Assembly: GCF_013409345.1 (NCBI RefSeq)
Contig: NZ_JACCBB010000001.1
Span: 2,046,001-2,110,000 of the forward strand
Source of the DNA: Kineococcus aurantiacus
Lineage (GTDB): Bacteria > Actinomycetota > Actinomycetes > Actinomycetales > Kineococcaceae
DNA length: 64,000 bases
Direction of reading: 5' to 3'
The notes below the pieces were generated by a model. It saw only the letters and a program-made list of their open reading frames with translations, ran no database searches and was not told the origin of the DNA. Positions 1 to 64,000 of this stretch are shown piece after piece. A program made the translations under genes and the position numbers. Positions within the stretch are counted from its first letter, which is position 1. The number at the start of each line of letters is the position of its first letter.

Positions 1-302
1 CGGGGTTCCTCACCGGCAAGTACCGCCCCGGGCAGCTCGCCGAGTCCCAGCGCCGGGCCGGCGCCGCGAAGTACCTCGACGACCCCCGCGGGCCGCGGGT
101 CCTGGAGGCGCTGGACTCCGTCGCCGCCGCCCACGGCGTGCAGGTCGCCTCGGTGGCGCTGGCCTGGCTGCGCCAGCAGCCGACGGTCGTGGCGCCCATC
201 GCCAGCGCCCGCACGGTCGAGCAGCTGCCGGCGCTGCTGGCCTCGATGGACCTGGAGCTGAGCGGCGAGGAGCTGGCGACGCTGGACGCCGCCTCGCGCT
301 GA
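1..302 (+). CDS. aldo/keto reductase, C-terminal part (cut by window edge)
   Basis: The frame is open from the window edge to the TGA at 300-302, giving about 99 residues. It shows the C-terminal half of an aldo/keto reductase TIM barrel: FLTGKYRPG, then a segment predicting that related enzymes act on the substrate (VALAWLRQQP), then VVAPIASARTVEQL, which is the cofactor 2'-phosphate binding region of the family, and a final helix ELATLDAASR. The catalytic Asp/Tyr/Lys/His tetrad lies upstream and cannot be seen. The family reduces aldehydes and ketones with NADPH in the cytoplasm; the substrate is unknown. It is unrelated in position to the second aldo/keto reductase at 48844. Confidence 0.85.
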   Translation, partial: GFLTGKYRPGQLAESQRRAGAAKYLDDPRGPRVLEALDSVAAAHGVQVASVALAWLRQQPTVVAPIASARTVEQLPALLASMDLELSGEELATLDAASR

Positions 303-366
303 GGGAGGCACAGGAAGCTCACGTTCCCTGCACTCCCGGCGGCACGCGCGGACGGTGCGCGTGCCG

Positions 367-372
367 CACAGT
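367..372 (+). promoter_or_regulatory. -10 hexamer of a leaderless promoter
   Basis: CACAGT fits nAnnnT and ends six bases before the GTG at 379. This spacing recurs at twelve other genes in the window and argues for the GTG at 379 over the upstream GTGs at 355 and 361. Confidence 0.4.
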
Positions 373-378
373 GGAGGG

Positions 379-1212
379 GTGAGCACGACAGCCGCGCACC
401 AGCAGTTCACCCCCTCGCACCCGTGGGGGGCCCGGCGGACGTGGTCCCTCGCGGCGCTCGCGGGGGCGTGGTGGCAGCTGGTGGCGCTGGGCGTCGTGTA
501 CGTCGTGTGCGTGCGGACGGCGACGGGTCAGCTGCACGAGAACCGGCTGCACACCGAGGCCGTGGCGACGCGGGGGTCGCAGACGGGCTGGCTGGGGTGG
601 GCGTTCTCGGTCGTGGACCGGCTCGAACCGCAGCACCTGGTGGTGGGGGTCGTGGCGGTGGGCGCGGTGGGCCTGCTGCGCGGCCGGCCGGGGCGGGCGC
701 TGCGGGCCGTGGTGGTGGCCGGGGGGACGCTGGGCCTGACGGAGCTGCTGAAGCTGGTCCTGCTGGAGCGCCCGGCCCTGCTGGACCACGGGTCGACGTC
801 GAACAGCCTGCCCAGCGGGCACACGGCGGCCGTGCTGGGGCTGGCGCTGGGGCTGCTCGTCGCGGTGCCGCGGTGGCTGCGGTTCCCGGTGGCGCTGGCG
901 GGGGCGGCCGCGGCGGGGGCGATGGGGGCGTTCGTCATCGCCGACGGCTGGCACCGGGTGAGCGACGTGCTGGCGTCGGCGCTGGTGGGGTCGGTCGTGT
1001 TCTGCCTGGTGCAGGTGGCGCCGAGCCGGGACCGCCGCCCGGCGGGGGCGCTGGTGTCGCTGGCGGTGGTCGTGCCGCTGGCCTGCGCGGCGGCGCTGGT
1101 GGTGGTGTACGCCGGTGGGGTGCCGCTGACGGCGGCGTACCTGGTGGCGGGGGCCGTGATGGCCCTGACGGTGCTGTGCGCGGCGCGGGCCCTGCCGCGG
1201 GAGGTGCGCTAG
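379..1212 (+). CDS. PAP2-superfamily membrane phosphatase
   Basis: A 277-residue multi-pass membrane protein of the type 2 phosphatidic acid phosphatase family, which removes phosphate from lipid phosphates at the membrane. The three family motifs are present in order: KLVLLERP (motif 1, K...RP), PSGHT (motif 2, catalytic His) and GWHRVSDV (motif 3, H-x3-D). About six hydrophobic segments surround them, including a poorly conserved C-terminal pair after motif 3. Start choice: GTGs at 355, 361 and 379 are all in frame; 379 is preferred because a -10-like CACAGT lies six bases before it. The true substrate (undecaprenyl-PP, phosphatidate or phosphatidylglycerol-P) cannot be told from sequence. 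Confidence 0.8.
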   Translation: MSTTAAHQQFTPSHPWGARRTWSLAALAGAWWQLVALGVVYVVCVRTATGQLHENRLHTEAVATRGSQTGWLGWAFSVVDRLEPQHLVVGVVAVGAVGLLRGRPGRALRAVVVAGGTLGLTELLKLVLLERPALLDHGSTSNSLPSGHTAAVLGLALGLLVAVPRWLRFPVALAGAAAAGAMGAFVIADGWHRVSDVLASALVGSVVFCLVQVAPSRDRRPAGALVSLAVVVPLACAAALVVVYAGGVPLTAAYLVAGAVMALTVLCAARALPREVR

Positions 1213-1224
1213 GACGGCTGCGGG

Positions 1225-1230
1225 CAGGAT
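1225..1230 (+). promoter_or_regulatory. -10 hexamer, leaderless promoter of bpa
   Basis: CAGGAT (nAnnnT) ends six bases before the ATG at 1237, matching the leaderless pattern of the window. Confidence 0.4.
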
Positions 1231-1236
1231 GGGGAC

Positions 1237-1827
1237 ATGTCCCACCACACCACCGACCGGTTCGCCGAGGACCCGACCCCGCCCGACGCCCCCCGCGAGA
1301 CCCAGGACGGCCCCGAGCCCCGCGTGGTCGTCGTGACCCCGCAGGGCATGGGCATCGCCGAGCCGCCCGAGGACGGTGAGCCGGGTCCGGCCGACCTGGT
1401 CTCGCAGCCGGCGAAGGTCATGCGCATCGGCAGCATGATCAAGCAGCTCCTGGAGGAGGTGCGGTCGGCGCCCCTGGACGAGGCGGGCCGCAACCGGCTG
1501 GCGGAGATCCACGAGCGGTCGCTGAGCGAGCTGGAGGACGGCCTGTCCGCGGACCTGGTGGAGGAGCTGCGCCGCATCGCGCTGCCGTTCGCCGAGGGCC
1601 AGACGCCGTCGGAGAGCGAGCTGCGGATCGCCCAGGCCCAGCTCGTGGGCTGGCTGGAGGGGCTGTTCCACGGCATCCAGACGGCGCTGGTGGCCCAGCA
1701 GATGGCGGCGCAGGCGCAGCTGCAGGAGATGCGCCGGGCGCTGCCGGGGGCGGCCGCGCCCGGTGGCGGGCCGCGCGGTGACGGCATGCCGCGCATGCAG
1801 GGCCCGGGGACGGGGCAGTACCTCTGA
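1237..1827 (+). CDS. bpa: bacterial proteasome activator Bpa (PafE)
   Basis: A 196-residue protein of the DUF2587/Bpa family (Rv3780 in Mycobacterium). These proteins form dodecameric rings that dock on the 20S proteasome and open its gate without ATP, allowing degradation of unfolded, non-pupylated proteins. Visible support: a charged disordered N-terminus, a conserved VVVVTPQGMGI segment near residues 35-45, a helical core (VMRIGSMIKQLLEEVRSAPL, then RLAEIHERSL, and the SELRIAQAQLVGWLEGLF helix), a Gly/Met-rich linker, and the exact C-terminal GQYL motif (193-196) that inserts into pockets between proteasome alpha subunits. It implies a proteasome elsewhere in this genome; no prcAB or mpa is in the window. 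A small unknown gene follows immediately. Confidence 0.93.
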   Translation: MSHHTTDRFAEDPTPPDAPRETQDGPEPRVVVVTPQGMGIAEPPEDGEPGPADLVSQPAKVMRIGSMIKQLLEEVRSAPLDEAGRNRLAEIHERSLSELEDGLSADLVEELRRIALPFAEGQTPSESELRIAQAQLVGWLEGLFHGIQTALVAQQMAAQAQLQEMRRALPGAAAPGGGPRGDGMPRMQGPGTGQYL

Positions 1828-1895
1828 GGCTCGCGTTCTGGCGCCGGGCGCCCGACCCCCTCGGCGAGGGGGTCTGGGCGCGGGCCGACCACGCC

Positions 1896-2249
1896 GTGGA
1901 CCGCGCGGTGCGCCGCGTGGAGATGGTCGTGGGCGGCACCCCGCCGGGACCGGCGCGGGAGGCGCTGGAGGCGTTCCTGCCGCGGGTGGACCTGGTGGCG
2001 CGGGCCGTGCGGGCCCAGTGCCTGCAGGCGCAGGCGGTGGCCCCCTCGTCGTCGGCGATGCTCGTGCCCGGCGGGCCGGACGGGGAGCACCCGGAGGTCC
2101 ACCGGCGGCTGACGCGGACGGCGACGGCGTGCGCGCAGGTCGCCGAGGCCGCGGCGATGGTGCGGGTCTCGGGGACGGCGGACGCCGGCCGGCTGGCCGC
2201 CGTGGAGCGAGCCGTGGTGCGGGCCGAGGAGCTGGCGCTGCTGCGCTGA
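1896..2249 (+). CDS. small protein of unknown function downstream of bpa
   Basis: A predicted 117-residue, mostly helical protein, rich in Ala, Arg and Val, that I do not recognise. The first conventional start is GTG 1896. The frame is open further upstream and reads a plausible peptide (LAFWRRAPDPLGEGVWARAD) directly behind the bpa stop at 1825-1827, so translation may begin earlier, for example at the CTG at 1824 that overlaps the bpa stop. No signal peptide or membrane segment is visible. The tight spacing to bpa suggests co-expression and possibly a proteasome-linked role; that is inference only. Confidence 0.55.
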   Translation: MDRAVRRVEMVVGGTPPGPAREALEAFLPRVDLVARAVRAQCLQAQAVAPSSSAMLVPGGPDGEHPEVHRRLTRTATACAQVAEAAAMVRVSGTADAGRLAAVERAVVRAEELALLR

Positions 2250-2266
2250 GGGTCCGGCCGGGCGGG

Positions 2267-2845
2267 TCAGCCCGCCAGGAGGCGCCGGACCGCGTCGACG
2301 ACGACGTCGCGCCGGTGGCGCGGTGAGCCCTGGGTGAGGTCGTCGAGCTCGGGCACGGTGGTGTGCCACACGGTGGACACCTGCAGGACGAGCCCGAGCA
2401 GCTCGGCCGCCGACCAGCGGTCGGGCAGCCGCCCGTCGGCCTGGGCGGCGGCGATGGCGGCGACCTTGGCCCGGTTGGACTCCTCGATGGAGCGGACGCG
2501 GCGGCGCCCGGCCTCCTCGCCGGTCCCGCTCTGCTCCAGCCGGTGCCAGGCGGCGATGCGCTGCACCTCGGGGCGGGCGGTGTAGGAGTCGTGCAGGCGG
2601 CCGGCGTAGCCGGGCAGGTCGTCGACGTCGATCGGGACGTCGCTGGTGGTGCGCGCCACGATCCGGTCGAAGACGGCGGCGAACAGGCCGTCCTTGCTGC
2701 CGAAGTAGTGGTAGATCTGCGCCTTGTTCGAGCCGGCCGCGGCGGCGATGCGGTCCACGCGCGCCCCGGCCAGCCCCCGGGCGGAGAACTCCGCCGTCGC
2801 GGCCTCCAGCAGCCGCCCCCTGGTCGCCTCCGCGTCGCCCGCCAC
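2267..2845 (-). CDS. TetR/AcrR-family transcriptional repressor
   Basis: A 192-residue TetR-family regulator. The N-terminal 50 residues form the typical three-helix DNA-binding domain: TRGRLLEAATAEF, then RVDRIAAAAG as the start of the HTH, then the recognition helix and hallmark IYHYFGSKDGLF. The C-terminal part is the variable all-helical ligand-binding and dimerisation domain. It is divergent from the SDR gene at 2941, and two inverted operator-like dyads lie between them. One overlaps its own leaderless promoter, so autorepression and control of the SDR gene are likely. The start is GTG 2845, six bases after a TAAGAT hexamer. The ligand is unknown. Confidence 0.88.
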   Translation of the reverse strand: MAGDAEATRGRLLEAATAEFSARGLAGARVDRIAAAAGSNKAQIYHYFGSKDGLFAAVFDRIVARTTSDVPIDVDDLPGYAGRLHDSYTARPEVQRIAAWHRLEQSGTGEEAGRRRVRSIEESNRAKVAAIAAAQADGRLPDRWSAAELLGLVLQVSTVWHTTVPELDDLTQGSPRHRRDVVVDAVRRLLAG

Positions 2846-2851
2846 GGGGGG

Positions 2852-2857
2852 ATCTTA
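2852..2857 (-). promoter_or_regulatory. -10 hexamer, leaderless promoter of the tetR-type gene
   Basis: On the minus strand the hexamer is TAAGAT, six bases before the GTG start at 2845. The operator dyad at 2859-2877 starts one base upstream of it, so a bound repressor would cover the promoter. Confidence 0.5.
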
Positions 2858-2858
2858 C

Positions 2859-2877
2859 GACTGACCGTTCAGTTGAC
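2859..2877. promoter_or_regulatory. TetR-type operator, copy 1
   Basis: The site contains ACTGA-CCGT-TCAGT, a perfect 5-bp dyad, flanked by GA and TGAC. Read as a 19-mer it is the reverse complement of copy 2 at 2909-2927 at 15-16 of 19 positions. Its place next to the TAAGAT -10 fits autorepression. Confidence 0.6.
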
Positions 2878-2908
2878 ACGCTCACCGGGGCGACGTACGG
2901 TCCCCACC

Positions 2909-2927
2909 GTCAACCAAACAGTTAGTC
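2909..2927. promoter_or_regulatory. TetR-type operator, copy 2
   Basis: GTCAACCAAACAGTTAGTC is the inverted counterpart of copy 1, with dyad arms AAC and GTT. It lies just upstream of the AAAGGA ribosome binding site (2929-2934) of the SDR gene, where a bound TetR protein would block initiation or early elongation. Confidence 0.6.
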
Positions 2928-2940
2928 GAAAGGATCGACC

Positions 2941-3807
2941 GTGAGCCAGGTCTTCCTCGTCACCGGCGCCTCCCGCGGCCTGGGCCGCGAGATCGTCACC
3001 GCGGCGGCCGCCGCCGGTCACCGGGTCCTCGCCACCGCCCGCCGCCCCGAGGCCCTCGACGACCTCGTCGCCGCCTCCGGGGGCCGCGTCCGGGCCGCCG
3101 CGCTCGACGTCACCGACCCCGACGCCGCCCAGCGCGCCGTGGACACGGCCGTGGAGGCCTTCGGCCGCCTCGACGTCCTCGTCAACAACGCCGGGTACGC
3201 CGACCTCGGCACCGTCGAGGACACCCCGCTGGACGCCTTCCGCGCCCAGGTCGAGACGAACTTCTTCGGGGTCGTCCACCTCACCCGGGCCGCGCTGCCC
3301 GTGCTGCGCCGCCAGGGCGGCGGCCACGTCGTGCAGGTCTCCTCCGGCGGCGGCCGCCTGGCCACCCCCGGCCTGAGCGCCTACCAGTCCGCCAAGTGGG
3401 CCGTCGGCGGGTTCTCCGAGGTCGTGGCCGCCGAGACCGCCGGCCTGGGGATCAAGGTCACCGTCCTGGAACCGGGCGGCATGCAGACCGACTGGGCCGG
3501 GGCCTCCATGGGCTCCCACCCCGCCGGGGAGGCCTACGCGCCGCTCATGGCCCGGGTGAGCCGGCTCAACGAGTCCCTCGCCGGCGGCGGGTCCGCCAGC
3601 GACCCCGCGAAGGTCGCCCAGCTCGTGCTGCGCGTGGCCGCGATGGACGAACCGCCGCTGCGCCTGCTCGTGGGCGCCGACGCCGTCGAGCTCGTCGCCG
3701 CCGGGGCCCGCCGCCGCGCCGAGGAGGACGAGCGCTGGCGGGAGCTGTCGCTGTCCGTCGCCCGCGAGGACGCCACCCCGCTGGACCTGTCGGTCCTCGG
3801 GCACTGA
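2941..3807 (+). CDS. SDR-family NAD(P)-dependent oxidoreductase
   Basis: A 288-residue classical short-chain dehydrogenase/reductase. Visible motifs: the nucleotide-binding TGASRGLG at residues 8-15, NNAG near 82-85, a Ser in VQVSSGGGR, and the catalytic YQSAK (Tyr-x3-Lys) near 152-156, followed by the PGG loop in VLEPGGMQTDW. Arg after the first beta strand (ATARR) suggests NADP(H) preference. The long C-terminal extension resembles the subgroup annotated as oxidoreductases acting on small carbonyl compounds; the substrate is unknown. GTG 2941 follows AAAGGA at a good distance. It is divergent from and probably repressed by the TetR protein at 2267. Confidence 0.88.
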   Translation: MSQVFLVTGASRGLGREIVTAAAAAGHRVLATARRPEALDDLVAASGGRVRAAALDVTDPDAAQRAVDTAVEAFGRLDVLVNNAGYADLGTVEDTPLDAFRAQVETNFFGVVHLTRAALPVLRRQGGGHVVQVSSGGGRLATPGLSAYQSAKWAVGGFSEVVAAETAGLGIKVTVLEPGGMQTDWAGASMGSHPAGEAYAPLMARVSRLNESLAGGGSASDPAKVAQLVLRVAAMDEPPLRLLVGADAVELVAAGARRRAEEDERWRELSLSVAREDATPLDLSVLGH

Positions 3808-3844
3808 CGCGCCCGCGGGGCAGCGCGGGGTTGCAGCGCGGGGT

Positions 3845-3850
3845 TACGGT
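3845..3850 (+). promoter_or_regulatory. -10 hexamer of a leaderless promoter
   Basis: TACGGT ends six bases before GTG 3857. The same hexamer and spacing precede the sigma factor gene at 23412. Confidence 0.5.
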
Positions 3851-3856
3851 GCCCGC

Positions 3857-4156
3857 GTGACCCACTGGGGCGGCAGCGGCGACTACGTCGAGGGCGAGCG
3901 CGTGTTCGCCCCGCCCCTCGGCAGCCTCGACCCCGACTGGGTGGCGGGCCTGGTGCTGGACCGGCTCGGGCCGGCGGCGGCCGTCCCCCGACAGGTCCTG
4001 GCCGACGCCGCCCAGGCCGACTGGACCCGCCGGAGCGCGGGGCGGGGCCAGGACGAGCGGGCGGCGGCCCTGGGCGGGGACGGCCTGCCCGCGGGCACCG
4101 CCCGCGCCGTGGTGCGGGCCGTGGAGGACTTCGTCACGGCCTACGGCGTCGACTGA
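3857..4156 (+). CDS. small soluble protein of unknown function
   Basis: A 99-residue protein I do not recognise. It begins with a Gly/Tyr-rich segment (THWGGSGDYVEGERVFAP), then has two predicted helices, the first around DPDWVAGLVLDRLG and the second around TARAVVRAVEDFVTAYG. No signal peptide, metal-binding cluster or membrane segment is seen. Support for its being real is the strong third-position GC bias, the leaderless promoter TACGGT-N6-GTG, and lack of a better frame. It stands alone between the SDR gene and the protease-like gene. Confidence 0.55.
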   Translation: MTHWGGSGDYVEGERVFAPPLGSLDPDWVAGLVLDRLGPAAAVPRQVLADAAQADWTRRSAGRGQDERAAALGGDGLPAGTARAVVRAVEDFVTAYGVD

Positions 4157-4271
4157 GCGCCCGCGCCGACCCCGTCCCCGCTCCCGGGGGCTTGTGTCGG
4201 AGCTCGGTGTCACGGTGTGCTCATCCCGAAGGACCACCGGGTGACGGACGAACGACACAGGGGGACGTCTC

Positions 4272-5246
4272 GTGCACATCGACAACGCTCGTGAACTCAA
4301 GGCCCGGCTGCTGTCGGGGGTCGTGCAGGCCTCCTCGCTGGAGCAGCCCACCGGGGTGGCCAGCGTCGGCATCAGCGTCCTGCCCACCGGCGAGGGCGGC
4401 GGCCCCCGCTACGGCCTGGCCGTGCGCTACTCCGGCAACCGGGGCGAGGTGCTGGCCGACAGCGCCCGCGAGCTGGCCGCCCGGACCGCCGGGGACGAGG
4501 TCGACATCCGCGAGATCGGTCTCGTGCAGGCGCTGACGGCGCCCGTCGAACCCGGCACCTGGGCCCCCGAGACGCTGCGGCGCCGGACCCGCCCCCTGCA
4601 CCCGGGCCTGTCCACCGCCCACCGGGACGTCACCGCCGGGACCCTCGGCGGGTTCGTGCGGGTCGAGGGCTCCGACGGGCTGTACGCGCTGTCGAACAAC
4701 CACGTCCTGGCCAACTCCGACCAGGCCGCCCTGCAGGACCCCGTGCTCCAGCCCGGCCCCTACGACGGGGGCACGGCGGCGGACCGGGTGGGGCGGCTCG
4801 CGCGGGCCGTCGCCCTCGACGCCGGCGGCGGGAACGCCGTCGACGCCGCCATCGCCCTGCTGGAGGACGAGGAGGTGGACCTGGAGTACCCCGTGGGCCG
4901 CCTCACCGGCTGGGCCGAACCCGACGACGAGGTCGCCGTGGAGAAGGTGGGCCGCACGACGGGCTGGACGAAGGGCCGGATCAGCGCCATCGAGCTCGAC
5001 GACGTCGCCGTCCAGTACCCCGTCGGCGTCGTCAGCTTCGACGGGCAGATCGAGGTGACGGGCGACGCGGGCGCGTTCTCCGCCGGCGGGGACTCCGGGT
5101 CCCTGGTGTACCGCCCCGACACCCGCCAGGCCGTGGGGCTGCTGTTCGCCGGCAGCGAGCGCGGCGGCCCCGGCGGGGCCGGGCTGACGTTCTGCAACCC
5201 GATCGGCCTTGTGCTCAGCGCCCTGGGTGCGACACTGGTCGTCTGA
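4272..5246 (+). CDS. trypsin-like serine protease domain protein, cytoplasmic
   Basis: A 324-residue protein with a chymotrypsin-fold catalytic triad: His144 in SNNHVLA, Asp191 in VDAAIALL, and Ser275 in the canonical GGDSGS. Unlike secreted trypsin-like proteins it has no signal peptide, so it probably acts in the cytoplasm or stays cell-associated. Residues 25-90 form a separate alpha/beta module that ends in EIGLVQAL and looks like the whole of the small protein encoded next at 5315. GTG 4272 follows an AGGGGGA ribosome binding site. The target is unknown. Related proteins occur as domains in nuclease/protease fusions of bacteria, where they are proposed to be processing proteases; that role is inference here. 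Confidence 0.75.
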   Translation: MHIDNARELKARLLSGVVQASSLEQPTGVASVGISVLPTGEGGGPRYGLAVRYSGNRGEVLADSARELAARTAGDEVDIREIGLVQALTAPVEPGTWAPETLRRRTRPLHPGLSTAHRDVTAGTLGGFVRVEGSDGLYALSNNHVLANSDQAALQDPVLQPGPYDGGTAADRVGRLARAVALDAGGGNAVDAAIALLEDEEVDLEYPVGRLTGWAEPDDEVAVEKVGRTTGWTKGRISAIELDDVAVQYPVGVVSFDGQIEVTGDAGAFSAGGDSGSLVYRPDTRQAVGLLFAGSERGGPGGAGLTFCNPIGLVLSALGATLVV

Positions 5247-5314
5247 GCGCGGCCCTCCCCCCTTCCCCGGGGCGGACACGCAGACCGGCCGCCGACCGGA
5301 CCAGGGAGTCGGGT

Positions 5315-5530
5315 GTGAGCGACCGGGACGCTGCACGGGCCGCGAAGTCGCAGGTCCAGGACCTCGTGGGTTCCGACCCGCGGGTCAACGGCATCGGGCT
5401 GACCCACGTCGGCCCCGCGTGGGCCGTGAAGGTCAACGTCGTCGACGACCAGGACTACCCGGAGCTGCCCGAGCAGGTCTCCGGCGTCCCGGTCGTCGTC
5501 CGCGGGGTCGGCCGGATCAGCGCGCTCTGA
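5315..5530 (+). CDS. 71-residue protein resembling the N-terminal module of the upstream protease
   Basis: A small predicted alpha/beta protein that begins with a charged helix (SDRDAARAAKSQVQDLVG), then VNGIGLTHVG, a strand AWAVKVNVV, an acidic DDQDYPELP turn, GVPVVVRGVG and the end RISAL. The order of elements, the VNGIGL-like strand, the LP...GVPV strand and the ending (IGLVQAL against VGRISAL) parallel residues 25-90 of the protease-like protein at 4272. It starts at GTG 5315 behind GGGAG. A stand-alone copy of a pro-domain-like module next to its protease suggests an inhibitor or folding partner; I cannot confirm this from sequence alone. Confidence 0.6.
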   Translation: MSDRDAARAAKSQVQDLVGSDPRVNGIGLTHVGPAWAVKVNVVDDQDYPELPEQVSGVPVVVRGVGRISAL

Positions 5531-5533
5531 CCC

Positions 5534-5589
5534 GCGGGCCCCGACCAGCGGGCCCCGACCAGCGGGCCCTGACCAGCGGGCCCTGGTCA
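5534..5589. repeat. 14-bp tandem repeat, four copies
   Basis: Four head-to-tail copies of GCGGGCCC(C/T)GACCA fill the gap between two convergent genes. The last copy has its final six bases inverted to TGGTCA, which builds the hairpin at 5564-5597. Nothing suggests coding. Confidence 0.85.
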
Positions 5590-5597
5590 GCGGGCCC
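5564..5597. terminator. bidirectional hairpin between convergent genes
   Basis: Arms CTGACCA (5569-5575) and TGGTCAG (5584-5590) pair perfectly over an 8-base loop, and the flanking GGGCCC pairs extend the stem with a two-base bulge. The stop codon of the minus-strand phosphatase (5587-5589) lies in the stem. There is no T-tract, which is usual in actinobacteria. Confidence 0.5.
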
Positions 5598-6438
5598 GCA
5601 GCAGCCTCTCCAGCACCTGCGCCACGCCGTCGTCCCCGCAGTCGGGGGCGACGGCGTCGGCGGCCGCGAGGGCCTCGGGGTGCCCGTCGGCCATCGCGTA
5701 GGAGCGCCCCGCCCAGCGCAGCATCTCCAGGTCGTTCGGCATGTCCCCGAACGCGACGACCTGCTCGGCCCCCACGCCCCGGTCGGCGGCCACCTCGGCC
5801 AGCGTCGAGGCCTTGCTGACCCCCGCGGCCATGATCTCGATGAGGGAGTCCGCGGCGTTGGAGTGCGTCACGTTGACCAGGCCGCCGAGCTCGCGGCCGG
5901 CGACGGCGACCATCTCGTCGGACAGCACGCCGGGGCACTTCGCGAGGACCTTCACCACCGGCGGGGCGTCGGCCAGCAGCTCCTCGAAGGGCGCGACCCG
6001 CTGCTCCAGGCCCCCGTCGAAGCGCGTGGCGTACTGCGGTTCGCGGCGGAAGCCCACGACCGCCTCCAGCGCGAACCCGATGCCCGGCAGGACCGGGCGC
6101 AGCGTCGAGGCCACCGCCCGCACCACGTCGACGGCGATGGCGTGCTGGCGCACGACCCGCCCGGCGTCGAGGTCGTAGACGACCGCCCCGTTGGCGCACA
6201 CGACCTGGCCGCGCAGGCCCGCCTCGGCGGCCAGCGGCGTCACCCAGCGCGGCGGGCGGCCGGTCACGGGGACCACGGGGATGCCCGCGGCGTCGCAGGC
6301 CGCGAAGGCGGCCAGGGTGCGGTCGCTGACGGGGCGGTCGCGCGGGATGACGGTGCCGTCGAGGTCGGTGGCGACCAGCCGCCAGGTGCGGGCGAACTCG
6401 GTCTCGGCCGCGTCGAGCGTGGCTGCCTCGGAGGTCAC
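5587..6438 (-). CDS. Cof-type HAD-superfamily hydrolase
   Basis: A 283-residue HAD phosphatase of the Cof (IIB cap) subfamily. Motif I is DLDGTVI near residues 24-30 (nucleophile and acid/base Asp), motif II is the Thr in VPVTGRPP, motif III is the Lys in GVSKAS, and motif IV is GDMPND. The family dephosphorylates sugar phosphates and cofactors such as FMN or PLP in the cytoplasm; the substrate here is unknown. GTG 6438 is preceded by GAGGAT with six-base spacing. It is the last gene of a minus-strand group with a LacI regulator and a second Cof protein at 7614, which has the same layout (paralogue). Confidence 0.88.
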   Translation of the reverse strand: MTSEAATLDAAETEFARTWRLVATDLDGTVIPRDRPVSDRTLAAFAACDAAGIPVVPVTGRPPRWVTPLAAEAGLRGQVVCANGAVVYDLDAGRVVRQHAIAVDVVRAVASTLRPVLPGIGFALEAVVGFRREPQYATRFDGGLEQRVAPFEELLADAPPVVKVLAKCPGVLSDEMVAVAGRELGGLVNVTHSNAADSLIEIMAAGVSKASTLAEVAADRGVGAEQVVAFGDMPNDLEMLRWAGRSYAMADGHPEALAAADAVAPDCGDDGVAQVLERLLRAR

Positions 6439-6444
6439 CGGCCC

Positions 6445-6450
6445 ATCCTC
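6445..6450 (-). promoter_or_regulatory. -10 hexamer of a leaderless promoter (Cof-type gene)
   Basis: Minus strand GAGGAT, six bases before the GTG at 6438. It would let the phosphatase be expressed independently of the LacI gene upstream. Confidence 0.35.
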
Positions 6451-6490
6451 CCACCCCCCGCGCCCGGACCCGCGCCGGTGCCCGGGGGGG

Positions 6491-7522
6491 TCAGCGGCGC
6501 GCCGGCCCGCTGCTGGCGCGCGGCACGAGCCGGGCCCCCACGAGCACCGCGGCGGCCGGTTCCCCCTCCATGGCCGCCGTCATGCGCTCCAGGCACCGCG
6601 CCCCCAGCGCCGCCCAGTCCGGGCGCACCGTCGTCAGCGGCGGGAAGAAGTGCTCCGAACCCTCCACGTCGTCGTAACCGACGACGGAGACCTCCTGCGG
6701 CACCCGCACTCCCGCGTCCGCGAAGGCGTGCAGCAACCCGAGCGCGAGCTGGTCGTTCGCGGTGAACACGGCCGTCGGCAGCGGGCGCACGTCCCGCTGC
6801 GCGAGCAGCGCGCGGCCGACGCCGAACCCCGCGGACGCCGTCCAGTCGCCCGGCAGCGGGTCGCGCGGCTCCAGCCCCGCCCGCAGCACCGCGTCCCGCC
6901 AGCCGCGCTCGCGGGCCCGCGCGTCCAGCCACTCACGCGGGCCGCTGACGTGCACGACGTCGCGGTGCCCCAGGTCCAGCAGGTGACCGACGGCCAGCCC
7001 CGCCCCCGACCACTGGTCCACGGCGACCGCGTGGATCCCGCCGCTGACCCGGCCGGGCCCCACCATCACCACCGGCAGCCGCCGGCTGTAGTCCTCCACC
7101 GCGCGCACGGCCTCGTCGTGCGAGGCGATGACCACGACCCCGTCGACGCCCTGGTCCAGGAAGTGCTCCAGCGTCGCCCGAACCGTGGCGACCTCCCAGC
7201 GCGTCACCGTGGCCACCGAGACGTACGTCCCCTGGCTGCGCGCCGCGTTCTCGATCGCGATGAGCGTCATCGTCGGGCCGTGCAGCGGGGAGTTCTCCGT
7301 GATGACCCCGATCGCCCCCGTGCGCCGGGTCACCAGCGCCCGGGCGGCCTCGTTGCGGCGGTAGCCGAGCTCGGCGATCGCCGCCTGGACCCGTTGCCGC
7401 GTGACGGGTTTGACGTTCGGGTGGTCGTTGAGGACCCGCGACACCGTCTGGTGCGACACCCCGGCCAGCTTGGCGACGTCGCTCATCGCCGGCGGGCGAC
7501 GGTCGGACCGGTCGACGCTCAT
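6491..7522 (-). CDS. LacI-family transcriptional regulator
   Basis: A 343-residue LacI/GalR regulator. The HTH is MSDVAKLAGVSHQTVSRVLN at residues 13-32, followed by the hinge helix region (RRNEAARALVTRRTG) and a periplasmic-binding-protein-like effector domain with typical signatures (GVDGVVVIAS, VVGYDDVEGSEHF near the C-terminus). The chosen ATG 7522 is behind GGAGGACCTCC; a second Met at residue 13 is where many family members begin but has no ribosome binding site. Effectors are normally sugars. The flanking Cof-type phosphatases may be sugar-phosphate phosphatases under its control, but no transporter or glycosidase lies nearby. Confidence 0.9.
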   Translation of the reverse strand: MSVDRSDRRPPAMSDVAKLAGVSHQTVSRVLNDHPNVKPVTRQRVQAAIAELGYRRNEAARALVTRRTGAIGVITENSPLHGPTMTLIAIENAARSQGTYVSVATVTRWEVATVRATLEHFLDQGVDGVVVIASHDEAVRAVEDYSRRLPVVMVGPGRVSGGIHAVAVDQWSGAGLAVGHLLDLGHRDVVHVSGPREWLDARARERGWRDAVLRAGLEPRDPLPGDWTASAGFGVGRALLAQRDVRPLPTAVFTANDQLALGLLHAFADAGVRVPQEVSVVGYDDVEGSEHFFPPLTTVRPDWAALGARCLERMTAAMEGEPAAAVLVGARLVPRASSGPARR

Positions 7523-7613
7523 GGAGGTCCTCCGTCGGGTCGGCAGCGCTCACACCACGGGCACCGCTCCGGACCGTCGCCAGGGTCCCGGCGGCGCCCG
7601 CCCCGGGCGGGGC

Positions 7614-8423
7614 TCAGGGGGCCGCGGGGACCAGGTCCTCCAGGACCTGCGCCAGCCCGTCCTCCTCGACGTGCCCCGTCACCGCGTCCGCGGCGGCGCG
7701 CACCTCGGCGGGGGCGTTGCCCATCGCCACGCCCCGGCCGGCCCAGCGCAGCATCTCGATGTCGTTGCGCCCGTCCCCGACCGCCAGCGTCCGCTCCCGC
7801 TCGACGTCCAGCCGCATGCGCACCTCCTCCAGGGCGCTGGCCTTCGTCACCCCGTCGGGGGCCAGGTCCAGCCAGGCTGTCCAGCCCACCGAGTACGCCA
7901 CGCCCTTCAGCCCGACCTCGTCGACCAGCCGGGAGAACTCCGCGGACGTGTGCTCGGGGCTGCGGATGATGACGCGCATCACCGGCTCGGCGAACAGCTC
8001 GTCGAACGGAACGACCTCCATCTCCCCCGTGAGCTCACCGTCGGGGAACGGCGCCGTCAGCTTGTACCCCCGGCCCAGCACCTCCACGGCGAACAACCCC
8101 GCCGGCAACTGCTCCCGCAGCAGCTCGGCGACCCCCGACGGGTCGAACGTGTGCAGCGACACCACCCGGTACCCCTCGGGTTCGGCCCGGTCCAGCTGCA
8201 CCGTCACCGCCCCGTTGGAGCACACCGCGAAACCCTCGTGCAGGTCCAGGCGCTGCAGCACCGGCAGCGTCCCGTGCAGCGAACGCCCCGTGGCCACCAC
8301 GACGTGCGCCCCGGCGTCGGCGACGCGCCGCACCGCCGCCCGCACCCGGTCCGACATCGACTCGTCCAGGTCGACGACGGTGCCGTCGACGTCCAGGGCG
8401 ACGAGAAAGCCCTCCAGCCCCAC
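7614..8423 (-). CDS. Cof-type HAD-superfamily hydrolase, second copy
   Basis: A 269-residue HAD phosphatase with motif I DVDGTVV near residues 10-16, motif II Thr in VVATGRS, motif III Lys in GVTKAS and motif IV GDGRND. It shares the layout and the closing LAQVLEDL/VAQVLERL ending with the protein at 5587, so the two are paralogues flanking the LacI gene. The start is GTG 8423 behind GAGGGG, only eight bases after the serS stop, so it is very probably co-transcribed and coupled to serS. The frame stays open far upstream because of GC richness, but residues before this GTG are the antisense of serS and are not part of the protein. Confidence 0.88.
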   Translation of the reverse strand: MGLEGFLVALDVDGTVVDLDESMSDRVRAAVRRVADAGAHVVVATGRSLHGTLPVLQRLDLHEGFAVCSNGAVTVQLDRAEPEGYRVVSLHTFDPSGVAELLREQLPAGLFAVEVLGRGYKLTAPFPDGELTGEMEVVPFDELFAEPVMRVIIRSPEHTSAEFSRLVDEVGLKGVAYSVGWTAWLDLAPDGVTKASALEEVRMRLDVERERTLAVGDGRNDIEMLRWAGRGVAMGNAPAEVRAAADAVTGHVEEDGLAQVLEDLVPAAP

Positions 8424-8431
8424 GTCGCCCC

Positions 8432-9709
8432 TCAGCCCGCGACGGGCCGCAGCACGTCCAGGCCCAGGAACGGCTGCAGCGCAGCGGGGACCCGGACCGA
8501 ACCGTCGGCCTGCTGGTGGTTCTCCAGGATCGCCACGATCCAGCGGGTCGTGGCCAGCGTCCCGTTCAGGGTCGCGACCGGACGGGTCCCCGACCCCTCC
8601 TCCAGGCGCTCGCGGACCCCCAGGCGGCGGGCCTGGAACGTCGTGCAGTTCGACGTCGAGGTCAGCTCCCGGTACGCGCCCTGGGAGGGGATCCACGCCT
8701 CGCAGTCGAACTTGCGGGCCGCGGAGGACCCCAGGTCCCCGGCCGCGGTGTCGATGACCCGGTACGGGACCTCGATCGCGGCGAGCACCTCCTTCTCGAA
8801 ACCCAGCAGCCGCTGGTGCTCGGCGGCGGCGTCCTCGGCGCGGCAGTACGAGAACATCTCCACCTTGTGGAACTGGTGGACGCGGATGATGCCGCGGGTG
8901 TCCTTGCCGTACGAACCGGCCTCGCGGCGGTAGCACGCCGACCAGCCCGCGTACCGCTTCGGGCCGCCCGACAGGTCGAGGATCTCGTCGGCGTGGTACC
9001 CGGCGAGCGCCACCTCCGACGTCCCCGTGAGGTAGAGGTCGTCCTCCTCGAGGTGGTAGACCTCCGCGGCGTGCGCCCCGAGGAAACCGGTGCCGGCCAT
9101 GACCTCGGGCTTGACCAGGGTCGGGGTGATCATCGGGCTGAAGCCGTTGGCGACGGCCCGGGCGACCGCGAGGTTCAGCAGCGCCAGCTCCAGCCGCGCC
9201 CCCACGCCGGTGAGGAAGTAGAACCGCGAACCCGACACCTTCGCGCCGCGCTCCATGTCGATGGCGCCGAGCAGCTCCCCCAGCTCCAGGTGGTCGCGCC
9301 AGGCGTCCAGGCCCTCGGGCAGCGCCGGCGGGGCGCCGACCTCCTCCAGCACGACGTAGTCGTCCTCGCCGCCGGGCGGGACGCCGTCCTCGACGACGTT
9401 GGGGATGGTGCGCAGCGCGGCCTCGAACTCGGCGCCGACCGCGTCGGAGTCGGCCTCGGCGGCCTTGACCCGCTCGGACAGCTCCTTCACGCCCGCGAGG
9501 AGCTTCTGCTTCTCCTCGCCCTTGGCGGCCGCGACCTCCTTGCCGCGGGACTTCTGCTCGGCCCGCAGCTGCTCGAACTCGGCGATGGCGTTGCGCCGCC
9601 GCGCGTCGAGGTCGAGGACCCGGTCGACGGCGCCCTCGTCCTCGCCGCGGGCCCGTTGGCTGGCGCGGACGACGTCCGGGTCGTCCCTCAGCAGTCGCAG
9701 GTCGATCAC
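8432..9709 (-). CDS. serS: seryl-tRNA synthetase
   Basis: A 425-residue class II aminoacyl-tRNA synthetase that charges tRNA-Ser (and tRNA-Sec where present) with serine. It begins [17 protein letters not shown], the standard SerRS N-terminus, followed by the long antiparallel coiled-coil tRNA-binding arm (about 35-105), then the catalytic core: motif 1 region around [10 protein letters not shown] and the TLVKPEVM segment, [13 protein letters not shown] with the TSE serine-binding triplet, motif 2 ([16 protein letters not shown], which holds the ATP-binding Arg) and motif 3 near NGTLATTRW. The length matches the bacterial family. GTG 9709 follows TAGTGT by six bases, so the mRNA is probably leaderless. 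Confidence 0.98.
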
Positions 9710-9715
9710 GGCTAG

Positions 9716-9721
9716 ACACTA
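9716..9721 (-). promoter_or_regulatory. -10 hexamer, leaderless promoter of serS
   Basis: Minus strand TAGTGT ends six bases before the serS GTG at 9709. I see no T-box leader, in keeping with an actinobacterial housekeeping promoter. Confidence 0.5.
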
Positions 9722-9809
9722 ACGGGTCGGCCCCCGCCGGACCGACCGGTGCGCGCCCCGCGGTGGTCCCGCGGTGGCCCTGCGGCGCCGCGCGGCGGGG
9801 ACCAGCCGG

Positions 9810-9815
9810 TAGCGT
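9810..9815 (+). promoter_or_regulatory. -10 hexamer of a leaderless promoter
   Basis: TAGCGT ends six bases before ATG 9822. Confidence 0.5.
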
Positions 9816-9821
9816 GACCGG

Positions 9822-10949
9822 ATGACGGTCGCCGACCTGCTCGACACCGGCGTCCTCGCCGTCTTCCTCGCCCTCGCGGCCCTCGTCGCGTTCTCGCTGC
9901 TGCTCCGCGAGCGCCGCACCACGCGCCGGCTGCGCACCCAGCAGGTCCCGCCCGCGGCCCCGGCGGCCCCGGCGGCCGGGGCGCCCCGCCGCCGCGCCGC
10001 GATCGTGGTGAACCCCACGAAGTTCACCGGGCTCGACGAGCACTCGCTGCGGCGGCGGCAGGCGTACGTCGCGGCCGTGTTCCGCTCCCACGGCTGGGAG
10101 GACCCGCTGTGGCTGGAGACCACGCCCACCGAGCACGGCCGGCAGCAGGCGCGGGACGCGGTCGCGCAGGGCGTCGACATCGTGCTGGCCGCCGGCGGGG
10201 ACGGGACGGTGCGGTCGGTGGCCGAGGGGCTGGCGGGCACGTCGACGCCCATGGCGCTGCTGCCGGCCGGCACCGGGAACCTGCTGGCCCGCAACCTCGA
10301 CGTCCCGCACACCGACCTGGCCGCGGCGCTGGACCTGGTGTTCTCCGAGGAGGACGTGCGCGTCGACGTGGGCTGGCTGGAGGTCGACCGCTCGGGCCGC
10401 GACGCCGAGCCCGAGCGCCACCTGTTCCTCGTCATGGCCGGGCTGGGGTTCGACGCGGCGATGATGGCCGGCGTCGAGGACCGGCTCAAGCAGCGGCTCG
10501 GGTACGGGGCGTACGTGGTCTCGGGCGCGCGGGCCCTGTGGGGGCCGCAGGCGAAGGTGCAGGTCTCCGTCGACGGGCAGGCCCCGGCGCCGGTGCGCAC
10601 GCGGGCGGTCATCGTGGGCAACTGCGGGAAGCTGACGAAGCAGCTGGTGCTCATGCCGGACGCCGAGATCGACGACGGGTACCTCGACGCCGTGGTGCTC
10701 TCCCCGCGCGGCGGGATCGGCTGGGGCGAGGTGGCGTGGGCCATCGCGACGCGCGACCGGCGCGGTCAGCGGCGCGTGCGGCACCTGCGGGGCAAGCGGT
10801 TCGAGGTGACGTGCCAGGAGCCGCAGGAGGTGGAGCTGGACGGTGACCCCATCGGGCCCGCCCACCGGGTCACGCTGACGGTCGACCCGGGCGTCCTGCG
10901 GGTCCGCTGCCCGCCGCTGCGCGCGGGCGCCCACGCCGCCCCGCGCTGA
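9822..10949 (+). CDS. diacylglycerol kinase-family lipid kinase, membrane-anchored
   Basis: A 375-residue protein of the DagK/YegS lipid kinase family, which uses ATP to phosphorylate lipids such as diacylglycerol. Residues 1-25 form one hydrophobic anchor (TGVLAVFLALAALVAFSLLL) followed by a basic stretch. The catalytic domain starts at IVVNPTKF, with the glycine-rich AAGGDGTVRSV nucleotide-binding motif and LPAGTGNLLARNL substrate motif. The C-terminal beta-sandwich contains GLGFDAAM and VELDGDPIGP. Many actinobacterial homologues lack the anchor, so the N-terminus is somewhat unusual. It is monocistronic and converges on the GGDEF gene. Confidence 0.88.
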   Translation: MTVADLLDTGVLAVFLALAALVAFSLLLRERRTTRRLRTQQVPPAAPAAPAAGAPRRRAAIVVNPTKFTGLDEHSLRRRQAYVAAVFRSHGWEDPLWLETTPTEHGRQQARDAVAQGVDIVLAAGGDGTVRSVAEGLAGTSTPMALLPAGTGNLLARNLDVPHTDLAAALDLVFSEEDVRVDVGWLEVDRSGRDAEPERHLFLVMAGLGFDAAMMAGVEDRLKQRLGYGAYVVSGARALWGPQAKVQVSVDGQAPAPVRTRAVIVGNCGKLTKQLVLMPDAEIDDGYLDAVVLSPRGGIGWGEVAWAIATRDRRGQRRVRHLRGKRFEVTCQEPQEVELDGDPIGPAHRVTLTVDPGVLRVRCPPLRAGAHAAPR

Positions 10950-10951
10950 CC

Positions 10952-10999
10952 CGCCGCGCCGACCCCCGCGCCGACCCCCGCGCCGACCCCCGCGCCGAC
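10952..10999. repeat. 12-bp tandem repeat, four copies
   Basis: Four exact copies of CCGCGCCGACCC occupy the gap between the convergent lipid kinase and GGDEF genes. It lacks inverted symmetry, so it is not an obvious terminator; like the repeat at 5534 it sits in a convergent gap. Confidence 0.85.
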
Positions 11000-11014
11000 C
11001 CGCCGGTCCCGGGC

Positions 11015-12466
11015 TCAGCCGGCGACCGGCACGGCCGGGTGGACCCCGCGGCCCCGGTCCACGACCGTCCGGTCGCGGCCGTCGGCCTTGGCCCGGTACA
11101 GGGCGCGGTCGGCGCGGGCCAGGGCCGCCGGGGGCACCTCCGAGCCGTCCCACTGGGCGACCCCGATGGAGCACGTCTGCCCGTGCGGCACGGCGGCGTG
11201 CACGGCGTGCAGCCGCACGGCGGCCTCCTCGGCGCTCGCCCCCACCAGCAGGACGGTGAACTCCTCCCCGCCCCAGCGCGCCAGGAAGGCGCCGGGCAGC
11301 GCCTCGCGCCAGGCGCTCGCGGCCGCGACCAGCAGGGCGTCGCCGCCGTCGTGGCCGTGGGCGTCGTTGAAGGCCTTGAAGCGGTCGAGGTCGACGATGG
11401 CGACCGCGACCGCCGCGCCGGAGGCGTGGGCGGCGACGAAGCTGCGGGCGACCTGCGCGTCCCAGGCCCGCCGGTTCGGCAGCCCGGTCAGGGGGTCGGT
11501 GTCGGCGAGGCGCTCGACGACGGCGGCCTGCCCGCGGGCGATCCGCAGCAGGTCCCCCACCCGCAGCAGGACGAGCGCGACGACCACGAGCGAGACGAAC
11601 CCCAGCGCCAGGCCGTGGTCGCCGGCGCCGGGCACGACGTGGTCGGCCACCGTCACCACGGGCGGCAGCAGGGCCGCGGCGGCCAGCAGCGGCATCCGGA
11701 CCAGCGTCGCGGACGGCGGGGGCGCGGCGGGTCGGCGCCCGAGCGCCGTCGCCGAGGGGCTGCACCCGGCGGCCGCGACGCAGACGTAGAAGACCAGCCA
11801 CAGCAGCCGCACCCCGCGCGGCGGGTCGGTGTCGCCGGCGGCGGTGAGGACGGCGACGGTGACGTCGGCCACGACGCTGGCGAGCAGGCCGCCGGTGAGC
11901 CACCACAGCGCCGCGGGGCGGTCGCTGCGCCACCCCGACGCGCGGGCCAGCAGGAACACCACCGCGACGTCGGAGACGGGGTAGGCCGCGGCGACGAGCC
12001 GGGTCAGCAGGCCGTCGCCGGGGCCGCCGAGGGCGGGCAGGACGGTGTAGACGACGAAGAGGAGGCCCACGCTGGTGGTCACGAGGACGACGTCGAGCAG
12101 CGGGCCGCGGCGCAGGCCGCCCCGCGGGGCCGGCAGCAGCCGCAGCACGGCGAGGAACTGCAGCCCCTGCCCGAGCAGGAAGAGCACGTCCGCCGGGGAC
12201 GGCGTGAGGCGGCCGCCGGTCCAGCTCAGGTGGGCGACCTCGACCTCCGCGGCGCAGAACGCGGTGAGGGCCGCGCCCAGCGGCAGCCACGGCCGGCGGG
12301 CCGGGGAGGCGGCGGCCACGACGAGCAGGACCAGCGTGCAGGCCCCGACGACGGCGACGTACCCCAGCTCCTCGGGGTGCCCGGCCGGCAGCAGCAAGTA
12401 GCCGGGGACGAGGAGGACCAGGACGCCGGCGAACAGGAGGTCGGTCCGCGGGCGCGGTGCGCTCAC
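11015..12466 (-). CDS. membrane diguanylate cyclase (GGDEF domain)
   Basis: A 483-residue protein with eight to ten hydrophobic segments in residues 10-310 (for example LLFAGVLVLLVPGYLLL and LLDVVLVTTSVGLLFVVYTV) followed by a GGDEF domain from about 320. The domain has DPLTGLPNRRAW, the Mg-binding DLDRFKAFND, and RWGGEEF as the active-site signature, so it should make cyclic-di-GMP. The inhibitory I-site RxxD normally found five residues before the signature is absent, so product inhibition is unlikely. The N-terminus resembles the MASE-like membrane sensors. Its GTG start overlaps the stop of the EAL gene upstream (GTGA), so the two are translationally coupled. Confidence 0.88.
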   Translation of the reverse strand: MSAPRPRTDLLFAGVLVLLVPGYLLLPAGHPEELGYVAVVGACTLVLLVVAAASPARRPWLPLGAALTAFCAAEVEVAHLSWTGGRLTPSPADVLFLLGQGLQFLAVLRLLPAPRGGLRRGPLLDVVLVTTSVGLLFVVYTVLPALGGPGDGLLTRLVAAAYPVSDVAVVFLLARASGWRSDRPAALWWLTGGLLASVVADVTVAVLTAAGDTDPPRGVRLLWLVFYVCVAAAGCSPSATALGRRPAAPPPSATLVRMPLLAAAALLPPVVTVADHVVPGAGDHGLALGFVSLVVVALVLLRVGDLLRIARGQAAVVERLADTDPLTGLPNRRAWDAQVARSFVAAHASGAAVAVAIVDLDRFKAFNDAHGHDGGDALLVAAASAWREALPGAFLARWGGEEFTVLLVGASAEEAAVRLHAVHAAVPHGQTCSIGVAQWDGSEVPPAALARADRALYRAKADGRDRTVVDRGRGVHPAVPVAG

Positions 12467-14859
12467 GGCGCCACGACCCCCGTCTCGAGCCGGCCGAGGG
12501 CGTGGGCGGCGCGGGCGGCGGCGGCCACCGCCGCGTCGCGCAGCACGGGCGGCAGGTCGTCCTGGGCGTCGCGCCAGCACTGCACCAGCACGAGCCGGAC
12601 GCCCCGCTCGTCGGCGACGGGGACGGTGAGCACCGACCGCGCGCCCAGGTGCCGGGCGGCCGCGGCGTCGACGACCGAGCTGGTCCCCGCGTCGGGCACC
12701 CACACGGGCCGCCGGCCGGCGACGGCGCGGGAGACGGCGCTGCGGGTGGAGGTGTCGACGACGTGCCCGTCCAGCGCGTCGGCGTCGGCGTCCCCGACGA
12801 CCCCCACGACGTCCCACCGCTCGGCCAGCGGGGAGATGCGCCGCAGGACGAAGCTGAAGTCGGGGCGGGTCAGGTCGTGGACGGCGCGGGCGAACCCGCC
12901 GCCCACGGCGCAGGCGTCCGCGGCGAGCTCGACGTCGGCCACGGCCTGCAGCAGGGCGTGGACGCGGTCCAGCAACCCGGCGGCCTCGGCACCCTCGAGG
13001 TGCTCGGCGACCAGACCGGCCAGGGCCCGCAGCTGGGCGCGGCGGCCGTCGTCCAGGGGGATCGGCAGCAGGTCGTACACGCACAGCACCCCCAGCGTGC
13101 GGCCGTGGGCGTCGACGACGGGCACGCCCGCGTAGTGCCGCACACCGGCCCGGCCCGCGACCCCGCCGGCCACCCGCGGGTCCGTCCGGCAGTCCAGCTC
13201 CAGGAGGTCCTGCTGCAGGACGGCCCACGCGCAGGGGGTGCCGTCGCGCGGTCCGCGGGTGACGTCGTGGCCGTGCGTGGCCAGGGCGTGCACGTGCTCG
13301 TCGGTGACGACGTTGAAGCTGGCGAACCGGGCCCCGGTGACGGCCGCGGCGAGCGCGGTGACGCGGCGCAGCAGCCGCTGGGAGCCGGAGGCGGACTCCA
13401 GGACCCGGTGCGCCAGCCGCAGCCGGTCCGCTTCGTCGACCGGCCGGGGCGCGCGGACCGGCTCGTCGGCGGGCAGGACGACCTCCCGCACGGGGGCGGG
13501 TGCGGCGGCGAAGACGTCGGCGGCGGGGACGGGCCGGGAGAAGTGGAAGCCCTGCAGGACGTCGGCCCCGAGCCCGCGCACGACCTCGGCGGTGCGGGCG
13601 TCCTCGACGCCCTCGGCGACGACCTCCACGGACAGCCGGTGGGCGAGGTCGACGAGCGCGCGGACGATGGCCGCGTCGGCCGGGGCCTGCGGGGCGGCCG
13701 CGACGAACGTCCGGTCGATCTTCAGCTCGTCGACCTCGAGCTGGCGCAGCATCGTCAGCGACGTGTAGCCGGTGCCGAAGTCGTCCAGGGACACCCGCGC
13801 CCCGGCCGCGCGCAGGGCGGCCAGGACGGCGGCGGCCCCGGCGGGGTCGGCGAGCAGGGCGCTCTCGGTGACCTCCAGGGTCAGGACGCCGGGGTCGAGG
13901 CGGTGGGCGGCGAGGACGTCGCGGACGGTCCCGACGAGCGTGGGCTCGCCGACGACGGCGGCGGACAGGTTCACCGAGACGCCCACGTCGTGCCCGTCGG
14001 CCCGCCAGGCGGCGCACTGGGCGACGGCCTCGCGCAGCACCCAGCGGGTCAGCGCGACGATCGCCTGGCTGCGCTCGGCGAGGGGGACGAACGCGCCGGG
14101 GCCCAGCAGCCCGCGCTCGGGGTGCTGCCAGCGCACGAGGGCCTCCACGCCCACGACGCGGTGGGTGCCGGCGGTGACGAGCGGCTGGTAGTGCACGCGC
14201 AGCTGCCCGTCGGCGATGGCGGCGGGCAGCTCGGTGTGCAGGGCGAGCGCGTCGAGGTCCACGGCGGCGGTGCCCTCGGCCACGGCCACCCGGCGGGGGG
14301 CGGTCCCGGCGCGGGCGTGGGCGACGTCGGCCGCGGCGAGCAGGTCCTCCAGGTCGCGGCCGTGGTCGGGGACGCAGGCGACGCCGACGGACGTCTCGGG
14401 CCGCACCCGCAGCCCGCGGCCGGGCCCCAGGTCGGGCAGCTCGACCGGTTCGAGCAGGGTGCTGCGCAGCGCCGTGCCCTCCTGGCGGCCGGTGGCCGGG
14501 GCGTCGCCGGCGGTGCCGGTGGTCAGGGGGCGCACGACGGCGAGGGTGTCCGGGCCGAGGCGGGCGACGACGGCGCCGGGCAGCTCGGCGAGGCGGCGGG
14601 CGGACTCGGCCAGGACGGCGTCAGCGGCGGGGCCGCCCAGGGCCAGCCGCAGCTCCCGCAGGTCGTCGAAGCCCACGACGCTGACGGTCCAGGCGGTCTC
14701 GGCGTCCTCGGCGACGGCCCGCAGGGGGGCGGCGCAGCGTTCGAGCAGGCCCCGGCGGCCGGGCAGGTCCGGGACGTCGCGGCGCGCGGCGCAGCGCCGG
14801 GCGGCGCGCGCGGCGAGGCGCCCGAGCAGCCCGGCGGCCGCGCGGGCGGGAGTGGTCAC
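12463..14859 (-). CDS. EAL phosphodiesterase with degenerate GGDEF and tandem GAF domains
   Basis: A 798-residue soluble protein. Residues 25-175 are a degenerate GGDEF domain (LGPDTL stands in place of the active-site motif). An EAL domain follows with all catalytic residues visible: GVEALVRW, VSVNLS, LEVTES, LDDFGTGYT, ELKIDRTF, VAEGVE and LQGF, so it should hydrolyse cyclic-di-GMP. The C-terminal 330 residues hold two GAF-like domains (first around FASFNVV...GVLCVYDLLP, second around FSFVLRR...RLVLVQCW). Having the GAF sensors after the EAL domain is the less usual order. GTG 14859 is preferred over GTG 14865 because GAACCT lies six bases before it. It is first in an operon with the membrane GGDEF gene. 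Confidence 0.88.
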   Translation of the reverse strand: MTTPARAAAGLLGRLAARAARRCAARRDVPDLPGRRGLLERCAAPLRAVAEDAETAWTVSVVGFDDLRELRLALGGPAADAVLAESARRLAELPGAVVARLGPDTLAVVRPLTTGTAGDAPATGRQEGTALRSTLLEPVELPDLGPGRGLRVRPETSVGVACVPDHGRDLEDLLAAADVAHARAGTAPRRVAVAEGTAAVDLDALALHTELPAAIADGQLRVHYQPLVTAGTHRVVGVEALVRWQHPERGLLGPGAFVPLAERSQAIVALTRWVLREAVAQCAAWRADGHDVGVSVNLSAAVVGEPTLVGTVRDVLAAHRLDPGVLTLEVTESALLADPAGAAAVLAALRAAGARVSLDDFGTGYTSLTMLRQLEVDELKIDRTFVAAAPQAPADAAIVRALVDLAHRLSVEVVAEGVEDARTAEVVRGLGADVLQGFHFSRPVPAADVFAAAPAPVREVVLPADEPVRAPRPVDEADRLRLAHRVLESASGSQRLLRRVTALAAAVTGARFASFNVVTDEHVHALATHGHDVTRGPRDGTPCAWAVLQQDLLELDCRTDPRVAGGVAGRAGVRHYAGVPVVDAHGRTLGVLCVYDLLPIPLDDGRRAQLRALAGLVAEHLEGAEAAGLLDRVHALLQAVADVELAADACAVGGGFARAVHDLTRPDFSFVLRRISPLAERWDVVGVVGDADADALDGHVVDTSTRSAVSRAVAGRRPVWVPDAGTSSVVDAAAARHLGARSVLTVPVADERGVRLVLVQCWRDAQDDLPPVLRDAAVAAAARAAHALGRLETGVVAP

Positions 14860-14865
14860 CCCCAC

Positions 14866-14871
14866 AGGTTC
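14866..14871 (-). promoter_or_regulatory. -10 hexamer, leaderless promoter of the EAL-GGDEF operon
   Basis: Minus strand GAACCT, six bases before the GTG at 14859. The same hexamer and spacing precede the SDR gene at 28463. Confidence 0.35.
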
Positions 14872-14925
14872 GGCGGCCCCAGCCGTCCGCTCGATGCGCC
14901 GAGCGGGTGGTCCCGGGCGCCGGGG

Positions 14926-15864
14926 TCAGGAGGCGGAGCCGGCGCGCAGGCCGTCGAGCCAGGCCTGGGCCGCGCTGAAGCCCTCCTCGGTGGGGCCGCT
15001 GCCGGTGATGGTCCGCCCGCCGTCGGAGCGGGGGTAGCTGCCGACGAAGCGGACGCGCTCGCAGACGCGGTGCAGCCCCATGAGGGCCTCCCCCACGCGG
15101 GCGTCGCTGACGTGCCCGTCGCAGTCGATGGAGAAGCAGTACCGGCCCAGGGCGTCGCCGGCGGGGCGGGACTCGATGCGGGTCAGGTTGATGCCGCGGG
15201 TGACGAACTGCTCCAGGGCCTCCACGAGCGCGCCGGGGCGCTCCTCGCGCAGGAACACCACGAGGGACGTCTTGTCGTTGCCCGTGGGCGCGGGGACGGT
15301 CCCGGGCCGGGAGAGCAGGACGAACCGCGTCTGGGCGCCCTCGCGGTCCTCGATGCGCTCGGCGAGGACGTCCAGGCCGTGCCGGGCGGCGGCGAAGGGA
15401 GCGCAGATGGCGCCCTCGAACCCGGCCGGCTCGCCCCCGGCCAGCTCGTCGGCCAGCGCCTGCGCGGAGGCGGCCGTCGACGTGGCCGGCACGTAGGCCG
15501 CCCCAGGCAGGTTGGCGTGCAGCCAGCGGCGGACCTGGGCGTAGGCGTGGGAGTGGGTGCTGACGCGGGTGATGTCGCCCAGCCCCACGCCCGGGCGGGC
15601 GGCCAGGACGAAGCTGACGGGGATGACGACCTCGGCGACGACGACGAGCGGGTCACCGACCGCGAGGCCGTCGAGGGTGGCGGGCACGCCACCCTCGACG
15701 GAGTTCTCGATCGGCACGCAGCCGACGTCGGCCGCCCCGGAGCGGACGGCCTCGATGGTGGCGTCGACGCTGCTCAGCGGGGTCGCGGGGACGTCGCCCA
15801 CGACGGTCCGCAGGGCCGCTTCCGAGAAGGTCCCGACCGGGCCGAAGAACGCGTAGCGCAGCAC
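14926..15864 (-). CDS. pheA: prephenate dehydratase
   Basis: A 312-residue monofunctional prephenate dehydratase, which turns prephenate into phenylpyruvate for phenylalanine synthesis. It begins MLRYAFFGPVGTFSEAAL, the standard N-terminus; the catalytic domain contains CVPIENSVEGGVPATLDGL and the key Thr in the AQTRFVLLSRPG motif. A C-terminal ACT regulatory domain begins at KTSLVVFLREERPGAL and carries the ESRP phenylalanine-binding motif. There is no chorismate mutase domain, as is usual for actinobacteria. GTG 15864 lies eight bases after TACTGT on the minus strand, so the leader is absent or very short. It probably forms its own transcription unit between whiB and the EAL gene. Confidence 0.96.
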   Translation of the reverse strand: MLRYAFFGPVGTFSEAALRTVVGDVPATPLSSVDATIEAVRSGAADVGCVPIENSVEGGVPATLDGLAVGDPLVVVAEVVIPVSFVLAARPGVGLGDITRVSTHSHAYAQVRRWLHANLPGAAYVPATSTAASAQALADELAGGEPAGFEGAICAPFAAARHGLDVLAERIEDREGAQTRFVLLSRPGTVPAPTGNDKTSLVVFLREERPGALVEALEQFVTRGINLTRIESRPAGDALGRYCFSIDCDGHVSDARVGEALMGLHRVCERVRFVGSYPRSDGGRTITGSGPTEEGFSAAQAWLDGLRAGSAS

Positions 15865-15901
15865 GGTCGCACACAGTAGCCGTCGGGGTCGGGCCGCCCG
15901 G

Positions 15902-16207
15902 TCAGCCCGCCCGGCGCAGCTTGCGCTTCTCCGTCCGCTCGCTCCAGATGGCGTCGCGCTGGTCCTCGGTCAGCCCGCCCCACACCCCGTAGTTCTCCCG
16001 GTGCGTCAGGACGTGCTGGCGGCACTGCCGCAGCACGGGACACTCGGCGCAGATCGCCAGGGCCGCGGCGTCGCGGTGCTGGCGGGCTGCGCCCCGTTCG
16101 AGCTCGGGGTGGAAGAAGAGCTCGGGGTCCGCGTCGCGGCAGGCGCCCGAGAGCTGCCACTCCCAGGCGTCGACCGTGGGGCGCAGGCCGTTGCTCGTCT
16201 CACTCAC
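15902..16207 (-). CDS. WhiB-family iron-sulfur transcription regulator (WhiB3/WhiD-like)
   Basis: A 101-residue Wbl protein that binds a 4Fe-4S cluster and acts with the housekeeping sigma factor. The four cluster ligands are Cys23, Cys53, Cys56 and Cys62 (C...CxxCx5C), followed by the GVWGGLT turn (74-80) and a basic C-terminus (RTEKRKLRRAG). The FFHPELERG block and the overall pattern W-x-WQL-x-G-x-C match the WhiB3/WhiD branch better than WhiB1, WhiB2 or WhiB4; this assignment is from remembered family features. In actinobacteria that branch is linked to redox homeostasis or spore maturation. GTG 16207 is behind a GGGGGGAA sequence. Confidence 0.9.
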   Translation of the reverse strand: MSETSNGLRPTVDAWEWQLSGACRDADPELFFHPELERGAARQHRDAAALAICAECPVLRQCRQHVLTHRENYGVWGGLTEDQRDAIWSERTEKRKLRRAG

Positions 16208-16266
16208 TGGTGGTTCCCCCCTCGGTCGTGTTCACGTGGAGCGCTCTTGCCCCCGGGGGAGAAAAG

Positions 16267-17514
16267 CTAAACGCTACGCGACCAATCCGTCACTACCCGT
16301 GATTGATCTTCGGTGTGTCTCGTCAGCAGCCGCCACATGACCACCAGGGACGCGCACGCCCACCACAGGTCCCCGTTCTGCACGACCCGGGCCAGCACCG
16401 TCGGCACGCTGCGCGAGGCCAGCAGGTTCGCCCCCCACCACGGCCACGCCACCCACAGCAGCACCAGTCCCACGACGGCCGCCACCGCGCGGGAGCGCAC
16501 CCGGGCGTCCCCCACGACCGCGCCCAGCACGACCACGCCCCACAGGTAGTGGTGCAGCCACGACACCGGCGAGACCAGCAGGGCCACCACCCCGCACGCC
16601 GCGACCTCCCCCACCAGCGACCCCCGCCGGTGCAGCCGGCGCGCCAGCGCGTACCCCGCCACCGCCGCCGCGAGCGCCAGCACGCCCCACACGGCCGTCG
16701 TCGCCCCGTCCGACAGGTACAGCCGCAGGACGAAGCCCCGCAGCGACTGGTTCGACGACCCCGCGTTGGGCCCCAGCCGGTCCGAGTTCAGCAGCGCCGA
16801 CGTCCAGAACTCCAGCGACCCCTCCGGCGCGACGAGGAACGTCGCCACCGTCACCCCGACCGCGGCCAGCACCGCGTTGCGCAGCTCCCGCCACTGCCGC
16901 GTGATCGCGAAGTGCACGAGGAAGACGCCGGGCGTCAGCTTGATCGCCACCGCGACCCCGACGAGCGCACCCCGCGGCCAGCGCAGCGTGAACCGGCCCA
17001 GCCGCAGCCCGTCCGCGCCCCGGAGCAGGTCCAGCAGGCACAGCGTCACGAGGATCGCGTTGACCTGCCCGAACCGGATGTTCTCCCCCACCGGCGAGAT
17101 CCACGCGCACGCCGCCGCCACGACCCCGTGGGCCAGCCCGGCGAACCGGCCCGCGCGCGCCAGCAGCGGCCCGAACGCCAGGCCCACCACCACCCACAGC
17201 AGGGCCAGCTGGAACGCCGTCCACACCCAGCCCGCCACCGCCCACGGCAGCAGCGCCAGCGGGATCGACAGCACCGCCGAGAACGTCGGGTACGTGAAGG
17301 GCAGCAGTTGCGGGACCTCGGTCTCGAACTGGTACACCGGCCGCCCCAGCAGCAGCGAGCGCCCGGCCTCCCGGTAGACCTCCAGGTCCACCTGCCACTG
17401 GTCGTCCGGGTAGGCGACGAGGTAGCGGTGGACGACGGGCGCGACCGCGACCAGGAGCACCAGGACCCCCAGCCACCGCCACGCACCCGCCCGTGAGGTC
17501 TCCCGGCTCAGCAC
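16267..17514 (-). CDS. polyprenyl-phosphate mannosyltransferase-like GT87 membrane protein
   Basis: A 415-residue polytopic membrane protein of the GT87/DUF2029 family, whose members (such as mycobacterial PimE) move mannose from polyprenyl-phosphate-mannose to lipid-linked glycans outside the membrane. About ten hydrophobic segments are present. The first periplasmic loop has the acidic motif VDLEVYREAG (candidate catalytic Asp) and the PFTYPTF segment typical of the family. GTG 17514 directly precedes the hydrophobic helix WRWLGVLVLLVAVAPVV. The gene is divergent from the membrane protein at 17575. The acceptor glycan is unknown. Confidence 0.85.
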   Translation of the reverse strand: MLSRETSRAGAWRWLGVLVLLVAVAPVVHRYLVAYPDDQWQVDLEVYREAGRSLLLGRPVYQFETEVPQLLPFTYPTFSAVLSIPLALLPWAVAGWVWTAFQLALLWVVVGLAFGPLLARAGRFAGLAHGVVAAACAWISPVGENIRFGQVNAILVTLCLLDLLRGADGLRLGRFTLRWPRGALVGVAVAIKLTPGVFLVHFAITRQWRELRNAVLAAVGVTVATFLVAPEGSLEFWTSALLNSDRLGPNAGSSNQSLRGFVLRLYLSDGATTAVWGVLALAAAVAGYALARRLHRRGSLVGEVAACGVVALLVSPVSWLHHYLWGVVVLGAVVGDARVRSRAVAAVVGLVLLWVAWPWWGANLLASRSVPTVLARVVQNGDLWWACASLVVMWRLLTRHTEDQSRVVTDWSRSV

Positions 17515-17562
17515 CCCCCGATCCTCCCCCAGCGGCGCACAGGTCCCGACCACCGCCGCCCC

Positions 17563-17568
17563 TAGCCT
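17563..17568 (+). promoter_or_regulatory. -10 hexamer of a leaderless promoter
   Basis: TAGCCT ends six bases before GTG 17575, which favours this start over the GTG at 17569. The same hexamer and spacing precede ATG 29241. Confidence 0.5.
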
Positions 17569-17574
17569 GTGGGC

Positions 17575-19851
17575 GTGCCCCACCCGGACGTCCTCCCCCT
17601 CCCCGCTCGAAGCACACCCCGCGCCCCCGGCAAGCCCTTGCCCGGGGCTCTTCGTGTGCTCTGCGCCCTCGTCGGGGTGCTGGTCGGGGTGCTGGTCGTG
17701 CTGGCCGGGGCGGTCGGGCCCGGGGCGGGCGCGGCGCGGGCCTCGACGACGGCGCAGCGCGCGCCCCTCGTCGTCGTCGGCTTCAGCGGCGTCCGCTGGA
17801 GCGACGTGTCCGCGCGGGCCACCCCGGCGCTGGCCTCGATGACGTCCGGGGCCATCGGGACCGTCGCGGTCCGCAGCGTCTTCACCGCCGCCTGCCCGGC
17901 CGACGGCTGGCTCGGGCTGTCCGCGGGCCGGCGCGCCACCGACTTCGACGGGACGTCCGCGCAGCACGCCGGCGCCCCGTGCGCGGCGGTGCCCGCCCCC
18001 GTCGACGGCGTGCAGACGCGGTTCGCCGAGTACCGCCGGATCGCCGACGGCGACACGTTCAGCGCCGTCCCCGGCACCCTCGGGCAGGCCCTGGCCGACG
18101 CCGGCACCCGCACGCTGGCGGTGAACCCGGGGGCGGCGGTCGCGCTCGCCGGCACCTCCGGCGCGGTGCCGGCGTACGTGGACGCCGGCACCCCCGCCGA
18201 GGTCGGCGGCTACGTCCAGGACGCGCTGGAGACCGGCACGCAGGTCGTCGTCGTCGACGCCGGCGTGGTGCGCGACCCCGCCGACCTGCCGTCGCGGGAG
18301 ACCGCCCCGGCGACCTCGCGGGCCGAGCAGGTCGCGGCCGTCGACGCCGTGGTCGCCGCGGTGCAGCGGGCGGTCGCGGACTCGACGGGCGCGGACGCCA
18401 CGACGCTGCTGGCGGTGTCCCTGGCCGACGCGGGCCGGACCGCGCACCTGCAGTTCGGCGCGGCGACGGGCCCGCAGCCGGGGTCGGGCTCCTACGAGGG
18501 GTTCCTGGGGTCCCGCTCGACGCGGCAGACGGCGATCGTGCAGACGACCGACCTGACCCCCACCGTCCTGGCGCTGGCCCTGGGCACCGACCACGGCACG
18601 GCGGGCCTGGTCGGGGCGCCGGTGACGTCGACCGACGCCGGGGCCGACGCCGCGGCGCGGGAAGAGAAGGTCCGCGACCTCGACGCGGCGGCGCAGGCCG
18701 TGCAGCCGCTCGTCGGGCCCTTCTTCACCGTGTGGGGGGCCTCGCAGATCGTGCTGTACGCGGTCGCGACGATCGCGCTGCGCAAGGCGTGGGGCGGGCC
18801 GGCGGGGCGGCGCCGGATCCTCGCGGGGCTGCGGGTCCTGGCCGTGGTCTTCGGCGCGGTCTGCGCCTCGACGTTCCTGGCGAACACGATCCCGTGGTGG
18901 CGCCACGGGAGCTCCACCGGCTCGCACCTGCTGGCGGTCAGCGGCGCGGTGGCCCTGTACGTCGCCGTCATCACCGCGCTGGCGCTGCTGGGCCCGTGGC
19001 GCCGGCACGCGCTGGGCCCGCTGGGGTTCGTGGGGTTCGTGACCGCGGCGGTGCTGGCGGTCGACTGCGCGACGGGGTCGCGGCTCATCACGTCCAGCCT
19101 CAACGGCCTGCAACCCGTCGTCGCGGGCCGGTTCTACGGCCTGGGCAACCAGCAGTTCGCGCTGTTCGCCACGGGGTCGCTGCTGTTCACCATCGCCGTC
19201 GCGGACCGGCTGGTGCGCGACGGGCGGCGGCGCGCGGCCGTGGTCCTCGTCGCGGTCGCCGGGCTCCTGGCGACGTACGTCGACGGGGTGCTGGGCTCGG
19301 ACTTCGGGGGCCCGCCGGCGATCCTGCCCGCGTTCGGCTTCCTGGCCCTGGTCGTGGCGGGGGTCCGCCTGACGCCGCGGCGGGTGGCCGTGGTGCTGGG
19401 CGTGACGGTCCTGGCGCTGGCGGCGATCTCGGTCGCGGACTGGCTGCGGCCCGTGGACGACCAGACCCACCTGGGGCGGTTCGTGCAGAGCCTCCTGGAC
19501 GGCGGCGCGTGGCAGGTCGTGGAGCGCAAGGCCGCGCAGAACCTGCGCATCCTCTACGGCAACTGGCTGCTGAGCCTGGTGCTGGCCGTCGCGGCGGTGT
19601 TCATCGCCTTCGTGCTGGCCCGGCCGAAGGTGCTGGGGGTCTCGGTGCTGCAGCGCGCCTACGACCGGTTCCCCGTCCTGCGCCCGGGGCTGGGGTGCCT
19701 GCTGGTGCTGCTGGCCGTCGGCTTCGCCGTCAACGACTCGGGGGCGGCGGTGCCGGCGGTGGGGGCGATGCTCGCGGTCCCCCTCCTCATCGCGTGCGTG
19801 ACGCGCGTGCTGGAGGGGGACCCCGAGGACGTCCCCGCCGTCAGGGCGTGA
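17575..19851 (+). CDS. large membrane protein with extracytoplasmic phosphatase-like domain
   Basis: A 758-residue protein. After one N-terminal hydrophobic segment (residues about 28-55, VLCALVGVLVGVLVVLAGAV) comes a 330-residue extracytoplasmic domain that starts APLVVVGFSGVRWSDVS, reminiscent of the first strand of alkaline-phosphatase-fold enzymes, and includes DLTPTVLALAL. About ten transmembrane segments follow to the C-terminus. The family is common in actinobacteria but has no known function to my knowledge. The catalytic Thr/Ser expected of true alkaline-phosphatase-fold enzymes is not obvious, so enzymatic activity is uncertain. It is divergent from the GT87 glycosyltransferase, which hints at an envelope role. 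Confidence 0.75.
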   Translation: MPHPDVLPLPARSTPRAPGKPLPGALRVLCALVGVLVGVLVVLAGAVGPGAGAARASTTAQRAPLVVVGFSGVRWSDVSARATPALASMTSGAIGTVAVRSVFTAACPADGWLGLSAGRRATDFDGTSAQHAGAPCAAVPAPVDGVQTRFAEYRRIADGDTFSAVPGTLGQALADAGTRTLAVNPGAAVALAGTSGAVPAYVDAGTPAEVGGYVQDALETGTQVVVVDAGVVRDPADLPSRETAPATSRAEQVAAVDAVVAAVQRAVADSTGADATTLLAVSLADAGRTAHLQFGAATGPQPGSGSYEGFLGSRSTRQTAIVQTTDLTPTVLALALGTDHGTAGLVGAPVTSTDAGADAAAREEKVRDLDAAAQAVQPLVGPFFTVWGASQIVLYAVATIALRKAWGGPAGRRRILAGLRVLAVVFGAVCASTFLANTIPWWRHGSSTGSHLLAVSGAVALYVAVITALALLGPWRRHALGPLGFVGFVTAAVLAVDCATGSRLITSSLNGLQPVVAGRFYGLGNQQFALFATGSLLFTIAVADRLVRDGRRRAAVVLVAVAGLLATYVDGVLGSDFGGPPAILPAFGFLALVVAGVRLTPRRVAVVLGVTVLALAAISVADWLRPVDDQTHLGRFVQSLLDGGAWQVVERKAAQNLRILYGNWLLSLVLAVAAVFIAFVLARPKVLGVSVLQRAYDRFPVLRPGLGCLLVLLAVGFAVNDSGAAVPAVGAMLAVPLLIACVTRVLEGDPEDVPAVRA

Positions 19852-19868
19852 CCGTCACAGCGTGACCG

Positions 19869-21488
19869 TCAGAGCTTGAAGGTCGCGACCAGCGCGTTGA
19901 GCTCGGCGGCGGCCTGGGAGACCTCGGCGGCCGAGGTGGCCGTCGCGGTGGCGCTGCCGGTGGTCCGGCCCGCCGAGGCGGCGATGCCGGAGATGTTCGC
20001 GGCGATCTCCTGCGAACCGGTGGAGACCTCGGTGACGTTGCGGACCATCTCGGCCGTGGTGGCCGACTGCTCCTCCACCGCCGCGGCGATGGTGGCCTGC
20101 AACCCGTCGATGCGGGCGATGACCTCGGCGATCTGCCCGATGACCACGGTGGCGGCCTCGGCGTCGGCCTGGGTGGCGGCCACCCGCCCCACGATCTCCT
20201 CCGTGGCCCGGGCGGTCTGCTGAGCCAGCTCCTTGACCTCCCCGGCCACCACGGCGAAACCCTTGCCCATCTCCCCGGCCCGGGCCGCTTCGATGGTGGC
20301 GTTCAAGGCCAGCAGGTTGGTCTGCTCGGCGATGGAGGTGATGAGCTTGACCACGTCGCCGATCTCGCGGGAGGAGGCGCCCAGGCGCTGGATGGTGGCG
20401 CTGGCCTGGTCGGCGGAGGCGACGGCGGTGCTGGCGGTGGAGGAGGCCTGGGCGGTGGCGGTGGCGATCTCGCGGATCGCCGAGCTCATCTCGTCCCCGG
20501 CGGCGGCGACGGTGCCGATGTTGGCGCTGATTTCCTCGGTGGCCGCCGAGACGACCTGGGCCTGGGAGGCGGACTCGTCGGCCCCGGTGGACAGCTCGGC
20601 GGCCACGGACGTCAGCTGCCGGGAGGAGGCGGCCAGCCCGGCGGCCGAGGACGACATGCGCGAGACGAGGGAGCTGATGCCGCTGCGGGCGCGGTTCACG
20701 GCATCGGCCATGGCCCCGAGCTCGTCGGCGGCGTGCACCTGCGCGGGGACGGTCAGGTCGCCGGCGGCGACGGCGTCCAGCGCGGTGCCCACGGTGGTGA
20801 GCTGGCGGCGGATGGTGCGCAGGACGGCCGCGGCGATGATCCCGGACAGCAGCAGCCCACCCACGAGGACGGCGACGACGACGGTGCGGGCCCGGGCGAC
20901 GGTGTGCTCGGCGGCGGCCCGGCGGGCGGCGGCCTGGGTGGTCTCGGTCTCCTGCAGGGTCGCGATGGCGGCGTTGAACCCGTCCTCGGCGCCGCCGAAG
21001 CGGGCCCCGATCTGGTCGCCGGAGGGCATCTGGAACCCGGCGGGCGGTTTCTGCTGGAACACCACGACGTCGCGCAGGGCGGCGTAGTCGGCGTAGGAGG
21101 TGCGCAGGTCCTCGACCGCGGCGAGCGCCTCGGCGCCGGGGCCGCGCTGGGCGTAGGCGTCGAGGGCGTCGGCGAGGTCGGCGTCGGCGTCGTGCGCCAG
21201 CTGCACGGAGGCGGGGACGTCGGCGTTCGGGATGCCGGCCAGGAACTCGGCCCGGTACTGCGCGGTGATGGCCCCGCGCGCGGTGGCGATGTCCTGCATG
21301 CCCGCGACGTGGTGGGCGCTGATCCGCTCGACCTCGTGGGCGGCGCCCTGCATGCCGGCGACACCGACGGCACCGACGGCGACGGCGACGGCCGAGGCGG
21401 CCACGACGGCGGCGGCGATCTTGGTGGTGACGGAGCGGTCGGCCAGGGGGCGACGGGGGCGGGGGCTGGCGGCGGTGCCGGCGGGCAT
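19869..21488 (-). CDS. methyl-accepting chemotaxis protein
   Basis: A 539-residue transmembrane chemoreceptor. TM1 spans about residues 20-45, the periplasmic four-helix sensor about 46-195, TM2 about 200-222, HAMP about 222-275 (LRTIRRQL...GDLTVP...[11 protein letters not shown]), and the cytoplasmic coiled-coil signalling domain reaches the C-terminus. The kinase-contacting hairpin tip [17 protein letters not shown] is intact ([26 protein letters not shown]). There is no C-terminal CheR/CheB-tethering pentapeptide. ATG 21488 has a strong AGGAGGAG site; an upstream in-frame extension to 21566 is unlikely. It implies a motile stage elsewhere in the genome; no other che gene is in the window. 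Confidence 0.95.
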
Positions 21489-21590
21489 GGCTCTCCTCCT
21501 GGAGGGTCGTCGGGCGGCCGGCTCGGCTGTTCGATGCGGTGGCCCAGTGCTGGGGCATCGACGCACCGGCGGCCCACCTTGAACACCGGG

Positions 21591-21617
21591 CGCGGGAGTT
21601 CCCCGGGAATTCCCGCG
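21591..21617. promoter_or_regulatory. 27-bp imperfect dyad in the MCP/DUF4397 divergent promoter region
   Basis: Outer arms CGCGGGA and TCCCGCG and inner GTTCCC/GGGAA give a dyad with only two unmatched pairs, centred at 21604. It lies between the chemoreceptor (start 21488) and DUF4397 gene (start 21704). Its core GTTCCCCGGGAA recurs exactly at 23288-23299 before the sigma factor gene. Confidence 0.5.
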
Positions 21618-21703
21618 AGCGGCTGCATCCGGGACGGGCCACCGGCCGGAAGGGAGGGGTGACGGGCCGCGCCGAGCGGCCCGCGGACCAGGAGGAGAGA
21701 ACG

Positions 21704-22543
21704 ATGCGCACCACCCGCAGCACCGCCGCCCTCGTCGCCGCTCCCGCGCTCGCGCTGGCGGTCCCGGTCGCCCTGGCCGCCGCCCCGGCGAGCGCCGCCA
21801 CGCAGGGCGGCAGCGCCACCGTCTCGGTGCTGCACGCCGTCCCGGGCCTGACCGTCGACGTGTGGGCGAACGGTTCGCCCCTGCTGCCGGGTTTCACCCC
21901 CGGCACCCTCACCGACCCGCAGCAGCTGCCCGCCGGCAGCTACGACCTGGCCGTCTACCCCGCCGGGGCGGACCCGGCCACGGCGCAGCCGGCGATCTCG
22001 GCGAACGACGTGGAGGTCCCGGCGGGGGCGAACGTCACCGTCGTGGCGCACCTTGACGCGAACGGCGCCCCGAAGCTGACCCCGTTCGTCAACAGCCCCG
22101 ACGACCTGGCCGCCGGTGAGGCCGAGCTGACGGTGCGCCACGTCGCGGCCGCCCCGGCCGTGGACGTGCGCGCCGGCGGGACGCCCGTGCTGAGGGGGCT
22201 GACGAACCCGGGCGAGGCGAGCGCGACGGTCCCGGCCGGGACGGTGAGCGCCGACGTGGTCCTGGCCGGCACCGACCAGGTGGCGCTCGGCCCGGCCGAC
22301 GTGGACCTGGCCGAGGGGGCCGAGACGATCGTGTACGCGTGGGGTTCGGCGGCCGACGCGAACCTCGCCCTGGCCACGCAGGTCGTGCGGGGCGGCGGGC
22401 AGTCCCCGACGGGTGTGCCCGCCGGGGACGGCGGGGGCGCCGGCGCGGGCTGGGCGCCGTGGGTCGCGGCCGTCGGGGGCGTGGCCCTGGTCGGTGCCGG
22501 GGCCAGCGCGCTGATGGCCCGTCGCGCCCGTGCGGCGGCCTGA
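21704..22543 (+). CDS. secreted, C-terminally anchored DUF4397 domain protein
   Basis: A 279-residue envelope protein. A Sec signal peptide ([20 protein letters not shown], cleavage near ASA-AT) is followed by two DUF4397 repeats, each beginning with a VSVLHAVPG or [10 protein letters not shown] strand and continuing through VDV...G..VL, then a Gly-rich linker, a transmembrane helix ([21 protein letters not shown]) and a short basic tail RRARAAA. That end resembles a sortase substrate but I find no LPxTG-type motif before the helix. ATG 21704 has an AGGAGGAGA site. The class F sortase gene overlaps its end by 14 bases, the usual pairing in actinobacteria. Confidence 0.88.
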
Positions 22544-23213
22544 GCGCGCCGCGCGCCGCTGGAACCTGCTCGCCGCGGGCCTGGCCGTGGCCGGGACCTG
22601 CCTGGGTGCCGGGTGGTGGGCCGCGCGCCCGGCACCGGGTTTCGGGCAGCTGCCGGCCGCGGCGCCCGCGGCGGTGACGGTCGCGCCCACTCCCTCGGCG
22701 ACCCCCTCGGCGGCTCCCCCGGTGGCGGCTCCGGTGGTGGGGCGGCGGCTCGCCACCCCGACCGTCGCGCCGCGGCCACCGGCGCCGGTGCGCCTGGAGG
22801 TCCCCTCCCTGGGGGTCGACGCCGAGGTGGTGCCCGTCGGGGTCCGCGGGGACGGGGCCATGGAGGTTCCCGACGACCCGCGGCGGGTCGGCTGGTACCG
22901 GTGGGGGCCGGTCCCCGGGGCGGCGGGGAACTCCGTGCTGGCCGGTCACGTCGACACCCGCAGCGCCGGGGACGGGGCGCTGGCCGACCTCGCCGCCGTC
23001 GAACCGGGGGCGCTCGTGCGCGTCACGGGCGCCGACGGCGCCACCCGGGAGTTCCGCGTCACCGCCCGCGTGGCGGTCGACAAGGAGGAGCTCCCGCTGG
23101 CCGACGTGTTCGCCCGCCAGGGGCCGGCGCGCCTGGTCCTCGTCACGTGCGGCGGGCCGTTCGACCGGGCGGCCAGCCGGTACGAGCAGAACGTCGTCGT
23201 GACCGCTGAGTGA
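22530..23213 (+). CDS. class F sortase
   Basis: A 227-residue cysteine transpeptidase. One N-terminal membrane segment (about 11-30, WNLLAAGLAVAGTCLGAGWW) is followed by a Pro/Ala/Thr-rich linker to about residue 85 and the sortase beta-barrel. The catalytic residues are His140 in LAGHVD, Cys207 in LVTCGG and Arg217 in SRYEQN, the compact spacing of the class F group. Sortases join proteins to cell-wall precursors or hold them at the surface. The only obvious partner is the DUF4397 protein upstream, which the start overlaps (GTG 22530), implying coupled translation. An N-terminal anchor with an extracellular active site fits a housekeeping type role. Confidence 0.88.
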   Translation: MRRPERAARRWNLLAAGLAVAGTCLGAGWWAARPAPGFGQLPAAAPAAVTVAPTPSATPSAAPPVAAPVVGRRLATPTVAPRPPAPVRLEVPSLGVDAEVVPVGVRGDGAMEVPDDPRRVGWYRWGPVPGAAGNSVLAGHVDTRSAGDGALADLAAVEPGALVRVTGADGATREFRVTARVAVDKEELPLADVFARQGPARLVLVTCGGPFDRAASRYEQNVVVTAE

Positions 23214-23287
23214 GTCCGGTGGTGGGTGCTGGTGGTCCTGCGGGTGGAGGGTTTCGACGGGGGTTCCCGGGGCCCGGTGCCGCCGGG

Positions 23288-23300
23288 GTTCCCCGGGAAC
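23288..23300. promoter_or_regulatory. palindromic site upstream of the ECF sigma gene
   Basis: GTTCCC-C-GGGAAC is a perfect dyad about 110 bases before the sigma factor -10. Its first twelve bases equal the core at 21598-21609, and a related GTTCCCGGGG lies at 23263-23272. Confidence 0.4.
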
Positions 23301-23399
23301 GGGTCCGGCGCTCCGGCGGTGGTGTTGCGCCGCAACGCCTCCGCAGGTCCGGTCGGGGTGCGGCCGGCCCGCTCCGGTGGCGCGGCGGGACCCGCCCCC

Positions 23400-23405
23400 T
23401 ACGGT
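23400..23405 (+). promoter_or_regulatory. -10 hexamer, leaderless promoter of the ECF sigma gene
   Basis: TACGGT ends six bases before GTG 23412, which places the start well inside the longer open frame that begins at 23226. Confidence 0.5.
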
Positions 23406-23411
23406 GGTGCC

Positions 23412-24026
23412 GTGTCCCCAGGGCTCCCGTCGCCGGCCGGGGCCGGCCGGTCGCCCGACGGGGCCGGACCGGCCTCCTGGGACGACGCGGCCGTCGGGCG
23501 CGCGGTGCGCGCCGGCGACGAGCGCGGGCTGCGCGAGGCCTACGAGCGCTTCGGCCCCCTCGTCCACGGCCTGGCCCGCCGCCGCCTGGACGAGCAGGAC
23601 GCCCAGGACGTGGTGCAGGCGGTGTTCGTCTCGGCCTGGCGCTCGCGCGAGCGCTTCGACCCGCAGCGGTCCACGTTCGCGGCGTGGCTGGTCGGCATCA
23701 CCCGCCACCGCCTCGCCGACGCCCTGGCCCAGCGGTACCGCCCCGAGGTGGTCACCGAACCGGGCCAGCTGCAGGGCGGGGACGCCGCGGTGCTGGGCGA
23801 ACCGGTCCCGCAGGACGCCGCGACCGACCGGGTCGTGCTGCTCGCCGAGGTCGACGAGCTCGGCGAGCCGCAGCGGACCGTCGTGCGGCTGGCGTTCTTC
23901 GCCGACATGACGCACGAGCAGGTCGCGGCCGCCACGGGACTGCCGCTGGGTACGGTGAAGAGCCACCTGCGACGGTCCCTGCGCCGGCTGCGCACACGCC
24001 TGGAGGAGGACGGTGCCCGTGACTGA
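23412..24026 (+). CDS. ECF-type RNA polymerase sigma factor (SigK-like pairing)
   Basis: A 204-residue extracytoplasmic-function sigma factor. Region 2 spans about 30-100: LREAYERFGPLVHGLARRRL, then EQDAQDVVQAVFVSAWRS with the core-binding helix, then FAAWLVGITRHRLADAL. Region 4 is the C-terminal HTH: EPQRTVVRLAFFADMTHEQVA, then LPLGTVKSHLRRSLRRLRTRL. The downstream overlapping gene encodes an RskA-like membrane anti-sigma factor, so the sigma factor is probably held at the membrane until a signal releases it. GTG 23412 was chosen for the leaderless TACGGT; upstream residues of the open frame are compositionally non-protein. Confidence 0.92.
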   Translation: MSPGLPSPAGAGRSPDGAGPASWDDAAVGRAVRAGDERGLREAYERFGPLVHGLARRRLDEQDAQDVVQAVFVSAWRSRERFDPQRSTFAAWLVGITRHRLADALAQRYRPEVVTEPGQLQGGDAAVLGEPVPQDAATDRVVLLAEVDELGEPQRTVVRLAFFADMTHEQVAAATGLPLGTVKSHLRRSLRRLRTRLEEDGARD

Positions 24027-24831
24027 GCCCACCGCCGCCGGGCCCCCCACCGGGCACCTGGACGAGGACGACGCGGTGCTGGCCGCGCTGGGCGACCCGC
24101 TGGCCCCGGCGGCCGAGCAGCACCTGGCGGGCTGCGCCCGCTGCCGCGAGGAGGTCGCCGGCTGGGCCCGGCTGACCGCTGCCCGCGGCGCCGAGGACGT
24201 CGAGCGGCAGGCCCCGCCCGCCGGCACGTGGGCGCGGATCGCCGCCGAGGTGGGGTTCACCGACCCCGGGACCGCCCCCGCCCCCGCCCCCGCGCCCGCT
24301 CCCGCCCCCGCGCTCGCGGTCGTCCCCGACCCCGCGCCCGCCGGGCCGGCCGCGCGGCGCGCCCGCCCGCGCCGCACCCCGCTGCTGCGGCGCTGGCCGC
24401 TGGCGGCCGCGGCGGTGCTCGGGCTGGCCGTGGGGGTGGGCGCGACCCGCTGGGCGGACGCGCCGGACCCGGCGCCGCAGGCCGTGCGGCCCGTGGTGGT
24501 GTCCTCGACGACGCTGCGCCCGCTCACCGCGGGCGACGCCGCCGCGAGTGGCACCGCGCAGGTCACCGACGAGGACGGGGCCGTGCACCTGCACCTGGCG
24601 CTGCGCGGGGTGGCGTCCCCGCGCGACGGTTACCTGGAGGCGTGGCTGCTCGACGCCGACGGCGGGCTGGTCTCGCTGGGGGCGCTGGCCGGGGACGAGG
24701 TGACGGTGGCCCTGCCCGGCGACGTCGACCTGACCCGCTTCGACGTCGTCGACGTCTCGCGCGAGCCGCTGGACGGGGACCCGGCCCACTCCGCCGACAG
24801 CGTCCTGCGCGGCACCCTGTCGGCGGCCTGA
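24013..24831 (+). CDS. RskA-like transmembrane anti-sigma factor
   Basis: A 272-residue partner of the sigma factor just upstream, overlapping its end by 14 bases. The N-terminus has the zinc-binding anti-sigma motif His37-x3-Cys41-x2-Cys44 (EQHLAGCARC). A Pro/Ala repeat linker (about 85-115) precedes one transmembrane helix (WPLAAAAVLGLAVGVGA). The extracytoplasmic C-terminal part matches the anti-sigma-K RskA domain: GYLEAWLLDADGGLVSLG, then VDVSREPLDGDPAHS. Members release their sigma factor after stepwise proteolysis. GTG 24013 or 24019 could be the start; GGAGGAGG lies before both. Confidence 0.88.
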   Translation: MPVTEPTAAGPPTGHLDEDDAVLAALGDPLAPAAEQHLAGCARCREEVAGWARLTAARGAEDVERQAPPAGTWARIAAEVGFTDPGTAPAPAPAPAPAPALAVVPDPAPAGPAARRARPRRTPLLRRWPLAAAAVLGLAVGVGATRWADAPDPAPQAVRPVVVSSTTLRPLTAGDAAASGTAQVTDEDGAVHLHLALRGVASPRDGYLEAWLLDADGGLVSLGALAGDEVTVALPGDVDLTRFDVVDVSREPLDGDPAHSADSVLRGTLSAA

Positions 24832-24908
24832 GGCGCCCGCGCGCCCACCGGCGACGGGTGGGCGGTGGGAGGGGGTGCCGGCCGCCCCGCGCGCGGGCGT
24901 ACAGTTGT

Positions 24909-24923
24909 TGCGAATCGTTCCCA
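24909..24923. promoter_or_regulatory. candidate Zur box overlapping the zinc importer promoter
   Basis: TGCGAATCGTTCCCA fits the general actinobacterial Zur pattern TGnnAATCnTTnnCA. A -10-like TACAGT occupies 24900-24905, so the box starts three bases after it and covers the predicted transcription start. The ribosomal paralogue cluster at 54128 has a related box at the same distance from its -10. Confidence 0.55.
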
Positions 24924-24941
24924 TCGTCAGGAAGCTGTCGC

Positions 24942-25874
24942 ATGCCGTCGCGCCGTTCGTGCCTCGCCCTGGTCACCGCCCTGTCCGCCACCCTCGCCCT
25001 GGGCGCCTGCGGCGACGGCGACAGCGCCGCCACCCCCGGCGGGGCCGGCGCGTCCAGCGGGTCCGGCACCCTCAGCGTCGTCGCCTCGACGAACGTCTAC
25101 GGCTCGATCGCGCGCTCGATCGCCGGTGACGCCGCGACCGTCACCTCGATCATCGACGACCCCAGCGCCGACCCGCACAGCTACGAGGCGAACACCCGCA
25201 CCCAGCTGGAGCTGTCCCGGGCGACCGTCGTCATCGAGAACGGCGGCGGCTACGACGACTTCGTCGACACCATGCTCGACGCCGCGGGCTCGGACCCGAC
25301 CGTCCTGAACGCCGTCGACGTCTCCGGCCTGCAGGGCCCCGAGGGCAGCGAGTTCAACGAGCACGTCTGGTACGACACCGCGACGGTCCGCAAGGTCGCC
25401 CAGCAGCTCGAGCAGGCCCTCGCCGAGGCCGCCCCGGACGACGCCGCCACCTTCGCGGCCAACCTGGAGACCTTCGAGGCGGGCCTGGACACCCTCGACC
25501 AGAGGATCGAGGCCGCCAGGGCCACCACCCAGGGCCTGCCCGTCGCGATCACCGAACCCGTCCCGGGGTACCTCCTGGAGGCGCTCGGCACGACGGACGC
25601 GACCCCCGAGGAGTTCTCCGAGGCCGTCGAGGAGGAGACCGACGTCCCCGTCGACGTCCTCCAGCAGACCCTGGCGCTGTTCACCGACCACCGGGTCCGC
25701 GCGCTGGTGTACAACGAGCAGACCACCAGCGCGCAGACGGAGCAGGTGCTGCAGGCGGCCCGGGACAACGGCATCCCCCAGGTGCCGGTGACCGAGACGC
25801 TCCCCGAGGGCGAGGACTACACGACGTGGATGACCGGGAACGTCGACGCGATCGCGACGGCGCTGCGGGGATGA
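24942..25874 (+). CDS. znuA: zinc ABC transporter, substrate-binding lipoprotein
   Basis: A 310-residue cluster A-I (ZnuA/TroA-type) metal-binding lipoprotein. A lipoprotein signal ends at the lipobox LGAC with Cys23. The mature protein starts LSVVASTNVYGSIARSIAG, then has the first ligand loop DPHSYE and a second His in FNEHVWYD. Where classic ZnuA proteins carry a third His, this one reads ITEPVPGYLLEALG with Glu, and there is no His-rich loop; this is seen in a family subgroup. The last ligand region is near EQTTSAQ. It delivers Zn (less likely Mn) to the permease. It is first in a tight three-gene operon with ATGA and GTGA overlaps. Confidence 0.88.
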   Translation: MPSRRSCLALVTALSATLALGACGDGDSAATPGGAGASSGSGTLSVVASTNVYGSIARSIAGDAATVTSIIDDPSADPHSYEANTRTQLELSRATVVIENGGGYDDFVDTMLDAAGSDPTVLNAVDVSGLQGPEGSEFNEHVWYDTATVRKVAQQLEQALAEAAPDDAATFAANLETFEAGLDTLDQRIEAARATTQGLPVAITEPVPGYLLEALGTTDATPEEFSEAVEEETDVPVDVLQQTLALFTDHRVRALVYNEQTTSAQTEQVLQAARDNGIPQVPVTETLPEGEDYTTWMTGNVDAIATALRG

Positions 25875-26677
25875 CGCCCGCCCTGCGGCTGGCGGGCGCG
25901 TCGCTGGCCTACGGCGAGCGCCGCCTGTGGTCCGGCCTCGACCTCGACGTCGCCCCCGGTGAGTTCATCGCCGTCCTCGGCGCCAACGGGGCCGGCAAGT
26001 CCAGCCTGCTCAAGGTCGCCCTGGGTCAGCAGCCCCTCGAACGCGGCAGCGTCGAGGTCGCCGGCCGGCCCGCCCGGCGCGGCGACCGGCGCATCGGCTA
26101 CGTCCCGCAGCAGAAGGGCCTGGACCGCGACACCCCGCTGCGCGCCCGCGACCTCGTGCGCCTGGGCCTCGACGGCCACCGGTGGGGACCGCTGCTGCCC
26201 TCCCGCGCCGCGCGCGCCCGGGTCGACCGCGTCCTGGCCGCCGTCGGCGCCACCGACTACGCCGACGCCCCCGTCGGGCGGCTGTCCGGCGGCGAGCAGC
26301 AGCGGCTGCGCGTGGCGCAGAGCATCGTCGGCGACCCCGCCCTGGTGCTGGCCGACGAACCCCTGCTGTCCCTGGACCTCCACCACGCCGCCGCCGTCAG
26401 CGCCCTGCTCCACGAGTCCCGGCTGCGCACCGGCGCCGCGGTCGTCTTCGTCACCCACGACGTCAACCCCGTGCTGCCCTACGCCGACCGCGTGCTCTAC
26501 CTGGCCGGCGGGCGCTTCCGGGTCGGCACCCCCGAGGCCGTCATGAACTCCGCGACGCTCACCGAGCTCTACGGCTCGCCCGTCGAGGTGCTGCGGTCCG
26601 GCGGCCGCCTCCTCGTCGCCGGCGGCGCCGCCCCCAGCGACCACCCGCACGCGCACGACCACGAAGAGGCCTCGTGA
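25871..26677 (+). CDS. znuC: zinc ABC transporter, ATP-binding protein
   Basis: A 268-residue ABC ATPase that powers the importer. Walker A is GANGAGKS (37-44), the Q-loop is YVPQQKG, the signature is LSGGEQQR, Walker B is ALVLADEP, and the H-loop is VTHDVN. The sequence after Walker B reads LLSLDLHH, so the D-loop is slightly altered. The C-terminus ends in a His/Asp-rich tail HPHAHDHEE that could bind zinc and sense cytoplasmic metal; that is inference. ATG 25871 overlaps the stop of the binding-protein gene (ATGA). Confidence 0.9.
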   Translation: MTPALRLAGASLAYGERRLWSGLDLDVAPGEFIAVLGANGAGKSSLLKVALGQQPLERGSVEVAGRPARRGDRRIGYVPQQKGLDRDTPLRARDLVRLGLDGHRWGPLLPSRAARARVDRVLAAVGATDYADAPVGRLSGGEQQRLRVAQSIVGDPALVLADEPLLSLDLHHAAAVSALLHESRLRTGAAVVFVTHDVNPVLPYADRVLYLAGGRFRVGTPEAVMNSATLTELYGSPVEVLRSGGRLLVAGGAAPSDHPHAHDHEEAS

Positions 26678-27555
26678 CCATCGCCTGGGAGAAGGTCTTC
26701 GACTTCTCCGACTACTCCGCCCTGCTCGCCCTCGTCCACAACTCCCTGTACGCCGGGGCGCTGCTCGGGCTCGTCGGCGGGCTCGTGGGCGTGTTCATCG
26801 TCGCGCGCGACCTGCCCTTCGCCGTCCACGGCATCGCCGAGCTCAGCTTCGCCGGGGCCGCGTTCGCGCTGCTCGTCGGCGTGAACGTCGTCCTCGGGTC
26901 CCTCGTGGGGTCGGTGCTCGCGGCGGTCCTGTTCGGCGTCCTGGGCAACCGCGCGCGCGAGCACAACTCCGCCATCGGCGTCCTCATGCCCTTCGGCCTG
27001 GGCCTGGGGGTGCTCTTCCTCGCCCTGTACTCCGGCCGCGCGGCCAACAAGTTCGGCCTGCTCACCGGGCAGATCGTCGCCGTGGACAACCCCCAGCTCA
27101 TCTCCCTGGCGGTCCTGTCCACCGTCGTGCTGGTGGCGCTGCTGGTGGTGTGGCGGCCGCTGCTGTTCGCCTCCCTGGACCCCGAGGTGGCCGCCGCGCG
27201 CGGCGTCCCCGTCCGCCTGCTGTCGCCGGTGTTCATGCTCGTGCTGGGGCTGGCGGTGGCGATGAGCGTGCAGATCGTCGGGGCGCTGCTCGTCCTGGCT
27301 CTGCTCGTGACCCCCGCGGCCGCGGCGACCCGGGTCAGCTCCTCCCCGTTCGTGGTGCCGCTGCTGTCGACGGCGTTCGCGCTGACGTCGATGATCGGCG
27401 GGATGCTGCTGGCGCTGGGTTCCTCCGTGCCGATCAGCCCGTACGTCACGACGGTGTCGTTCACGATCTACCTGGTGTGCCGGGTCGTCGCGCGGGTGCG
27501 CCGTCCCCCGGCCCGGCCCGGGGCGCCGCGGGCCGTCGTCGCCGAGGTCGTCTGA
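26674..27555 (+). CDS. znuB: zinc ABC transporter, permease
   Basis: A 293-residue inner-membrane permease of the ABC-3 family with about eight transmembrane segments. Family features include the early GLVGVFIVARDLPFAVHGI coupling region, FAGAAFALLVG, and the late VGALLVLALLVTPAAAA segment. GTG 26674 overlaps the stop of the ATPase gene (GTGA), so all three subunits are translationally coupled. Together the genes make a ZnuABC-type importer. The end is two bases from the convergent XRE gene. Confidence 0.9.
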   Translation: MTIAWEKVFDFSDYSALLALVHNSLYAGALLGLVGGLVGVFIVARDLPFAVHGIAELSFAGAAFALLVGVNVVLGSLVGSVLAAVLFGVLGNRAREHNSAIGVLMPFGLGLGVLFLALYSGRAANKFGLLTGQIVAVDNPQLISLAVLSTVVLVALLVVWRPLLFASLDPEVAAARGVPVRLLSPVFMLVLGLAVAMSVQIVGALLVLALLVTPAAAATRVSSSPFVVPLLSTAFALTSMIGGMLLALGSSVPISPYVTTVSFTIYLVCRVVARVRRPPARPGAPRAVVAEVV

Positions 27556-27557
27556 CC

Positions 27558-28361
27558 TCAGCGGGAGAGCCCGGCCAGGACGCGTTCGGCCCGGCTGCCG
27601 CCCGCCGCGTGGTAGGTGACGACGACCTGCCCCGGCGAGCTGGCGACCTCCAGCGCCTCCCACCCGACGGTCACCGTCTCCCGGCCCCCGTCCGCGAGCG
27701 GGACGGCGATGCGCTTGGTCCCCGCGGACTTCGCCCGGACGCCGTGCTGGGCCCACAGCCGCGCGAACTCGGCGCTCTTGAGCGAGAGCTCCCCCACGAG
27801 CCGGGTCAGCCGCGGGTCGTCGAGGTACCGCACCGCCGCTCCGCGGGTGGACCCGACGGCCTCGGCCGCGAGCTCGGCCCAGTCGGGGTAGAGGGCGCGG
27901 GACCCGGGGTCGAGGAACAGGTGCCGCAGCACGTTGCCCGGCATCCGCCCGTGCAGCCGGTGGGCGGCCTCGTTCGCGGCGAGGACGTCCGTGAACCGGC
28001 CCAGGACGAAGGCCGGGGCCGGGGCCCGCTCGACGAAGGCGGCGATGGTCGGGCTGCAGACCTCGGGACCGGCGCCGCGGGCGGGCAGCGCGTTCCCGGC
28101 GAGGGAGGCCAGGTAGTCGCGCGACTCCGCGTCCAGCCCCAGCACCCGCGCCAGCGCGTCGAGCACCGGCGGGGACGGGTGGCGGTCCCGGCCGCGTTCG
28201 AGGCGGACGTAGTACTCGGCGCTGACGCCCGCGAGCATCGCGACCTCCTCGCGGCGCAGCCCGGGGACCCGCCGGCGCGGACCGTCGGGCAGCCCCACCT
28301 CGGCCGGCCGGACGAGTTCGCGCCGGGCCCGGAGGAACTCGCCCAGCAGGTTCTCGCTCAC
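27558..28361 (-). CDS. XRE-family regulator with MmyB-like C-terminal domain
   Basis: A 267-residue regulator. The N-terminal HTH (about 5-75) has PGLRREEVAMLAGVSAEYYV followed by RLERGRDRHPSP and a second helix VLDALARVLGLD. The remainder is the MmyB-like PAS-fold ligand domain typical of actinobacterial proteins (FVLGRFTDVLAANEAA, ALYPDWAELA, and YHAAGGSRAE). Such regulators usually control the divergent oxidoreductase gene, here the SDR at 28463. GTG 28361 lies six bases after TACCGT. The effector is unknown. Confidence 0.88.
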   Translation of the reverse strand: MSENLLGEFLRARRELVRPAEVGLPDGPRRRVPGLRREEVAMLAGVSAEYYVRLERGRDRHPSPPVLDALARVLGLDAESRDYLASLAGNALPARGAGPEVCSPTIAAFVERAPAPAFVLGRFTDVLAANEAAHRLHGRMPGNVLRHLFLDPGSRALYPDWAELAAEAVGSTRGAAVRYLDDPRLTRLVGELSLKSAEFARLWAQHGVRAKSAGTKRIAVPLADGGRETVTVGWEALEVASSPGQVVVTYHAAGGSRAERVLAGLSR

Positions 28362-28367
28362 GCCCCC

Positions 28368-28373
28368 ACGGTA
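28368..28373 (-). promoter_or_regulatory. -10 hexamer, leaderless promoter of the XRE gene
   Basis: Minus strand TACCGT, six bases before the GTG at 28361, within the 101-base divergent region shared with the SDR gene. Confidence 0.5.
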
Positions 28374-28450
28374 GGACGGCTGCGCGGTCCGTGGGGTGCC
28401 CCCGCGACTACCCCTCTCCGCACGGTCTGGAACGGGATCGGGAGCGCGCC

Positions 28451-28456
28451 GAACCT
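28451..28456 (+). promoter_or_regulatory. -10 hexamer, leaderless promoter of the SDR gene
   Basis: GAACCT, six bases before ATG 28463. It is a weak hexamer, consistent with a promoter that needs an activator or is normally repressed. Confidence 0.3.
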
Positions 28457-28462
28457 CGGGGC

Positions 28463-29212
28463 ATGACCACCGACCTGACCCGAGACCTGACCCACCGCAC
28501 CGCCGTCGTCACCGGAGCCTCCGGCGGCATCGGCGAGGCCACCGCCCGCCGCCTGGCCGCCGCCGGGGCCCGCGTCGCCGTCCTGGGCCGGCGCGAGGCC
28601 GAGCTCGACCGCGTCGCCGGCGAGATCGGCGGCCTGGCCGTCGTCGCCGACGTCACCGCCGGGCCGGAGCACCTGGCCGACGTCGCCGCCCGGGTCCGCG
28701 ACGGGCTGGGCCGGCCCGACCTCGTCGTGGCGAACGCGGGCGTCATGCTCGGGGCGCCGTTCGCCACGGCCGCGCACCGCGAACTGTCCGCGATGGTCGC
28801 CACCAACGTCACCGGGCTGATCGACACCGCGCACGCCTTCGTCGACGACCTGCTCGCCGCCGACGGTCCGGCCGACCTGGTGCTCATCGGGTCGATCGCC
28901 TCGACGAACTCCTGGCCGGGGTACGCGACCTACTCGGCGACCAAGGCCGCCGTGGCCGCGCTGGGGAGGGGGCTGCGCGTCGAACTCGGCCCGCGCGGGG
29001 TCCGGGTCCGCACCCTCGAACCGGGCATGACGGCCAGCGACCTCGGCCGCGGCATGCTGGACGAGGAGGCCCGTGAACGGCTGGCCGGGTTCCGCGAAGC
29101 GGTCCCCTCGATCCCCGCCTCCGACGTGGCCGAGGCCGTGGCGTGGGCCGCGGCGCTGCCGGCGCGGGTGAACGTCGCCGAGCTCGTGGTGCTGCCGACC
29201 GTGCAGGGGTAG
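28463..29212 (+). CDS. SDR-family oxidoreductase
   Basis: A 249-residue classical SDR with TGASGGIG at residues 17-24, the acidic-free LGRRE after strand two (NADPH preference), ANAGVM in place of NNAG, the catalytic Ser in LIGSIAS, and YSATK (Tyr-x3-Lys). The C-terminal EPGMTASDLGR is typical of the YdfG/serine 3-dehydrogenase-like group. It is divergent from the MmyB-type regulator and 28 bases before the FMN reductase gene, which has its own -10. ATG 28463 was chosen over upstream in-frame codons because the family signature begins soon after it. Confidence 0.88.
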   Translation: MTTDLTRDLTHRTAVVTGASGGIGEATARRLAAAGARVAVLGRREAELDRVAGEIGGLAVVADVTAGPEHLADVAARVRDGLGRPDLVVANAGVMLGAPFATAAHRELSAMVATNVTGLIDTAHAFVDDLLAADGPADLVLIGSIASTNSWPGYATYSATKAAVAALGRGLRVELGPRGVRVRTLEPGMTASDLGRGMLDEEARERLAGFREAVPSIPASDVAEAVAWAAALPARVNVAELVVLPTVQG

Positions 29213-29228
29213 GGGCCGGGCCGGCGGG

Positions 29229-29234
29229 TAGCCT
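29229..29234 (+). promoter_or_regulatory. -10 hexamer, leaderless promoter of the azoreductase-like gene
   Basis: TAGCCT, six bases before ATG 29241. It gives the gene its own promoter although the SDR stop is only 28 bases upstream. Confidence 0.45.
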
Positions 29235-29240
29235 GCGCGC

Positions 29241-29873
29241 ATGCCGCACCTGTTGCACCTGGACTCCTCCGCCGACCTCGCGACGTCGCGGTCGCGGGCC
29301 ATCACCGCCGCCTTCGCAGAGGCCTGGAGGAGCCGGGGGGACGACTTCACCGTCACCCACCGCGACCTGCACCGCGACCCGCTGCCGCACTTCACGACGA
29401 ACGAGCAGCACTGGCCCGCCGCGGACCGCCTGCCCGGTGCGCAGGTCCCCGCCGAGCAGGACGCGCTGACCGCTCAGATCCACGCCGAACTGCTCGCCGC
29501 GGACGTCGTCGTCGTGGGGGCGCCGCTGTACAACTACACGGTCCCCTCCACCCTGAAGGTGTGGATCGACCACGTCCACATCCCCGGCGCCCTCGCCGGT
29601 GAGGGTTCCCAGCCGCTGAAGGGCCGCCACGCCGTCGTCGTCAGTTCCCGCGGCGCCACCTACGACGCGGGCAGCCCGACCGAGGACTGGGACCACGGGG
29701 TCCCGGTGCTGCGGATCGTGCTGGGGAACTCCCTGGGGATGCAGGTCCACGTCGTGCAGACCAGCGCGACCCTCGCCGACCGGCTGCCGGACCTGGCCGA
29801 GCTGAAGGACCGCGGCGCCGCCGAGTTCGAGGCCGCGAAGACCGCCGCGCGGGAGCTGGCCCGGACCCTCTGA
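29241..29873 (+). CDS. FMN-dependent NADH-azoreductase-like flavodoxin-fold protein
   Basis: A 210-residue flavodoxin-like NAD(P)H oxidoreductase of the AzoR/NQO group, which transfers two electrons from NAD(P)H through FMN to quinones or azo compounds. The N-terminus reads LLHLDSSADLATSRSR, the phosphate-binding loop of the family; the FMN ring-binding PLYNYTVPSTLKVWIDHV is a strong hallmark, and VVVSSRGATYDAG forms the second flavin loop. It is often part of electrophile or quinone stress responses. It shares a short convergent gap with the SDR gene at 29886. Confidence 0.88.
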   Translation: MPHLLHLDSSADLATSRSRAITAAFAEAWRSRGDDFTVTHRDLHRDPLPHFTTNEQHWPAADRLPGAQVPAEQDALTAQIHAELLAADVVVVGAPLYNYTVPSTLKVWIDHVHIPGALAGEGSQPLKGRHAVVVSSRGATYDAGSPTEDWDHGVPVLRIVLGNSLGMQVHVVQTSATLADRLPDLAELKDRGAAEFEAAKTAARELARTL

Positions 29874-29885
29874 GGGACCAGGGGG

Positions 29886-30662
29886 TCAGGGCAGGATGGC
29901 GTCCACGTACCCGCCGTCCACCCGGACGGCGGCCCCCGTCGTCGCCGACGCCAGCGGGGAGGCGAGGTAGCAGACCATGTTCGCGATCTCCTCGGGCTCG
30001 ATGAGCCGCTGGAGCAGCGACTGGGGGCGGAACCGCGTCATGAACTCGCGCTGCGCCTCCTCCCACGGGCCGTCGCCCACGAGTTCGCGCACGAAGTCCT
30101 CGACCCCGCCGGTGTGCGTCGGGCCGGCCAGGACGGAGTTCACGGTGACGCCCGTCCCCGCGGCGGCCTTGGCGAAACCCCGGTGCACGCCGAGCAGCGC
30201 GGTCTTGGAGACGCCGTAGTGGATCATCTCGGCGGGGGTGACGACGGCGGAGTCGCTGGACGTGTAGAGGACCCGCCCCCACCCGTTCGCCGTCATGCCC
30301 GGCAGGTAGTGGCGGGTGAGCCGCACCGCGGTGAGGACGTTCGTCTCGAAGTACCGGCGCCACTCGTCGTCGCTGATCTGGAGGGGGTCGGCCGAGCCGA
30401 AGATCCCCAGGTTGTTCACGAGGACGTCGACGTGGGGGACGGCCGCCACGAGGTCGGCGTGCCCGGCGTCCGTCGTGACGTCCCCCGCGACGGCCCGCAC
30501 GTCCCCGTCGACCGTGGCGGCCGCGGCCTCCAGCCGTCCGCGGTCCCGCCCCGTGATCACCACGGACGCCCCGCACCCGGCCAGGCCCCGGGCGATGGCC
30601 AGGCCGATGCCGGAGCTGGACCCGGTGACGAGGGCGGTCTTCCCGGTGAGGTCGATGCGCAC
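29886..30662 (-). CDS. SDR-family oxidoreductase
   Basis: A 258-residue classical SDR: TGSSSGIG at residues 14-21, ITGRDR after the second strand, NNLGIF, Ser in LYTSSDSAV, and YGVSK (Tyr-x3-Lys), ending in a substrate-loop region and GAAVRVDGGYVDAILP, which is typical of family members with a full C-terminal dimer strand. The long insert PTHTGGVEDFVREL is the substrate lid. GTG 30662 is six bases after TAGGAA on the minus strand, a weak match to the leaderless pattern. The substrate is unknown. It is one of three SDRs in the window, and they are not close paralogues. Confidence 0.88.
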   Translation of the reverse strand: MRIDLTGKTALVTGSSSGIGLAIARGLAGCGASVVITGRDRGRLEAAAATVDGDVRAVAGDVTTDAGHADLVAAVPHVDVLVNNLGIFGSADPLQISDDEWRRYFETNVLTAVRLTRHYLPGMTANGWGRVLYTSSDSAVVTPAEMIHYGVSKTALLGVHRGFAKAAAGTGVTVNSVLAGPTHTGGVEDFVRELVGDGPWEEAQREFMTRFRPQSLLQRLIEPEEIANMVCYLASPLASATTGAAVRVDGGYVDAILP

Positions 30663-30843
30663 GGGCCCTTCCTACCGGCCCGTACGCGGTTCAGCACCCG
30701 CAGGTCGCGGCGTTCCGGGGGGAACCGGTCAGGGGGACGGTCCCCGGGTACCGCCACGCTCGACGACCGCGCCCCTGGAGCCCGTGCACGCTCAGCACAG
30801 GTCGGTGCGCACCGGGCCGAGGACGGCGGAGCGGATCCACCCG

Positions 30844-30849
30844 TAGCTT
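30844..30849 (+). promoter_or_regulatory. -10-like hexamer before the alpha/beta hydrolase at 30880
   Basis: TAGCTT lies about 30 bases before the GTG and is followed by an AGGAGG ribosome binding site, so this gene has a conventional leader. The rest of the 217-base gap 30663-30879 shows nothing else that I can support. Confidence 0.35.
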
Positions 30850-30879
30850 GCCGACCGGGAACCCGACGAGGAGGCGACG

Positions 30880-31770
30880 GTGGACGGACTGACCCCGACC
30901 GAGGTGCAGGACATCGAGCGCGCGAACGGATCCGGCCGGCAGGTCGTGGTGTTCGTGCACGGGTTGTGGCTGCTCTCCAGCAGCTGGGACCGCTGGCGGT
31001 CCCTGTTCGAGGACGCCGGGTACGCGACGATCGCGCCCGGCTGGCCCGACGACCCCGCCAGCGTCACCGAGGCGCGCCAGAACCCCGACGTCTTCGCCCG
31101 CAAGATGGTCGGGCAGGTCACCGACCACTACCTCGAGGCGATCGCGCGGCTGCGCACCCGCCCGGCGGTGGTGGGGCACTCCTTCGGCGGCCTGATCGCC
31201 CAGCGGATCGCCGGGACGGGGGCGTCCGCGGCGACCGTGGCCATCGACCCCGCCCCGTTCCGCGGCGTGCTGCCGCTGCCGGTGTCCTCGCTGCGTTCCG
31301 CGGCGGCGGTCCTGGGCAACCCGGCCAACGTCGGGCGCGCGGTCGCCCTCACCTTCGAGCAGTTCCGCTACGGCTGGGCCAACGCCCTGTCCGAGGAGGA
31401 GGCGCGTGAGCTGTACGAGGAGTTCCACGTCGCCGCCTCCGGCGTCCCCCTGTTCCAGGCGGCTGCGGCGAACCTCAACCCCTTCACCGAGGTGAAGGTC
31501 GACGTGCACCACCCCGAGCGCGGGCCGCTGCTGCTCGTCTCCGGCGCGGAGGACACCACGGTGCCCTGGGCGATCACCCACGCCAGCTACGTCCGCCAGA
31601 AGCGCAACCCGGGCCTCACCGAGATCGTCGAGATCCCCGGGCGGGGCCACTCCCTGACCATCGACTCCGGCTGGCGCGAGGTCGCCCGGACCGCCCTGGG
31701 CTTCATCGGCACCCACGCTCCCGCGGCGAGCGGGAACACCGTCCCCGAGGCCGGCGGGACGCACCGGTGA
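30880..31770 (+). CDS. alpha/beta hydrolase
   Basis: A 296-residue alpha/beta-hydrolase-fold protein without signal peptide. The oxyanion loop is FVHGLWLLSSSW, the nucleophile elbow is GHSFGG (Ser), the acid is likely the Asp in SGAEDTTVPW, and the His is in GRGHSLT. This pattern is seen in proteins annotated as hydrolases or non-haem chloroperoxidase-like enzymes; the substrate is unknown. GTG 30880 is behind AGGAGG. It is co-directional with the AraC-type gene 190 bases downstream. It is one of five alpha/beta hydrolases within 22 kb. Confidence 0.85.
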   Translation: MDGLTPTEVQDIERANGSGRQVVVFVHGLWLLSSSWDRWRSLFEDAGYATIAPGWPDDPASVTEARQNPDVFARKMVGQVTDHYLEAIARLRTRPAVVGHSFGGLIAQRIAGTGASAATVAIDPAPFRGVLPLPVSSLRSAAAVLGNPANVGRAVALTFEQFRYGWANALSEEEARELYEEFHVAASGVPLFQAAAANLNPFTEVKVDVHHPERGPLLLVSGAEDTTVPWAITHASYVRQKRNPGLTEIVEIPGRGHSLTIDSGWREVARTALGFIGTHAPAASGNTVPEAGGTHR

Positions 31771-31960
31771 GCACGGCCCGCTGAACGCAGCCCGCCGGGT
31801 CGGCCCGGGATCCGTGCACGCCCGTCCCAGGGGTGTGCGCAGCGGCCCTGGAAACGGTCCGGGCCCGCACCTACGCTGTCCCGCACCAGAGCCCGGGCGC
31901 CGCGCCGGCCCCCGAGGCAGCTCCGCCGAGGCGCTCGGCGGCCGCGCGGAAGGACCTGCG

Positions 31961-33020
31961 ATGGACACGTCCGATCACCGGGACCGGGCCGGCACCCGCG
32001 ACGACGGCGCAGGCAGCGACCGGGGGGACGCGGGTGGCGTGCTGGACACCCGCTCCCTCGCACCGCGCGAGCGTCCCGACGTGGTGCGCGAGGCGGTGTG
32101 GAGCCGGGTCGTCCAGGTGGAGCTCGAGCACCACGAGCCGCCGGAGCGCATGCAGGTGCTGCTCACGCTCAGCCGGCTCCGCACGGTCGGGGTGTGCTCG
32201 GTGCGCGCCACGGGCACCACGGTGCACCGCACCCCCCCGCCTGACGCGCGACGACTCCGAGCCGGCGGTGTTCCTGGGGCTGCAGGTCACGGGGTCCAGC
32301 CTGGTCGTCCAGCACGGCCGCGAGGCCGTCCTGCGCCCGGGGGAGTTCGCCGTGTACGACACCTCCAGCCCCTACACCCTGGTCCACCGGGACGGCATCG
32401 ACCAGCACTTCTTCCGCATCCCCCGCAGCGCGCTGGTGATGTCCCCCGCCGCGCTGCGGGGCGTCACCGCGGTGACCGTGGGGGCCGGCAACCCGGTCGC
32501 CGGCCTCGCCGCCGGCTACCTGAGGGGTCTGGCCGGCGACGACGACCTGCGCAGCGACCCGCGGGCCGGCGCGGTGGAGGAGGCCACGGTGTCGCTGGTG
32601 AAGGCCGCTCTCATGACGCACCTGGCCGACGGCGGGGCCGACGGCGGGGCCGGCCGCGAGGCCCTCCACGAGAGCCTGGAGGCCCGCATCACCGCCTACC
32701 TGCGGGCGCACCTCACCGAGCCCGACCTGTCGGCGGAACGCATCGCCGCCGCCCACCACATCTCCACCCGCTACCTCTACGTCATCCTCGCCCGCTGCGG
32801 CATCACCCTGGGGGACTGGCTGCGCGGCCGACGCCTGAGCGGGTGCCGCGACGCCCTGGCGGACCCGGGCCTGCACGCCGTGCCCATCAGCGCCCTCGCG
32901 CGCCGCTGGGGGTTCACCGACCCAGGGCACTTCAGCAGGTGCTTCCGCGAGGCCTACGGCTGCACACCGACGCAGTGGCGTCAGCAGCACGCCTCGCCCC
33001 GACGGGTGGACGGCCGCTGA
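31961..33020 (+). pseudogene. AraC-family regulator with an apparent +1 frameshift
   Basis: Two frames together encode one normal AraC regulator of about 350 residues. The first frame runs from ATG 31961 (behind GGAAGGA) through DVVREAVWSRVVQVELEH, RTVGVCSVRA and VHRTP, the start of the AraC_binding_2 domain. The family sequence continues in the next frame (LTRDDSEPAVFLGLQV, VLRPGEFAVYDTSSPYTL) and ends with the double HTH (SAERIAAAHHISTRYLY and WGFTDPGHFSRCFREAYG) at the stop 33018-33020. The switch falls at a run of seven C at 32232-32238; with six C the frame is continuous. It may be a true mutation, a phase-variable tract, programmed slippage or a sequencing error. Confidence 0.82.
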
Positions 33021-33107
33021 CCGTCGACGCCCGGGCCGCCCTGCGCGACCGGCCCGGGTTCGCGACGTTCGAGGCGGTCACGGCGTGGCTCGGCGCCCTC
33101 GTGCCGG

Positions 33108-33992
33108 TCAGGCGCCGGACGCGGCGGGGAACGCCCCGGCGGCCGACATGTGCAGGGTGTAGGGGTTGCCGAGGTGGCCGTACCGGGCCACGACCCGGTC
33201 GATGAGCTCCGCCGCGCTGTCGCTGGCGGCCACGGCCTCGTCGTAGTCGACGAGGTACCGGCGCGTCTGGTCCAGGACGCGGGCCGCGTCCTCGTCGGGG
33301 GCGCCGGGGTCGCGGTGGCCCGTCACGACGCGCCGGGCGCCGAGCCGCTCCAGGGCGTCGAGGGCCGCGAGCCACTCGCGCCGCCCGGCGGCGTCCGCGG
33401 TGGCCAGGTACGGGTGGATGCCGTCGTAGGCGACGTCCCCGCTGAGGACGAGGTCGGCGTCGGGCACGTGCACGACGGTCGTGGGGGTCGTGTCGCTGCG
33501 CCCGACGTCCACGACGTGCAGCGGCCGGCCCTCGACCTGCAGCTCACCGTCGAAGGGTTCGGGCGCGACCAGCTCGGCCGGCAGCTGGCCGGGGAAGATG
33601 CTCTCCCACACCGCCCGGCCGCCCGGGGCGGCCTGCCGCACGGCCTCGGGGGCGACCTGCGGCAGGCAGACCAGGTCCGCGCCGGGGAAGGCGGCCAGGG
33701 TGGCGCCCAGCCCCAGGAAGTGGTCGCCGTGGCCGTGGGTCACGTAGACGCGCGTGAGCCGCTTGCCGCTGCGCACGACCCAGTCGGTCAGCGCGAGCGA
33801 CTCCGCCTCGGTGACCAGACCGTCGACGAGGACCGCCTCGCGCTCGCCGCTGACCAGGGTGCAGGTCGTGGCGGGCCAGGTGGCCGGCTGGGCCCGGTCC
33901 CAGCTCGGCAGGGGGTCGCGCACGGTCTTGTACGGGCTGGTGTGGAAGGTCGCGCCGAGCCCGGTGGAGGCGCCGGTCGGGGAGGTCGTCAT
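33108..33992 (-). CDS. metallo-beta-lactamase-fold hydrolase
   Basis: A 294-residue MBL-fold protein. The zinc-binding motif HxHxDH is THGHGDHFLG, followed by the second-site ligands: Asp in VLSGDVAYDG and His in VTGHRDPG. There is no signal peptide, so it acts in the cytoplasm. The sequence pattern (LVSGEREAVLVDGLVT, VYVTHGHGDH, HVPDADLVLSGDV) is that of the glyoxalase II-like/vmh family of small-molecule hydrolases; the substrate is unknown. ATG 33992 lies eight bases after a TAGCGT hexamer. It is convergent with the AraC gene and upstream of the LAL regulator at 34068 in the opposite sense of control. Confidence 0.87.
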   Translation of the reverse strand: MTTSPTGASTGLGATFHTSPYKTVRDPLPSWDRAQPATWPATTCTLVSGEREAVLVDGLVTEAESLALTDWVVRSGKRLTRVYVTHGHGDHFLGLGATLAAFPGADLVCLPQVAPEAVRQAAPGGRAVWESIFPGQLPAELVAPEPFDGELQVEGRPLHVVDVGRSDTTPTTVVHVPDADLVLSGDVAYDGIHPYLATADAAGRREWLAALDALERLGARRVVTGHRDPGAPDEDAARVLDQTRRYLVDYDEAVAASDSAAELIDRVVARYGHLGNPYTLHMSAAGAFPAASGA

Positions 33993-34067
33993 GGGCCCCG
34001 ACGCTAGGGAGACCGGCGCGCGCCACGCATCGGTCGAACTACTGCTCGCGCCGGACGGCGCGGGCGG

Positions 34068-36809
34068 TCACACCCGCCCGGCGAGGGCGGCGGCCAGGTG
34101 CGAGCGCCGGCTCACCTGCAGCTTGGCGAAGGCGTGGTGCAGGTGCGAACCGACCGTCCGGTGCGAGAGGTAGACCTGGTCCGCGATCTCCCGGTTGGAC
34201 AGACCCTGCGCCGCCAGCACGGCCACCATGAGCTCCTGCGCGGTCAGCGACCGGACCGCGAGGTCGCGCGGCGGCCCCTCGGACGCACCGGCGTCGTCCG
34301 TCCCGCCGGCGGCCCGCAGTTCCTGGCGGGCCCGGTCCGCCAGGGGGATGACGAGGAGCTCGTCGAAGACGCGCAGGGCGGCGACGAGCTGGTCGCGGGC
34401 CTCGGTGATCCTGCGCTGACGGCGCAACCACTCGCCGTAGTGCAGCCGGGTGCGGGCCACGTCGAAGCCGGTCCCGGCGCGGCGGCCGTGCTCCAGGGCG
34501 GCCCGGAAGTGCTGCTCGGCCGCGTCGTCACCGGCCAGCAGCGCGCGCGAGCGCTCCAGGAGCAGCCCCAGGTGGGCCGAACCGCTGACCTGCACGGCGT
34601 CGGACGCGGTGCGGAGCCAGTCGTGGACGGCGTCGAGCCGGCCGGTGCGGACAGCCGCCTCGGCCAGGTCGCCGCCGGCCCACAGGGCGACGGGGGCGTT
34701 GACGGCCGCCCCGGCCAGCTCGCGCAGCGCGTCCGCGTGCCGCCCGTCGTTGAGGGCCACCACCCCGGCCGCCCACGCGGCGCTCGCCGCCACCCGCGCG
34801 AACGGCACGGCCGCCGGGAGGGCCTCCGCCTGCCGCAGGGCCTCCAGGGCCCGGTCCCGTTCACCGCCCCACGCGCGCGCCCTGGCCACGACGGCGGCGG
34901 CCATGGCCGCCACGACGGGCAGGTCCAGCTCGCGGCTGAGGCGCAGGGCCTGCTCGGCGTCGGCCAGCCCGCCCGCCAGGTCACCCGCCGTGACCCGGGG
35001 CGTGGCCCGGCCGCACAGGGCGATGGTCTCGTCACCGGTGCGCCCGGAGCCGTGGAAGACGTCGACGGCGCTGCTCCAGCACGTCTCGGCGACCACCAGG
35101 TCGCCCGCGTCCTCGGCCGAGAACGCCAGGCAGTTCAGCAGGACACCGTCCACGTCCTGCGCCTCGGTGCGGAACCGCTCGAACGTCGCGACGTCCAGGG
35201 GGGCGCCGGGGTCGACGAGGGCCAGCCCGATCCGGCGCAGGCTGCTGCCGGGGTCCTCCCCGGCCAGGGCGGAACGCACCGCGGCCCGGACGTCCCCGGG
35301 CTCCTGCAGGACGTAGCACTTCGTCGCGGCCCAGACGAGGACCTCGGCCCGGTCGACGCGCTCCGGCAGGTCGCGGGCCAGGTCCACCAGGTCGAGGGTG
35401 CTGCGTCCCCGGTGGTCCGCCGTCATGCTCAGCAGCCAGTCCGTGCGGGCCGACCGGCGGACGACCTCGAACTGGGTCGGGTCGACGACCGCGCGCACCT
35501 GCGTGAGCAGTGCCGCCGCGTCCACCGACGCACCCGCCTGCCGCGCTGCCTCGGCGGCCGAGGCGAGCAGCCGCGCGCGGTCCTGCGGTCGCGGGGTCAG
35601 TGCACTGGCGCGCCGCCACAAGGTGGACGCCTCCGCCGTCGCCCCCTGCCGGAAGACGAGGTCGGCGACGTCGGCGAGCTCGGCGGCGACCCCCGTGTCC
35701 CAGCCCGTCACGGCGGCGGCGCGGTGCCGGACGCGGCGCGCCGGGGAGGGCACGGCCTGCGCCAGGGCGGTGTGGACCTGCGAACGCTCGGCCGAACCCG
35801 CCGCGTCGTACAGGGCCGAGCCGACCAGGGGGTGGCGCAGGAGGAACCGGTCGCCCTCGGAGCCCAGCAGCCCCGCCCGCTCGGCCGGTGCGAGGTCACC
35901 CGCCCCCAGCCCCAGCAGGCCCAGGGCGGTCAGGACCTCCGGCTGGGAGGCGTCCTGCCCCGCGGCGACGACGAGCAGGGCCCGGCGGGTGCCGGCCGGC
36001 AGCCCGTGGACCTCGCTCAGGAACGTCTGCTCCAGGCGCCGGCTCATGGAGATGCGGTGCCCGCCGTCGGCGTCCCGACCCGTGCGGACCCACTGGGTGG
36101 CCAGCTCGGTGAGCGCGAGCGGGTTGCCCAGGGACTCCTCCAGCACGCGCGCGCGGACCCGGGCCGGCAGGTCCGGGGCGCGTGAGGACAGCAGCGCCCC
36201 GGCGTCACCCGGTGGCAGGGGTTCCAGCCGCACGACGTGCGGGAAGGCGCGGGCCGGGGACGGGCGGGACGGGTCGGGACGGGTGGTGGCCAGCACCAGG
36301 GCCCGGGTACCGCCCAGCCGCTGCGGCAGCGAGACGAGGGTCTCGGTGCTGGAGGGGTCCACCCAGTGCAGGTCCTCCAGGACGAGCGCCAGCGGCTCGT
36401 CCTGGGCCGCCTCCTCGAGCAGACCCGTGGTGGCCAGGCTCAGGACCAGCCGGTCCACCGAACCGCCGGCCGCGCGCCCGAAGATCACCTCCAGGGCCTG
36501 GCGCTGACGGGCGGGGAGGGCGTCGACGCGGTCCAGGACGGGGTGCAGCAGTTCGTGCAGCCCCGCGAAGCCGGTGTCCTCGCCGCCGCGGAACCCCCGG
36601 CACCGCAGCACCCGGAAACCCGCCGCCGCGGCCTCGGCGGCGAGCGCGGAGACCAGCGCGGTCTTGCCCAGGCCGGCCTCACCCACCACGAGCGCACCCG
36701 AACCCCGGCCGGCGGCGGCCTGGCCGAGCAGGCCGCGCAGGAGCGCGAGCTCGTCGAGGCGTCCCACGAGGACGGCGGCCGGGTCGTGCGGGCCGGTGGG
36801 CGTCGTCAT
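34068..36809 (-). CDS. LAL-type (MalT-like) ATPase-LuxR transcriptional regulator 1
   Basis: A 913-residue LAL regulator. The AAA/STAND ATPase starts with VGRLDELALL and Walker A GEAGLGKT (43-50); Walker B is LALVLEDLHWVD near residue 145, then a helical, TPR-like middle part to about 830, and a C-terminal LuxR HTH (about 845-908: LTAQELMVAVLAAQGLSNRE, then HRTVGSHLHHAF). Such proteins activate catabolic or secondary-metabolite operons after binding ATP and an inducer. It shares architecture with those at 39872 and 42762, all on the minus strand. Its divergent partner is the hydrolase operon at 37027, which carries a candidate LuxR dyad at 36927. No clear ribosome binding site is seen before ATG 36809. 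Confidence 0.92.
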   Translation of the reverse strand: MTTPTGPHDPAAVLVGRLDELALLRGLLGQAAAGRGSGALVVGEAGLGKTALVSALAAEAAAAGFRVLRCRGFRGGEDTGFAGLHELLHPVLDRVDALPARQRQALEVIFGRAAGGSVDRLVLSLATTGLLEEAAQDEPLALVLEDLHWVDPSSTETLVSLPQRLGGTRALVLATTRPDPSRPSPARAFPHVVRLEPLPPGDAGALLSSRAPDLPARVRARVLEESLGNPLALTELATQWVRTGRDADGGHRISMSRRLEQTFLSEVHGLPAGTRRALLVVAAGQDASQPEVLTALGLLGLGAGDLAPAERAGLLGSEGDRFLLRHPLVGSALYDAAGSAERSQVHTALAQAVPSPARRVRHRAAAVTGWDTGVAAELADVADLVFRQGATAEASTLWRRASALTPRPQDRARLLASAAEAARQAGASVDAAALLTQVRAVVDPTQFEVVRRSARTDWLLSMTADHRGRSTLDLVDLARDLPERVDRAEVLVWAATKCYVLQEPGDVRAAVRSALAGEDPGSSLRRIGLALVDPGAPLDVATFERFRTEAQDVDGVLLNCLAFSAEDAGDLVVAETCWSSAVDVFHGSGRTGDETIALCGRATPRVTAGDLAGGLADAEQALRLSRELDLPVVAAMAAAVVARARAWGGERDRALEALRQAEALPAAVPFARVAASAAWAAGVVALNDGRHADALRELAGAAVNAPVALWAGGDLAEAAVRTGRLDAVHDWLRTASDAVQVSGSAHLGLLLERSRALLAGDDAAEQHFRAALEHGRRAGTGFDVARTRLHYGEWLRRQRRITEARDQLVAALRVFDELLVIPLADRARQELRAAGGTDDAGASEGPPRDLAVRSLTAQELMVAVLAAQGLSNREIADQVYLSHRTVGSHLHHAFAKLQVSRRSHLAAALAGRV

Positions 36810-36926
36810 CTGCGGTGCGTCGTGCTCCCGTTCAGCGGTCCCGGCGCCCCCGTCGGGACGACTCCTCGGTGCCGCCGTCCGTCAGCCTAGCGAGCGGCGG
36901 GCGGGCCCGGGAGCGCGAACGTGAGT

Positions 36927-36966
36927 CATCCTCCTGATGCCCGGGACCGGCGGCGGCCGGGAGGGT
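36927..36966 (+). promoter_or_regulatory. candidate LuxR-type operator plus -10 before the hydrolase operon (site A)
   Basis: CATC-CTCCT-GATG at 36927-36939 is a dyad preceded by GT. A -10-like GAGGGT (nAnnnT) starts at 36961, 28 bases from the dyad centre, placing the dyad near -40 of the promoter that reads towards 37027. The remaining part of the 217-base divergent gap shows nothing else I can support. Confidence 0.5.
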
Positions 36967-37026
36967 CGGTGGTGCGCCCGGGTGACCGGGCCCCGCCGAT
37001 CCGACCCGCCGTCCCGAGGAGCCCAC

Positions 37027-37764
37027 GTGTCCGAGCAGACCCCCACCGTCGTGCTGGTGCACGGCGCCTTCGCCGAGTCCGCGAGCTGGGCGGGTGTCGT
37101 CGAGCGGCTGCGCGCCCGCGACGTCGACGTGCTGGCCGTGGCGAACCCGCTGCGCGACCTGGAGGGCGACGCGCGCTACGTCCGCGACGTCGTCGCCTCC
37201 CTCACCGGGCCCGTCGTCCTGGTCGGTCACTCCTACGGCGGGGCGGTCATCACCGCGGCGGCCGCCGACCTGCCGTCCGTCGTGGGTCTGGTCTACGTCG
37301 CCGGTTTCGCCCCGCGGGCCGGGGAGTCGGCGCTGGAACTCTCGAGCCGGTTCCCGGGCAGCACCCTCGGTGAGACGTTGCAGACCTACCCCGTCTCCTC
37401 CGGCGGGGTGGAGTTCCGCATCGCGCCGGACGCCTTCCACCACCAGTTCGCCGCGGACGTCCCGGCCCCGGAGGCGACCGTGATGGCCCTGACCCAGCGG
37501 CCCGTCACCGAGGCCGCGCTCAGCGCCCCGCTGCGGACCGCGACCGCCGCGTGGGAACGGGTCCCGTCGTGGTTCGTCTTCGGCGACCAGGACCTCAACA
37601 TCCCCGTGGCGGCGCACCGCGCCATGGCCCAGCGCGCCGGCGCGGTGAGCGTGGAGGAGGTCGCCGGGGGCTCGCACGCCCTGGGCGTCTCCCAGCCCGA
37701 CGTCGTGGCCGCGGTCATCGCCGAGGCGCTCGCCCCGGCCGGCCGGCCCACCGTCCCCGCCTGA
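37027..37764 (+). CDS. alpha/beta hydrolase
   Basis: A 245-residue soluble alpha/beta hydrolase. The oxyanion region is VLVHGAFAESASW, the nucleophile elbow is GHSYGG, the acid is in FGDQDLNIP and the His is in GGSHALGVSQP. The pattern AGFAPRAGES plus the length matches the group annotated as salicylate-esterase-like or small alpha/beta hydrolases common in actinobacteria. GTG 37027 has GAGGAG upstream. It is the first gene after candidate LuxR site A and is probably co-transcribed with the esterase at 37811. Confidence 0.87.
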   Translation: MSEQTPTVVLVHGAFAESASWAGVVERLRARDVDVLAVANPLRDLEGDARYVRDVVASLTGPVVLVGHSYGGAVITAAAADLPSVVGLVYVAGFAPRAGESALELSSRFPGSTLGETLQTYPVSSGGVEFRIAPDAFHHQFAADVPAPEATVMALTQRPVTEAALSAPLRTATAAWERVPSWFVFGDQDLNIPVAAHRAMAQRAGAVSVEEVAGGSHALGVSQPDVVAAVIAEALAPAGRPTVPA

Positions 37765-37810
37765 CCCCCGCCTGACCCCGTCCGATCCCCACCACCCGAG
37801 GAGTCCCGTC

Positions 37811-38776
37811 GTGACCGAGATCGAGATCGTGCTCGAACCCGCCGCCCAGGCGTTCGTCGAAGCCAACTCCACCCCGCCGTTCCTGTACCAGCTCACCCCC
37901 GCCCAGGGCCGCGAGATCGCCACCACCCTGCAGGCCGGGTACCCGCACCTGCTGCCCGTCGACCAGGAGGACCTGGAGGTCCCCGGCGGCCCCACCGGTT
38001 CCGTCCCGGTCCGCATCACCCGCCCGCGGGGTGTGAGCGGCCCGCTGCCCGTCGTCGTCTACACCCACGGCCTCGGCTGGGTCTACGGCGGCAAGGACAC
38101 CCACGACCGCCTCGTGCGCGAGATCGCCGTCGGCACCGGCGCGGCCGTCGTCTTCACCGACTACGCCCTGTCCCCCGAGGCGAAGTACCCCGTCGCGATC
38201 GAGCAGGTGTTCACCGTCGCGCAGTGGGTCGCGAAGGAGGGCGCCGAGCACGGCCTGGACCCCACCCGCGTCGCCGCCGCCGGGGACTCCGTGGGCGGGA
38301 ACATGACCGCCGTGCTGGCCCTCATGGCCAAGGAGCGCGGCGGGGTCCCCCTGCTGGCGCAGGTGATGTTCTACCCCGTCACCGACGCCGAGTTCGACAC
38401 CCCCAGCTCCCACGAGTTCGCCACCGGGTACTTCCTGCACCGCGAGGGCATGCAGTGGTTCTGGGACCAGTACACGACCGACCCCGCCCAGCGCGCCGAA
38501 CCGTACGCCTCCCCGCTGCGGGCCAGCCTGGAGCAACTCACCGGCCTGCCGCCGGCCCTCGTGATCGTCGGGCAGGCCGACGTCCTGCGCGACGAGGGCG
38601 AGGCGTACGCGAACAAGCTGCGCCGGGCCGGGGTCCCCGTCACCGCCACCCGGTACCAGGGGATCGTCCACGACTTCGTCGGGCTGAACCCGCTGCGCGC
38701 GACGGGCGCGGCCGAGGGCGCGATCGCCCAGGCCGTCGACTTCCTGCGGCGGGCGCTGTCCACCTCCGCCTCCTGA
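37811..38776 (+). CDS. HSL-type esterase/lipase (alpha/beta hydrolase)
   Basis: A 321-residue hormone-sensitive-lipase family carboxylesterase. The oxyanion motif is THGLGWVYG (canonical HGGGW with Leu in place of Gly), and the nucleophile elbow is GDSVGG in place of the usual GDSAGG. The acid is likely Asp in IVGQADVLRDEG, with a catalytic His in GIVHDFVGLN. These enzymes cleave short-chain esters in the cytoplasm. GTG 37811 is behind CGAGGAG. The gene is 46 bases after the hydrolase gene at 37027 and is followed by a perfect 13-bp hairpin, so the operon probably ends or is attenuated there. Confidence 0.88.
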   Translation: MTEIEIVLEPAAQAFVEANSTPPFLYQLTPAQGREIATTLQAGYPHLLPVDQEDLEVPGGPTGSVPVRITRPRGVSGPLPVVVYTHGLGWVYGGKDTHDRLVREIAVGTGAAVVFTDYALSPEAKYPVAIEQVFTVAQWVAKEGAEHGLDPTRVAAAGDSVGGNMTAVLALMAKERGGVPLLAQVMFYPVTDAEFDTPSSHEFATGYFLHREGMQWFWDQYTTDPAQRAEPYASPLRASLEQLTGLPPALVIVGQADVLRDEGEAYANKLRRAGVPVTATRYQGIVHDFVGLNPLRATGAAEGAIAQAVDFLRRALSTSAS

Positions 38777-38785
38777 CCCGACCCG

Positions 38786-38816
38786 CCCCGCGGGCCCCGC
38801 ACCGGGGCCCGCGGGG
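38786..38816. terminator. perfect 13-bp GC hairpin
   Basis: Arms CCCCGCGGGCCCC (38786-38798) and GGGGCCCGCGGGG (38804-38816) pair perfectly around the loop GCACC. It begins ten bases after the esterase stop and lies before the channel gene at 38840. No T-tract follows, so it may be an attenuating hairpin or an RNA stabiliser. Confidence 0.6.
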
Positions 38817-38839
38817 CCCTGCCCGAAGGGACCGGCACC

Positions 38840-39856
38840 GTGACCGCGACCGACCCGCTCACCCCCGCACCCCCACCCGCACCGGCGGTGGCACCGCCGG
38901 TCCCCACCCGGGTCCGCCTGACCCCCAACCTCTTCGGCACCTCCTTCGGGCTCGCCGGGCTCGCGGCCACCTGGACCGCCGCGGCGGCCGCCACCGGCCT
39001 GCCGACCTGGCCCGCGACGACGTCGTGGGTGGCCGCCGCGCTCGTGCACGTCGTCGTCGCCGTCGCCTACCTCACCGACGCGCTGCGCCACCGGCGGCTG
39101 GCGTCCGACGTGGCCGACCCCACCCTGGGGCCCTTCACGGCGCTGGGGTTCGTGCCCGTGGTGCTGCTCGGCGCGTGGCTGTTCGGCTACCAGCGCGGCG
39201 CCGGGCAGGTCGTCGTGGTCGTCGGCGTGGCCGGGACCGTGCTGCTCGGCGCGCACCTCACCGGCGGCTGGATCACCTCCCCCGGACCGCTGCAGCGCTG
39301 GCACCCCGGGTACTTCCTGCCCAGCGTCGCCGGGGGCCTGGTCGCCGCGCAGTCGCTGGCGAAGGTGGGCTGGCACGACGCCGGTCTCGTCGCGTTCGGC
39401 TACGGCGCGGTGTCCTGGCTGGTGCTGGGCTCGATCCTGCTCGTGCGCCTCATGACCCAGCCCACGCTCCCGGCGCCGCTGCTGCCGACGATGGCCATCG
39501 AGGTCGCCCCGGCGGTGGTGGCGAGCAACGCCTGGTTCACGCTGAACGGGGGTCGCTCCGACACCGTCGTCGTCCTGCTCGCCGGGTACGCGGTGTTCAT
39601 GGCCCTGGTGCAGGTGAGGCTGGTCCCGCTCTACCTGCGGTCCACGTTCGGCCCGGGGTTCTGGTCCTTCAGCTTCTCCTACGCCGCGCTCGCCACCACG
39701 GCCGTCACCTGGCTGCACCTGACGGCACCGGCGGGGTGGACCGCGTGGGTCGTCGCGGTGCTGACGGTCCTGACCCTCGGCTACGCGGCGCTGGTCGCCC
39801 GCACCGTCCTCGCCCTGGCCCGCGGCACGTACTTCGCGCGGGTGGCCGCCGGCTGA
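38840..39856 (+). CDS. TDT/SLAC1-family anion channel or transporter
   Basis: A 338-residue inner-membrane protein with about ten hydrophobic segments, in the tellurite-resistance/dicarboxylate transporter family (TehA, Mae1, SLAC1). Features include TPNLFGTSFGLAGLA at the start of TM1, LPTMAIEVAPAVVASNAW in the middle, and the pore-lining FGPGFWSFSFSYAALAT near residues 270-287. Family members conduct small anions (chloride, nitrate, sulfite or malate). GTG 38840 is behind GAAGGGACC. It follows the hydrolase-esterase pair on the same strand and may move the acid products, an inference. Confidence 0.83.
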   Translation: MTATDPLTPAPPPAPAVAPPVPTRVRLTPNLFGTSFGLAGLAATWTAAAAATGLPTWPATTSWVAAALVHVVVAVAYLTDALRHRRLASDVADPTLGPFTALGFVPVVLLGAWLFGYQRGAGQVVVVVGVAGTVLLGAHLTGGWITSPGPLQRWHPGYFLPSVAGGLVAAQSLAKVGWHDAGLVAFGYGAVSWLVLGSILLVRLMTQPTLPAPLLPTMAIEVAPAVVASNAWFTLNGGRSDTVVVLLAGYAVFMALVQVRLVPLYLRSTFGPGFWSFSFSYAALATTAVTWLHLTAPAGWTAWVVAVLTVLTLGYAALVARTVLALARGTYFARVAAG

Positions 39857-39871
39857 ACCCCGGACCCGCCG

Positions 39872-42625
39872 TCACCCGGCCGACGGGCCGAGGAGGTCCA
39901 GGTCGGCCAGCGCGGCCCGCAGCCGCGCGCGGCTGGTGATCCCCAGCTTGGGGAACAGCTTGTACAGGTGCGCCCCCACCGTGCGGTGGGACAGGTACAG
40001 CTGGTCGGCGATCTCCTTGTTGCTCATCCCCTGCGCGGCCAGCCGGGCGATCTGCAGCTCCTGGGCCGTCAGCGGGGCACCGGAACCCGGCCGCACGTCC
40101 CCCACCCGCACGGCCCCACCGGCCGCGCGCAGTTCCTGGGCCGCCCGTTCGGCGAGCGAGCGGGCCCCGCGGCGCTCGAACCCGCCCACCGCGGCGGCCA
40201 GCACGGGGCGGGCGTCGACGGGACGCTGCTCGCGGCGCAGCCACTCCCCGTACGCCAACTGCGTCCGTGCCAGCTCCACGGGCGCCTCGGCGCGCTCGGC
40301 GGCCGCCAGGGCCGCCACGAAGTGCTCCTCGGCGGCCGGGTCCAGCAGGAGGGCGCGGGCCCGGTGGACCAGGAGCCGCAGGTGGTCGGAGCCGAACAGC
40401 TCGGCGGCGGGCGCGACCCGTTCGAGGACGTCCAGGGCCTGCGCCGGGGCCCCCGCGCCCGCAGCGGCCTCCGCCAGGTCCGCGACCGACCACGCCGCGA
40501 ACAGCGGGTAGGTGCCGACGTCGAGCAGCTCGGCCAGCGCGTCCTCGAAGCGGCGCTCCTGCAGGGCGATGAGCCCGGCCGCCCACGAAGCGCCCGCGGG
40601 CACCTGCGGCACGGCGTCGACGGCACCGACCGCCCGGACCCGGCCCAGCGCCTCGGCCGCCTCACCCGGCCGTCCCGTCAGCGCCAGGGCACGGGCCGCG
40701 GTCGCGCTCGCCGACGCGGCCACCATCGCCATCCCGACGTCCACCGCCGTGCGGTGGGCGTTCTCCGCGTCCTGCAGCGCCTCCGCCAGCTGCCCGCGGA
40801 CCAGCCGCACGGACGCCAGGCCGTTGAGGGCCTGCCCCTCGTCGCCCGGGGAACCGGCGCGGTGGAAGGCCTCGGCGGCCCGGCTCCACGCGGCCTGCGC
40901 GACCGGGAGGTCCTGCAACCGCTCCGCGGCCTGCCCGAGGGCCAGCAGCATGTACGGCTCGTCGGCGAACGTGGCGAGCAGTCGCGGCAGCCCGTCCCGC
41001 ACCCGCGGGTGGGCGAGCGGGTCGGCGACCGCGAGCGCCACCTGCTGCAGCGGGTGGGGGAACCCGGCGTCGAGCGCCGCGAGCCGGTCGTGCACGGCGC
41101 GGCGCCACGTCGCGTCCGTGGCCTGGTTGGCGGCGTGGAAGGCGGCGTTGGCCAGGACGACCACGCGCTGAGCGGGATCGGTGGTCCGGTCGGCGGCGAG
41201 CTCGTCGTCCAGCTGCAGGGCCTCCTGGACGAACCGCCCGGTGTCGTGGGGCGCCTCACCGGCCGCGATGCCGAGCATCGAACGCAGGTAGGCCACCTGG
41301 AAGCGTTCCTGCGGTGCGCTGACGAGGGCGGCCGCGGCGTCCAGGGTGGCGGCGGCCTCGACGGTCGCCCCGGCCTGGCGCAGGTACTGCGCGGCGCTGA
41401 GCAGACGGGTGGCCCGCTGGGAGGGGTCGGGCGTGAGCTCGGCGGCCCGCCGCAGGGCCGCGGCCGCCTCGCTGCGGGCGCCCCGCTCGGCGGCCAGGGT
41501 CCCGGCCGCCTCGAGCTCGGCGGCGACCGCCTCGTCCCGGTCGGGCACGGCGGCGGCGCGGTGCCAGGCGGCCCGCCCCGGGTCGCGGCTGGCCGCGGCC
41601 AGGGCCTGGTGCACCCGGAAGCGCTCCGCGGACGAGGCCGCGCCGTGGACGGCCGAGCGCACCAGCGGGTGGCGCAGCTGCGCGCGCTCACCGGTGGTGG
41701 TGACCAGCCCCTCCCGTCCGAGGCGGTCCAGGTCCTGCGGGTCCAGGCCCAGCGCGGCGGCGGCGTCGAGCAGCTCGGCGACCAGGAGGTCCTCCCCCGC
41801 CGCGGCCAGCAGGAGCATCGTCCGGCTGGAGGCCGGCAGGGGCGCGAGGGCGTCGAGGAAGGCCCGCTCCAGGCGACGGGTCGTGGGCAGGGGGCCGCTG
41901 GTCAGGGGTGTGCCGCCGCTGAGCGCGGCGGCGAACTCGCGCAGCGCCAGCGGGTTGCCGTGCGCCTCGTCCAGGACCCGGCGGCGGGCCGTGGCGCCGA
42001 GGTCGGGCTCCAGGGGGTGCAGGGAGTCCAGCAGGCGCTGCGCGTCGTCGTCGTCGAGCGGCCCCAGGGGCAGCACCTCGGCCACCTCCTCCAGGGCCGA
42101 CGCCGACGCCGACGCGGTGGCGTCCCGGCGGGCCGTGGCCACCAGCAGCACCGGTGCACCGCCCAGACGGCGGGCGACGAAGGCGACGACCCCCGCGGTG
42201 GAGGCGTCCAGCCAGTGCGCGTCCTCCACCTGCAGCAGGACCGGTCGCTGCGCGGCGGCCTCCTCCAGCAGGCCCAGGACGGCGAGGCCGATGAGGAGCC
42301 GGTCCGGCGAGGGGCCGACCTGCAGGCCGAGGGCGGTCAGCAGCGCGGAGCGCTGGCGCGGGGGCAGGGCGTCGACCTGGTCCAGGACGGGGTGCAGCAG
42401 CTCGTGCAGGCCGGTGAAGCCGGTGGCGGCCTCGCTCTCGAACCCCTGGCAGCGCAGGACGAGGAACCCGGCGTCCTGCGCGGTGCGCGCGACGGCCGTC
42501 GCGAGGGTGGTCTTGCCGATGCCGGCCTCCCCCTCGACCAGCACGGCGCCGCCGCGTCCCCCGCCGGCCCGCAGGGCGGTGAGGAGCTGGTCGAAGCGGG
42601 CCAGCTCCCGCTCGCGGCCGATCAC
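39872..42625 (-). CDS. LAL-type ATPase-LuxR transcriptional regulator 2
   Basis: A 917-residue LAL regulator that starts MIGRERELARFDQLL with Walker A GEAGIGKTT (32-40), Walker B LLQVEDAHWLD, a long helical repeat region, and a C-terminal LuxR HTH (LTAQELQIARLAAQGMSNKE, then LSHRTVGAHLYKLFPKLGI). Its HTH is closer to that of the third regulator (42762) than to the first (34068). GTG 42625 is behind GGAGGACAGCCAGG. On the minus strand TATCGT at 42674-42679 is a plausible -10. I found no CATC-N5-GATG dyad in its own promoter, unlike the third regulator. Confidence 0.92.
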   Translation of the reverse strand: MIGRERELARFDQLLTALRAGGGRGGAVLVEGEAGIGKTTLATAVARTAQDAGFLVLRCQGFESEAATGFTGLHELLHPVLDQVDALPPRQRSALLTALGLQVGPSPDRLLIGLAVLGLLEEAAAQRPVLLQVEDAHWLDASTAGVVAFVARRLGGAPVLLVATARRDATASASASALEEVAEVLPLGPLDDDDAQRLLDSLHPLEPDLGATARRRVLDEAHGNPLALREFAAALSGGTPLTSGPLPTTRRLERAFLDALAPLPASSRTMLLLAAAGEDLLVAELLDAAAALGLDPQDLDRLGREGLVTTTGERAQLRHPLVRSAVHGAASSAERFRVHQALAAASRDPGRAAWHRAAAVPDRDEAVAAELEAAGTLAAERGARSEAAAALRRAAELTPDPSQRATRLLSAAQYLRQAGATVEAAATLDAAAALVSAPQERFQVAYLRSMLGIAAGEAPHDTGRFVQEALQLDDELAADRTTDPAQRVVVLANAAFHAANQATDATWRRAVHDRLAALDAGFPHPLQQVALAVADPLAHPRVRDGLPRLLATFADEPYMLLALGQAAERLQDLPVAQAAWSRAAEAFHRAGSPGDEGQALNGLASVRLVRGQLAEALQDAENAHRTAVDVGMAMVAASASATAARALALTGRPGEAAEALGRVRAVGAVDAVPQVPAGASWAAGLIALQERRFEDALAELLDVGTYPLFAAWSVADLAEAAAGAGAPAQALDVLERVAPAAELFGSDHLRLLVHRARALLLDPAAEEHFVAALAAAERAEAPVELARTQLAYGEWLRREQRPVDARPVLAAAVGGFERRGARSLAERAAQELRAAGGAVRVGDVRPGSGAPLTAQELQIARLAAQGMSNKEIADQLYLSHRTVGAHLYKLFPKLGITSRARLRAALADLDLLGPSAG

Positions 42626-42761
42626 CCTGGCTGTCCTCCCCCCGGCGCCCGTCGTGGGCGGGCTGTCGCAGGGACGATAGTGCGCGCCGGTGACGGCAGG
42701 GGCCGGCGGTCGGGTCCGGTCGGTGCGGTGCCGGGGGCGGTGCGGTGCCCGGGTCAGCGGG

Positions 42762-45700
42762 TCACGCCAGCGCTCCCGGTCGTGGCACCGCGGCGGCGAG
42801 CGCGCCGGCCTGCACGGGCAGCACCGGCATCACGGGCAGCACGGGCAGGCCGTGGGCGGGGGCGCTGGCTGCGGCGGGCGGGCCGAGCCGGGCGGCCAGG
42901 ACGGTCACGTCGTCCTCCACCTCCGCGGCCACACCCGCCAGCAGCCGGTCCACGAGCGCCTGCGGAGCCAGTCCCCTGCCCCGGGCCAGGTCGGCGCCCA
43001 GTTTCTCCAGCCCGGTGACGACGTCCTGCGTGCGGGTCTCCAGCACCCCGTCGGTGACCAGGACCAGGGTCGAGCCGGCGGGGACCTCGCGCTCGTGGTC
43101 GCGGCGCACGGCCTGCGCGTCCACCCCCACCGGCAGCTCGGGGACGCTGCGCAACGGCTCCACCGCGCCGTCCGGCAGCAGCACCAGCGGCGGGGGGTGC
43201 CCGGCGTTCGACCAGCGCAGGCGGTAGCAGCCCGAGGGGGCCGGCGTCGCCTCCAGGACCACCGCGGTGGCCCCGGCGGGCAGGGCCAGGCGCTCCACGG
43301 CGCAGTCCAGGCGGGTCAGGGCGTGCGCCGGGGAGGGCCGGTCGAGCACGTGGCTGGCCAGGACCGCGCGCAGCGAGGCGGCCGTGGCGGCGACCGCCGG
43401 GCCGTGACCGGTGACGTCGCCGACGATGAGGACGGTCGAACCGCCCTCGCCGGCGAAGGCGTCGTACCAGTCCCCGCCGACCTCCTCACCGGCGTGCGGG
43501 CCCGGTCCCCCGGCCAGCCCGGCGGCCAGGCGACGGCCGGCGAGCTGCACGTGGGGCGTGGAGACCAGCCGCTCGGGGACCACCGCCTGCAGCGAGCGCA
43601 GCAGCGAGCTCCCCCGCGCGGCGGCCAGGACGCGTTCCAGCGCCTGGGCGCAGGTCGCGGCGAACTCCTCCAGCGTGCGGCGCACGGCCGGCGGCAGGTC
43701 CTGCTCGGTGTCCCAGCCGAGGACGAGGAAGCCGACGACCCGCCCGGACGCCGTCAGCGGCAGGTCCACCAGCGCCCGCAGACCCGCCGAGCGGACGACC
43801 CCCTGGACGAGGGGGCAGCGGGTCTCGAAGGTGGCGAGGGTCTCGTGGAAGTCCCCCCGCCCCCGCCGCGCGGGGGCCAGGGACGGCGACTCGTGGGGCA
43901 GGGACGCCGTCCGCCAGCCGTGGGCGTCGACGTCGAGACCGCCCCCGCGCACCGACCAGTGCCGCAGCACCCCCGGGCGCGGGCCGCGCAGCACGACGCT
44001 GACCAGCGTGGGGTCGAAGTCGGTGACCAGCTGCCGGGCGGCCGCCGCCGCGACCTCGTCGGCGCTGGCGGCGACCACGGCGACGTCCGCGAAGCGGGCC
44101 GACAGCGCGACGGGGGCGGGCGCGGGCGGGACGTCCGGGGACGGTCCCGCGGCGGGCCGCGCGCCCACGGCCCCCACCGGCACCGGCACGGGCTCCGGCA
44201 CGGGCGCGGATTCCGGCGGCGCAGCGGCCGGGGTGGGCTCGTCGACACCCGCGGGGTGGGCGCGCGGACCGGCGATGGCGTCGCGCAGCTGGGTCCGGTG
44301 CGTGATGCCGAGCTTGGGGAAGGCCTTGTACAGGTGCGCGGCGATGGTGCGGTGGGACAGGTAGACCTTGTCCGCGATCTCCTTGTTGGTCAGGCCGCTG
44401 GCCGCCAGGCGGGCGATCTGCAGCTCCTGCGCCGTCAGCAGCGCGGCCGGGTCCTCGCCGCCGTCGCCGACCGCGACCGCGGGCACGACCCCGGCGGCGC
44501 GCAGCTCGGCCCCGGCCCGCCGGGCCAGGGACCGGGCCCCGGCGGCCTCGAAGCCGGTCAGCGCGGCCGCGAGCAGCTCGCGGGCGTCGACGATGCGCCG
44601 CTGCCGGCGCAGCCACTCCCCGTGCAGCAACCGGGTGCGGGCCAGCTCCAGCGGGCAGGACCCGTCCGCACCCGCCCGGCCGGCCGCCTCGAAGGCGGCC
44701 TGCGCGCCGTCGGCGTCGCCGTCGTGGGCGTGCAGCAGCGCGCGGGCCCGGTGCACCAGCGCCTGCAGGTGGTGGGCCTGCAGGGACTGCGCCTCGCGCT
44801 CGGCCGCGGCCGCGGCGGCCCGGGCGGCGGCGAGCACCTCGGGCCGTCCGGTGCGCACGGCCGCCTCGACCAGGTCGCCCAGGGCCAGGGCGGCGGTGGG
44901 CGGGTGCACCCCGACGCCCTGCAGCTGGGTCCAGGCGTCCTCGGGACGCTGCTCGGCGAGGGCGACGAGACCGGCCGCCCAGCGCCGCGAGGCGACGGTG
45001 ATGGCGAACGGGCGGGGACCGGTCAGCCCGGCCGACCGCGCGCACGCGGCCAGGGCCTGCGGGTGCTCCCCGCGCCAGGCGTGCGCCCGGGCCAGCAGGG
45101 CCTCGGCGTAGCCGGCCATGAGCAGCTGCTCGGAGTCCACCGCGATCCGCAGGCTCAGCTGCAGGTCCGCCACGGCCCCCTCCACCTGGCCGGTGGCCAG
45201 GCGCAGGGACCCGCGCCCGGCCAGGGCGTGCGCCTCGTCGGCGACGGCACCGGTGTCGTGGGCGGTGCGCACCGCCAGGTCCCACAGCTCGTGCGCCCCC
45301 TCCAGGTCGTGGACGGCCTCGGCGACGTGGGCGACGTGGGCCACGCCGTCGGACTGGCGCTGGGCGGCGTGCGCGGCCAGGACCGGGAAGCGGCCCTGGA
45401 CCCGGGCGCCGTGGCGGTGCGGGTCCAGGGCCGCCAGGGCCACGTCCAGCAGCGGGTGACCGGGGGCCACGGGCAGGGCACCGAGCGCCGCGGCGACCAG
45501 CCCCCGCACGCGCTCGTCCACCCCGAACCCCGAGGCCTGCACCGCCGCGCGGAACAGCAGGGACAGCCGCTGCTCGACGGCACCGTCGCCGTCGGGGCCG
45601 GCGAGGCGCTCGCAGACCGCCACGAGCCCGCGGACCAGGTCGGCGGGTTCACGGCCGTCGCCGGTGTGGACCACCGACAGCACGCTGGAGGTCAGGGCGA

Positions 45701-47201
45701 GGCGGCACACGACCGCGGGGTCCTCGGCGAGGGGTACGGCGGTCCGCACCACGCGGGCCGCCTCGGCGACCAGCCCGGACCGGCGGGCGACCTCGCCCGC
45801 GGCGGCGAGCCGGCGGACGCGCGCGGGCACCTCGGGGGACAGCTCCGCGGCCCGCTCCATGGCCGCGAACGCCTCCTCGGGCGCGCCGCGGCGCACCGCC
45901 TGGTGGGCGGTCGCCTCCAGGGCAGCCGCGACGTCCTCGTCGGCGGCGTGGGTGCCGGCCGCCCGGTGCCACACGGCCCGGCCGGGGTCGGCGGCCACCC
46001 CGGCCAGGGCCCGGTGGGCGGCCGCGCGCTCCGGCAGGCTCGCGCCGCCGTACACGGCCGAGCGCACCAGGGGGTGGCGGAAGCGGACCTGGCCCTGGGC
46101 CACGCCGACGAGGTCGGCGTGCTCGGCGGGGTCGAGGTCGGCGACGGCGCGCTCCGGCGCGCCGGAGGCGCGGACCAGCCGGGTCAGGGGCATCTCACCG
46201 CCCTCGGCGGCGACGAGCAGCAGGAGCCGGCGGGTGGCCGCGGGCAGCCGGTCGACGTCCGCGAGGAAGGCCTGCTCCAGCCGCTGGGTGGTCGGCAGGC
46301 TCTGCCCGGGCGGGAGCACGTGGCCGGCGGCGGCCAGGGCGCTGCCCAGTTCCCGCAGCGCCAGCGGGTTGCCGCGAGCCTCCTCCAGCACACGGGCGCG
46401 GGCGGCGGGCCGCAGCCCCGTGACGGCCGCGTCCAGCAGGGTGGCCGCCGCGGCGGGGGCCAGCGGCTGCAGCTCCAGGTGCTCCCAGGGCGCGGCCCGC
46501 CACCGCGGGGAGGTCCCGCCGCTGGTGCGCACGGTGGCGACGAGCAGCACCGGGGAGGTCGTCAGCCGCCGGGCGGCGAAGGACACGACGTCGGCGCTGG
46601 CCGCGTCGAGCCACTGCAGGTCCTCGACGACCACGAGCAGGGGGGCCGACGCGGCGGCCTCCTCGAGCAGTCCCAGCGCGGCCAGGCCGATGAGCAGCCG
46701 GTCCGGGGCGGGACCGTCCTCGTGGCCGAACGCGGTCAGCAGCGCCGAGCGTTGTCGCGGCGGCAGCGCGTCGACGTCCGGCAGCAGGGGGTGCAGGAGC
46801 TCGTGCAGCCCCGTGAGGCCCCCGGCGGTGTCGGCGTCCAGCCCTGTGCAGCGCAGCACCCGGGTCCGGGGGCCGGCGGCGCGCACGAGCGCCGAGACGA
46901 GGGTGGTCTTGCCGATGCCCGCCTCGCCCTCCACGACCACCGCCACGCCGTGGTCGCGGGACGCCGTGAGCCGCCGGCGCAGGTGCGCCAGTTCGGCGTC
47001 GCGCCCCACGACGCCCGTACCGGCGGGGGCCGCGTCCCCGTCCACCCCAGCGACCCCGTCCCCCGGCACCTGCTCGGGTGGCGGCACGGGGAGCACCACC
47101 GCGGGCCCGGCGGCGGGGTCGGCGGCGGGCCCGGCCACCCGTCCCCGCCCGCGGGGACGCGCGGTGGTCCCGACCCGGGTCCGGTCGTCGGTGGTGGTCA
47201 T
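42762..47201 (-). CDS. LAL regulator fused to GAF and SpoIIE-type PP2C phosphatase domains
   Basis: A 1479-residue protein. After a Pro/Ala-rich 60-residue leader come an ATPase with Walker A GEAGIGKTT (92-100) and Walker B VVVEDLQWLD, helical repeats, and a LuxR HTH (about 912-975: LTAQELQIARLAASGLTNKE, then LSHRTIAAHLYKAFPKLGI). Here LAL proteins normally end. This one continues with a Pro-rich linker, a GAF-like domain (about 1030-1190) and a PP2C phosphatase (about 1214-1445) with all metal motifs: EVGGDWYD, VGDVTGHG, SNAGHPPP, TDGVLE and EDDVTVL. The last 30 residues are a LPVLPVMPVLP-type tail. ATG 47201 has AGGAGGAAC. A near-perfect operator dyad lies in its promoter, suggesting autoregulation. 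Confidence 0.92.
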   Translation of the reverse strand: MTTTDDRTRVGTTARPRGRGRVAGPAADPAAGPAVVLPVPPPEQVPGDGVAGVDGDAAPAGTGVVGRDAELAHLRRRLTASRDHGVAVVVEGEAGIGKTTLVSALVRAAGPRTRVLRCTGLDADTAGGLTGLHELLHPLLPDVDALPPRQRSALLTAFGHEDGPAPDRLLIGLAALGLLEEAAASAPLLVVVEDLQWLDAASADVVSFAARRLTTSPVLLVATVRTSGGTSPRWRAAPWEHLELQPLAPAAAATLLDAAVTGLRPAARARVLEEARGNPLALRELGSALAAAGHVLPPGQSLPTTQRLEQAFLADVDRLPAATRRLLLLVAAEGGEMPLTRLVRASGAPERAVADLDPAEHADLVGVAQGQVRFRHPLVRSAVYGGASLPERAAAHRALAGVAADPGRAVWHRAAGTHAADEDVAAALEATAHQAVRRGAPEEAFAAMERAAELSPEVPARVRRLAAAGEVARRSGLVAEAARVVRTAVPLAEDPAVVCRLALTSSVLSVVHTGDGREPADLVRGLVAVCERLAGPDGDGAVEQRLSLLFRAAVQASGFGVDERVRGLVAAALGALPVAPGHPLLDVALAALDPHRHGARVQGRFPVLAAHAAQRQSDGVAHVAHVAEAVHDLEGAHELWDLAVRTAHDTGAVADEAHALAGRGSLRLATGQVEGAVADLQLSLRIAVDSEQLLMAGYAEALLARAHAWRGEHPQALAACARSAGLTGPRPFAITVASRRWAAGLVALAEQRPEDAWTQLQGVGVHPPTAALALGDLVEAAVRTGRPEVLAAARAAAAAAEREAQSLQAHHLQALVHRARALLHAHDGDADGAQAAFEAAGRAGADGSCPLELARTRLLHGEWLRRQRRIVDARELLAAALTGFEAAGARSLARRAGAELRAAGVVPAVAVGDGGEDPAALLTAQELQIARLAASGLTNKEIADKVYLSHRTIAAHLYKAFPKLGITHRTQLRDAIAGPRAHPAGVDEPTPAAAPPESAPVPEPVPVPVGAVGARPAAGPSPDVPPAPAPVALSARFADVAVVAASADEVAAAAARQLVTDFDPTLVSVVLRGPRPGVLRHWSVRGGGLDVDAHGWRTASLPHESPSLAPARRGRGDFHETLATFETRCPLVQGVVRSAGLRALVDLPLTASGRVVGFLVLGWDTEQDLPPAVRRTLEEFAATCAQALERVLAAARGSSLLRSLQAVVPERLVSTPHVQLAGRRLAAGLAGGPGPHAGEEVGGDWYDAFAGEGGSTVLIVGDVTGHGPAVAATAASLRAVLASHVLDRPSPAHALTRLDCAVERLALPAGATAVVLEATPAPSGCYRLRWSNAGHPPPLVLLPDGAVEPLRSVPELPVGVDAQAVRRDHEREVPAGSTLVLVTDGVLETRTQDVVTGLEKLGADLARGRGLAPQALVDRLLAGVAAEVEDDVTVLAARLGPPAAASAPAHGLPVLPVMPVLPVQAGALAAAVPRPGALA

Positions 47202-47222
47202 GTTCCTCCTCGGCTCGACCGT

Positions 47223-47264
47223 GATCGTGGTCTGGCCGGGGCCGGCCGTCACCGGTCGGATGAC
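47223..47264 (-). promoter_or_regulatory. candidate LuxR-type operator plus -10 of the LAL-PP2C gene (site D)
   Basis: GTCACC-GGTCG-GATGAC at 47248-47264 is a 17-bp dyad with one mismatch from GTCATC-N5-GATGAC. On the minus strand a CACGAT hexamer (47224-47229) starts 27 bases from the dyad centre, so the site would sit near -40 of the gene ending at 42762 and allow autoregulation. Confidence 0.5.
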
Positions 47265-47408
47265 TCAACTTCGCCGGGCCGACGCGCACCGGCGGCGGGG
47301 CGGGAGCGCGCAGCCGGTGGCTCGTCCGGTGACGTGCTCGCGCCCTCCCGGCCCGCGTTCCCGGGCGGCAGGTGCGCCTCCCGCGGGTGGGTGCGGCCCG
47401 GAGGTGGT

Positions 47409-47448
47409 CATCGTGCGGATGCCCGCGGGCCGCCGCGGCTCCTAGCGT
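47409..47448 (+). promoter_or_regulatory. candidate LuxR-type operator plus -10 of the MFS operon (site B)
   Basis: CATC-GTGCG-GATG at 47409-47421 (with GT before it) is followed by TAGCGT at 47443-47448, starting 28 bases from the dyad centre. This is the same arrangement as sites A, C and D. The transcript would have a leader of about 70 bases. Confidence 0.5.
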
Positions 47449-47527
47449 CCGGAGGGCGACGCACCGCCGGGGCACTACCGGCCCGGCCGGTGGGCGCCAC
47501 CCCTGCTCCGTGCCGGAAGGACCCGCC

Positions 47528-48847
47528 GTGCCCGCACCCCCGGACCACCGCCCGACCGCCCCCGCCGACGCCGCGGGCCCCGTGGCGCCCGGCCCGGGAC
47601 CGGGTGGGCCGCCCGCGCCGCCACGGGCCGGCACCACGGCCCGCACGCTGCTGCCGGCCTCGATCACGGTCACGGTGCTGGCCTCCTCCAGCGCCCCGAC
47701 GCCGCTGTACGCCACCTACGAGCGCGACTGGGGTTTCGGCGCGCTCACGACGACGGTGGTCTTCGGCGTCTACGCCCTCGCCGTCCTCCTGGCCCTGCTC
47801 GTGCTGGGCCGGGTGTCCGACCACCTGGGCCGCCGGCCGGTGCTGCTGGCGGCGCTGGCCGTGCAGGTCGTGGCGATGCTCGTGCTGGCCACGGCCCCCG
47901 GGGTCGCCGAGCTGCTCGTCGCCCGCGTGCTGCAGGGCCTCTCGACCGGCGCGGCGGTGGGTGCGGCGGGCGCGATGGCGCTGGACGTGGACCCGCGGCG
48001 CGGGGCGTTCGCGAACTCCGTGGCCCCGCCGGTCGGCACCGCGACGGGGGCGGTGCTGTCGGCCGTCGTCGTGGACCTCCTGCCGTGGCCGACCCACCTG
48101 GTCTACCTGGTCCTGCTGGCCCTGTACGTGCTGCAGGCGCTCGCCGTGGCACTGGTCCCCGAGACGGTCCGGCGCGACGGGGACGCCCGGGCGCGGGCGC
48201 TGTCCTCGCTGGTGCCGCGCATCGGGCTGCCGCGCCGGTTGCGGGCCCCGTTCGCGGTCGCGGCGCCGGTGGTGTTCGCGGTGTGGGCGCTGGCCGGGTT
48301 GTACGGCTCGCTGGCCCCCTCGCTCGTGCGGACCGTCCTGGGCTGGGACTCGCCGTTCGCGGGGGCCTCGACGTTGTTCCTGCAGACCGCCGTCGCCGCC
48401 GTCACCGTCGCGTCGACGTACTCCGTGGCGGTCCGGACCAGCGTCGTCGTCGCCGTCGTGGCCCTCGCGGCCGGGATGGCGCTGACCCTGCTGGCCCTGT
48501 CCAGCAGGTCGGCGACGGTGTTCTTCCTCGGCACGGCCGTGGCCGGGGTGGGTTTCGGCGCGGGTTTCCAGGGCGGCGTCCGGCTGGTCGTGCCCCGCGC
48601 CGAACCGTCCGAACGCGCCGGGGTGCTGTCCGCGGTGTACGTCGCGGCCTACCTCGGCCTGGGGCTGCCGGCGGTGCTCGCCGGGGTCCTGGTCGCCCGC
48701 GGCGGGGGGTTGGTGACGACCGCGCGGGAGTACGCCGTCGCGGTCGTGGCGCTGGCGGCGGTGGCCGCGCTGGGGATGCTGCGCCGCCCGGCCCACGAGC
48801 GACGTCCCACGAACCCGACGAACCCGACGAACAGGAGATCCTCGTGA
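47528..48847 (+). CDS. major facilitator superfamily transporter
   Basis: A 439-residue MFS protein with a Pro/Ala-rich 40-residue cytoplasmic N-terminus and about twelve transmembrane segments. The inter-TM2/3 signature is present as GRVSDHLGRRPVL, and TM4-5 carry VLQGLSTGAAVGAAG and a proline-glycine pair typical of drug:H+ antiporters (12-TM). It probably exports a small molecule; the substrate is unknown. GTG 47528 follows GGAAGGA. It is first in an operon that continues with an overlapping aldo/keto reductase gene and reads divergently from the LAL-PP2C regulator, which is therefore the likely controller. Confidence 0.87.
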   Translation: MPAPPDHRPTAPADAAGPVAPGPGPGGPPAPPRAGTTARTLLPASITVTVLASSSAPTPLYATYERDWGFGALTTTVVFGVYALAVLLALLVLGRVSDHLGRRPVLLAALAVQVVAMLVLATAPGVAELLVARVLQGLSTGAAVGAAGAMALDVDPRRGAFANSVAPPVGTATGAVLSAVVVDLLPWPTHLVYLVLLALYVLQALAVALVPETVRRDGDARARALSSLVPRIGLPRRLRAPFAVAAPVVFAVWALAGLYGSLAPSLVRTVLGWDSPFAGASTLFLQTAVAAVTVASTYSVAVRTSVVVAVVALAAGMALTLLALSSRSATVFFLGTAVAGVGFGAGFQGGVRLVVPRAEPSERAGVLSAVYVAAYLGLGLPAVLAGVLVARGGGLVTTAREYAVAVVALAAVAALGMLRRPAHERRPTNPTNPTNRRSS

Positions 48848-49731
48848 CCACGACCGACGACCGCACCGGTACCGCCCCCTCCACCTCCGCGGCGGCCTCC
48901 GGGACCTTCCGCATCGGTGGCGACCTGCCCGTGCACCGCCTCGGGTACGGCACGATGCAACTGCCCGGCCCCGGGGTCTGGGGCCCCTCCCGCGACCGCG
49001 ACGGGGCCCTGCGGGTGCTGCGCCGCGCCGCGGACCTGGGGGTCACCCTGGTCGACACCGCCGACGCCTACGGGCCGGGGGTCGCCGAGGAACTCGTCCA
49101 CGACGCGCTGCACCCCTACGACGGGATCGTCGTGGCGACCAAGGTCGGGTTCACCCGACCGGGTCCGGGACGCTGGGTCGCCGACGGGCGCCCGGCACAC
49201 CTGCGGGCCGCGACGGAGGACAGCCTGCGGCGCCTGGGGGTGGAGCGCATCGACCTGCTGCAACTGCACCGCATCGACCCGCGGGTGCCGCTGGCCGACC
49301 AGGTCGGGACGCTGGCGGACCTGCGGCGGGAGGGGAAGGTCCGCCACCTCGGGTTGAGCGAGGTGAGCGTGGCCGAACTCGACGCGGCCGCGGCGATCGC
49401 ACCGATCGCCACGGTGCAGAACCTGCACAACCTCGCCGACCGTTCCTCGACGGAGCTGCTGCGGGTCTGCGAGCAGCGCGGGACCGGGTTCATCCCGTGG
49501 TTCCCGCTGGCCACCGGGCAGCTGAGCGACCCGCGCGGCCCGCTGGGCCGCCTCGCGGGTTCCCTGGGCCTGACCCCCTCGCAGGTGGCGCTGGCGTGGT
49601 TGCTGGACAGCTCCCCCGTCGTCCTGCCGATCCCGGGGACCTCCTCGGTCGCGCACCTGGAGGAGAACGTGGCCGCGGCCGGCACCCACCTCGACCCGGC
49701 GGTGCTCGCCCGGCTCGACCGGCTCGCCTGA
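48844..49731 (+). CDS. aldo/keto reductase
   Basis: A 295-residue aldo/keto reductase with the complete tetrad: Asp71 and Tyr76 (VDTADAYGPG), Lys100 (VATKVGF) and His142 (LLQLHRID). The later barrel strands are normal (VRHLGLSEVS, ATVQNLHNL, IPWFPLATG) and the C-terminal VVLPIPGTSSVAHLEEN binds the cofactor phosphate. It reduces carbonyl groups with NADPH. GTG 48844 overlaps the MFS stop (GTGA), so reductase and transporter are made together, a pairing that suggests detoxification of a reactive carbonyl or maturation of an exported product. Confidence 0.9.
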   Translation: MTTTDDRTGTAPSTSAAASGTFRIGGDLPVHRLGYGTMQLPGPGVWGPSRDRDGALRVLRRAADLGVTLVDTADAYGPGVAEELVHDALHPYDGIVVATKVGFTRPGPGRWVADGRPAHLRAATEDSLRRLGVERIDLLQLHRIDPRVPLADQVGTLADLRREGKVRHLGLSEVSVAELDAAAAIAPIATVQNLHNLADRSSTELLRVCEQRGTGFIPWFPLATGQLSDPRGPLGRLAGSLGLTPSQVALAWLLDSSPVVLPIPGTSSVAHLEENVAAAGTHLDPAVLARLDRLA

Positions 49732-49740
49732 ACCGCGGCA

Positions 49741-49782
49741 GTCATCGTGCCGATGGTGCGGGCCGGTGCGCGCCGGGACGAT
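49741..49782 (+). promoter_or_regulatory. candidate LuxR-type operator plus -10 of the isochorismatase-like gene (site C)
   Basis: GTCATC-GTGCC-GATG at 49741-49755 is followed by GACGAT (49777-49782) 29 bases from the dyad centre at 49749, giving the same geometry as sites A, B and D. It lies ten bases after the aldo/keto reductase stop, so the downstream four genes can be driven separately. Confidence 0.5.
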
Positions 49783-49823
49783 GGAGCAGCGGAAACCCCA
49801 CCGATCCACGAGGGACTGGCCCC

Positions 49824-50486
49824 ATGAGATTCTCCCCCCACGACACCGCCGTGGTCGTCACCGATCCGCAGAACGACGTCCTGCGTCCGGCGAACCCCGC
49901 GTGGGCCCTGCTGAGCGGTGCGCTGCACGACAACGACACCGTGGTGAACCTGCAGACGCTCCTCGAGGGGGCCGCCGGGTCCGGCTACGGCGTCTTCGTC
50001 TCCCCGCACTACACCTTCGACGCGGACCTGCGGTGGCGCTTCGGCGGGCCGATCGAGACGATGGTGCACGAGGAGAGGATGTTCTCCCGACCCTCGGCGT
50101 TGTCCCTCGACGGTTTCGCGGGCTCGGGGGCGGACTGGCTGGAGAACCTGGCCCCCGTGATCGAGGACGGCCGGACCGTCGTCACCAGCCCGCACAAGCT
50201 CTTCGGTCCCGCCTCGAACGACCTGGTCCTGCAACTGCGCAAGCGCGGGATCACCCGCGTGGTGCTGGGCGGCGCGCTCGCCAACCTCTGCGTCGAGTCG
50301 CACCTGCGAGACCTGCTGGAGAACGGCTTCCAGGTCGCGGTGGCCGCCGACGCGGTCGCCGCCCCCCGCCACCCGGACTTCGGGGACGGGAACACCGCGG
50401 CGCAGATCAACTACCGCTTCCTGACCGACACCGTCCTGCGCACCGAGCAGGTGGTCGCCGCGCTCCGCGCCGGCGCTGTGTCCTGA
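49824..50486 (+). CDS. isochorismatase-family cysteine hydrolase
   Basis: A 220-residue cysteine hydrolase of the isochorismatase superfamily with the catalytic triad Asp14 (VTDPQND), Lys125 (TSPHK) and Cys156 (LANLCVES), and a cis-peptide GGALANLC loop. Family members cleave isochorismate, nicotinamide, N-carbamoyl compounds or other amides. The active-site surroundings do not show which. ATG 49824 is behind CGAGGGA. It leads a group of four genes with two alpha/beta hydrolases and an unknown protein. Confidence 0.88.
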   Translation: MRFSPHDTAVVVTDPQNDVLRPANPAWALLSGALHDNDTVVNLQTLLEGAAGSGYGVFVSPHYTFDADLRWRFGGPIETMVHEERMFSRPSALSLDGFAGSGADWLENLAPVIEDGRTVVTSPHKLFGPASNDLVLQLRKRGITRVVLGGALANLCVESHLRDLLENGFQVAVAADAVAAPRHPDFGDGNTAAQINYRFLTDTVLRTEQVVAALRAGAVS

Positions 50487-50528
50487 CCCGACGACACCCG
50501 ATCCCCACCTCGTCCCCGGAGAGTTCCC

Positions 50529-51398
50529 GTGACCGCACCGACCGGCACCGCCGTCACCCCGACCACCGGCTACCGTTCCGACGGGGCCCCCACCGAGTTC
50601 GCCGAGCACGGCGGGTACCGCTACGCCTACCGGCGGTTCGGCCCGCGCGGCGGAACCCCGCTGGTCCTGTGCCTGCGCTTCCGCGGCACGCTGGACCACT
50701 GGGACCCGGCCTTCCTGCAGGTCCTCAGCGACGAGCGCGACGTGATCGTGTTCGACAACCGCGGGCTGAACCTCACCTCGGGCCCGCCCGCGCACTCGAT
50801 CGAGGAGATGGGCCGGGGTGTGCTCGACCTGCTCGACGCGCTGGAGCTGCCCGAGGTCGACGTCCTGGGCTGGTCGCTGGGCGGGATGGTCGCGCAGGCC
50901 GCGGTCCTGGCCGGGCCGGGGCGTTTCCGCCACCTCGTCGTCGCGGGCAGCACGTCGCAGGGGGTCCCGGGCCAGCCCGCGCCCGAGCCGAAGGTCTGGC
51001 AGGTCGCCGGGCGCGGGGCCAACGACGACGAGGACTTCCTCTACCTGTTCTTCCCCGAGACCCCTGAGGGCCGGGCGGCCGGGCTGGCCTCGCTGCGCCG
51101 GCTGGACCACCGGCTCCTCGTCTCGGGGGCGGTGGCCTCGCCGGAGGCGGTGCAGGGCCAGCTCACGGCGATCCGCACGTTCACGGAGGGTTTCTGGGCG
51201 CGCCTGCCGGAACTGACGCTGCCGGTGCTGGTCGCCAACGGGTCCCACGACGTGATGATCAACAGCTACGCCACCTACGCGATGTCGACACGGCTGCCGA
51301 ACGCCCGCGCCCTGCTGTACAGCGACGCCGGGCACGGTTTCCTGTTCCAGCACGCCGAGGAGTTCGGGGCCGAGGTGCTGCGCTTCCTGCGCGGCTGA
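50529..51398 (+). CDS. alpha/beta hydrolase, tandem paralogue 1
   Basis: A 289-residue alpha/beta hydrolase. The oxyanion loop is altered to LCLRFRGTLDHW (no HG), the nucleophile elbow is GWSLGG, the acid is Asp in ANGSHDVMINSY and the His is in DAGHGFLFQH. The N-terminal GYRYAYRRFGPRGGTPLVL and the overall pattern match the next protein (51479) closely, so the two arose by duplication. Such proteins are annotated as hydrolases or C-C bond hydrolases. GTG 50529 follows a GGAGAG site. The role is unknown; the neighbours suggest a shared small-molecule pathway. Confidence 0.87.
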   Translation: MTAPTGTAVTPTTGYRSDGAPTEFAEHGGYRYAYRRFGPRGGTPLVLCLRFRGTLDHWDPAFLQVLSDERDVIVFDNRGLNLTSGPPAHSIEEMGRGVLDLLDALELPEVDVLGWSLGGMVAQAAVLAGPGRFRHLVVAGSTSQGVPGQPAPEPKVWQVAGRGANDDEDFLYLFFPETPEGRAAGLASLRRLDHRLLVSGAVASPEAVQGQLTAIRTFTEGFWARLPELTLPVLVANGSHDVMINSYATYAMSTRLPNARALLYSDAGHGFLFQHAEEFGAEVLRFLRG

Positions 51399-51478
51399 CC
51401 CCCCGACCCGCCGCGCGAAACCCCACCCCCGGAGTCCACGACGCAGCCGGCGCGCACCGGCCCGAGAAGGAGCGAACC

Positions 51479-52372
51479 ATGACCACCACCGATCTCCGCG
51501 ACACCGCCGCGGCGGACGGAACCGGACCCACCGGCGCCGCCGCCGCGCCCAACCGGACCGTGCAGGTGGGCGAGGACACCTTCGCCTACCGCCGTCTCGG
51601 CACGCCGTCGGCCACGCTGCCGCCGTTGCTGCTGCTGCAGCACTTCCGGGGGAACCTGGACTTCTGGGACCCGATCCTGCTCGACGTCCTGGCCGCCGAC
51701 CGCGAGGTCGTCACCGTCGACCAGCGCGGGGTCGGGGCGTCCACCGGCGCCACCCGGGACGACGTGGCCGCCACGGCCACCGACACCGCGGCCTTCGCCG
51801 CCGCCCTGGGGCTGCGGCACGTCGACGTCCTGGGTTTCTCCCTCGGCGGGCACGTCGCCCAGGACCTGGCGCTGCGGTACCCGCGGCTGGTGCGCCGGCT
51901 GGTCCTGGGCGGCACCGCCCCGCAGGGCGCCCCGAACCTGCACCCGTGGAGCGAGGACGTCTTCGCCCTGGCCACCGCGGACGTCACCACCCCCCAGGAC
52001 TTCCTCGCGCTGTTCTTCTCCGGGTCCACCGAGAGCACCCGGCTGGGGTGGGAGTACCTGGCCCGGACCACCGCGCGCCGGGAGGACCGCGACGCCCCGA
52101 CCGACCTGGCGACCCGGGACGCGCAGTACACCGCCCTGATGGCGTGGGGGGTCCCCGAGTTCGCCAAGCTGGATCGGCTGTCCGCGATCCGGCAGCCGAC
52201 CCTCGTCGCGAACGGCGACGACGACACCATGATGGACACCCGCAACAGCCACCTGCTGGCCGAGCGGATCCCGGGCGCGCAGCTGCGGATCTACCCCGAC
52301 GCCGGCCACGGCTTCCTCGACCAGTACCCCCGGCTGTTCGGCGAGCACGTGCGCGCCTTCCTCGGCCGCTGA
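51479..52372 (+). CDS. alpha/beta hydrolase, tandem paralogue 2
   Basis: A 297-residue paralogue of the upstream hydrolase. It shares FAYRRLG, LLLQHFRGNLDFWDP (again no HG before the oxyanion residues), the elbow GFSLGG, the acid in ANGDDDTMMDTRN and the His in DAGHGFLDQYP. It differs in the lid segment between residues 150 and 230. ATG 51479 is behind GAGAAGGAG. Having two diverged copies side by side suggests either two substrates or a heteromeric enzyme. Confidence 0.87.
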   Translation: MTTTDLRDTAAADGTGPTGAAAAPNRTVQVGEDTFAYRRLGTPSATLPPLLLLQHFRGNLDFWDPILLDVLAADREVVTVDQRGVGASTGATRDDVAATATDTAAFAAALGLRHVDVLGFSLGGHVAQDLALRYPRLVRRLVLGGTAPQGAPNLHPWSEDVFALATADVTTPQDFLALFFSGSTESTRLGWEYLARTTARREDRDAPTDLATRDAQYTALMAWGVPEFAKLDRLSAIRQPTLVANGDDDTMMDTRNSHLLAERIPGAQLRIYPDAGHGFLDQYPRLFGEHVRAFLGR

Positions 52373-52413
52373 CCCCCGATCACCGACGACGACACCGATC
52401 CCGAGGAGGAACC

Positions 52414-53133
52414 GTGAGTTCTCTGCTGGACACGCTCCTGAAGACCTACGGCGGCCTGGAACGCTGGCAGGAGGTGACCTCGATCTCCGCCCACCGCGTC
52501 TTCGGCGGGGGTCTGTGGGACCTCAAGCAGGTCCCCGGCATCGTCGACGAGGGGGAGATCACCGTCCGGGTGCAGGAGGAGCACGTCGAGGTGCGGCCCT
52601 TCACCGGACCGGACCGCCGGCTCACGTTCACGCCCGACCGGGTGAGCGTCGAGTCCGACGCCGGTGAGGTCGTCGAGAGCCTCGACGACCCCGTCACCTC
52701 CTTCGCCGGGCACGGGGTGGAGACGCCGTGGACGCACCTGCAGCTGGGCTACTTCTGCGGGCACGCCATGTGGACGTACCTCACCGAGCCGTACGTGTTC
52801 ACGTACCCCGGGGTCGAGGTGGAGGAGATCGGCCCCTGGTCCGAGCAGGGCGGTACCTGGCAGCGCCTGCGGGTCCGCTTCCCGGCGGGGATCGCGACGA
52901 TGAGCCGCGAGCAGGTCGTCTACGTCGACGACGACGGCCTGGTGCGGCGCCGGGACTACCAGGTGGACGTGATGGGGGGTTCGCCCGCGGCGCACTACCT
53001 GTCGGGTCACCGCGAGGTCGACGGCATCGTCGTCCCGACGTCGCGGCGCATCTTCGTGCGCGGCGAGGACGGCCACCCGCTGCCCGAGCCGCTGCTGGTG
53101 TCCATCGAGTTGTCGGACGTCACCGTCGCCTGA
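52414..53133 (+). CDS. conserved protein of unknown function
   Basis: A 239-residue, beta-rich soluble protein I cannot name. It begins with a short helix (SSLLDTLLKTYGGLERWQEV) and then alternating strands (ITVRVQEEHVEV, LTFTPDRVSVES, VFTYPGVEVEEIG, WQRLRVRFP, QVVYVDDDGLVRRRDYQVDV), a layout that loosely recalls LolA/LppX-like lipid-binding folds, but there is no signal peptide. It is last in the group that starts with the isochorismatase-like gene and has a strong GAGGAGGAA ribosome binding site. A 15-bp hairpin terminator follows. Confidence 0.7.
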   Translation: MSSLLDTLLKTYGGLERWQEVTSISAHRVFGGGLWDLKQVPGIVDEGEITVRVQEEHVEVRPFTGPDRRLTFTPDRVSVESDAGEVVESLDDPVTSFAGHGVETPWTHLQLGYFCGHAMWTYLTEPYVFTYPGVEVEEIGPWSEQGGTWQRLRVRFPAGIATMSREQVVYVDDDGLVRRRDYQVDVMGGSPAAHYLSGHREVDGIVVPTSRRIFVRGEDGHPLPEPLLVSIELSDVTVA

Positions 53134-53180
53134 GGGCCGGGGCGGGCGGACCGGCTCGGTGCTCACCGTGGGCGCGGAAC

Positions 53181-53223
53181 GGCTGGGACCCGACGACGCG
53201 TCTCGCGCCGTCGGGTCCCAGCC
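53181..53223. terminator. bidirectional terminator hairpin, 15-bp perfect stem
   Basis: GGCTGGGACCCGACG (53181-53195) pairs perfectly with CGTCGGGTCCCAGCC (53209-53223) across a 13-base loop. It separates the convergent gene at 52414 and the ribosomal cluster ending at 53240. Confidence 0.8.
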
Positions 53224-53239
53224 GTCGTGCGACCGGGTG

Positions 53240-53362
53240 TCAGCCCTGCCGGGCCTTCCACCGCGGGTTGCGCTTGTTCACGACGAACACCTTGCCGTGC
53301 CGCCGGACGACGATGGAGCCGTCCTTGTCCTTCAGCGACCTCAGCGACTTCACGACCTTCAC
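53240..53362 (-). CDS. rpmJ: ribosomal protein L36, zinc-independent paralogue
   Basis: A 40-residue protein reading [20 protein letters not shown] and ending in NPRWKARQG. It contains no cysteine, whereas the zinc-binding L36 has a C-x2-C...C-H ribbon, so this is the C-minus form made when zinc is short. It is too short for usual gene lists but the match to the family is clear. GTG 53362 follows AGGAGGTCACCC on the minus strand. It is last in the cluster L28-L33-S14-L36. Confidence 0.95.
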
Positions 53363-53372
53363 GGGTGACCTC

Positions 53373-53678
53373 CTACCAGCTCGACTTCGTGACACCGGGC
53401 AGTTCCCCGGCGTGGGCCATCTCCCGCAGGGTGACCCGCGAGACCCCGAACTTCCGCAGGAACCCCCGCGGCCGGCCGTCGGTGGCGTCGCGGTTGCGCA
53501 GCCGCGTCGGGCTCGCGTCCCGCGGCAGCCGCTGCAGCGCGAGCTGCGCCGCGGCGCGCTCGTCAGGGCCGAGCGCGGGGTCCACCGCGGCCCTCTTCAG
53601 GTCCGACCGCCGGGCGGCCCAGCGCTCGACGACCGCCCGGCGCTGCTCGTTCCGGGCGATCTTCGAGGTCTTCGCCAT
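53373..53678 (-). CDS. rpsN: ribosomal protein S14, zinc-independent paralogue
   Basis: A 101-residue S14 of the long form without cysteine ligands: [14 protein letters not shown], then LKRAAVDPA, and the conserved C-terminal [18 protein letters not shown]. The zinc form is about 61 residues with four Cys. In actinobacteria this copy is repressed by Zur. Its ATG overlaps the L33 stop by one base (TGATG), giving coupled translation. Confidence 0.96.
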
Positions 53679-53845
53679 CAGCGTTCCTCGCGGAAGTCCA
53701 CGTGCTGACGGACGACGGGGTCGAACTTGCGCACGACCATGCGGTCGGGGTCGTTGCGGCGGTTCTTGCGGGTCACGTACGTGTACCCGGTCCCCGCGGT
53801 CGACCGCAGCTTGATCACGGGACGGACGTCGGCGGACTTCGCCAT
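53678..53845 (-). CDS. rpmG: ribosomal protein L33, zinc-independent paralogue
   Basis: A 55-residue L33 without the C-x2-C pairs: [20 protein letters not shown], then [20 protein letters not shown]. It overlaps the L28 stop and the S14 start by one base each. The ATG at 53845 is preferred over upstream in-frame codons, since MAK plus DVRP is the standard L33 beginning. Confidence 0.95.
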
Positions 53846-54081
53846 CAGAGGTGTTCCCCTCGCGCTCGGATCTGGGCCACCACGGACTCGATGCCGCGGA
53901 GGTCGATGGTCTTGATGCCCCGCGCCGACACGGTCAGGGTGACCGTGCGCCCCAGCGAGGGCACGTAGTACTTCTTGCGCTGGAGGTTGGGGTCCCAGCG
54001 CCGGTTGGTCCGGCGGTGCGAGTGCGAGACGGACTTCCCGAACCCCGGGACCGCTCCCGTCACCTGGCATCGAGCCGACAC
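53845..54081 (-). CDS. rpmB: ribosomal protein L28, zinc-independent paralogue
   Basis: A 78-residue L28: [20 protein letters not shown], then [20 protein letters not shown] and the ending [17 protein letters not shown]. Only one cysteine (Cys5) remains of the zinc-binding set. GTG 54081 has AGAGGAGA. It is first in the four-gene minus-strand cluster. On the minus strand, TAGTGT at 54115-54120 is a likely -10, and the repeat boxes at 54128-54166 lie just upstream of it. Confidence 0.95.
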
Positions 54082-54127
54082 GTCATCTCCTCTGGTCGCC
54101 GTACGGTCTGTGCAACACTACCGTTAC

Positions 54128-54166
54128 CGACAATCATTCCCGACAATCAGTCCCGACGAGCATCCC
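54128..54166. promoter_or_regulatory. 13-bp tandem repeat, candidate Zur operators between L28 and L31 genes
   Basis: Three copies of 13 bp (54128-54140, 54141-54153, 54154-54166) with a degenerate fourth that runs into the L31 ribosome binding site. The first two read CGACAATCATTCC and CGACAATCAGTCC and match the core of the box before znuA (24909-24923). A plus-strand -10 TACCGT (54119-54124) ends three bases before the first copy, the same spacing as in the znuA promoter. Confidence 0.6.
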
Positions 54167-54184
54167 CGACGAGGAGCCGACACC

Positions 54185-54439
54185 GTGCGTCCCGACACCC
54201 ACCCCGCCTACGGCGACGTCGTCTTCCGCGACCGCTCCGCCGGCACCGCGTTCCTGATGAGGTCCACCCTCGTCGCCCGCACCGACCTGCCGACGGTCGA
54301 GTGGACCGACGGCGCCACCTACCCCGTGTTCGACGTCGACGTCTCCGCCGCCAGCCACCCCTTCTGGACCGGCACCGCCCGCGTCCTGGACACCGAGGGC
54401 CGCGTGGAGAAGTTCCGCCGCCGCTACGCCCGCGGCTGA
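54185..54439 (+). CDS. rpmE2: ribosomal protein L31 type B, zinc-independent
   Basis: An 84-residue type B L31: [20 protein letters not shown], then [18 protein letters not shown], then the [20 protein letters not shown] ending. It lacks the cysteine cluster of type A L31. It replaces the zinc form during zinc starvation and releases zinc from ribosomes. GTG 54185 is behind GAGGAGCCGACACC. It is divergent from the L28 gene, with the candidate Zur boxes between the two. Confidence 0.95.
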
Positions 54440-54586
54440 GGGCCGGCCACGAAGGGGCGCTGCCCGGGCGTCGAGCAGGTCGTCGCGGTCGGCGGGCAGC
54501 GGCCGGCGCAGCCCGCGGCCGCGCACCCGCCGGCCCGACGGCAGCTCCACGACCCCGGCCGCGCCCCTGGCCCACGTCACGCCCAC
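54440..54586 (-). pseudogene. possible phosphatase gene remnant
   Basis: The minus strand reads VTWARGAAGVVELPSGRRVR and then GRGLRRPLP, which from memory resembles the beginning of an actinobacterial dual-specificity (tyrosine) phosphatase family, but it breaks down towards the L31 gene with no catalytic CxxxxxR motif. It fills most of the 182-base gap 54440-54621, which otherwise contains only a -10 hexamer. The alternative is that it is chance coding in GC-rich DNA. Confidence 0.3.
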
Positions 54587-54608
54587 GTCACCCCCGCGCC
54601 ACGACGGC

Positions 54609-54614
54609 TACCCT
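54609..54614 (+). promoter_or_regulatory. -10 hexamer of a near-leaderless promoter
   Basis: TACCCT ends seven bases before GTG 54622 of the acetyltransferase gene. Confidence 0.4.
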
Positions 54615-54621
54615 CGCACCC

Positions 54622-55224
54622 GTGACCACCCACCGCCACGACGACGTGCCCCCGCGGGCGGGTGAGCGCGGGACGGGCGAGGACCTGGTCCGCACCGAGC
54701 GGCTCGTGCTGAGCCGCCCCACCCCCGGCGACCTCGACGACGTCTTCGCCCTGTACTCCGACCCCGCCGTGTGGGAGCACCTGCCCAGCGGCCGCCACAC
54801 CCACCCGGACACGACGGCGCGGCTGCTCGCGCACGTCGAGGAGGGCTGGCAGGTCATCGGCCTGGGCAGCTGGGTGGTCCGCGACACCGGGGGCGCCCTC
54901 GTGGGGACGGGCGGTTGCGACCTGCGGCTCGGGCTGGCCTGGAACCTCGGCTACCGACTGGCCCGCAACTCCTGGGGGAAGGGCCTGGCCCAGGAGGTCA
55001 TCGCCGCCGCCGTCGCCGCCGCGCGACGGGTCCGGCCCGACCTGGCGATCACCGCGTACCTGCTGGAGCACAACGTGCGGTCGCGGGCCGCCGCCGAACG
55101 GGCCGGGCTGGACCTCGTCTGGCGCGGCCCCGACGCGGGGAACCCCGACCCCACCGCCGTCCGGCTCCTGTTCGCCGACCGGCCGCTGAGCGCGATCGTC
55201 GTGCGGGAACTCACCGCGACCTGA
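54622..55224 (+). CDS. GNAT-family N-acetyltransferase (RimJ/RimL type)
   Basis: A 200-residue GNAT protein of the RimJ/RimL subgroup that acetylates amines with acetyl-CoA. It begins with the family opening VRTERLVLSRPTPGDLDDVF, then LGSWVVRD, the GCDLR strand, and motif A around GYRLARNSWGKGLAQEV, where the pyrophosphate loop is R-x-x-W-G-K-G. The last strand is AERAGLDLVWRG. Whether it modifies ribosomal protein N-termini or small molecules cannot be told. The 3' end overlaps the convergent XRE gene by 14 bases. Confidence 0.87.
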   Translation: MTTHRHDDVPPRAGERGTGEDLVRTERLVLSRPTPGDLDDVFALYSDPAVWEHLPSGRHTHPDTTARLLAHVEEGWQVIGLGSWVVRDTGGALVGTGGCDLRLGLAWNLGYRLARNSWGKGLAQEVIAAAVAAARRVRPDLAITAYLLEHNVRSRAAAERAGLDLVWRGPDAGNPDPTAVRLLFADRPLSAIVVRELTAT

Positions 55225-55786
55225 CCCGCGGGCGGGCGCGGACGTGGATCCGCTCACCCTGCCGGCCGAACACCACGAGGCACTCGGTGACGGTGTCGCC
55301 CGGGTTGCTGATCCGGTGCGGCAACCGGGTGTCGAACTCCGCGGACTCCCCCGCCGCGACCTCGAAGTCGTCGTCCCCCAACCGCATCCGCAACCGGCCC
55401 GACATGACGTAGACCCACTCGTGGCCCTCGTGGACGTACTGCTCGCCGGAGTCCTCCCCTACCCCGGGTTCCAGGACCTGCTTGTACGCGCGCAACCCGC
55501 CCGGGACCGCCGACAACGGGATGAACGTCATGCCCTGCCGGGTCGTGCGGCGCTTCGGCGCCGGCCGGGGGGCCGGCTGGACGAGTTCGTCCAGGCCCAC
55601 CTCGAAGAACTCCGCGAGCGGCAGCAGCAGGTCGAGCGTCGCCTTGCGGCCGCCGTTCTCCAGCCGCGACAACGTGCTCACCGAGATGCCGGTGGCCGTG
55701 GAGACGTCGGCGAGCGTGCGGCCCGCACCGGTCCGCACCCGGCGCAACCGCGGCCCGACCCCGGCGATGACCCCCTCGACGTCCAC
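55211..55786 (-). CDS. XRE-cupin transcriptional regulator
   Basis: A 191-residue regulator with an N-terminal XRE HTH (residues 8-65: RLRRVRTGAGRTLADVSTAT, then ISVSTLSRLENG) and a C-terminal cupin barrel (about 110-185: HEGHEWVYVMSGRLRMRLGD, then FDTRLPHRISNPG). The cupin metal-ligand residues appear as H-x-H...H: GHEW and LPHRIS. Members bind small molecules such as amino acids or polyamines and often repress a neighbouring gene, here probably the divergent oxidoreductase at 55865. GTG 55786 starts at the expected distance; a frame that stays open far upstream is antisense of the oxidoreductase. Confidence 0.87.
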   Translation of the reverse strand: MDVEGVIAGVGPRLRRVRTGAGRTLADVSTATGISVSTLSRLENGGRKATLDLLLPLAEFFEVGLDELVQPAPRPAPKRRTTRQGMTFIPLSAVPGGLRAYKQVLEPGVGEDSGEQYVHEGHEWVYVMSGRLRMRLGDDDFEVAAGESAEFDTRLPHRISNPGDTVTECLVVFGRQGERIHVRARPRVRSR

Positions 55787-55864
55787 GTGCCCAGGGAACC
55801 CCACGTCTTGCTGTTCCGGCAAGCGCGCTGGACCGCGGCGACCCCGCCGCCGATCGTGGCGGGC

Positions 55865-56821
55865 ATGAACGAGAACAGCACGACCGACGTCGTCGTGGTC
55901 GGCGGCGGCGCCGCCGGCCTGTCCGCCGCCGTGGCCCTGGGCCGGGCCCGCCGCAGCGTCGTCGTCCTCGACGCCGGGGAACCGCGCAACGCCCCCGCCG
56001 CCGGCGTCCACAACTACCTGACCCGCGACGGGCTGGACCCCCGGGAACTGCAGCGCCTGGGCGCCGAGGAGGTCCGGCGGTTCGGCGGCCGCGTCCTGCG
56101 CGCCACCGCGACCGGCGCCCGGCGCGAGGACGGGGGTTTCTCCGTGGACAGCACCGCGGGCACGCTGCGCGCGCGCCGGCTCGTCGTCGCCACCGGCCTG
56201 GTCGACGACCTGCCCGACGTCCCCGGGCTGCGGGAGCGCTGGGGCCGCGACGTCCTGCACTGCCCCTACTGCCACGGTTTCGAGGTCGCGGACCAGCCGA
56301 TCGGGATCCTCGCCACGAGCGCCCTGTCGGGTCACCAGGCGTGGCTGTTCCGGCAGTGGAGCGTCGACGTCACCTACTTCTCCCACACCGCCCCCGCCCT
56401 CGGCGCCGAGCGCCGGGAGGAACTGCTGGCGCGCGGGGTGCGGATCGTCGACGGCGAGGTCCGCGAGGTCGTCACGCAGGACGACGCGCTGGTCGGCGTC
56501 CGGCTCGCCGACGGCACCCTCGTCGAACGCCGGGCGCTCGTCGTCGGCGCCCCCGTGCGGGTGCACTCCCCCGTGCTGGACGCGCTGGGGCTGGCGAAGG
56601 AGGCCGTCGTGCTCAACGGGGTCGAGGTCGGCGAGCGGTACCCCTCGGGTCCCGGCGGCGCGACGACCGTCCCCGGCGTGCACCTGGCCGGCAACGTGAC
56701 CGACCCGCAGGCGCAGGTGGTCACCGCGGCCGGGGCGGGGCTCGTGGTGGGAGCCGCAGTGAACACGGACCTCATCGCGACCGAGACCGCCGCGGCGGTC
56801 GCGGCCGCCCGCGCGCGCTGA
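55865..56821 (+). CDS. thioredoxin reductase-like FAD/NAD(P) oxidoreductase
   Basis: A 318-residue flavoprotein of the TrxR family. The FAD-binding GGGAAGLSAA follows VVVV at residues 9-20, the redox CxxC is Cys133-Pro-Tyr-Cys136 (LHCPYCHG), and the C-terminal FAD contact is VHLAGNVTDPQAQ. The NADPH domain lacks the usual GxGxxA motif, reading LATSALSGHQAWL, so cofactor use is uncertain. It may serve thiol redox balance or be a dithiol oxidase, as in holomycin-type pathways (no biosynthetic genes nearby). ATG 55865. It is divergent from the XRE-cupin regulator. Confidence 0.88.
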   Translation: MNENSTTDVVVVGGGAAGLSAAVALGRARRSVVVLDAGEPRNAPAAGVHNYLTRDGLDPRELQRLGAEEVRRFGGRVLRATATGARREDGGFSVDSTAGTLRARRLVVATGLVDDLPDVPGLRERWGRDVLHCPYCHGFEVADQPIGILATSALSGHQAWLFRQWSVDVTYFSHTAPALGAERREELLARGVRIVDGEVREVVTQDDALVGVRLADGTLVERRALVVGAPVRVHSPVLDALGLAKEAVVLNGVEVGERYPSGPGGATTVPGVHLAGNVTDPQAQVVTAAGAGLVVGAAVNTDLIATETAAAVAAARAR

Positions 56822-56933
56822 CCGCGCGCCCGGACCCGCCCGGCCGTCAGAGGGGCACCCGGTCTGCGCAACTCCTCCACACGCCGTACGAGCGCGGGTT
56901 ACGGTCGAACCTCGTCTCGGAGGGGAGTGCGCG

Positions 56934-58148
56934 GTGCGTCGACGGTCCGTGCTGCTGGCCGGCGGGACGGGGCTGGTGGCGTCCGCCGTCGCCGGCACGG
57001 CGCTGCTGCCGGACCGGACGGAGGCGGCTCCGGTGCCGCGCCTGCTCACCGACGCCACCTGGCACGCGCCCGACCCGGCGGCGGACGGGGCGTGGCTGGC
57101 GCGGGGGTCGGTGCCGGGGACCGGGGGCCCGTGGGAGGCGATGGTGCGGCAGGCGCTGCTGGACGTGCGCGCGCTGACCGGCGCGAACGGCGCCGTGGCG
57201 GCCGGGCCCGCGGCGGCGTGGAACCACGCCTGGCCCCGGGACTCGGCGTTCGCGGCGGTGGCGCTGGCCCGCACGGGGCACCTCGACGAGGCGGCGGCGG
57301 TCCTGGGCTTCCTGGCCGCGGTGCAGCTGCGCGACGGCGGGTTCGAGGCGCGGTACCTGCTCGACGGCAGCGGCACCCCCGACGACCGGCAGCGCCAGGA
57401 CGACGGGGCCGGGTGGGCGCTGTGGGCCCTGCGCGGGGTGCTGGACGCCGAGCCGGCGACGGCAGCCGACCGCGCCCCGCAGCTGCGGGGGCTGCTGGAG
57501 GACGCCCTCGACTTCGTCCTGGAACGCACCTCGGGGGGTGACCGGCTGCCCGACCCGTCGCCGGACTACTGGGAGCGGCGGGAGCGGCACCTGACCCTGG
57601 GGACGGTCGCCCCGCTGCTGGCGGGGCTGCGCGCGGGGGCGGCGGGCCTGGTGCACCTCGGGGAGCGCCGCCGCGCGCGGGAGGTCTCGGCGGCCGGGGA
57701 GCACCTCGCCGGGCTCGTGCACGCGGAGTTCGCCCCCGGCGGGTACGCCCGGTACGCCGGCCGCGGCGAACCCCCCGGGGAGCCCGACGCGGCCGTGACG
57801 TTCCTGCTGCCGCCGTTCACCGCCCGCGCCGACCCGGGGGTGCTGGCGGCGTTCGACCGCTACCAGGTGGCCGCCGCGCGTCCCGCGGGGGGCCTGGCGC
57901 CGGGGGCCGGCTGGCGGCGGGACGGGGTTTCGTGGACGCCGGAGACGGCGCTCGCGGCGTTCGCCGCGGCGTGCGCCGGGCGGGTGGACCAGGCCCGCCG
58001 GTGGCTGGACTGGTTGAACGCGCACCGGACCGCGTGGGGCAGCCTGCCGGAGAAGGTGCTGGCCGACGGTTCGCCCGCCGGGCCCGCCCCGCTGGCGTGG
58101 TCGGCGGCGACGACGGTCCTGGCGGTCGCCGCGCTGCCGCCGGTGTGA
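56934..58148 (+). CDS. exported GH15-like (alpha,alpha)6 barrel protein
   Basis: A 404-residue protein with a Tat-type signal (RRRSVLLAG, then VASAVAGTALLP). The mature part resembles glycoside hydrolase family 15: AAAWNHAWPRDSAFAAVALA matches the substrate-binding opening, GAGWALWALRG follows, and WGSLPEKV...PLAWSAATTVLAV is the family ending. Catalytic glutamates of glucoamylases would be expected in the middle (candidate Glu around SWTPETALAAFA) and before PEKV. It likely trims an extracellular alpha-glucan or trehalose-like sugar, but activity is unproven. GTG 56934 has GGAGGGGA. Confidence 0.75.
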   Translation: MRRRSVLLAGGTGLVASAVAGTALLPDRTEAAPVPRLLTDATWHAPDPAADGAWLARGSVPGTGGPWEAMVRQALLDVRALTGANGAVAAGPAAAWNHAWPRDSAFAAVALARTGHLDEAAAVLGFLAAVQLRDGGFEARYLLDGSGTPDDRQRQDDGAGWALWALRGVLDAEPATAADRAPQLRGLLEDALDFVLERTSGGDRLPDPSPDYWERRERHLTLGTVAPLLAGLRAGAAGLVHLGERRRAREVSAAGEHLAGLVHAEFAPGGYARYAGRGEPPGEPDAAVTFLLPPFTARADPGVLAAFDRYQVAAARPAGGLAPGAGWRRDGVSWTPETALAAFAAACAGRVDQARRWLDWLNAHRTAWGSLPEKVLADGSPAGPAPLAWSAATTVLAVAALPPV

Positions 58149-58209
58149 CGGGCTGGCCCCCGGGAGGGGGTCAGCGCTGCTCCGCAGGCGATTGCGGGTC
58201 GTGAAGGTC

Positions 58210-58240
58210 TTGCGCACGGTTGCACCTTGCGTGTTAGCTT
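58210..58240 (+). promoter_or_regulatory. promoter of the cold-shock gene
   Basis: TTGCGC (58210-58215), an 18-base spacer and TTAGCT/TAGCTT at 58234-58240 form a sigma-70 type promoter, the most recognisable -35/-10 pair in the window. Confidence 0.55.
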
Positions 58241-58246
58241 CCCCAC

Positions 58247-58403
58247 GGCTGCAGGTCACCGCAGCTCCTCGATCGTTCTGAACGCCCGCGGAGTGTGATG
58301 CGGGCGTCGCGCGGACCGGGAACCGGTCCGTCGTGACGTTCCCACTCAGCCCGAGCCCCGTACAAGCGCGGGGCTTGACCGACTGGAACGTGTTGGAGAA
58401 AGC
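58247..58403 (+). promoter_or_regulatory. long structured 5' leader of the cold-shock mRNA
   Basis: About 157 bases of leader separate the promoter from ATG 58404. It contains inverted segments (for example CGGGAACCGG at 58317 and GCCCGAGCCCC with GCGGGGCTTG around 58349-58378) and a GGAG ribosome binding site near 58394. Long leaders of cold-shock genes stabilise and fold their mRNA at low temperature; that role is inferred. Confidence 0.5.
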
Positions 58404-58607
58404 ATGGCTCAGGGCACCGTCAAGTGGTTCAACGCCGAGAAGGGCTACGGGTTCATCGAGCAGGACGGCGGCGGCCCCGACGTCTTCGTCCACTACTCGG
58501 CCATCGGCGGCAGCGGCTACCGCTCGCTCGAGGAGAACCAGCGCGTCGAGTTCGAGGTCACCCAGGGCCAGAAGGGCCCGCAGGCCGAGCAGGTCGTCGC
58601 GCTCTGA
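58404..58607 (+). CDS. cold-shock protein, CspA family
   Basis: A 67-residue single cold-shock domain: [15 protein letters not shown] contains RNP-1 (KGYGFI), and VFVHYSAI contains RNP-2 (VFVHY). It binds single-stranded RNA and DNA as a chaperone. The length and sequence match the abundant actinobacterial CspA. It is monocistronic, with its own promoter, long leader and terminator. Confidence 0.97.
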
Positions 58608-58620
58608 CCGCGTGAGCACC

Positions 58621-58657
58621 GAAGGGTCTGCGCCTCCACCGGGGGCGCAGGCCCTTC
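58621..58657 (+). terminator. terminator of the cold-shock gene
   Basis: GAAGGGTCTGCGCC (58621-58634) pairs with GGCGCAGGCCCTTC (58644-58657) with one G-T wobble, loop about nine bases. It is followed by a weak T-containing stretch. Confidence 0.8.
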
Positions 58658-58674
58658 GTCGTTCGTGAAGGGTT

Positions 58675-59424
58675 TTACGAGCGGGCGGGTTTCCCCCGCA
58701 ACCGGCGGCCGATCCCCGCCGTCACCACGACGACCGCGATCGTCTCGGCCGCGGCCAGGCCCACCAGCACCAGCAACTGCACCCGGGCCGCCTCCAGCGG
58801 GCTCGCCCCGCCCAGCAGCAACCCCACGAACGCCCCCGGCAACGTCACCAGACCCACCGTCCGCGTCTGGTCCAGCGCCGGCGCCAGGGCCCGTGCGGCC
58901 GCGCCCCGGCCCAGCGGCGCCACCGCCCGCGCCGTCGTGGCCCCCAGCGCCAGCCACCCCTCGACGACGTCCCACTGGTCCTCGACGTCGTCGAGCATGC
59001 GCCGGCCGGCGAGGGTCGTCGCGCTCATCGACCCGCCGATCAGCTGGGCCGTGAAGGGCACGACCTGCAGGACGTGCGGTTCCAGCGCCCCCACGCCCAC
59101 GACGACCGTCGCCGCCGTGGCGGCCCCCGCCCCGATCGCGAGCGCCGTCACGGGCCAGGCCCCCGCCAGCCGCAGCCGCCGGGCCGACGTCCAGGACGCG
59201 ACGGCCAGGGCCAGGGCCAGGTAGGCGGGCGCGAGGGCGGGGGTCCGCAGGACGAGCCCGAGGACTAGCCCGACGAGGACGATCTGCACGACGGCGCGGG
59301 CGACGACCACGACGACGTCCCGGCCCTGCCGGACGCCGCCGAGGGCCCCGACCCCGACGGCGATCCCGGCGAGGACGACGAGCGCGGCGGCGACCGGCAG
59401 CAGGTCCGGCAGGGACGAGGTCAC
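58675..59424 (-). CDS. UPF0014/FetB-like ABC transporter permease
   Basis: A 249-residue membrane protein of the UPF0014 family, to which E. coli FetB (iron export permease) belongs. Seven hydrophobic segments and the conserved cores PFTAQLIGGSMSATTLAGRRM, then GATTARAVAP and VTLPGAFVGLLLGGASP, are visible. A matching FetA-like ATPase is not next to it; the only ATPase in the group (61031) is of the ABC-2/CcmA type. The GTG 59424 start overlaps the stop of the ABC-2 permease upstream (GTGA), so the two are coupled. Iron export is possible but unproven. Confidence 0.83.
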   Translation of the reverse strand: MTSSLPDLLPVAAALVVLAGIAVGVGALGGVRQGRDVVVVVARAVVQIVLVGLVLGLVLRTPALAPAYLALALAVASWTSARRLRLAGAWPVTALAIGAGAATAATVVVGVGALEPHVLQVVPFTAQLIGGSMSATTLAGRRMLDDVEDQWDVVEGWLALGATTARAVAPLGRGAAARALAPALDQTRTVGLVTLPGAFVGLLLGGASPLEAARVQLLVLVGLAAAETIAVVVVTAGIGRRLRGKPARS

Positions 59425-61030
59425 GACGAGCCGACGCGGGCCAGCACCTCCGGGCCGCGCCGGTCGAGCACGGCACCGCCCTGGACGACGCCCACCCACG
59501 GGTAGGCCACGACGGCGGCCAGGCCCAGGGGCAGCGCGGTCCAGCCGGCCCACGCGGGCCCGAACAGGGCCACGACGGCGGGGACGAGGGCGGGCAGGGC
59601 CAGGACGGTCGTGGCCGCGGAGGTACCGAACTGCGCGAGGACGGTGGCGGCGGAGGCGCCCTTGGGGGTCTGGAAGGGGTTGCTGCCGGGCGCGGGGGCC
59701 GGGTAGGGCACGAGGGCGCTGGCGACGCAGGACACCCCCAGGGAGGCGCCGAACAGGGCCAGGGCCGCACCGAGGACGGCGGGCAGCAGGGCCGGTGCGT
59801 CGACGAGCAGGGTCCCGGCGACGGTCGCGACGAGCAGGACGGGGAGCTGCCAGAGCGCGGCGGCGAGCACGCGGCCGGCGCGGTCGTCGCGGCCGCGGAC
59901 GCCGGTGGCCAGGTGCAGGGCGAAGGCGGAGTGGTCGTAGGCGACGTCGTTGTGCAGCGACCAGCCCATGACGAAGGCGACGGCGGGCCCGGCGGCCAGG
60001 GGCCAGCGGCCGACGTCGCCGCCCTGGGACAGGGGCAGGACGACGAGCAGCAGGGGGATGACGACCAGCGACGCGGCGCTGAGCAGGTAGCGGGGGTCGC
60101 GCCGCCAGTACCGGCTGCAGCGCACGGCGACCGCGACCGCCGGGGTGGCGGGCAGCCGGTCCAGGACCGGGTGCCGGCGGCCGCCGGCGTGGCCCGAGGA
60201 CGTCGAGCGGGCCTCGGGCCCGGTGCCGGCGGGGCCGAGGGCCAGGGCCCAGCCGGCGACGACGAGGACGAGGACGACGACGGCGAGCGCGAAGCGCACG
60301 AGCGCGCGGGCCCAGTGCCCGTCGGCGGCGTCGGCCGCGGCGGCGACCGCGAACCCCGGCGGGGTCCAGCCGGCGATCCCCGCGAGGGTCCGGCCCACCT
60401 CGGGCAGCCCGTCCCCGGCGCGGCCCACGACGAGGTTGAACCCCGGCCCGGCGCCGACGAGGGCGAGCCCCCCGAGGATCGCGACGGCGTCGCGCGTCCG
60501 GCGCCGGCGCAGCAGCGCGGCGGCGGCGGTGGTGGTGGCGCGGGAGGCGGCGACGGCGGTCAGGACGGCGACGGCGAGCGCGGGCACGGCGAACACCGTG
60601 GCGGCGGGGGTCCGCGAGGAGGCGACGACGGCGGCGAGGGCGAGCAGGACGGTCGCGAGGCCGGGCAGGCCGAGCAGCCCGGCGACCAGCGAGCCGGGCA
60701 CGAGGCGCCGGCGGCGGACGCCGAGGGTGGCGAACCGGGCGGGGTCGAGGGTCTCGTCGACGCCGAAGGCGACGAGCGGCAGGACCGCCCAGCCCAGGAC
60801 GCCGAGCGTGCCGAGGCCGACGACGGCCGGTCCGGCCACGTCGGGGGAGCTGAACCGCAGGGCGATGAGCCCGGCGCCGAGGAGCACGACGACGCCCAGG
60901 GCCCAGACGGCGGCCAGGACGAAGGCGACGACCTGCCAGGGGCTGCGGCGCAACCCGTTGCGCAGCAGCGTCAGCTTGAGCCGGACGAACGTGCCGACAC
61001 CCGGCCCGCCCGGTGCCGCGACGGGCCCGC

Positions 61031-61034
<4 letters not shown>
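59421..61034 (-). CDS. ABC-2 type transporter permease
   Basis: A 537-residue membrane protein with about twelve hydrophobic segments and no conserved catalytic residues, as expected for a large ABC-2 exporter permease. Two halves of about six segments each flank a loop with RYWRRDPRYLLSAASLVVIP, where the RDPR pattern is typical of actinobacterial ABC-2 proteins. It probably forms an exporter with the ATPase encoded just upstream at 61031, with which it overlaps by four bases. Substrate unknown. Confidence 0.8.
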
Positions 61035-61779
<745 letters not shown>

Positions 61780-61783
<4 letters not shown>

Positions 61784-62370
61784 CGGGACAGCCTGTGCCG
61801 CAGGCCGTTGCGGGCGGCGGGCCACTCGGAGGCGGTGATGGAGAAGACGACGGTGTCCCGCAGCGACCCGTCGGGCATCACCTGGTCGTTGCGCAGCACG
61901 CCGTCCTGCTTGGCGCCGAGGCGGGCGATGGCGGTGCGGGACTGGTGGTTGTGCCAGTGGGTGCGGAACTCCACCGCGTGGCAGCCGAGGTCCTCGAACG
62001 CGCGGGTCAGCAGCAGCAGCTTGGCCTCGGCGTTGACACCGGTGCGCTGCGCGCTGGGCGCGAGGAACGTCGAGCCGATCTCCAGCTTGCGGTCGGCGGG
62101 GCGGACGTTCATGTAGGTCGTCGCCCCGCACACCGCGCCGGTGTCGCGGCGGCGGACCACCCACGGGGCCATGAGCCCCTGCCGCTGCAGGTCGAGGCGG
62201 CGCTCGATCTCGGCCTCGACGGCGGCGGGGGCCGGGATCCTCGTGTACCAGGTGGTGTGCAGGTCGCCCTCGGCGACGACGGCGCGCAGGCCGTCGGCGT
62301 GGTCGGCCGTGAGCGGCTCGAGGGCCGCTCGCTCACCGGTCAGGGGCACGGGGGTCGCGAACTGGTTCAC
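61780..62370 (-). CDS. GNAT-family N-acetyltransferase
   Basis: A 196-residue RimJ/RimL-type acetyltransferase. LTGERAALEPLTADHADGL opens the fold, STFLAPSAQRTGVNAEAKLL is the acetyl-CoA loop (R-T-G-V-N-A), and RTAIARLGAKQDGVLRNDQV is the last motif. This group includes proteins named after antibiotic acetylation, but specificity is unknown. On the minus strand TAGGGT lies seven bases before GTG 62370, so the mRNA is near-leaderless. It is first in the ABC exporter operon. Confidence 0.88.
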
Positions 62371-62391
62371 CCCCGTGACCCTACCGAGGGC

Positions 62392-63969
62392 TCACTTCAG
62401 GAAGCGGCGCAGTTTCTTGCGGTTCGCGGCGTCCCAGGCGGTCTCGACGTCGTGGAACGCGACGGCGGAACGGACCTCCGCCAGGGCGTGCAGCCGGCCC
62501 AGCACGAACGCGCCGGACCCGAACTCCTCGACGAGCCCGGCGAGGAACTCGCGCGCCACGACCGTGTCGGTGTGCTCGTCGAGCAGGTCGAGCAGTTCCT
62601 TCAGGACGTCGACGTACTCCTCGGCGTCCTCCCCGACGAGGGGGGCCACGACCGCGGCCGCGTCGCGGGAGGCGGCGACGGCGTCGCGCAGGCGGGTCAG
62701 GGCGGCGGTGTCGGCGTGGGCGTGGGTGTGGTCGACGTCGTGCTCGATCTCGACCTCGGCGTCGAGGTCGACGTCGCGGTAGGCGTCGCGGGCGGCGCGG
62801 TGGGTGTCGGCGACCAGCGGCAGCAGGACCTTGCGCGCCGCGCGGCGGGCGGCCTTCACCGTGGGCGGGTCGGCGACGAACGCCTCCAGGGCGGCGACGA
62901 GGTCGCGGTAGCGCTGGGAGTCCAGCGCCTCCAGGACCTGGGCGTGGGCGGCGGCGGCGCGGTCGGCGAGGGTCGCGCGGACCTTCTCGGCGACGACGGC
63001 GGGGTCGCCCGTGCCGCTGCCGGCGGTGTGCCCGGCGGCTTCCTCGTCGAGGTCCTCCAGCAGCTGCTCGGCCAGGACGTCGAGGTCGCGGGAGGGGCGG
63101 GTGACGTCCGCGATCCAGGTCAGCTCGGCGCGCAGCGCCTCGGTGGCGCCCTCGGTGAACAGGGGGGCGAACGTGCCCAGGACGTCGAGCAGTCGGCGGG
63201 ACGCCACGCGCAGCGAGCGCACCGCGTCGGGGGCGTCGATGCGGGCCAGCGGGTCCTGCGACAGCAACCAGCCGACGTCCTGCGCGAGCCGGCCCAGGAC
63301 GACGGCGCCGGCGCTGTCGTCGGCGGAGACCGCGTCCAGGCCCTCGTCGTCGTCGGGGCCGTCGAGCACGGCCCGCAGCTGGGCGGTGCGGTCGGACTCC
63401 TCGGCACCCAGGGCCTCCCAGGCGTCGGTGACGGCGTCGAGCAGGTCGCGGCGGCCGTCGACGACCTCGACCTGCCACTCGCCCCACGTCTGCGCCGAGG
63501 AGTCCTCCGGGGACAGCGCCCGGGCCTGGACCTGGCGGGTGGTCAGCCGCGCGACGACCTGCCCGTCGGCGTCGAGCAGGTCGCGCTGGTGGGCGTCGGT
63601 GGACAGCGCCAGCACCGGGCCCAGCGACCGGCCGCGCGCGGCCGCCCACGTGAGGCGCTGCAGCGCCGCGGGAGCGGTGCGCACGGCCCGGCCGAGGGCG
63701 TGCCGGACCTCGTGGGTGCGGGGGCCGCGGCCGGGCAGTTCCAGGACCCAGCCGCGGGGGGCGGGGCTGGTGCGCTCGGCCGTCTGCCGGCGCACCGAGA
63801 CCCCGGCCGCGGCCAGCGCCAGGTCGCTCGTGTCGTAGTGCGTCTCCTCGCTGGTCACCCCGACCTCGGGGCCGACGTCGGCGACGCCGGGCAGCTCCCC
63901 GCCGCCCGGCGCGGACCCGGCGGTCGGCGCGAGGTAGGTGCGGGTCAGGGCCAGGCGCGGGGACGGCAT
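62392..63969 (-). CDS. CYTH and CHAD domain protein
   Basis: A 525-residue protein. The first 205 residues are CYTH-like (triphosphate tunnel fold): THYDTSDLALAAAGVSVRRQ, then WVLELPGRGPRTHEVRH and a late EWQVEVV strand. The hallmark N-terminal ExExK is not evident, since the protein starts SPRLALTRTYLA, so enzymatic activity is doubtful. From about 225 the helical CHAD domain follows: AVRSLRVASRRLLDVLGTF with paired Arg/His (basic residues that bind polyphosphate), then RPSRDLDVLAEQL, and a duplicated second half. CHAD proteins associate with polyphosphate granules. ATG 63969 is 31 bases from the window edge. Confidence 0.9.
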   Translation of the reverse strand: MPSPRLALTRTYLAPTAGSAPGGGELPGVADVGPEVGVTSEETHYDTSDLALAAAGVSVRRQTAERTSPAPRGWVLELPGRGPRTHEVRHALGRAVRTAPAALQRLTWAAARGRSLGPVLALSTDAHQRDLLDADGQVVARLTTRQVQARALSPEDSSAQTWGEWQVEVVDGRRDLLDAVTDAWEALGAEESDRTAQLRAVLDGPDDDEGLDAVSADDSAGAVVLGRLAQDVGWLLSQDPLARIDAPDAVRSLRVASRRLLDVLGTFAPLFTEGATEALRAELTWIADVTRPSRDLDVLAEQLLEDLDEEAAGHTAGSGTGDPAVVAEKVRATLADRAAAAHAQVLEALDSQRYRDLVAALEAFVADPPTVKAARRAARKVLLPLVADTHRAARDAYRDVDLDAEVEIEHDVDHTHAHADTAALTRLRDAVAASRDAAAVVAPLVGEDAEEYVDVLKELLDLLDEHTDTVVAREFLAGLVEEFGSGAFVLGRLHALAEVRSAVAFHDVETAWDAANRKKLRRFLK

Positions 63970-64000
63970 GGGGCCAGTGGTACCACGATCGGGTGAACAG

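Follow-up and report, generated by a model that had tools for sequence, protein, structure and literature searches.

The locus and its reading frame

The stretch of DNA analysed here, referred to as the window, comprises 64,000 nucleotides (bases 2046001-2110000 of contig 1; the genome measures 5.03 Mb in two contigs). Positions 42762-47201 of its minus strand hold a gene in which a LAL regulator (STAND NTPase, TPR arm and LuxR-type helix-turn-helix, HTH) is joined through a linker to a GAF domain and a PP2C phosphatase domain, as judged from one ORF, the Pfam matches and a full-length ortholog. The enclosing minus-strand ORF (42762..47252 in the ORF list) runs for 1496 codons without interruption, and its GC content by codon position (0.86/0.57/0.97) is gene-like. 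The ATG at 47201, which gives a product of 1479 aa, is preceded by a Shine-Dalgarno-like stretch, GAGGAGGAAC, and the ortholog in a second genome (G005) starts with a GTG at the aligned place, behind GAGGAGG; for these two reasons 42762-47201 was accepted as the correct extent of the gene. Residues are numbered from the GTG at 47252, the ATG at 47201 being residue 18. An 18-base conserved stretch upstream of the fusion (47252-47269) was considered as a shared operator and dropped, as it occurs only once in the window.

An earlier note on this DNA had proposed that 42762-47201 encodes one chain of STAND/LuxR, GAF and PP2C parts, with about 500 residues added behind the HTH. The single chain is borne out by the 1496-codon open frame together with the start-site evidence, and the architecture by the order of the Pfam matches (AAA_16, GerE, GAF_2, SpoIIE); the residues counted after residue 989, the end of the HTH match, amount to 507. 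Because the HTH thus does not stand at the very C-terminus, the protein contains a LAL yet was filed as a fusion variant and not as a plain LAL.

Domains of the fusion protein

All features of the gene lie on the minus strand. The LAL half begins with a P-loop NTPase (residues 81-238; 46539..47012), matched by AAA_16 with 69.8 bits (Pfam cut-off 32.6) and carrying an intact Walker A motif, GEAGIGKT, at 109-116 and a Walker B-like VVVEDLQWLD at 207-216. Residues 78-1000 were modelled with AlphaFold2 from 24 alignment rows (pLDDT 88.7, pTM 0.80). Model residues 1-410 aligned with MalT (8bob_C; Z 19.7, 370 residues, rmsd 5.0), and the STAND protein 6mfv_A matched the LAL model over 479 residues (Z 20.3, rmsd 16.6); the NOD of the fusion protein is predicted to have a MalT-like fold. 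The TPR-like arm and sensor region (about residues 421-925; 44478..45992), defined from the same model, is predicted to be helical throughout, with most blocks at pLDDT >90; the Pfam scan gave no TPR match in the fusion protein itself. The top structure match of the arm was the human APPBP2 complex (8jal_B; Z 23.2, 393 residues, rmsd 4.9), and Rap proteins matched it at Z 21-23 (323-340 residues, rmsd 4.9-5.8), helical-repeat matches that would reflect a common arrangement only. The LuxR-type HTH (GerE, residues 938-989; 44286..44441) scored 48.6 bits in Pfam against a cut-off of 23.5, and it retains the columns that are invariant across all 24 aligned LALs. To the 22 non-orthologous LALs of that alignment the LAL half is 34-48% identical. 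The best NCBIfam match was TIGR03903, at 60.6 bits far below the cut-off of 705.75.

Behind the HTH follows a Pro/Ala-rich linker (about residues 996-1052; 44097..44267); it is 52-56 aa long, variable and Pro-rich, and differs between the two species by two in-frame gaps of 2 aa. The GAF domain (about residues 1053-1215; 43608..44096), called from the GAF_2 profile and the predicted fold, is the weakest domain call of the chain. GAF_2 matched residues 1062-1206 of the whole chain with 28.2 bits, 0.4 below the Pfam cut-off of 28.6, and no GAF model was matched at E 0.001 when the whole G005 chain was scanned with Pfam. When the C-terminal 431 residues were scanned alone the score rose to 31.7 bits, above the cut-off, and GAF_2 (E 0.001) was matched in 47/47 aligned modules, G005 included, as was SpoIIE (47/47). 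The GAF-like domain of the earlier note therefore stands, given the score obtained without the LAL half and the GAF-like predicted fold, though with 28.2 bits in the whole chain. An AlphaFold2 model of residues 1040-1470, built from 47 alignment rows (mean pLDDT 87.3, pTM 0.69), comprises a GAF-like fold, one helix and a PP2C fold. Its residues 6-178 aligned with a phytochrome chain (8bor_D; Z 19.3, 168 residues, rmsd 2.8), and the predicted continuous helix from GAF to PP2C covers residues 1188-1224 (43581..43691), that is 149-185 of the 431-residue piece.

The SpoIIE/PP2C domain (about residues 1256-1460; 42873..43487) is identified by Pfam (SpoIIE, residues 1270-1456, 132 bits, cut-off 25), by structure matches and by the retention of the metal-binding aspartates. 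The four phosphatase motifs that had been listed for it were each located in the sequence: GGDWYD at 1259-1264, GDVTGHG at 1278-1284, TDGV at 1400-1403 and DDVTVL at 1447-1452. D1261, D1264, D1279, D1401, D1447 and D1448, among which the metal ligands of this family lie, are retained and invariant in 47/47 rows; GDVTGHG and AGH, too, are intact. The best structure match of the GAF-PP2C model was Rv1364c (3ke6_A; Z 29.2, 223 residues, rmsd 2.1), and SiaA (6k4e), SpoIIE (5ucg) and RssB were matched as well; full-length RssB (3eq2_B) aligned from model residue 140, the linker helix included, at rmsd 5.6. The predicted layout, GAF - long helix - PP2C, is that of RsbU/RssB-type phosphatases. Structure prediction, proposed earlier as a check, thus yielded models of a MalT-like NOD, a helical arm and a GAF-helix-PP2C unit (pLDDT 87-89).

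Conservation of the fusion in a second species

G005, a genome of the same genus, contains a full-length fusion in one 1484-codon frame (L084:9402-13856, minus strand), 85% identical to that of the window. Window positions 33291-54451 are colinear with G005 DNA at 88-92% identity, the order of the genes being unchanged across about 21 kb. G005 has about 2.4 kb of extra DNA directly upstream of the fusion (L084:13902-16269, versus window 47295-47399), which contains an ABC ATPase gene, and about 0.8 kb further on. The doubt raised earlier, that a stop might be missing between HTH and GAF, is removed: no stop was lost, because a full-length ortholog stands in the same gene order in a second species and the gaps at the junction keep the frame. 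An assembly or sequencing artefact, for example a stop lost between two adjoining genes, is for this reason a negligible prospect.

The two fusions were compared domain by domain for identity and NG86 dN/dS. The values were 0.895 and 0.37 for the NTPase part, 0.873 and 0.51 for the TPR arm, 0.924 and 0.43 for the HTH (residues 930-995), 0.914 and 0.37 for the GAF and 0.893 and 0.39 for the PP2C domain, against 0.642 and 0.58 for the linker, 0.636 and 1.09 for the N tail and 0.438 and 0.78 for the C tail; synonymous change being low in this GC-rich DNA (73-80%, 4-kb steps), the absolute dN/dS values are rough and it is the contrast between domains and linkers that matters. The two neighbouring LAL genes compared in the same way gave 0.896 and 0.43, and 0.898 and 0.29, values that resemble those of the fusion's domains. 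Every domain of the fusion is under constraint, and the LAL half and the GAF-PP2C half are constrained to a comparable degree. On these sequence comparisons, the fusion is real and is kept by selection.

Distribution and relation to other LALs and phosphatases

The part of the protein running from HTH through linker and GAF to PP2C (612 aa) was used as a query for the rarity of the arrangement. Full-length matches were found in 2/11 genomes of the genus, and the same two genomes were the only ones in the family (2/12) and in a sample of the order (2/297); in a sample of the class one genome in 197 had such a match, the window's own. The order and class figures come from samples searched with strict E-values, in which scoring was confined to the top 4 or 6 candidates of each genome, and all of these counts refer to orthologs of this fusion, so that unrelated fusions of LuxR and SpoIIE would escape them. 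The remaining matches in these lists begin behind the HTH, with the sole exception of one locus in the window's genome (L088, see below). In 20/20 other LAL homologues whose match spans the HTH, 0-28 aa remain behind it, compared with 488-496 residues in the two fusions; this count leaves out five LAL rows in which the match ended before the HTH, three of them frames of 885-895 aa and two cut by the end of the locus. The statements that LALs normally end at the HTH and that the architecture is rare agree with these figures.

Of the 47 aligned GAF-PP2C modules, 7 lie in frames cut at the locus end; none of the other 45 (45/45) has a LAL-type NTPase in frame, and a LuxR HTH is present in L088 only. 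Six peptide patterns searched against genome_contigs (84,980 species), a collection that may omit the window's own and very near genomes, gave 75 loci, none with an ORF that combines HTH and PP2C. Among 72,556 plasmid records, 124 matched the HTH-GAF-PP2C part; in no record did the match extend over 80% of its length. A set of 116 sequences (the window and 115 loci chosen mostly by similarity to the fusion) contained 75 PP2C-like ORFs, 7 of which gave a match to the HTH profile as well, namely the L088 relic and six ORFs that are copies of the two fusions. The architecture is not described in the literature searched, a body that subscription papers mostly lay outside. According to the accessible part of one study, it is not unusual for SpoIIE-like phosphatase domains to be fused to further domains, GAF, HAMP and FHA being named (PMC2887360), which argues against a higher class of novelty. 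None of the components is new; what is unusual is their arrangement, which is real and under selection and has so far been seen in two species.

At L088:1573-3951 (minus strand; genome C1:2204572-2206950), a GAF-SpoIIE-HATPase gene is immediately preceded, in the same frame, by the decayed remains of a LuxR HTH. The relic, which stands without the rest of a LAL, scored 20.2 bits with GerE (cut-off 23.5) and 80.9 bits with a profile from this LAL family. L088 was rejected as a second fusion, as its orthologs in G005, G007, G001 and G006 gave no HTH match at E 0.0001 and the codon-position GC of the relic stretch (0.90/0.69/0.93) is not gene-like.

Relatives of both halves are at hand in these genomes. 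Further LAL genes with 42-48% identity to the TPR-HTH part were found in G000, G005, G008 and G003 (4/12 genomes, E 1e-55), and SpoIIE was matched 31 times in the window's genome, two of these matches being pieces of one frame. The best-scoring other module among the matches listed, from a genome of another order (G317), is 42% identical over 371 residues. A recent copy of another phosphatase was rejected as the source of the module, since no other module among the matches listed exceeds 44% identity and the stem is long: the branch leading to the fusion pair measures 1.63 changes per column and the tips 0.02 and 0.11. The module had therefore diverged strongly by the time the two species separated, and it has been retained ever since; as long branches meet at the fusion pair in the tree, a donor of GAF-PP2C is not nameable. 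The fusion GAF-PP2C differs from its relatives at 4/17 near-invariant columns (residues 1226, 1241, 1243 and 1291); given these changes and the long stem, its function may have shifted.

Genomic neighbourhood and search for partners

Two LAL paralogs without GAF-PP2C lie on the same strand downstream of the fusion. The nearer one (39872..42625, minus strand, 917 aa, 47% identical to the LAL half) is 136 bp away, and it is perhaps co-transcribed with the fusion; the second (34068..36809, minus strand) has 913 aa and is 41% identical to the LAL half. The three LAL genes (34068-36809, 39872-42625 and 42762-47201) stand within about 13 kb, and in G008 five related LAL matches were found within 47 kb; the LALs are a locally expanding regulator family. 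Between the 917-aa and the 913-aa LAL, two alpha/beta hydrolases and a SLAC1-type channel are encoded on the plus strand. Upstream of the fusion is an MFS transporter gene on the plus strand, which in G005 is set apart by the extra DNA.

The statement that the window holds no anti-sigma or STAS partner was corroborated for the 52 ORFs scanned, in which neither STAS nor HATPase_c_2 was matched at E-value cut-offs between 1 and 0.0001 (of the short ORFs beyond the gene set, those with gene-like codon use were scanned), and by a six-frame search of the genome, which placed no HATPase_c_2 match inside the window. The nearest HATPase_c_2 (RsbW-like) gene lies directly outside the window, next to a methyltransferase gene; it begins at 2110899, at a distance of 17.7 kb upstream from the fusion start. 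Genome-wide, the six-frame search gave 37 HATPase_c_2 matches, 28 of them above the cut-off, some of which are presumably ordinary histidine kinases. RsbQ and RsbP are a hydrolase-PP2C pair in the accessible part of PMC3183031. An RsbQ-like partner was dropped here, as the two nearby hydrolases, when compared with solved structures, matched esterases and similar enzymes and none of the matches listed is named RsbQ (best 60 of 62, 8 of 8).

Possible mode of action and alternatives

We favour, with about even confidence, a bifunctional reading: the fusion would be a one-component regulator, and STAND assembly on DNA would also gather the phosphatase domains. The LAL half would be a MalT/LAL-type STAND switch: a ligand on the TPR-like arm would open the NOD, whereupon the protein would multimerise and contact DNA through its LuxR HTHs. 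The C-terminal part would be a PP2C of the RsbU/Rv1364c type under GAF control: the GAF would supply the phosphatase with a second input, and the long GAF-PP2C helix would switch the enzyme by dimerisation, as in RsbU. Because both outputs sit on one chain, LAL assembly would be expected to raise the local concentration of GAF-PP2C and so favour the active dimer. With inducer and GAF signal both present, a promoter would be switched and a Ser/Thr-phosphorylated partner dephosphorylated together. The substrate would most likely be a STAS-type antagonist encoded elsewhere in the genome, a STAS protein being the default substrate for this type of PP2C.

Both switches have precedents in the accessible parts of published work: MalT-type STAND proteins multimerise when inducer opens the NOD (PMC4381067), and RsbU-type phosphatases are activated when a helical linker dimerises the PP2C domains (PMC12143880); the two switches could therefore be coupled in a protein that has both parts. 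In the same part of the latter source, signals from a variety of sensors are relayed in this family of phosphatases by linker helices and by dimers of the enzyme, and the authors' prediction extends the RsbU linker model to GAF-PP2C proteins (PMC12143880). Since the linker of the fusion is variable and Pro-rich, tight allostery across it is not implied; its flexibility makes effects of concentration and location more plausible than rigid allostery. Speaking against the bifunctional reading are the lack of a STAS or RsbW-like match in the window ORFs scanned, the distance of 17.7 kb to the RsbW-like gene, the variable linker, the long stem, the changes at 4/17 near-invariant columns, the presence in 2/11 genomes and the whole-chain GAF match, which is weak here and missing at E 0.001 in G005. 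A more specific and decidedly tentative version is that inducer-driven STAND assembly on the promoter would control transcription and at the same time activate the tethered PP2C, making an AND gate of the LAL and GAF ligands; one protein would then set an operon and, in the same act, release an alternative sigma factor or dephosphorylate a promoter-bound partner.

One possible explanation, a little less probable still than the AND gate, is that the halves are independent modules on a flexible string and that the fusion does no more than keep them in equal numbers and in one place. The variable Pro/Ala linker with its in-frame gaps would fit this, as would the separate occurrence of relatives of the halves (20/20 LALs without an extension, 45/45 GAF-PP2C modules without a LAL NTPase); the halves are nevertheless kept together in two species and, multimerisation being a known switch of both kinds of protein, some coupling is likely. 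Two proteins might also be made from the one gene, through internal initiation in the linker or cleavage, a scenario we regard as very unlikely. The linker has in-frame GTG codons, one of which in G000 has GGAG upstream, but it contains no ATG and no G005 linker GTG has such a site; with no ATG and no ribosome-binding site conserved between the two species compared, an internal start in the linker is unsupported.

A further scenario, unlikely but ahead of two separate products, is a STAND-controlled phosphatase in which the LAL serves PP2C mainly as sensor and scaffold, while the HTH either mediates dimer contacts or no longer has promoters to act on. Sensor-PP2C fusions are the common layout of the phosphatase family in the accessible part of PMC12143880, which speaks for it, but the HTH is 92% identical between the species and keeps the columns invariant in 24 LALs. 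A PP2C domain that is a non-enzymatic adaptor, as in E. coli RssB, would be in line with the long stem branch and the changes at residues 1226, 1241, 1243 and 1291; against this, all the aspartates that bind metal are retained and GDVTGHG and AGH are intact, and we consider it highly improbable.

Comparison with known systems

With LAL/MalT-type regulators the fusion shares the P-loop NTPase, a predicted NOD like that of MalT (8bob), the helical TPR-like arm and the LuxR HTH, and it is set apart from the 20/20 LAL homologues that end 0-28 aa after the HTH by the 507 residues behind it. With RsbU/RsbZ-type GAF-PP2C phosphatases (PF07228) it shares the predicted succession of GAF, long helix and PP2C and all metal ligands; it differs from the 45 other aligned GAF-PP2C modules by the LAL-type NTPase, L088 alone among them having a (decayed) HTH. 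Usually, a DNA-binding output and a Ser/Thr phosphatase output reside on separate proteins. Rv1364c of M. tuberculosis, the closest solved PP2C (3ke6; 25-26% identity), is also a multi-domain actinobacterial signalling chain. As far as the accessible text of PMC12143880 goes, it carries PAS, PP2C, anti-sigma and anti-anti-sigma domains, its own partners, on one chain; the fusion, unlike Rv1364c, has a transcription factor attached and lacks partner domains on the chain. PimR-type SARP-LAL regulators, in the accessible part of the sources, resemble the fusion in that a LAL part is joined to a further signalling domain, and in TOMM kinase/cyclase fusion proteins (TIGR03903) an AAA_16-related part is joined to further domains; of the partner domains named there (SARP, kinase, cyclase), none is a phosphatase that follows a LuxR HTH.

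With STAND and GAF-PP2C parts on one chain, the ligand-gated control of an operon could be linked directly to partner switching. The fusion offers a test case for whether forced multimerisation upstream suffices to activate a PP2C, in line with the dimer model for RsbU-type enzymes in the accessible part of PMC12143880, and it illustrates how such modules recombine in a lineage rich in both.

Other genes of the window

At 12463-14865 (minus strand) the window encodes a cyclic-di-GMP protein with GGDEF (33-189), EAL (212-445) and GAF (496-624) matches in Pfam, the GAF standing behind the enzymes; a sensor domain before GGDEF/EAL enzymes is the more usual order. At 21539-24831 (plus strand) a DUF4397 protein, a sortase, a sigma-70-type (ECF-like) factor and an RskA-like anti-sigma factor are encoded in a row, likely a surface-linked sigma module whose anti-sigma factor belongs to another class than RsbW.
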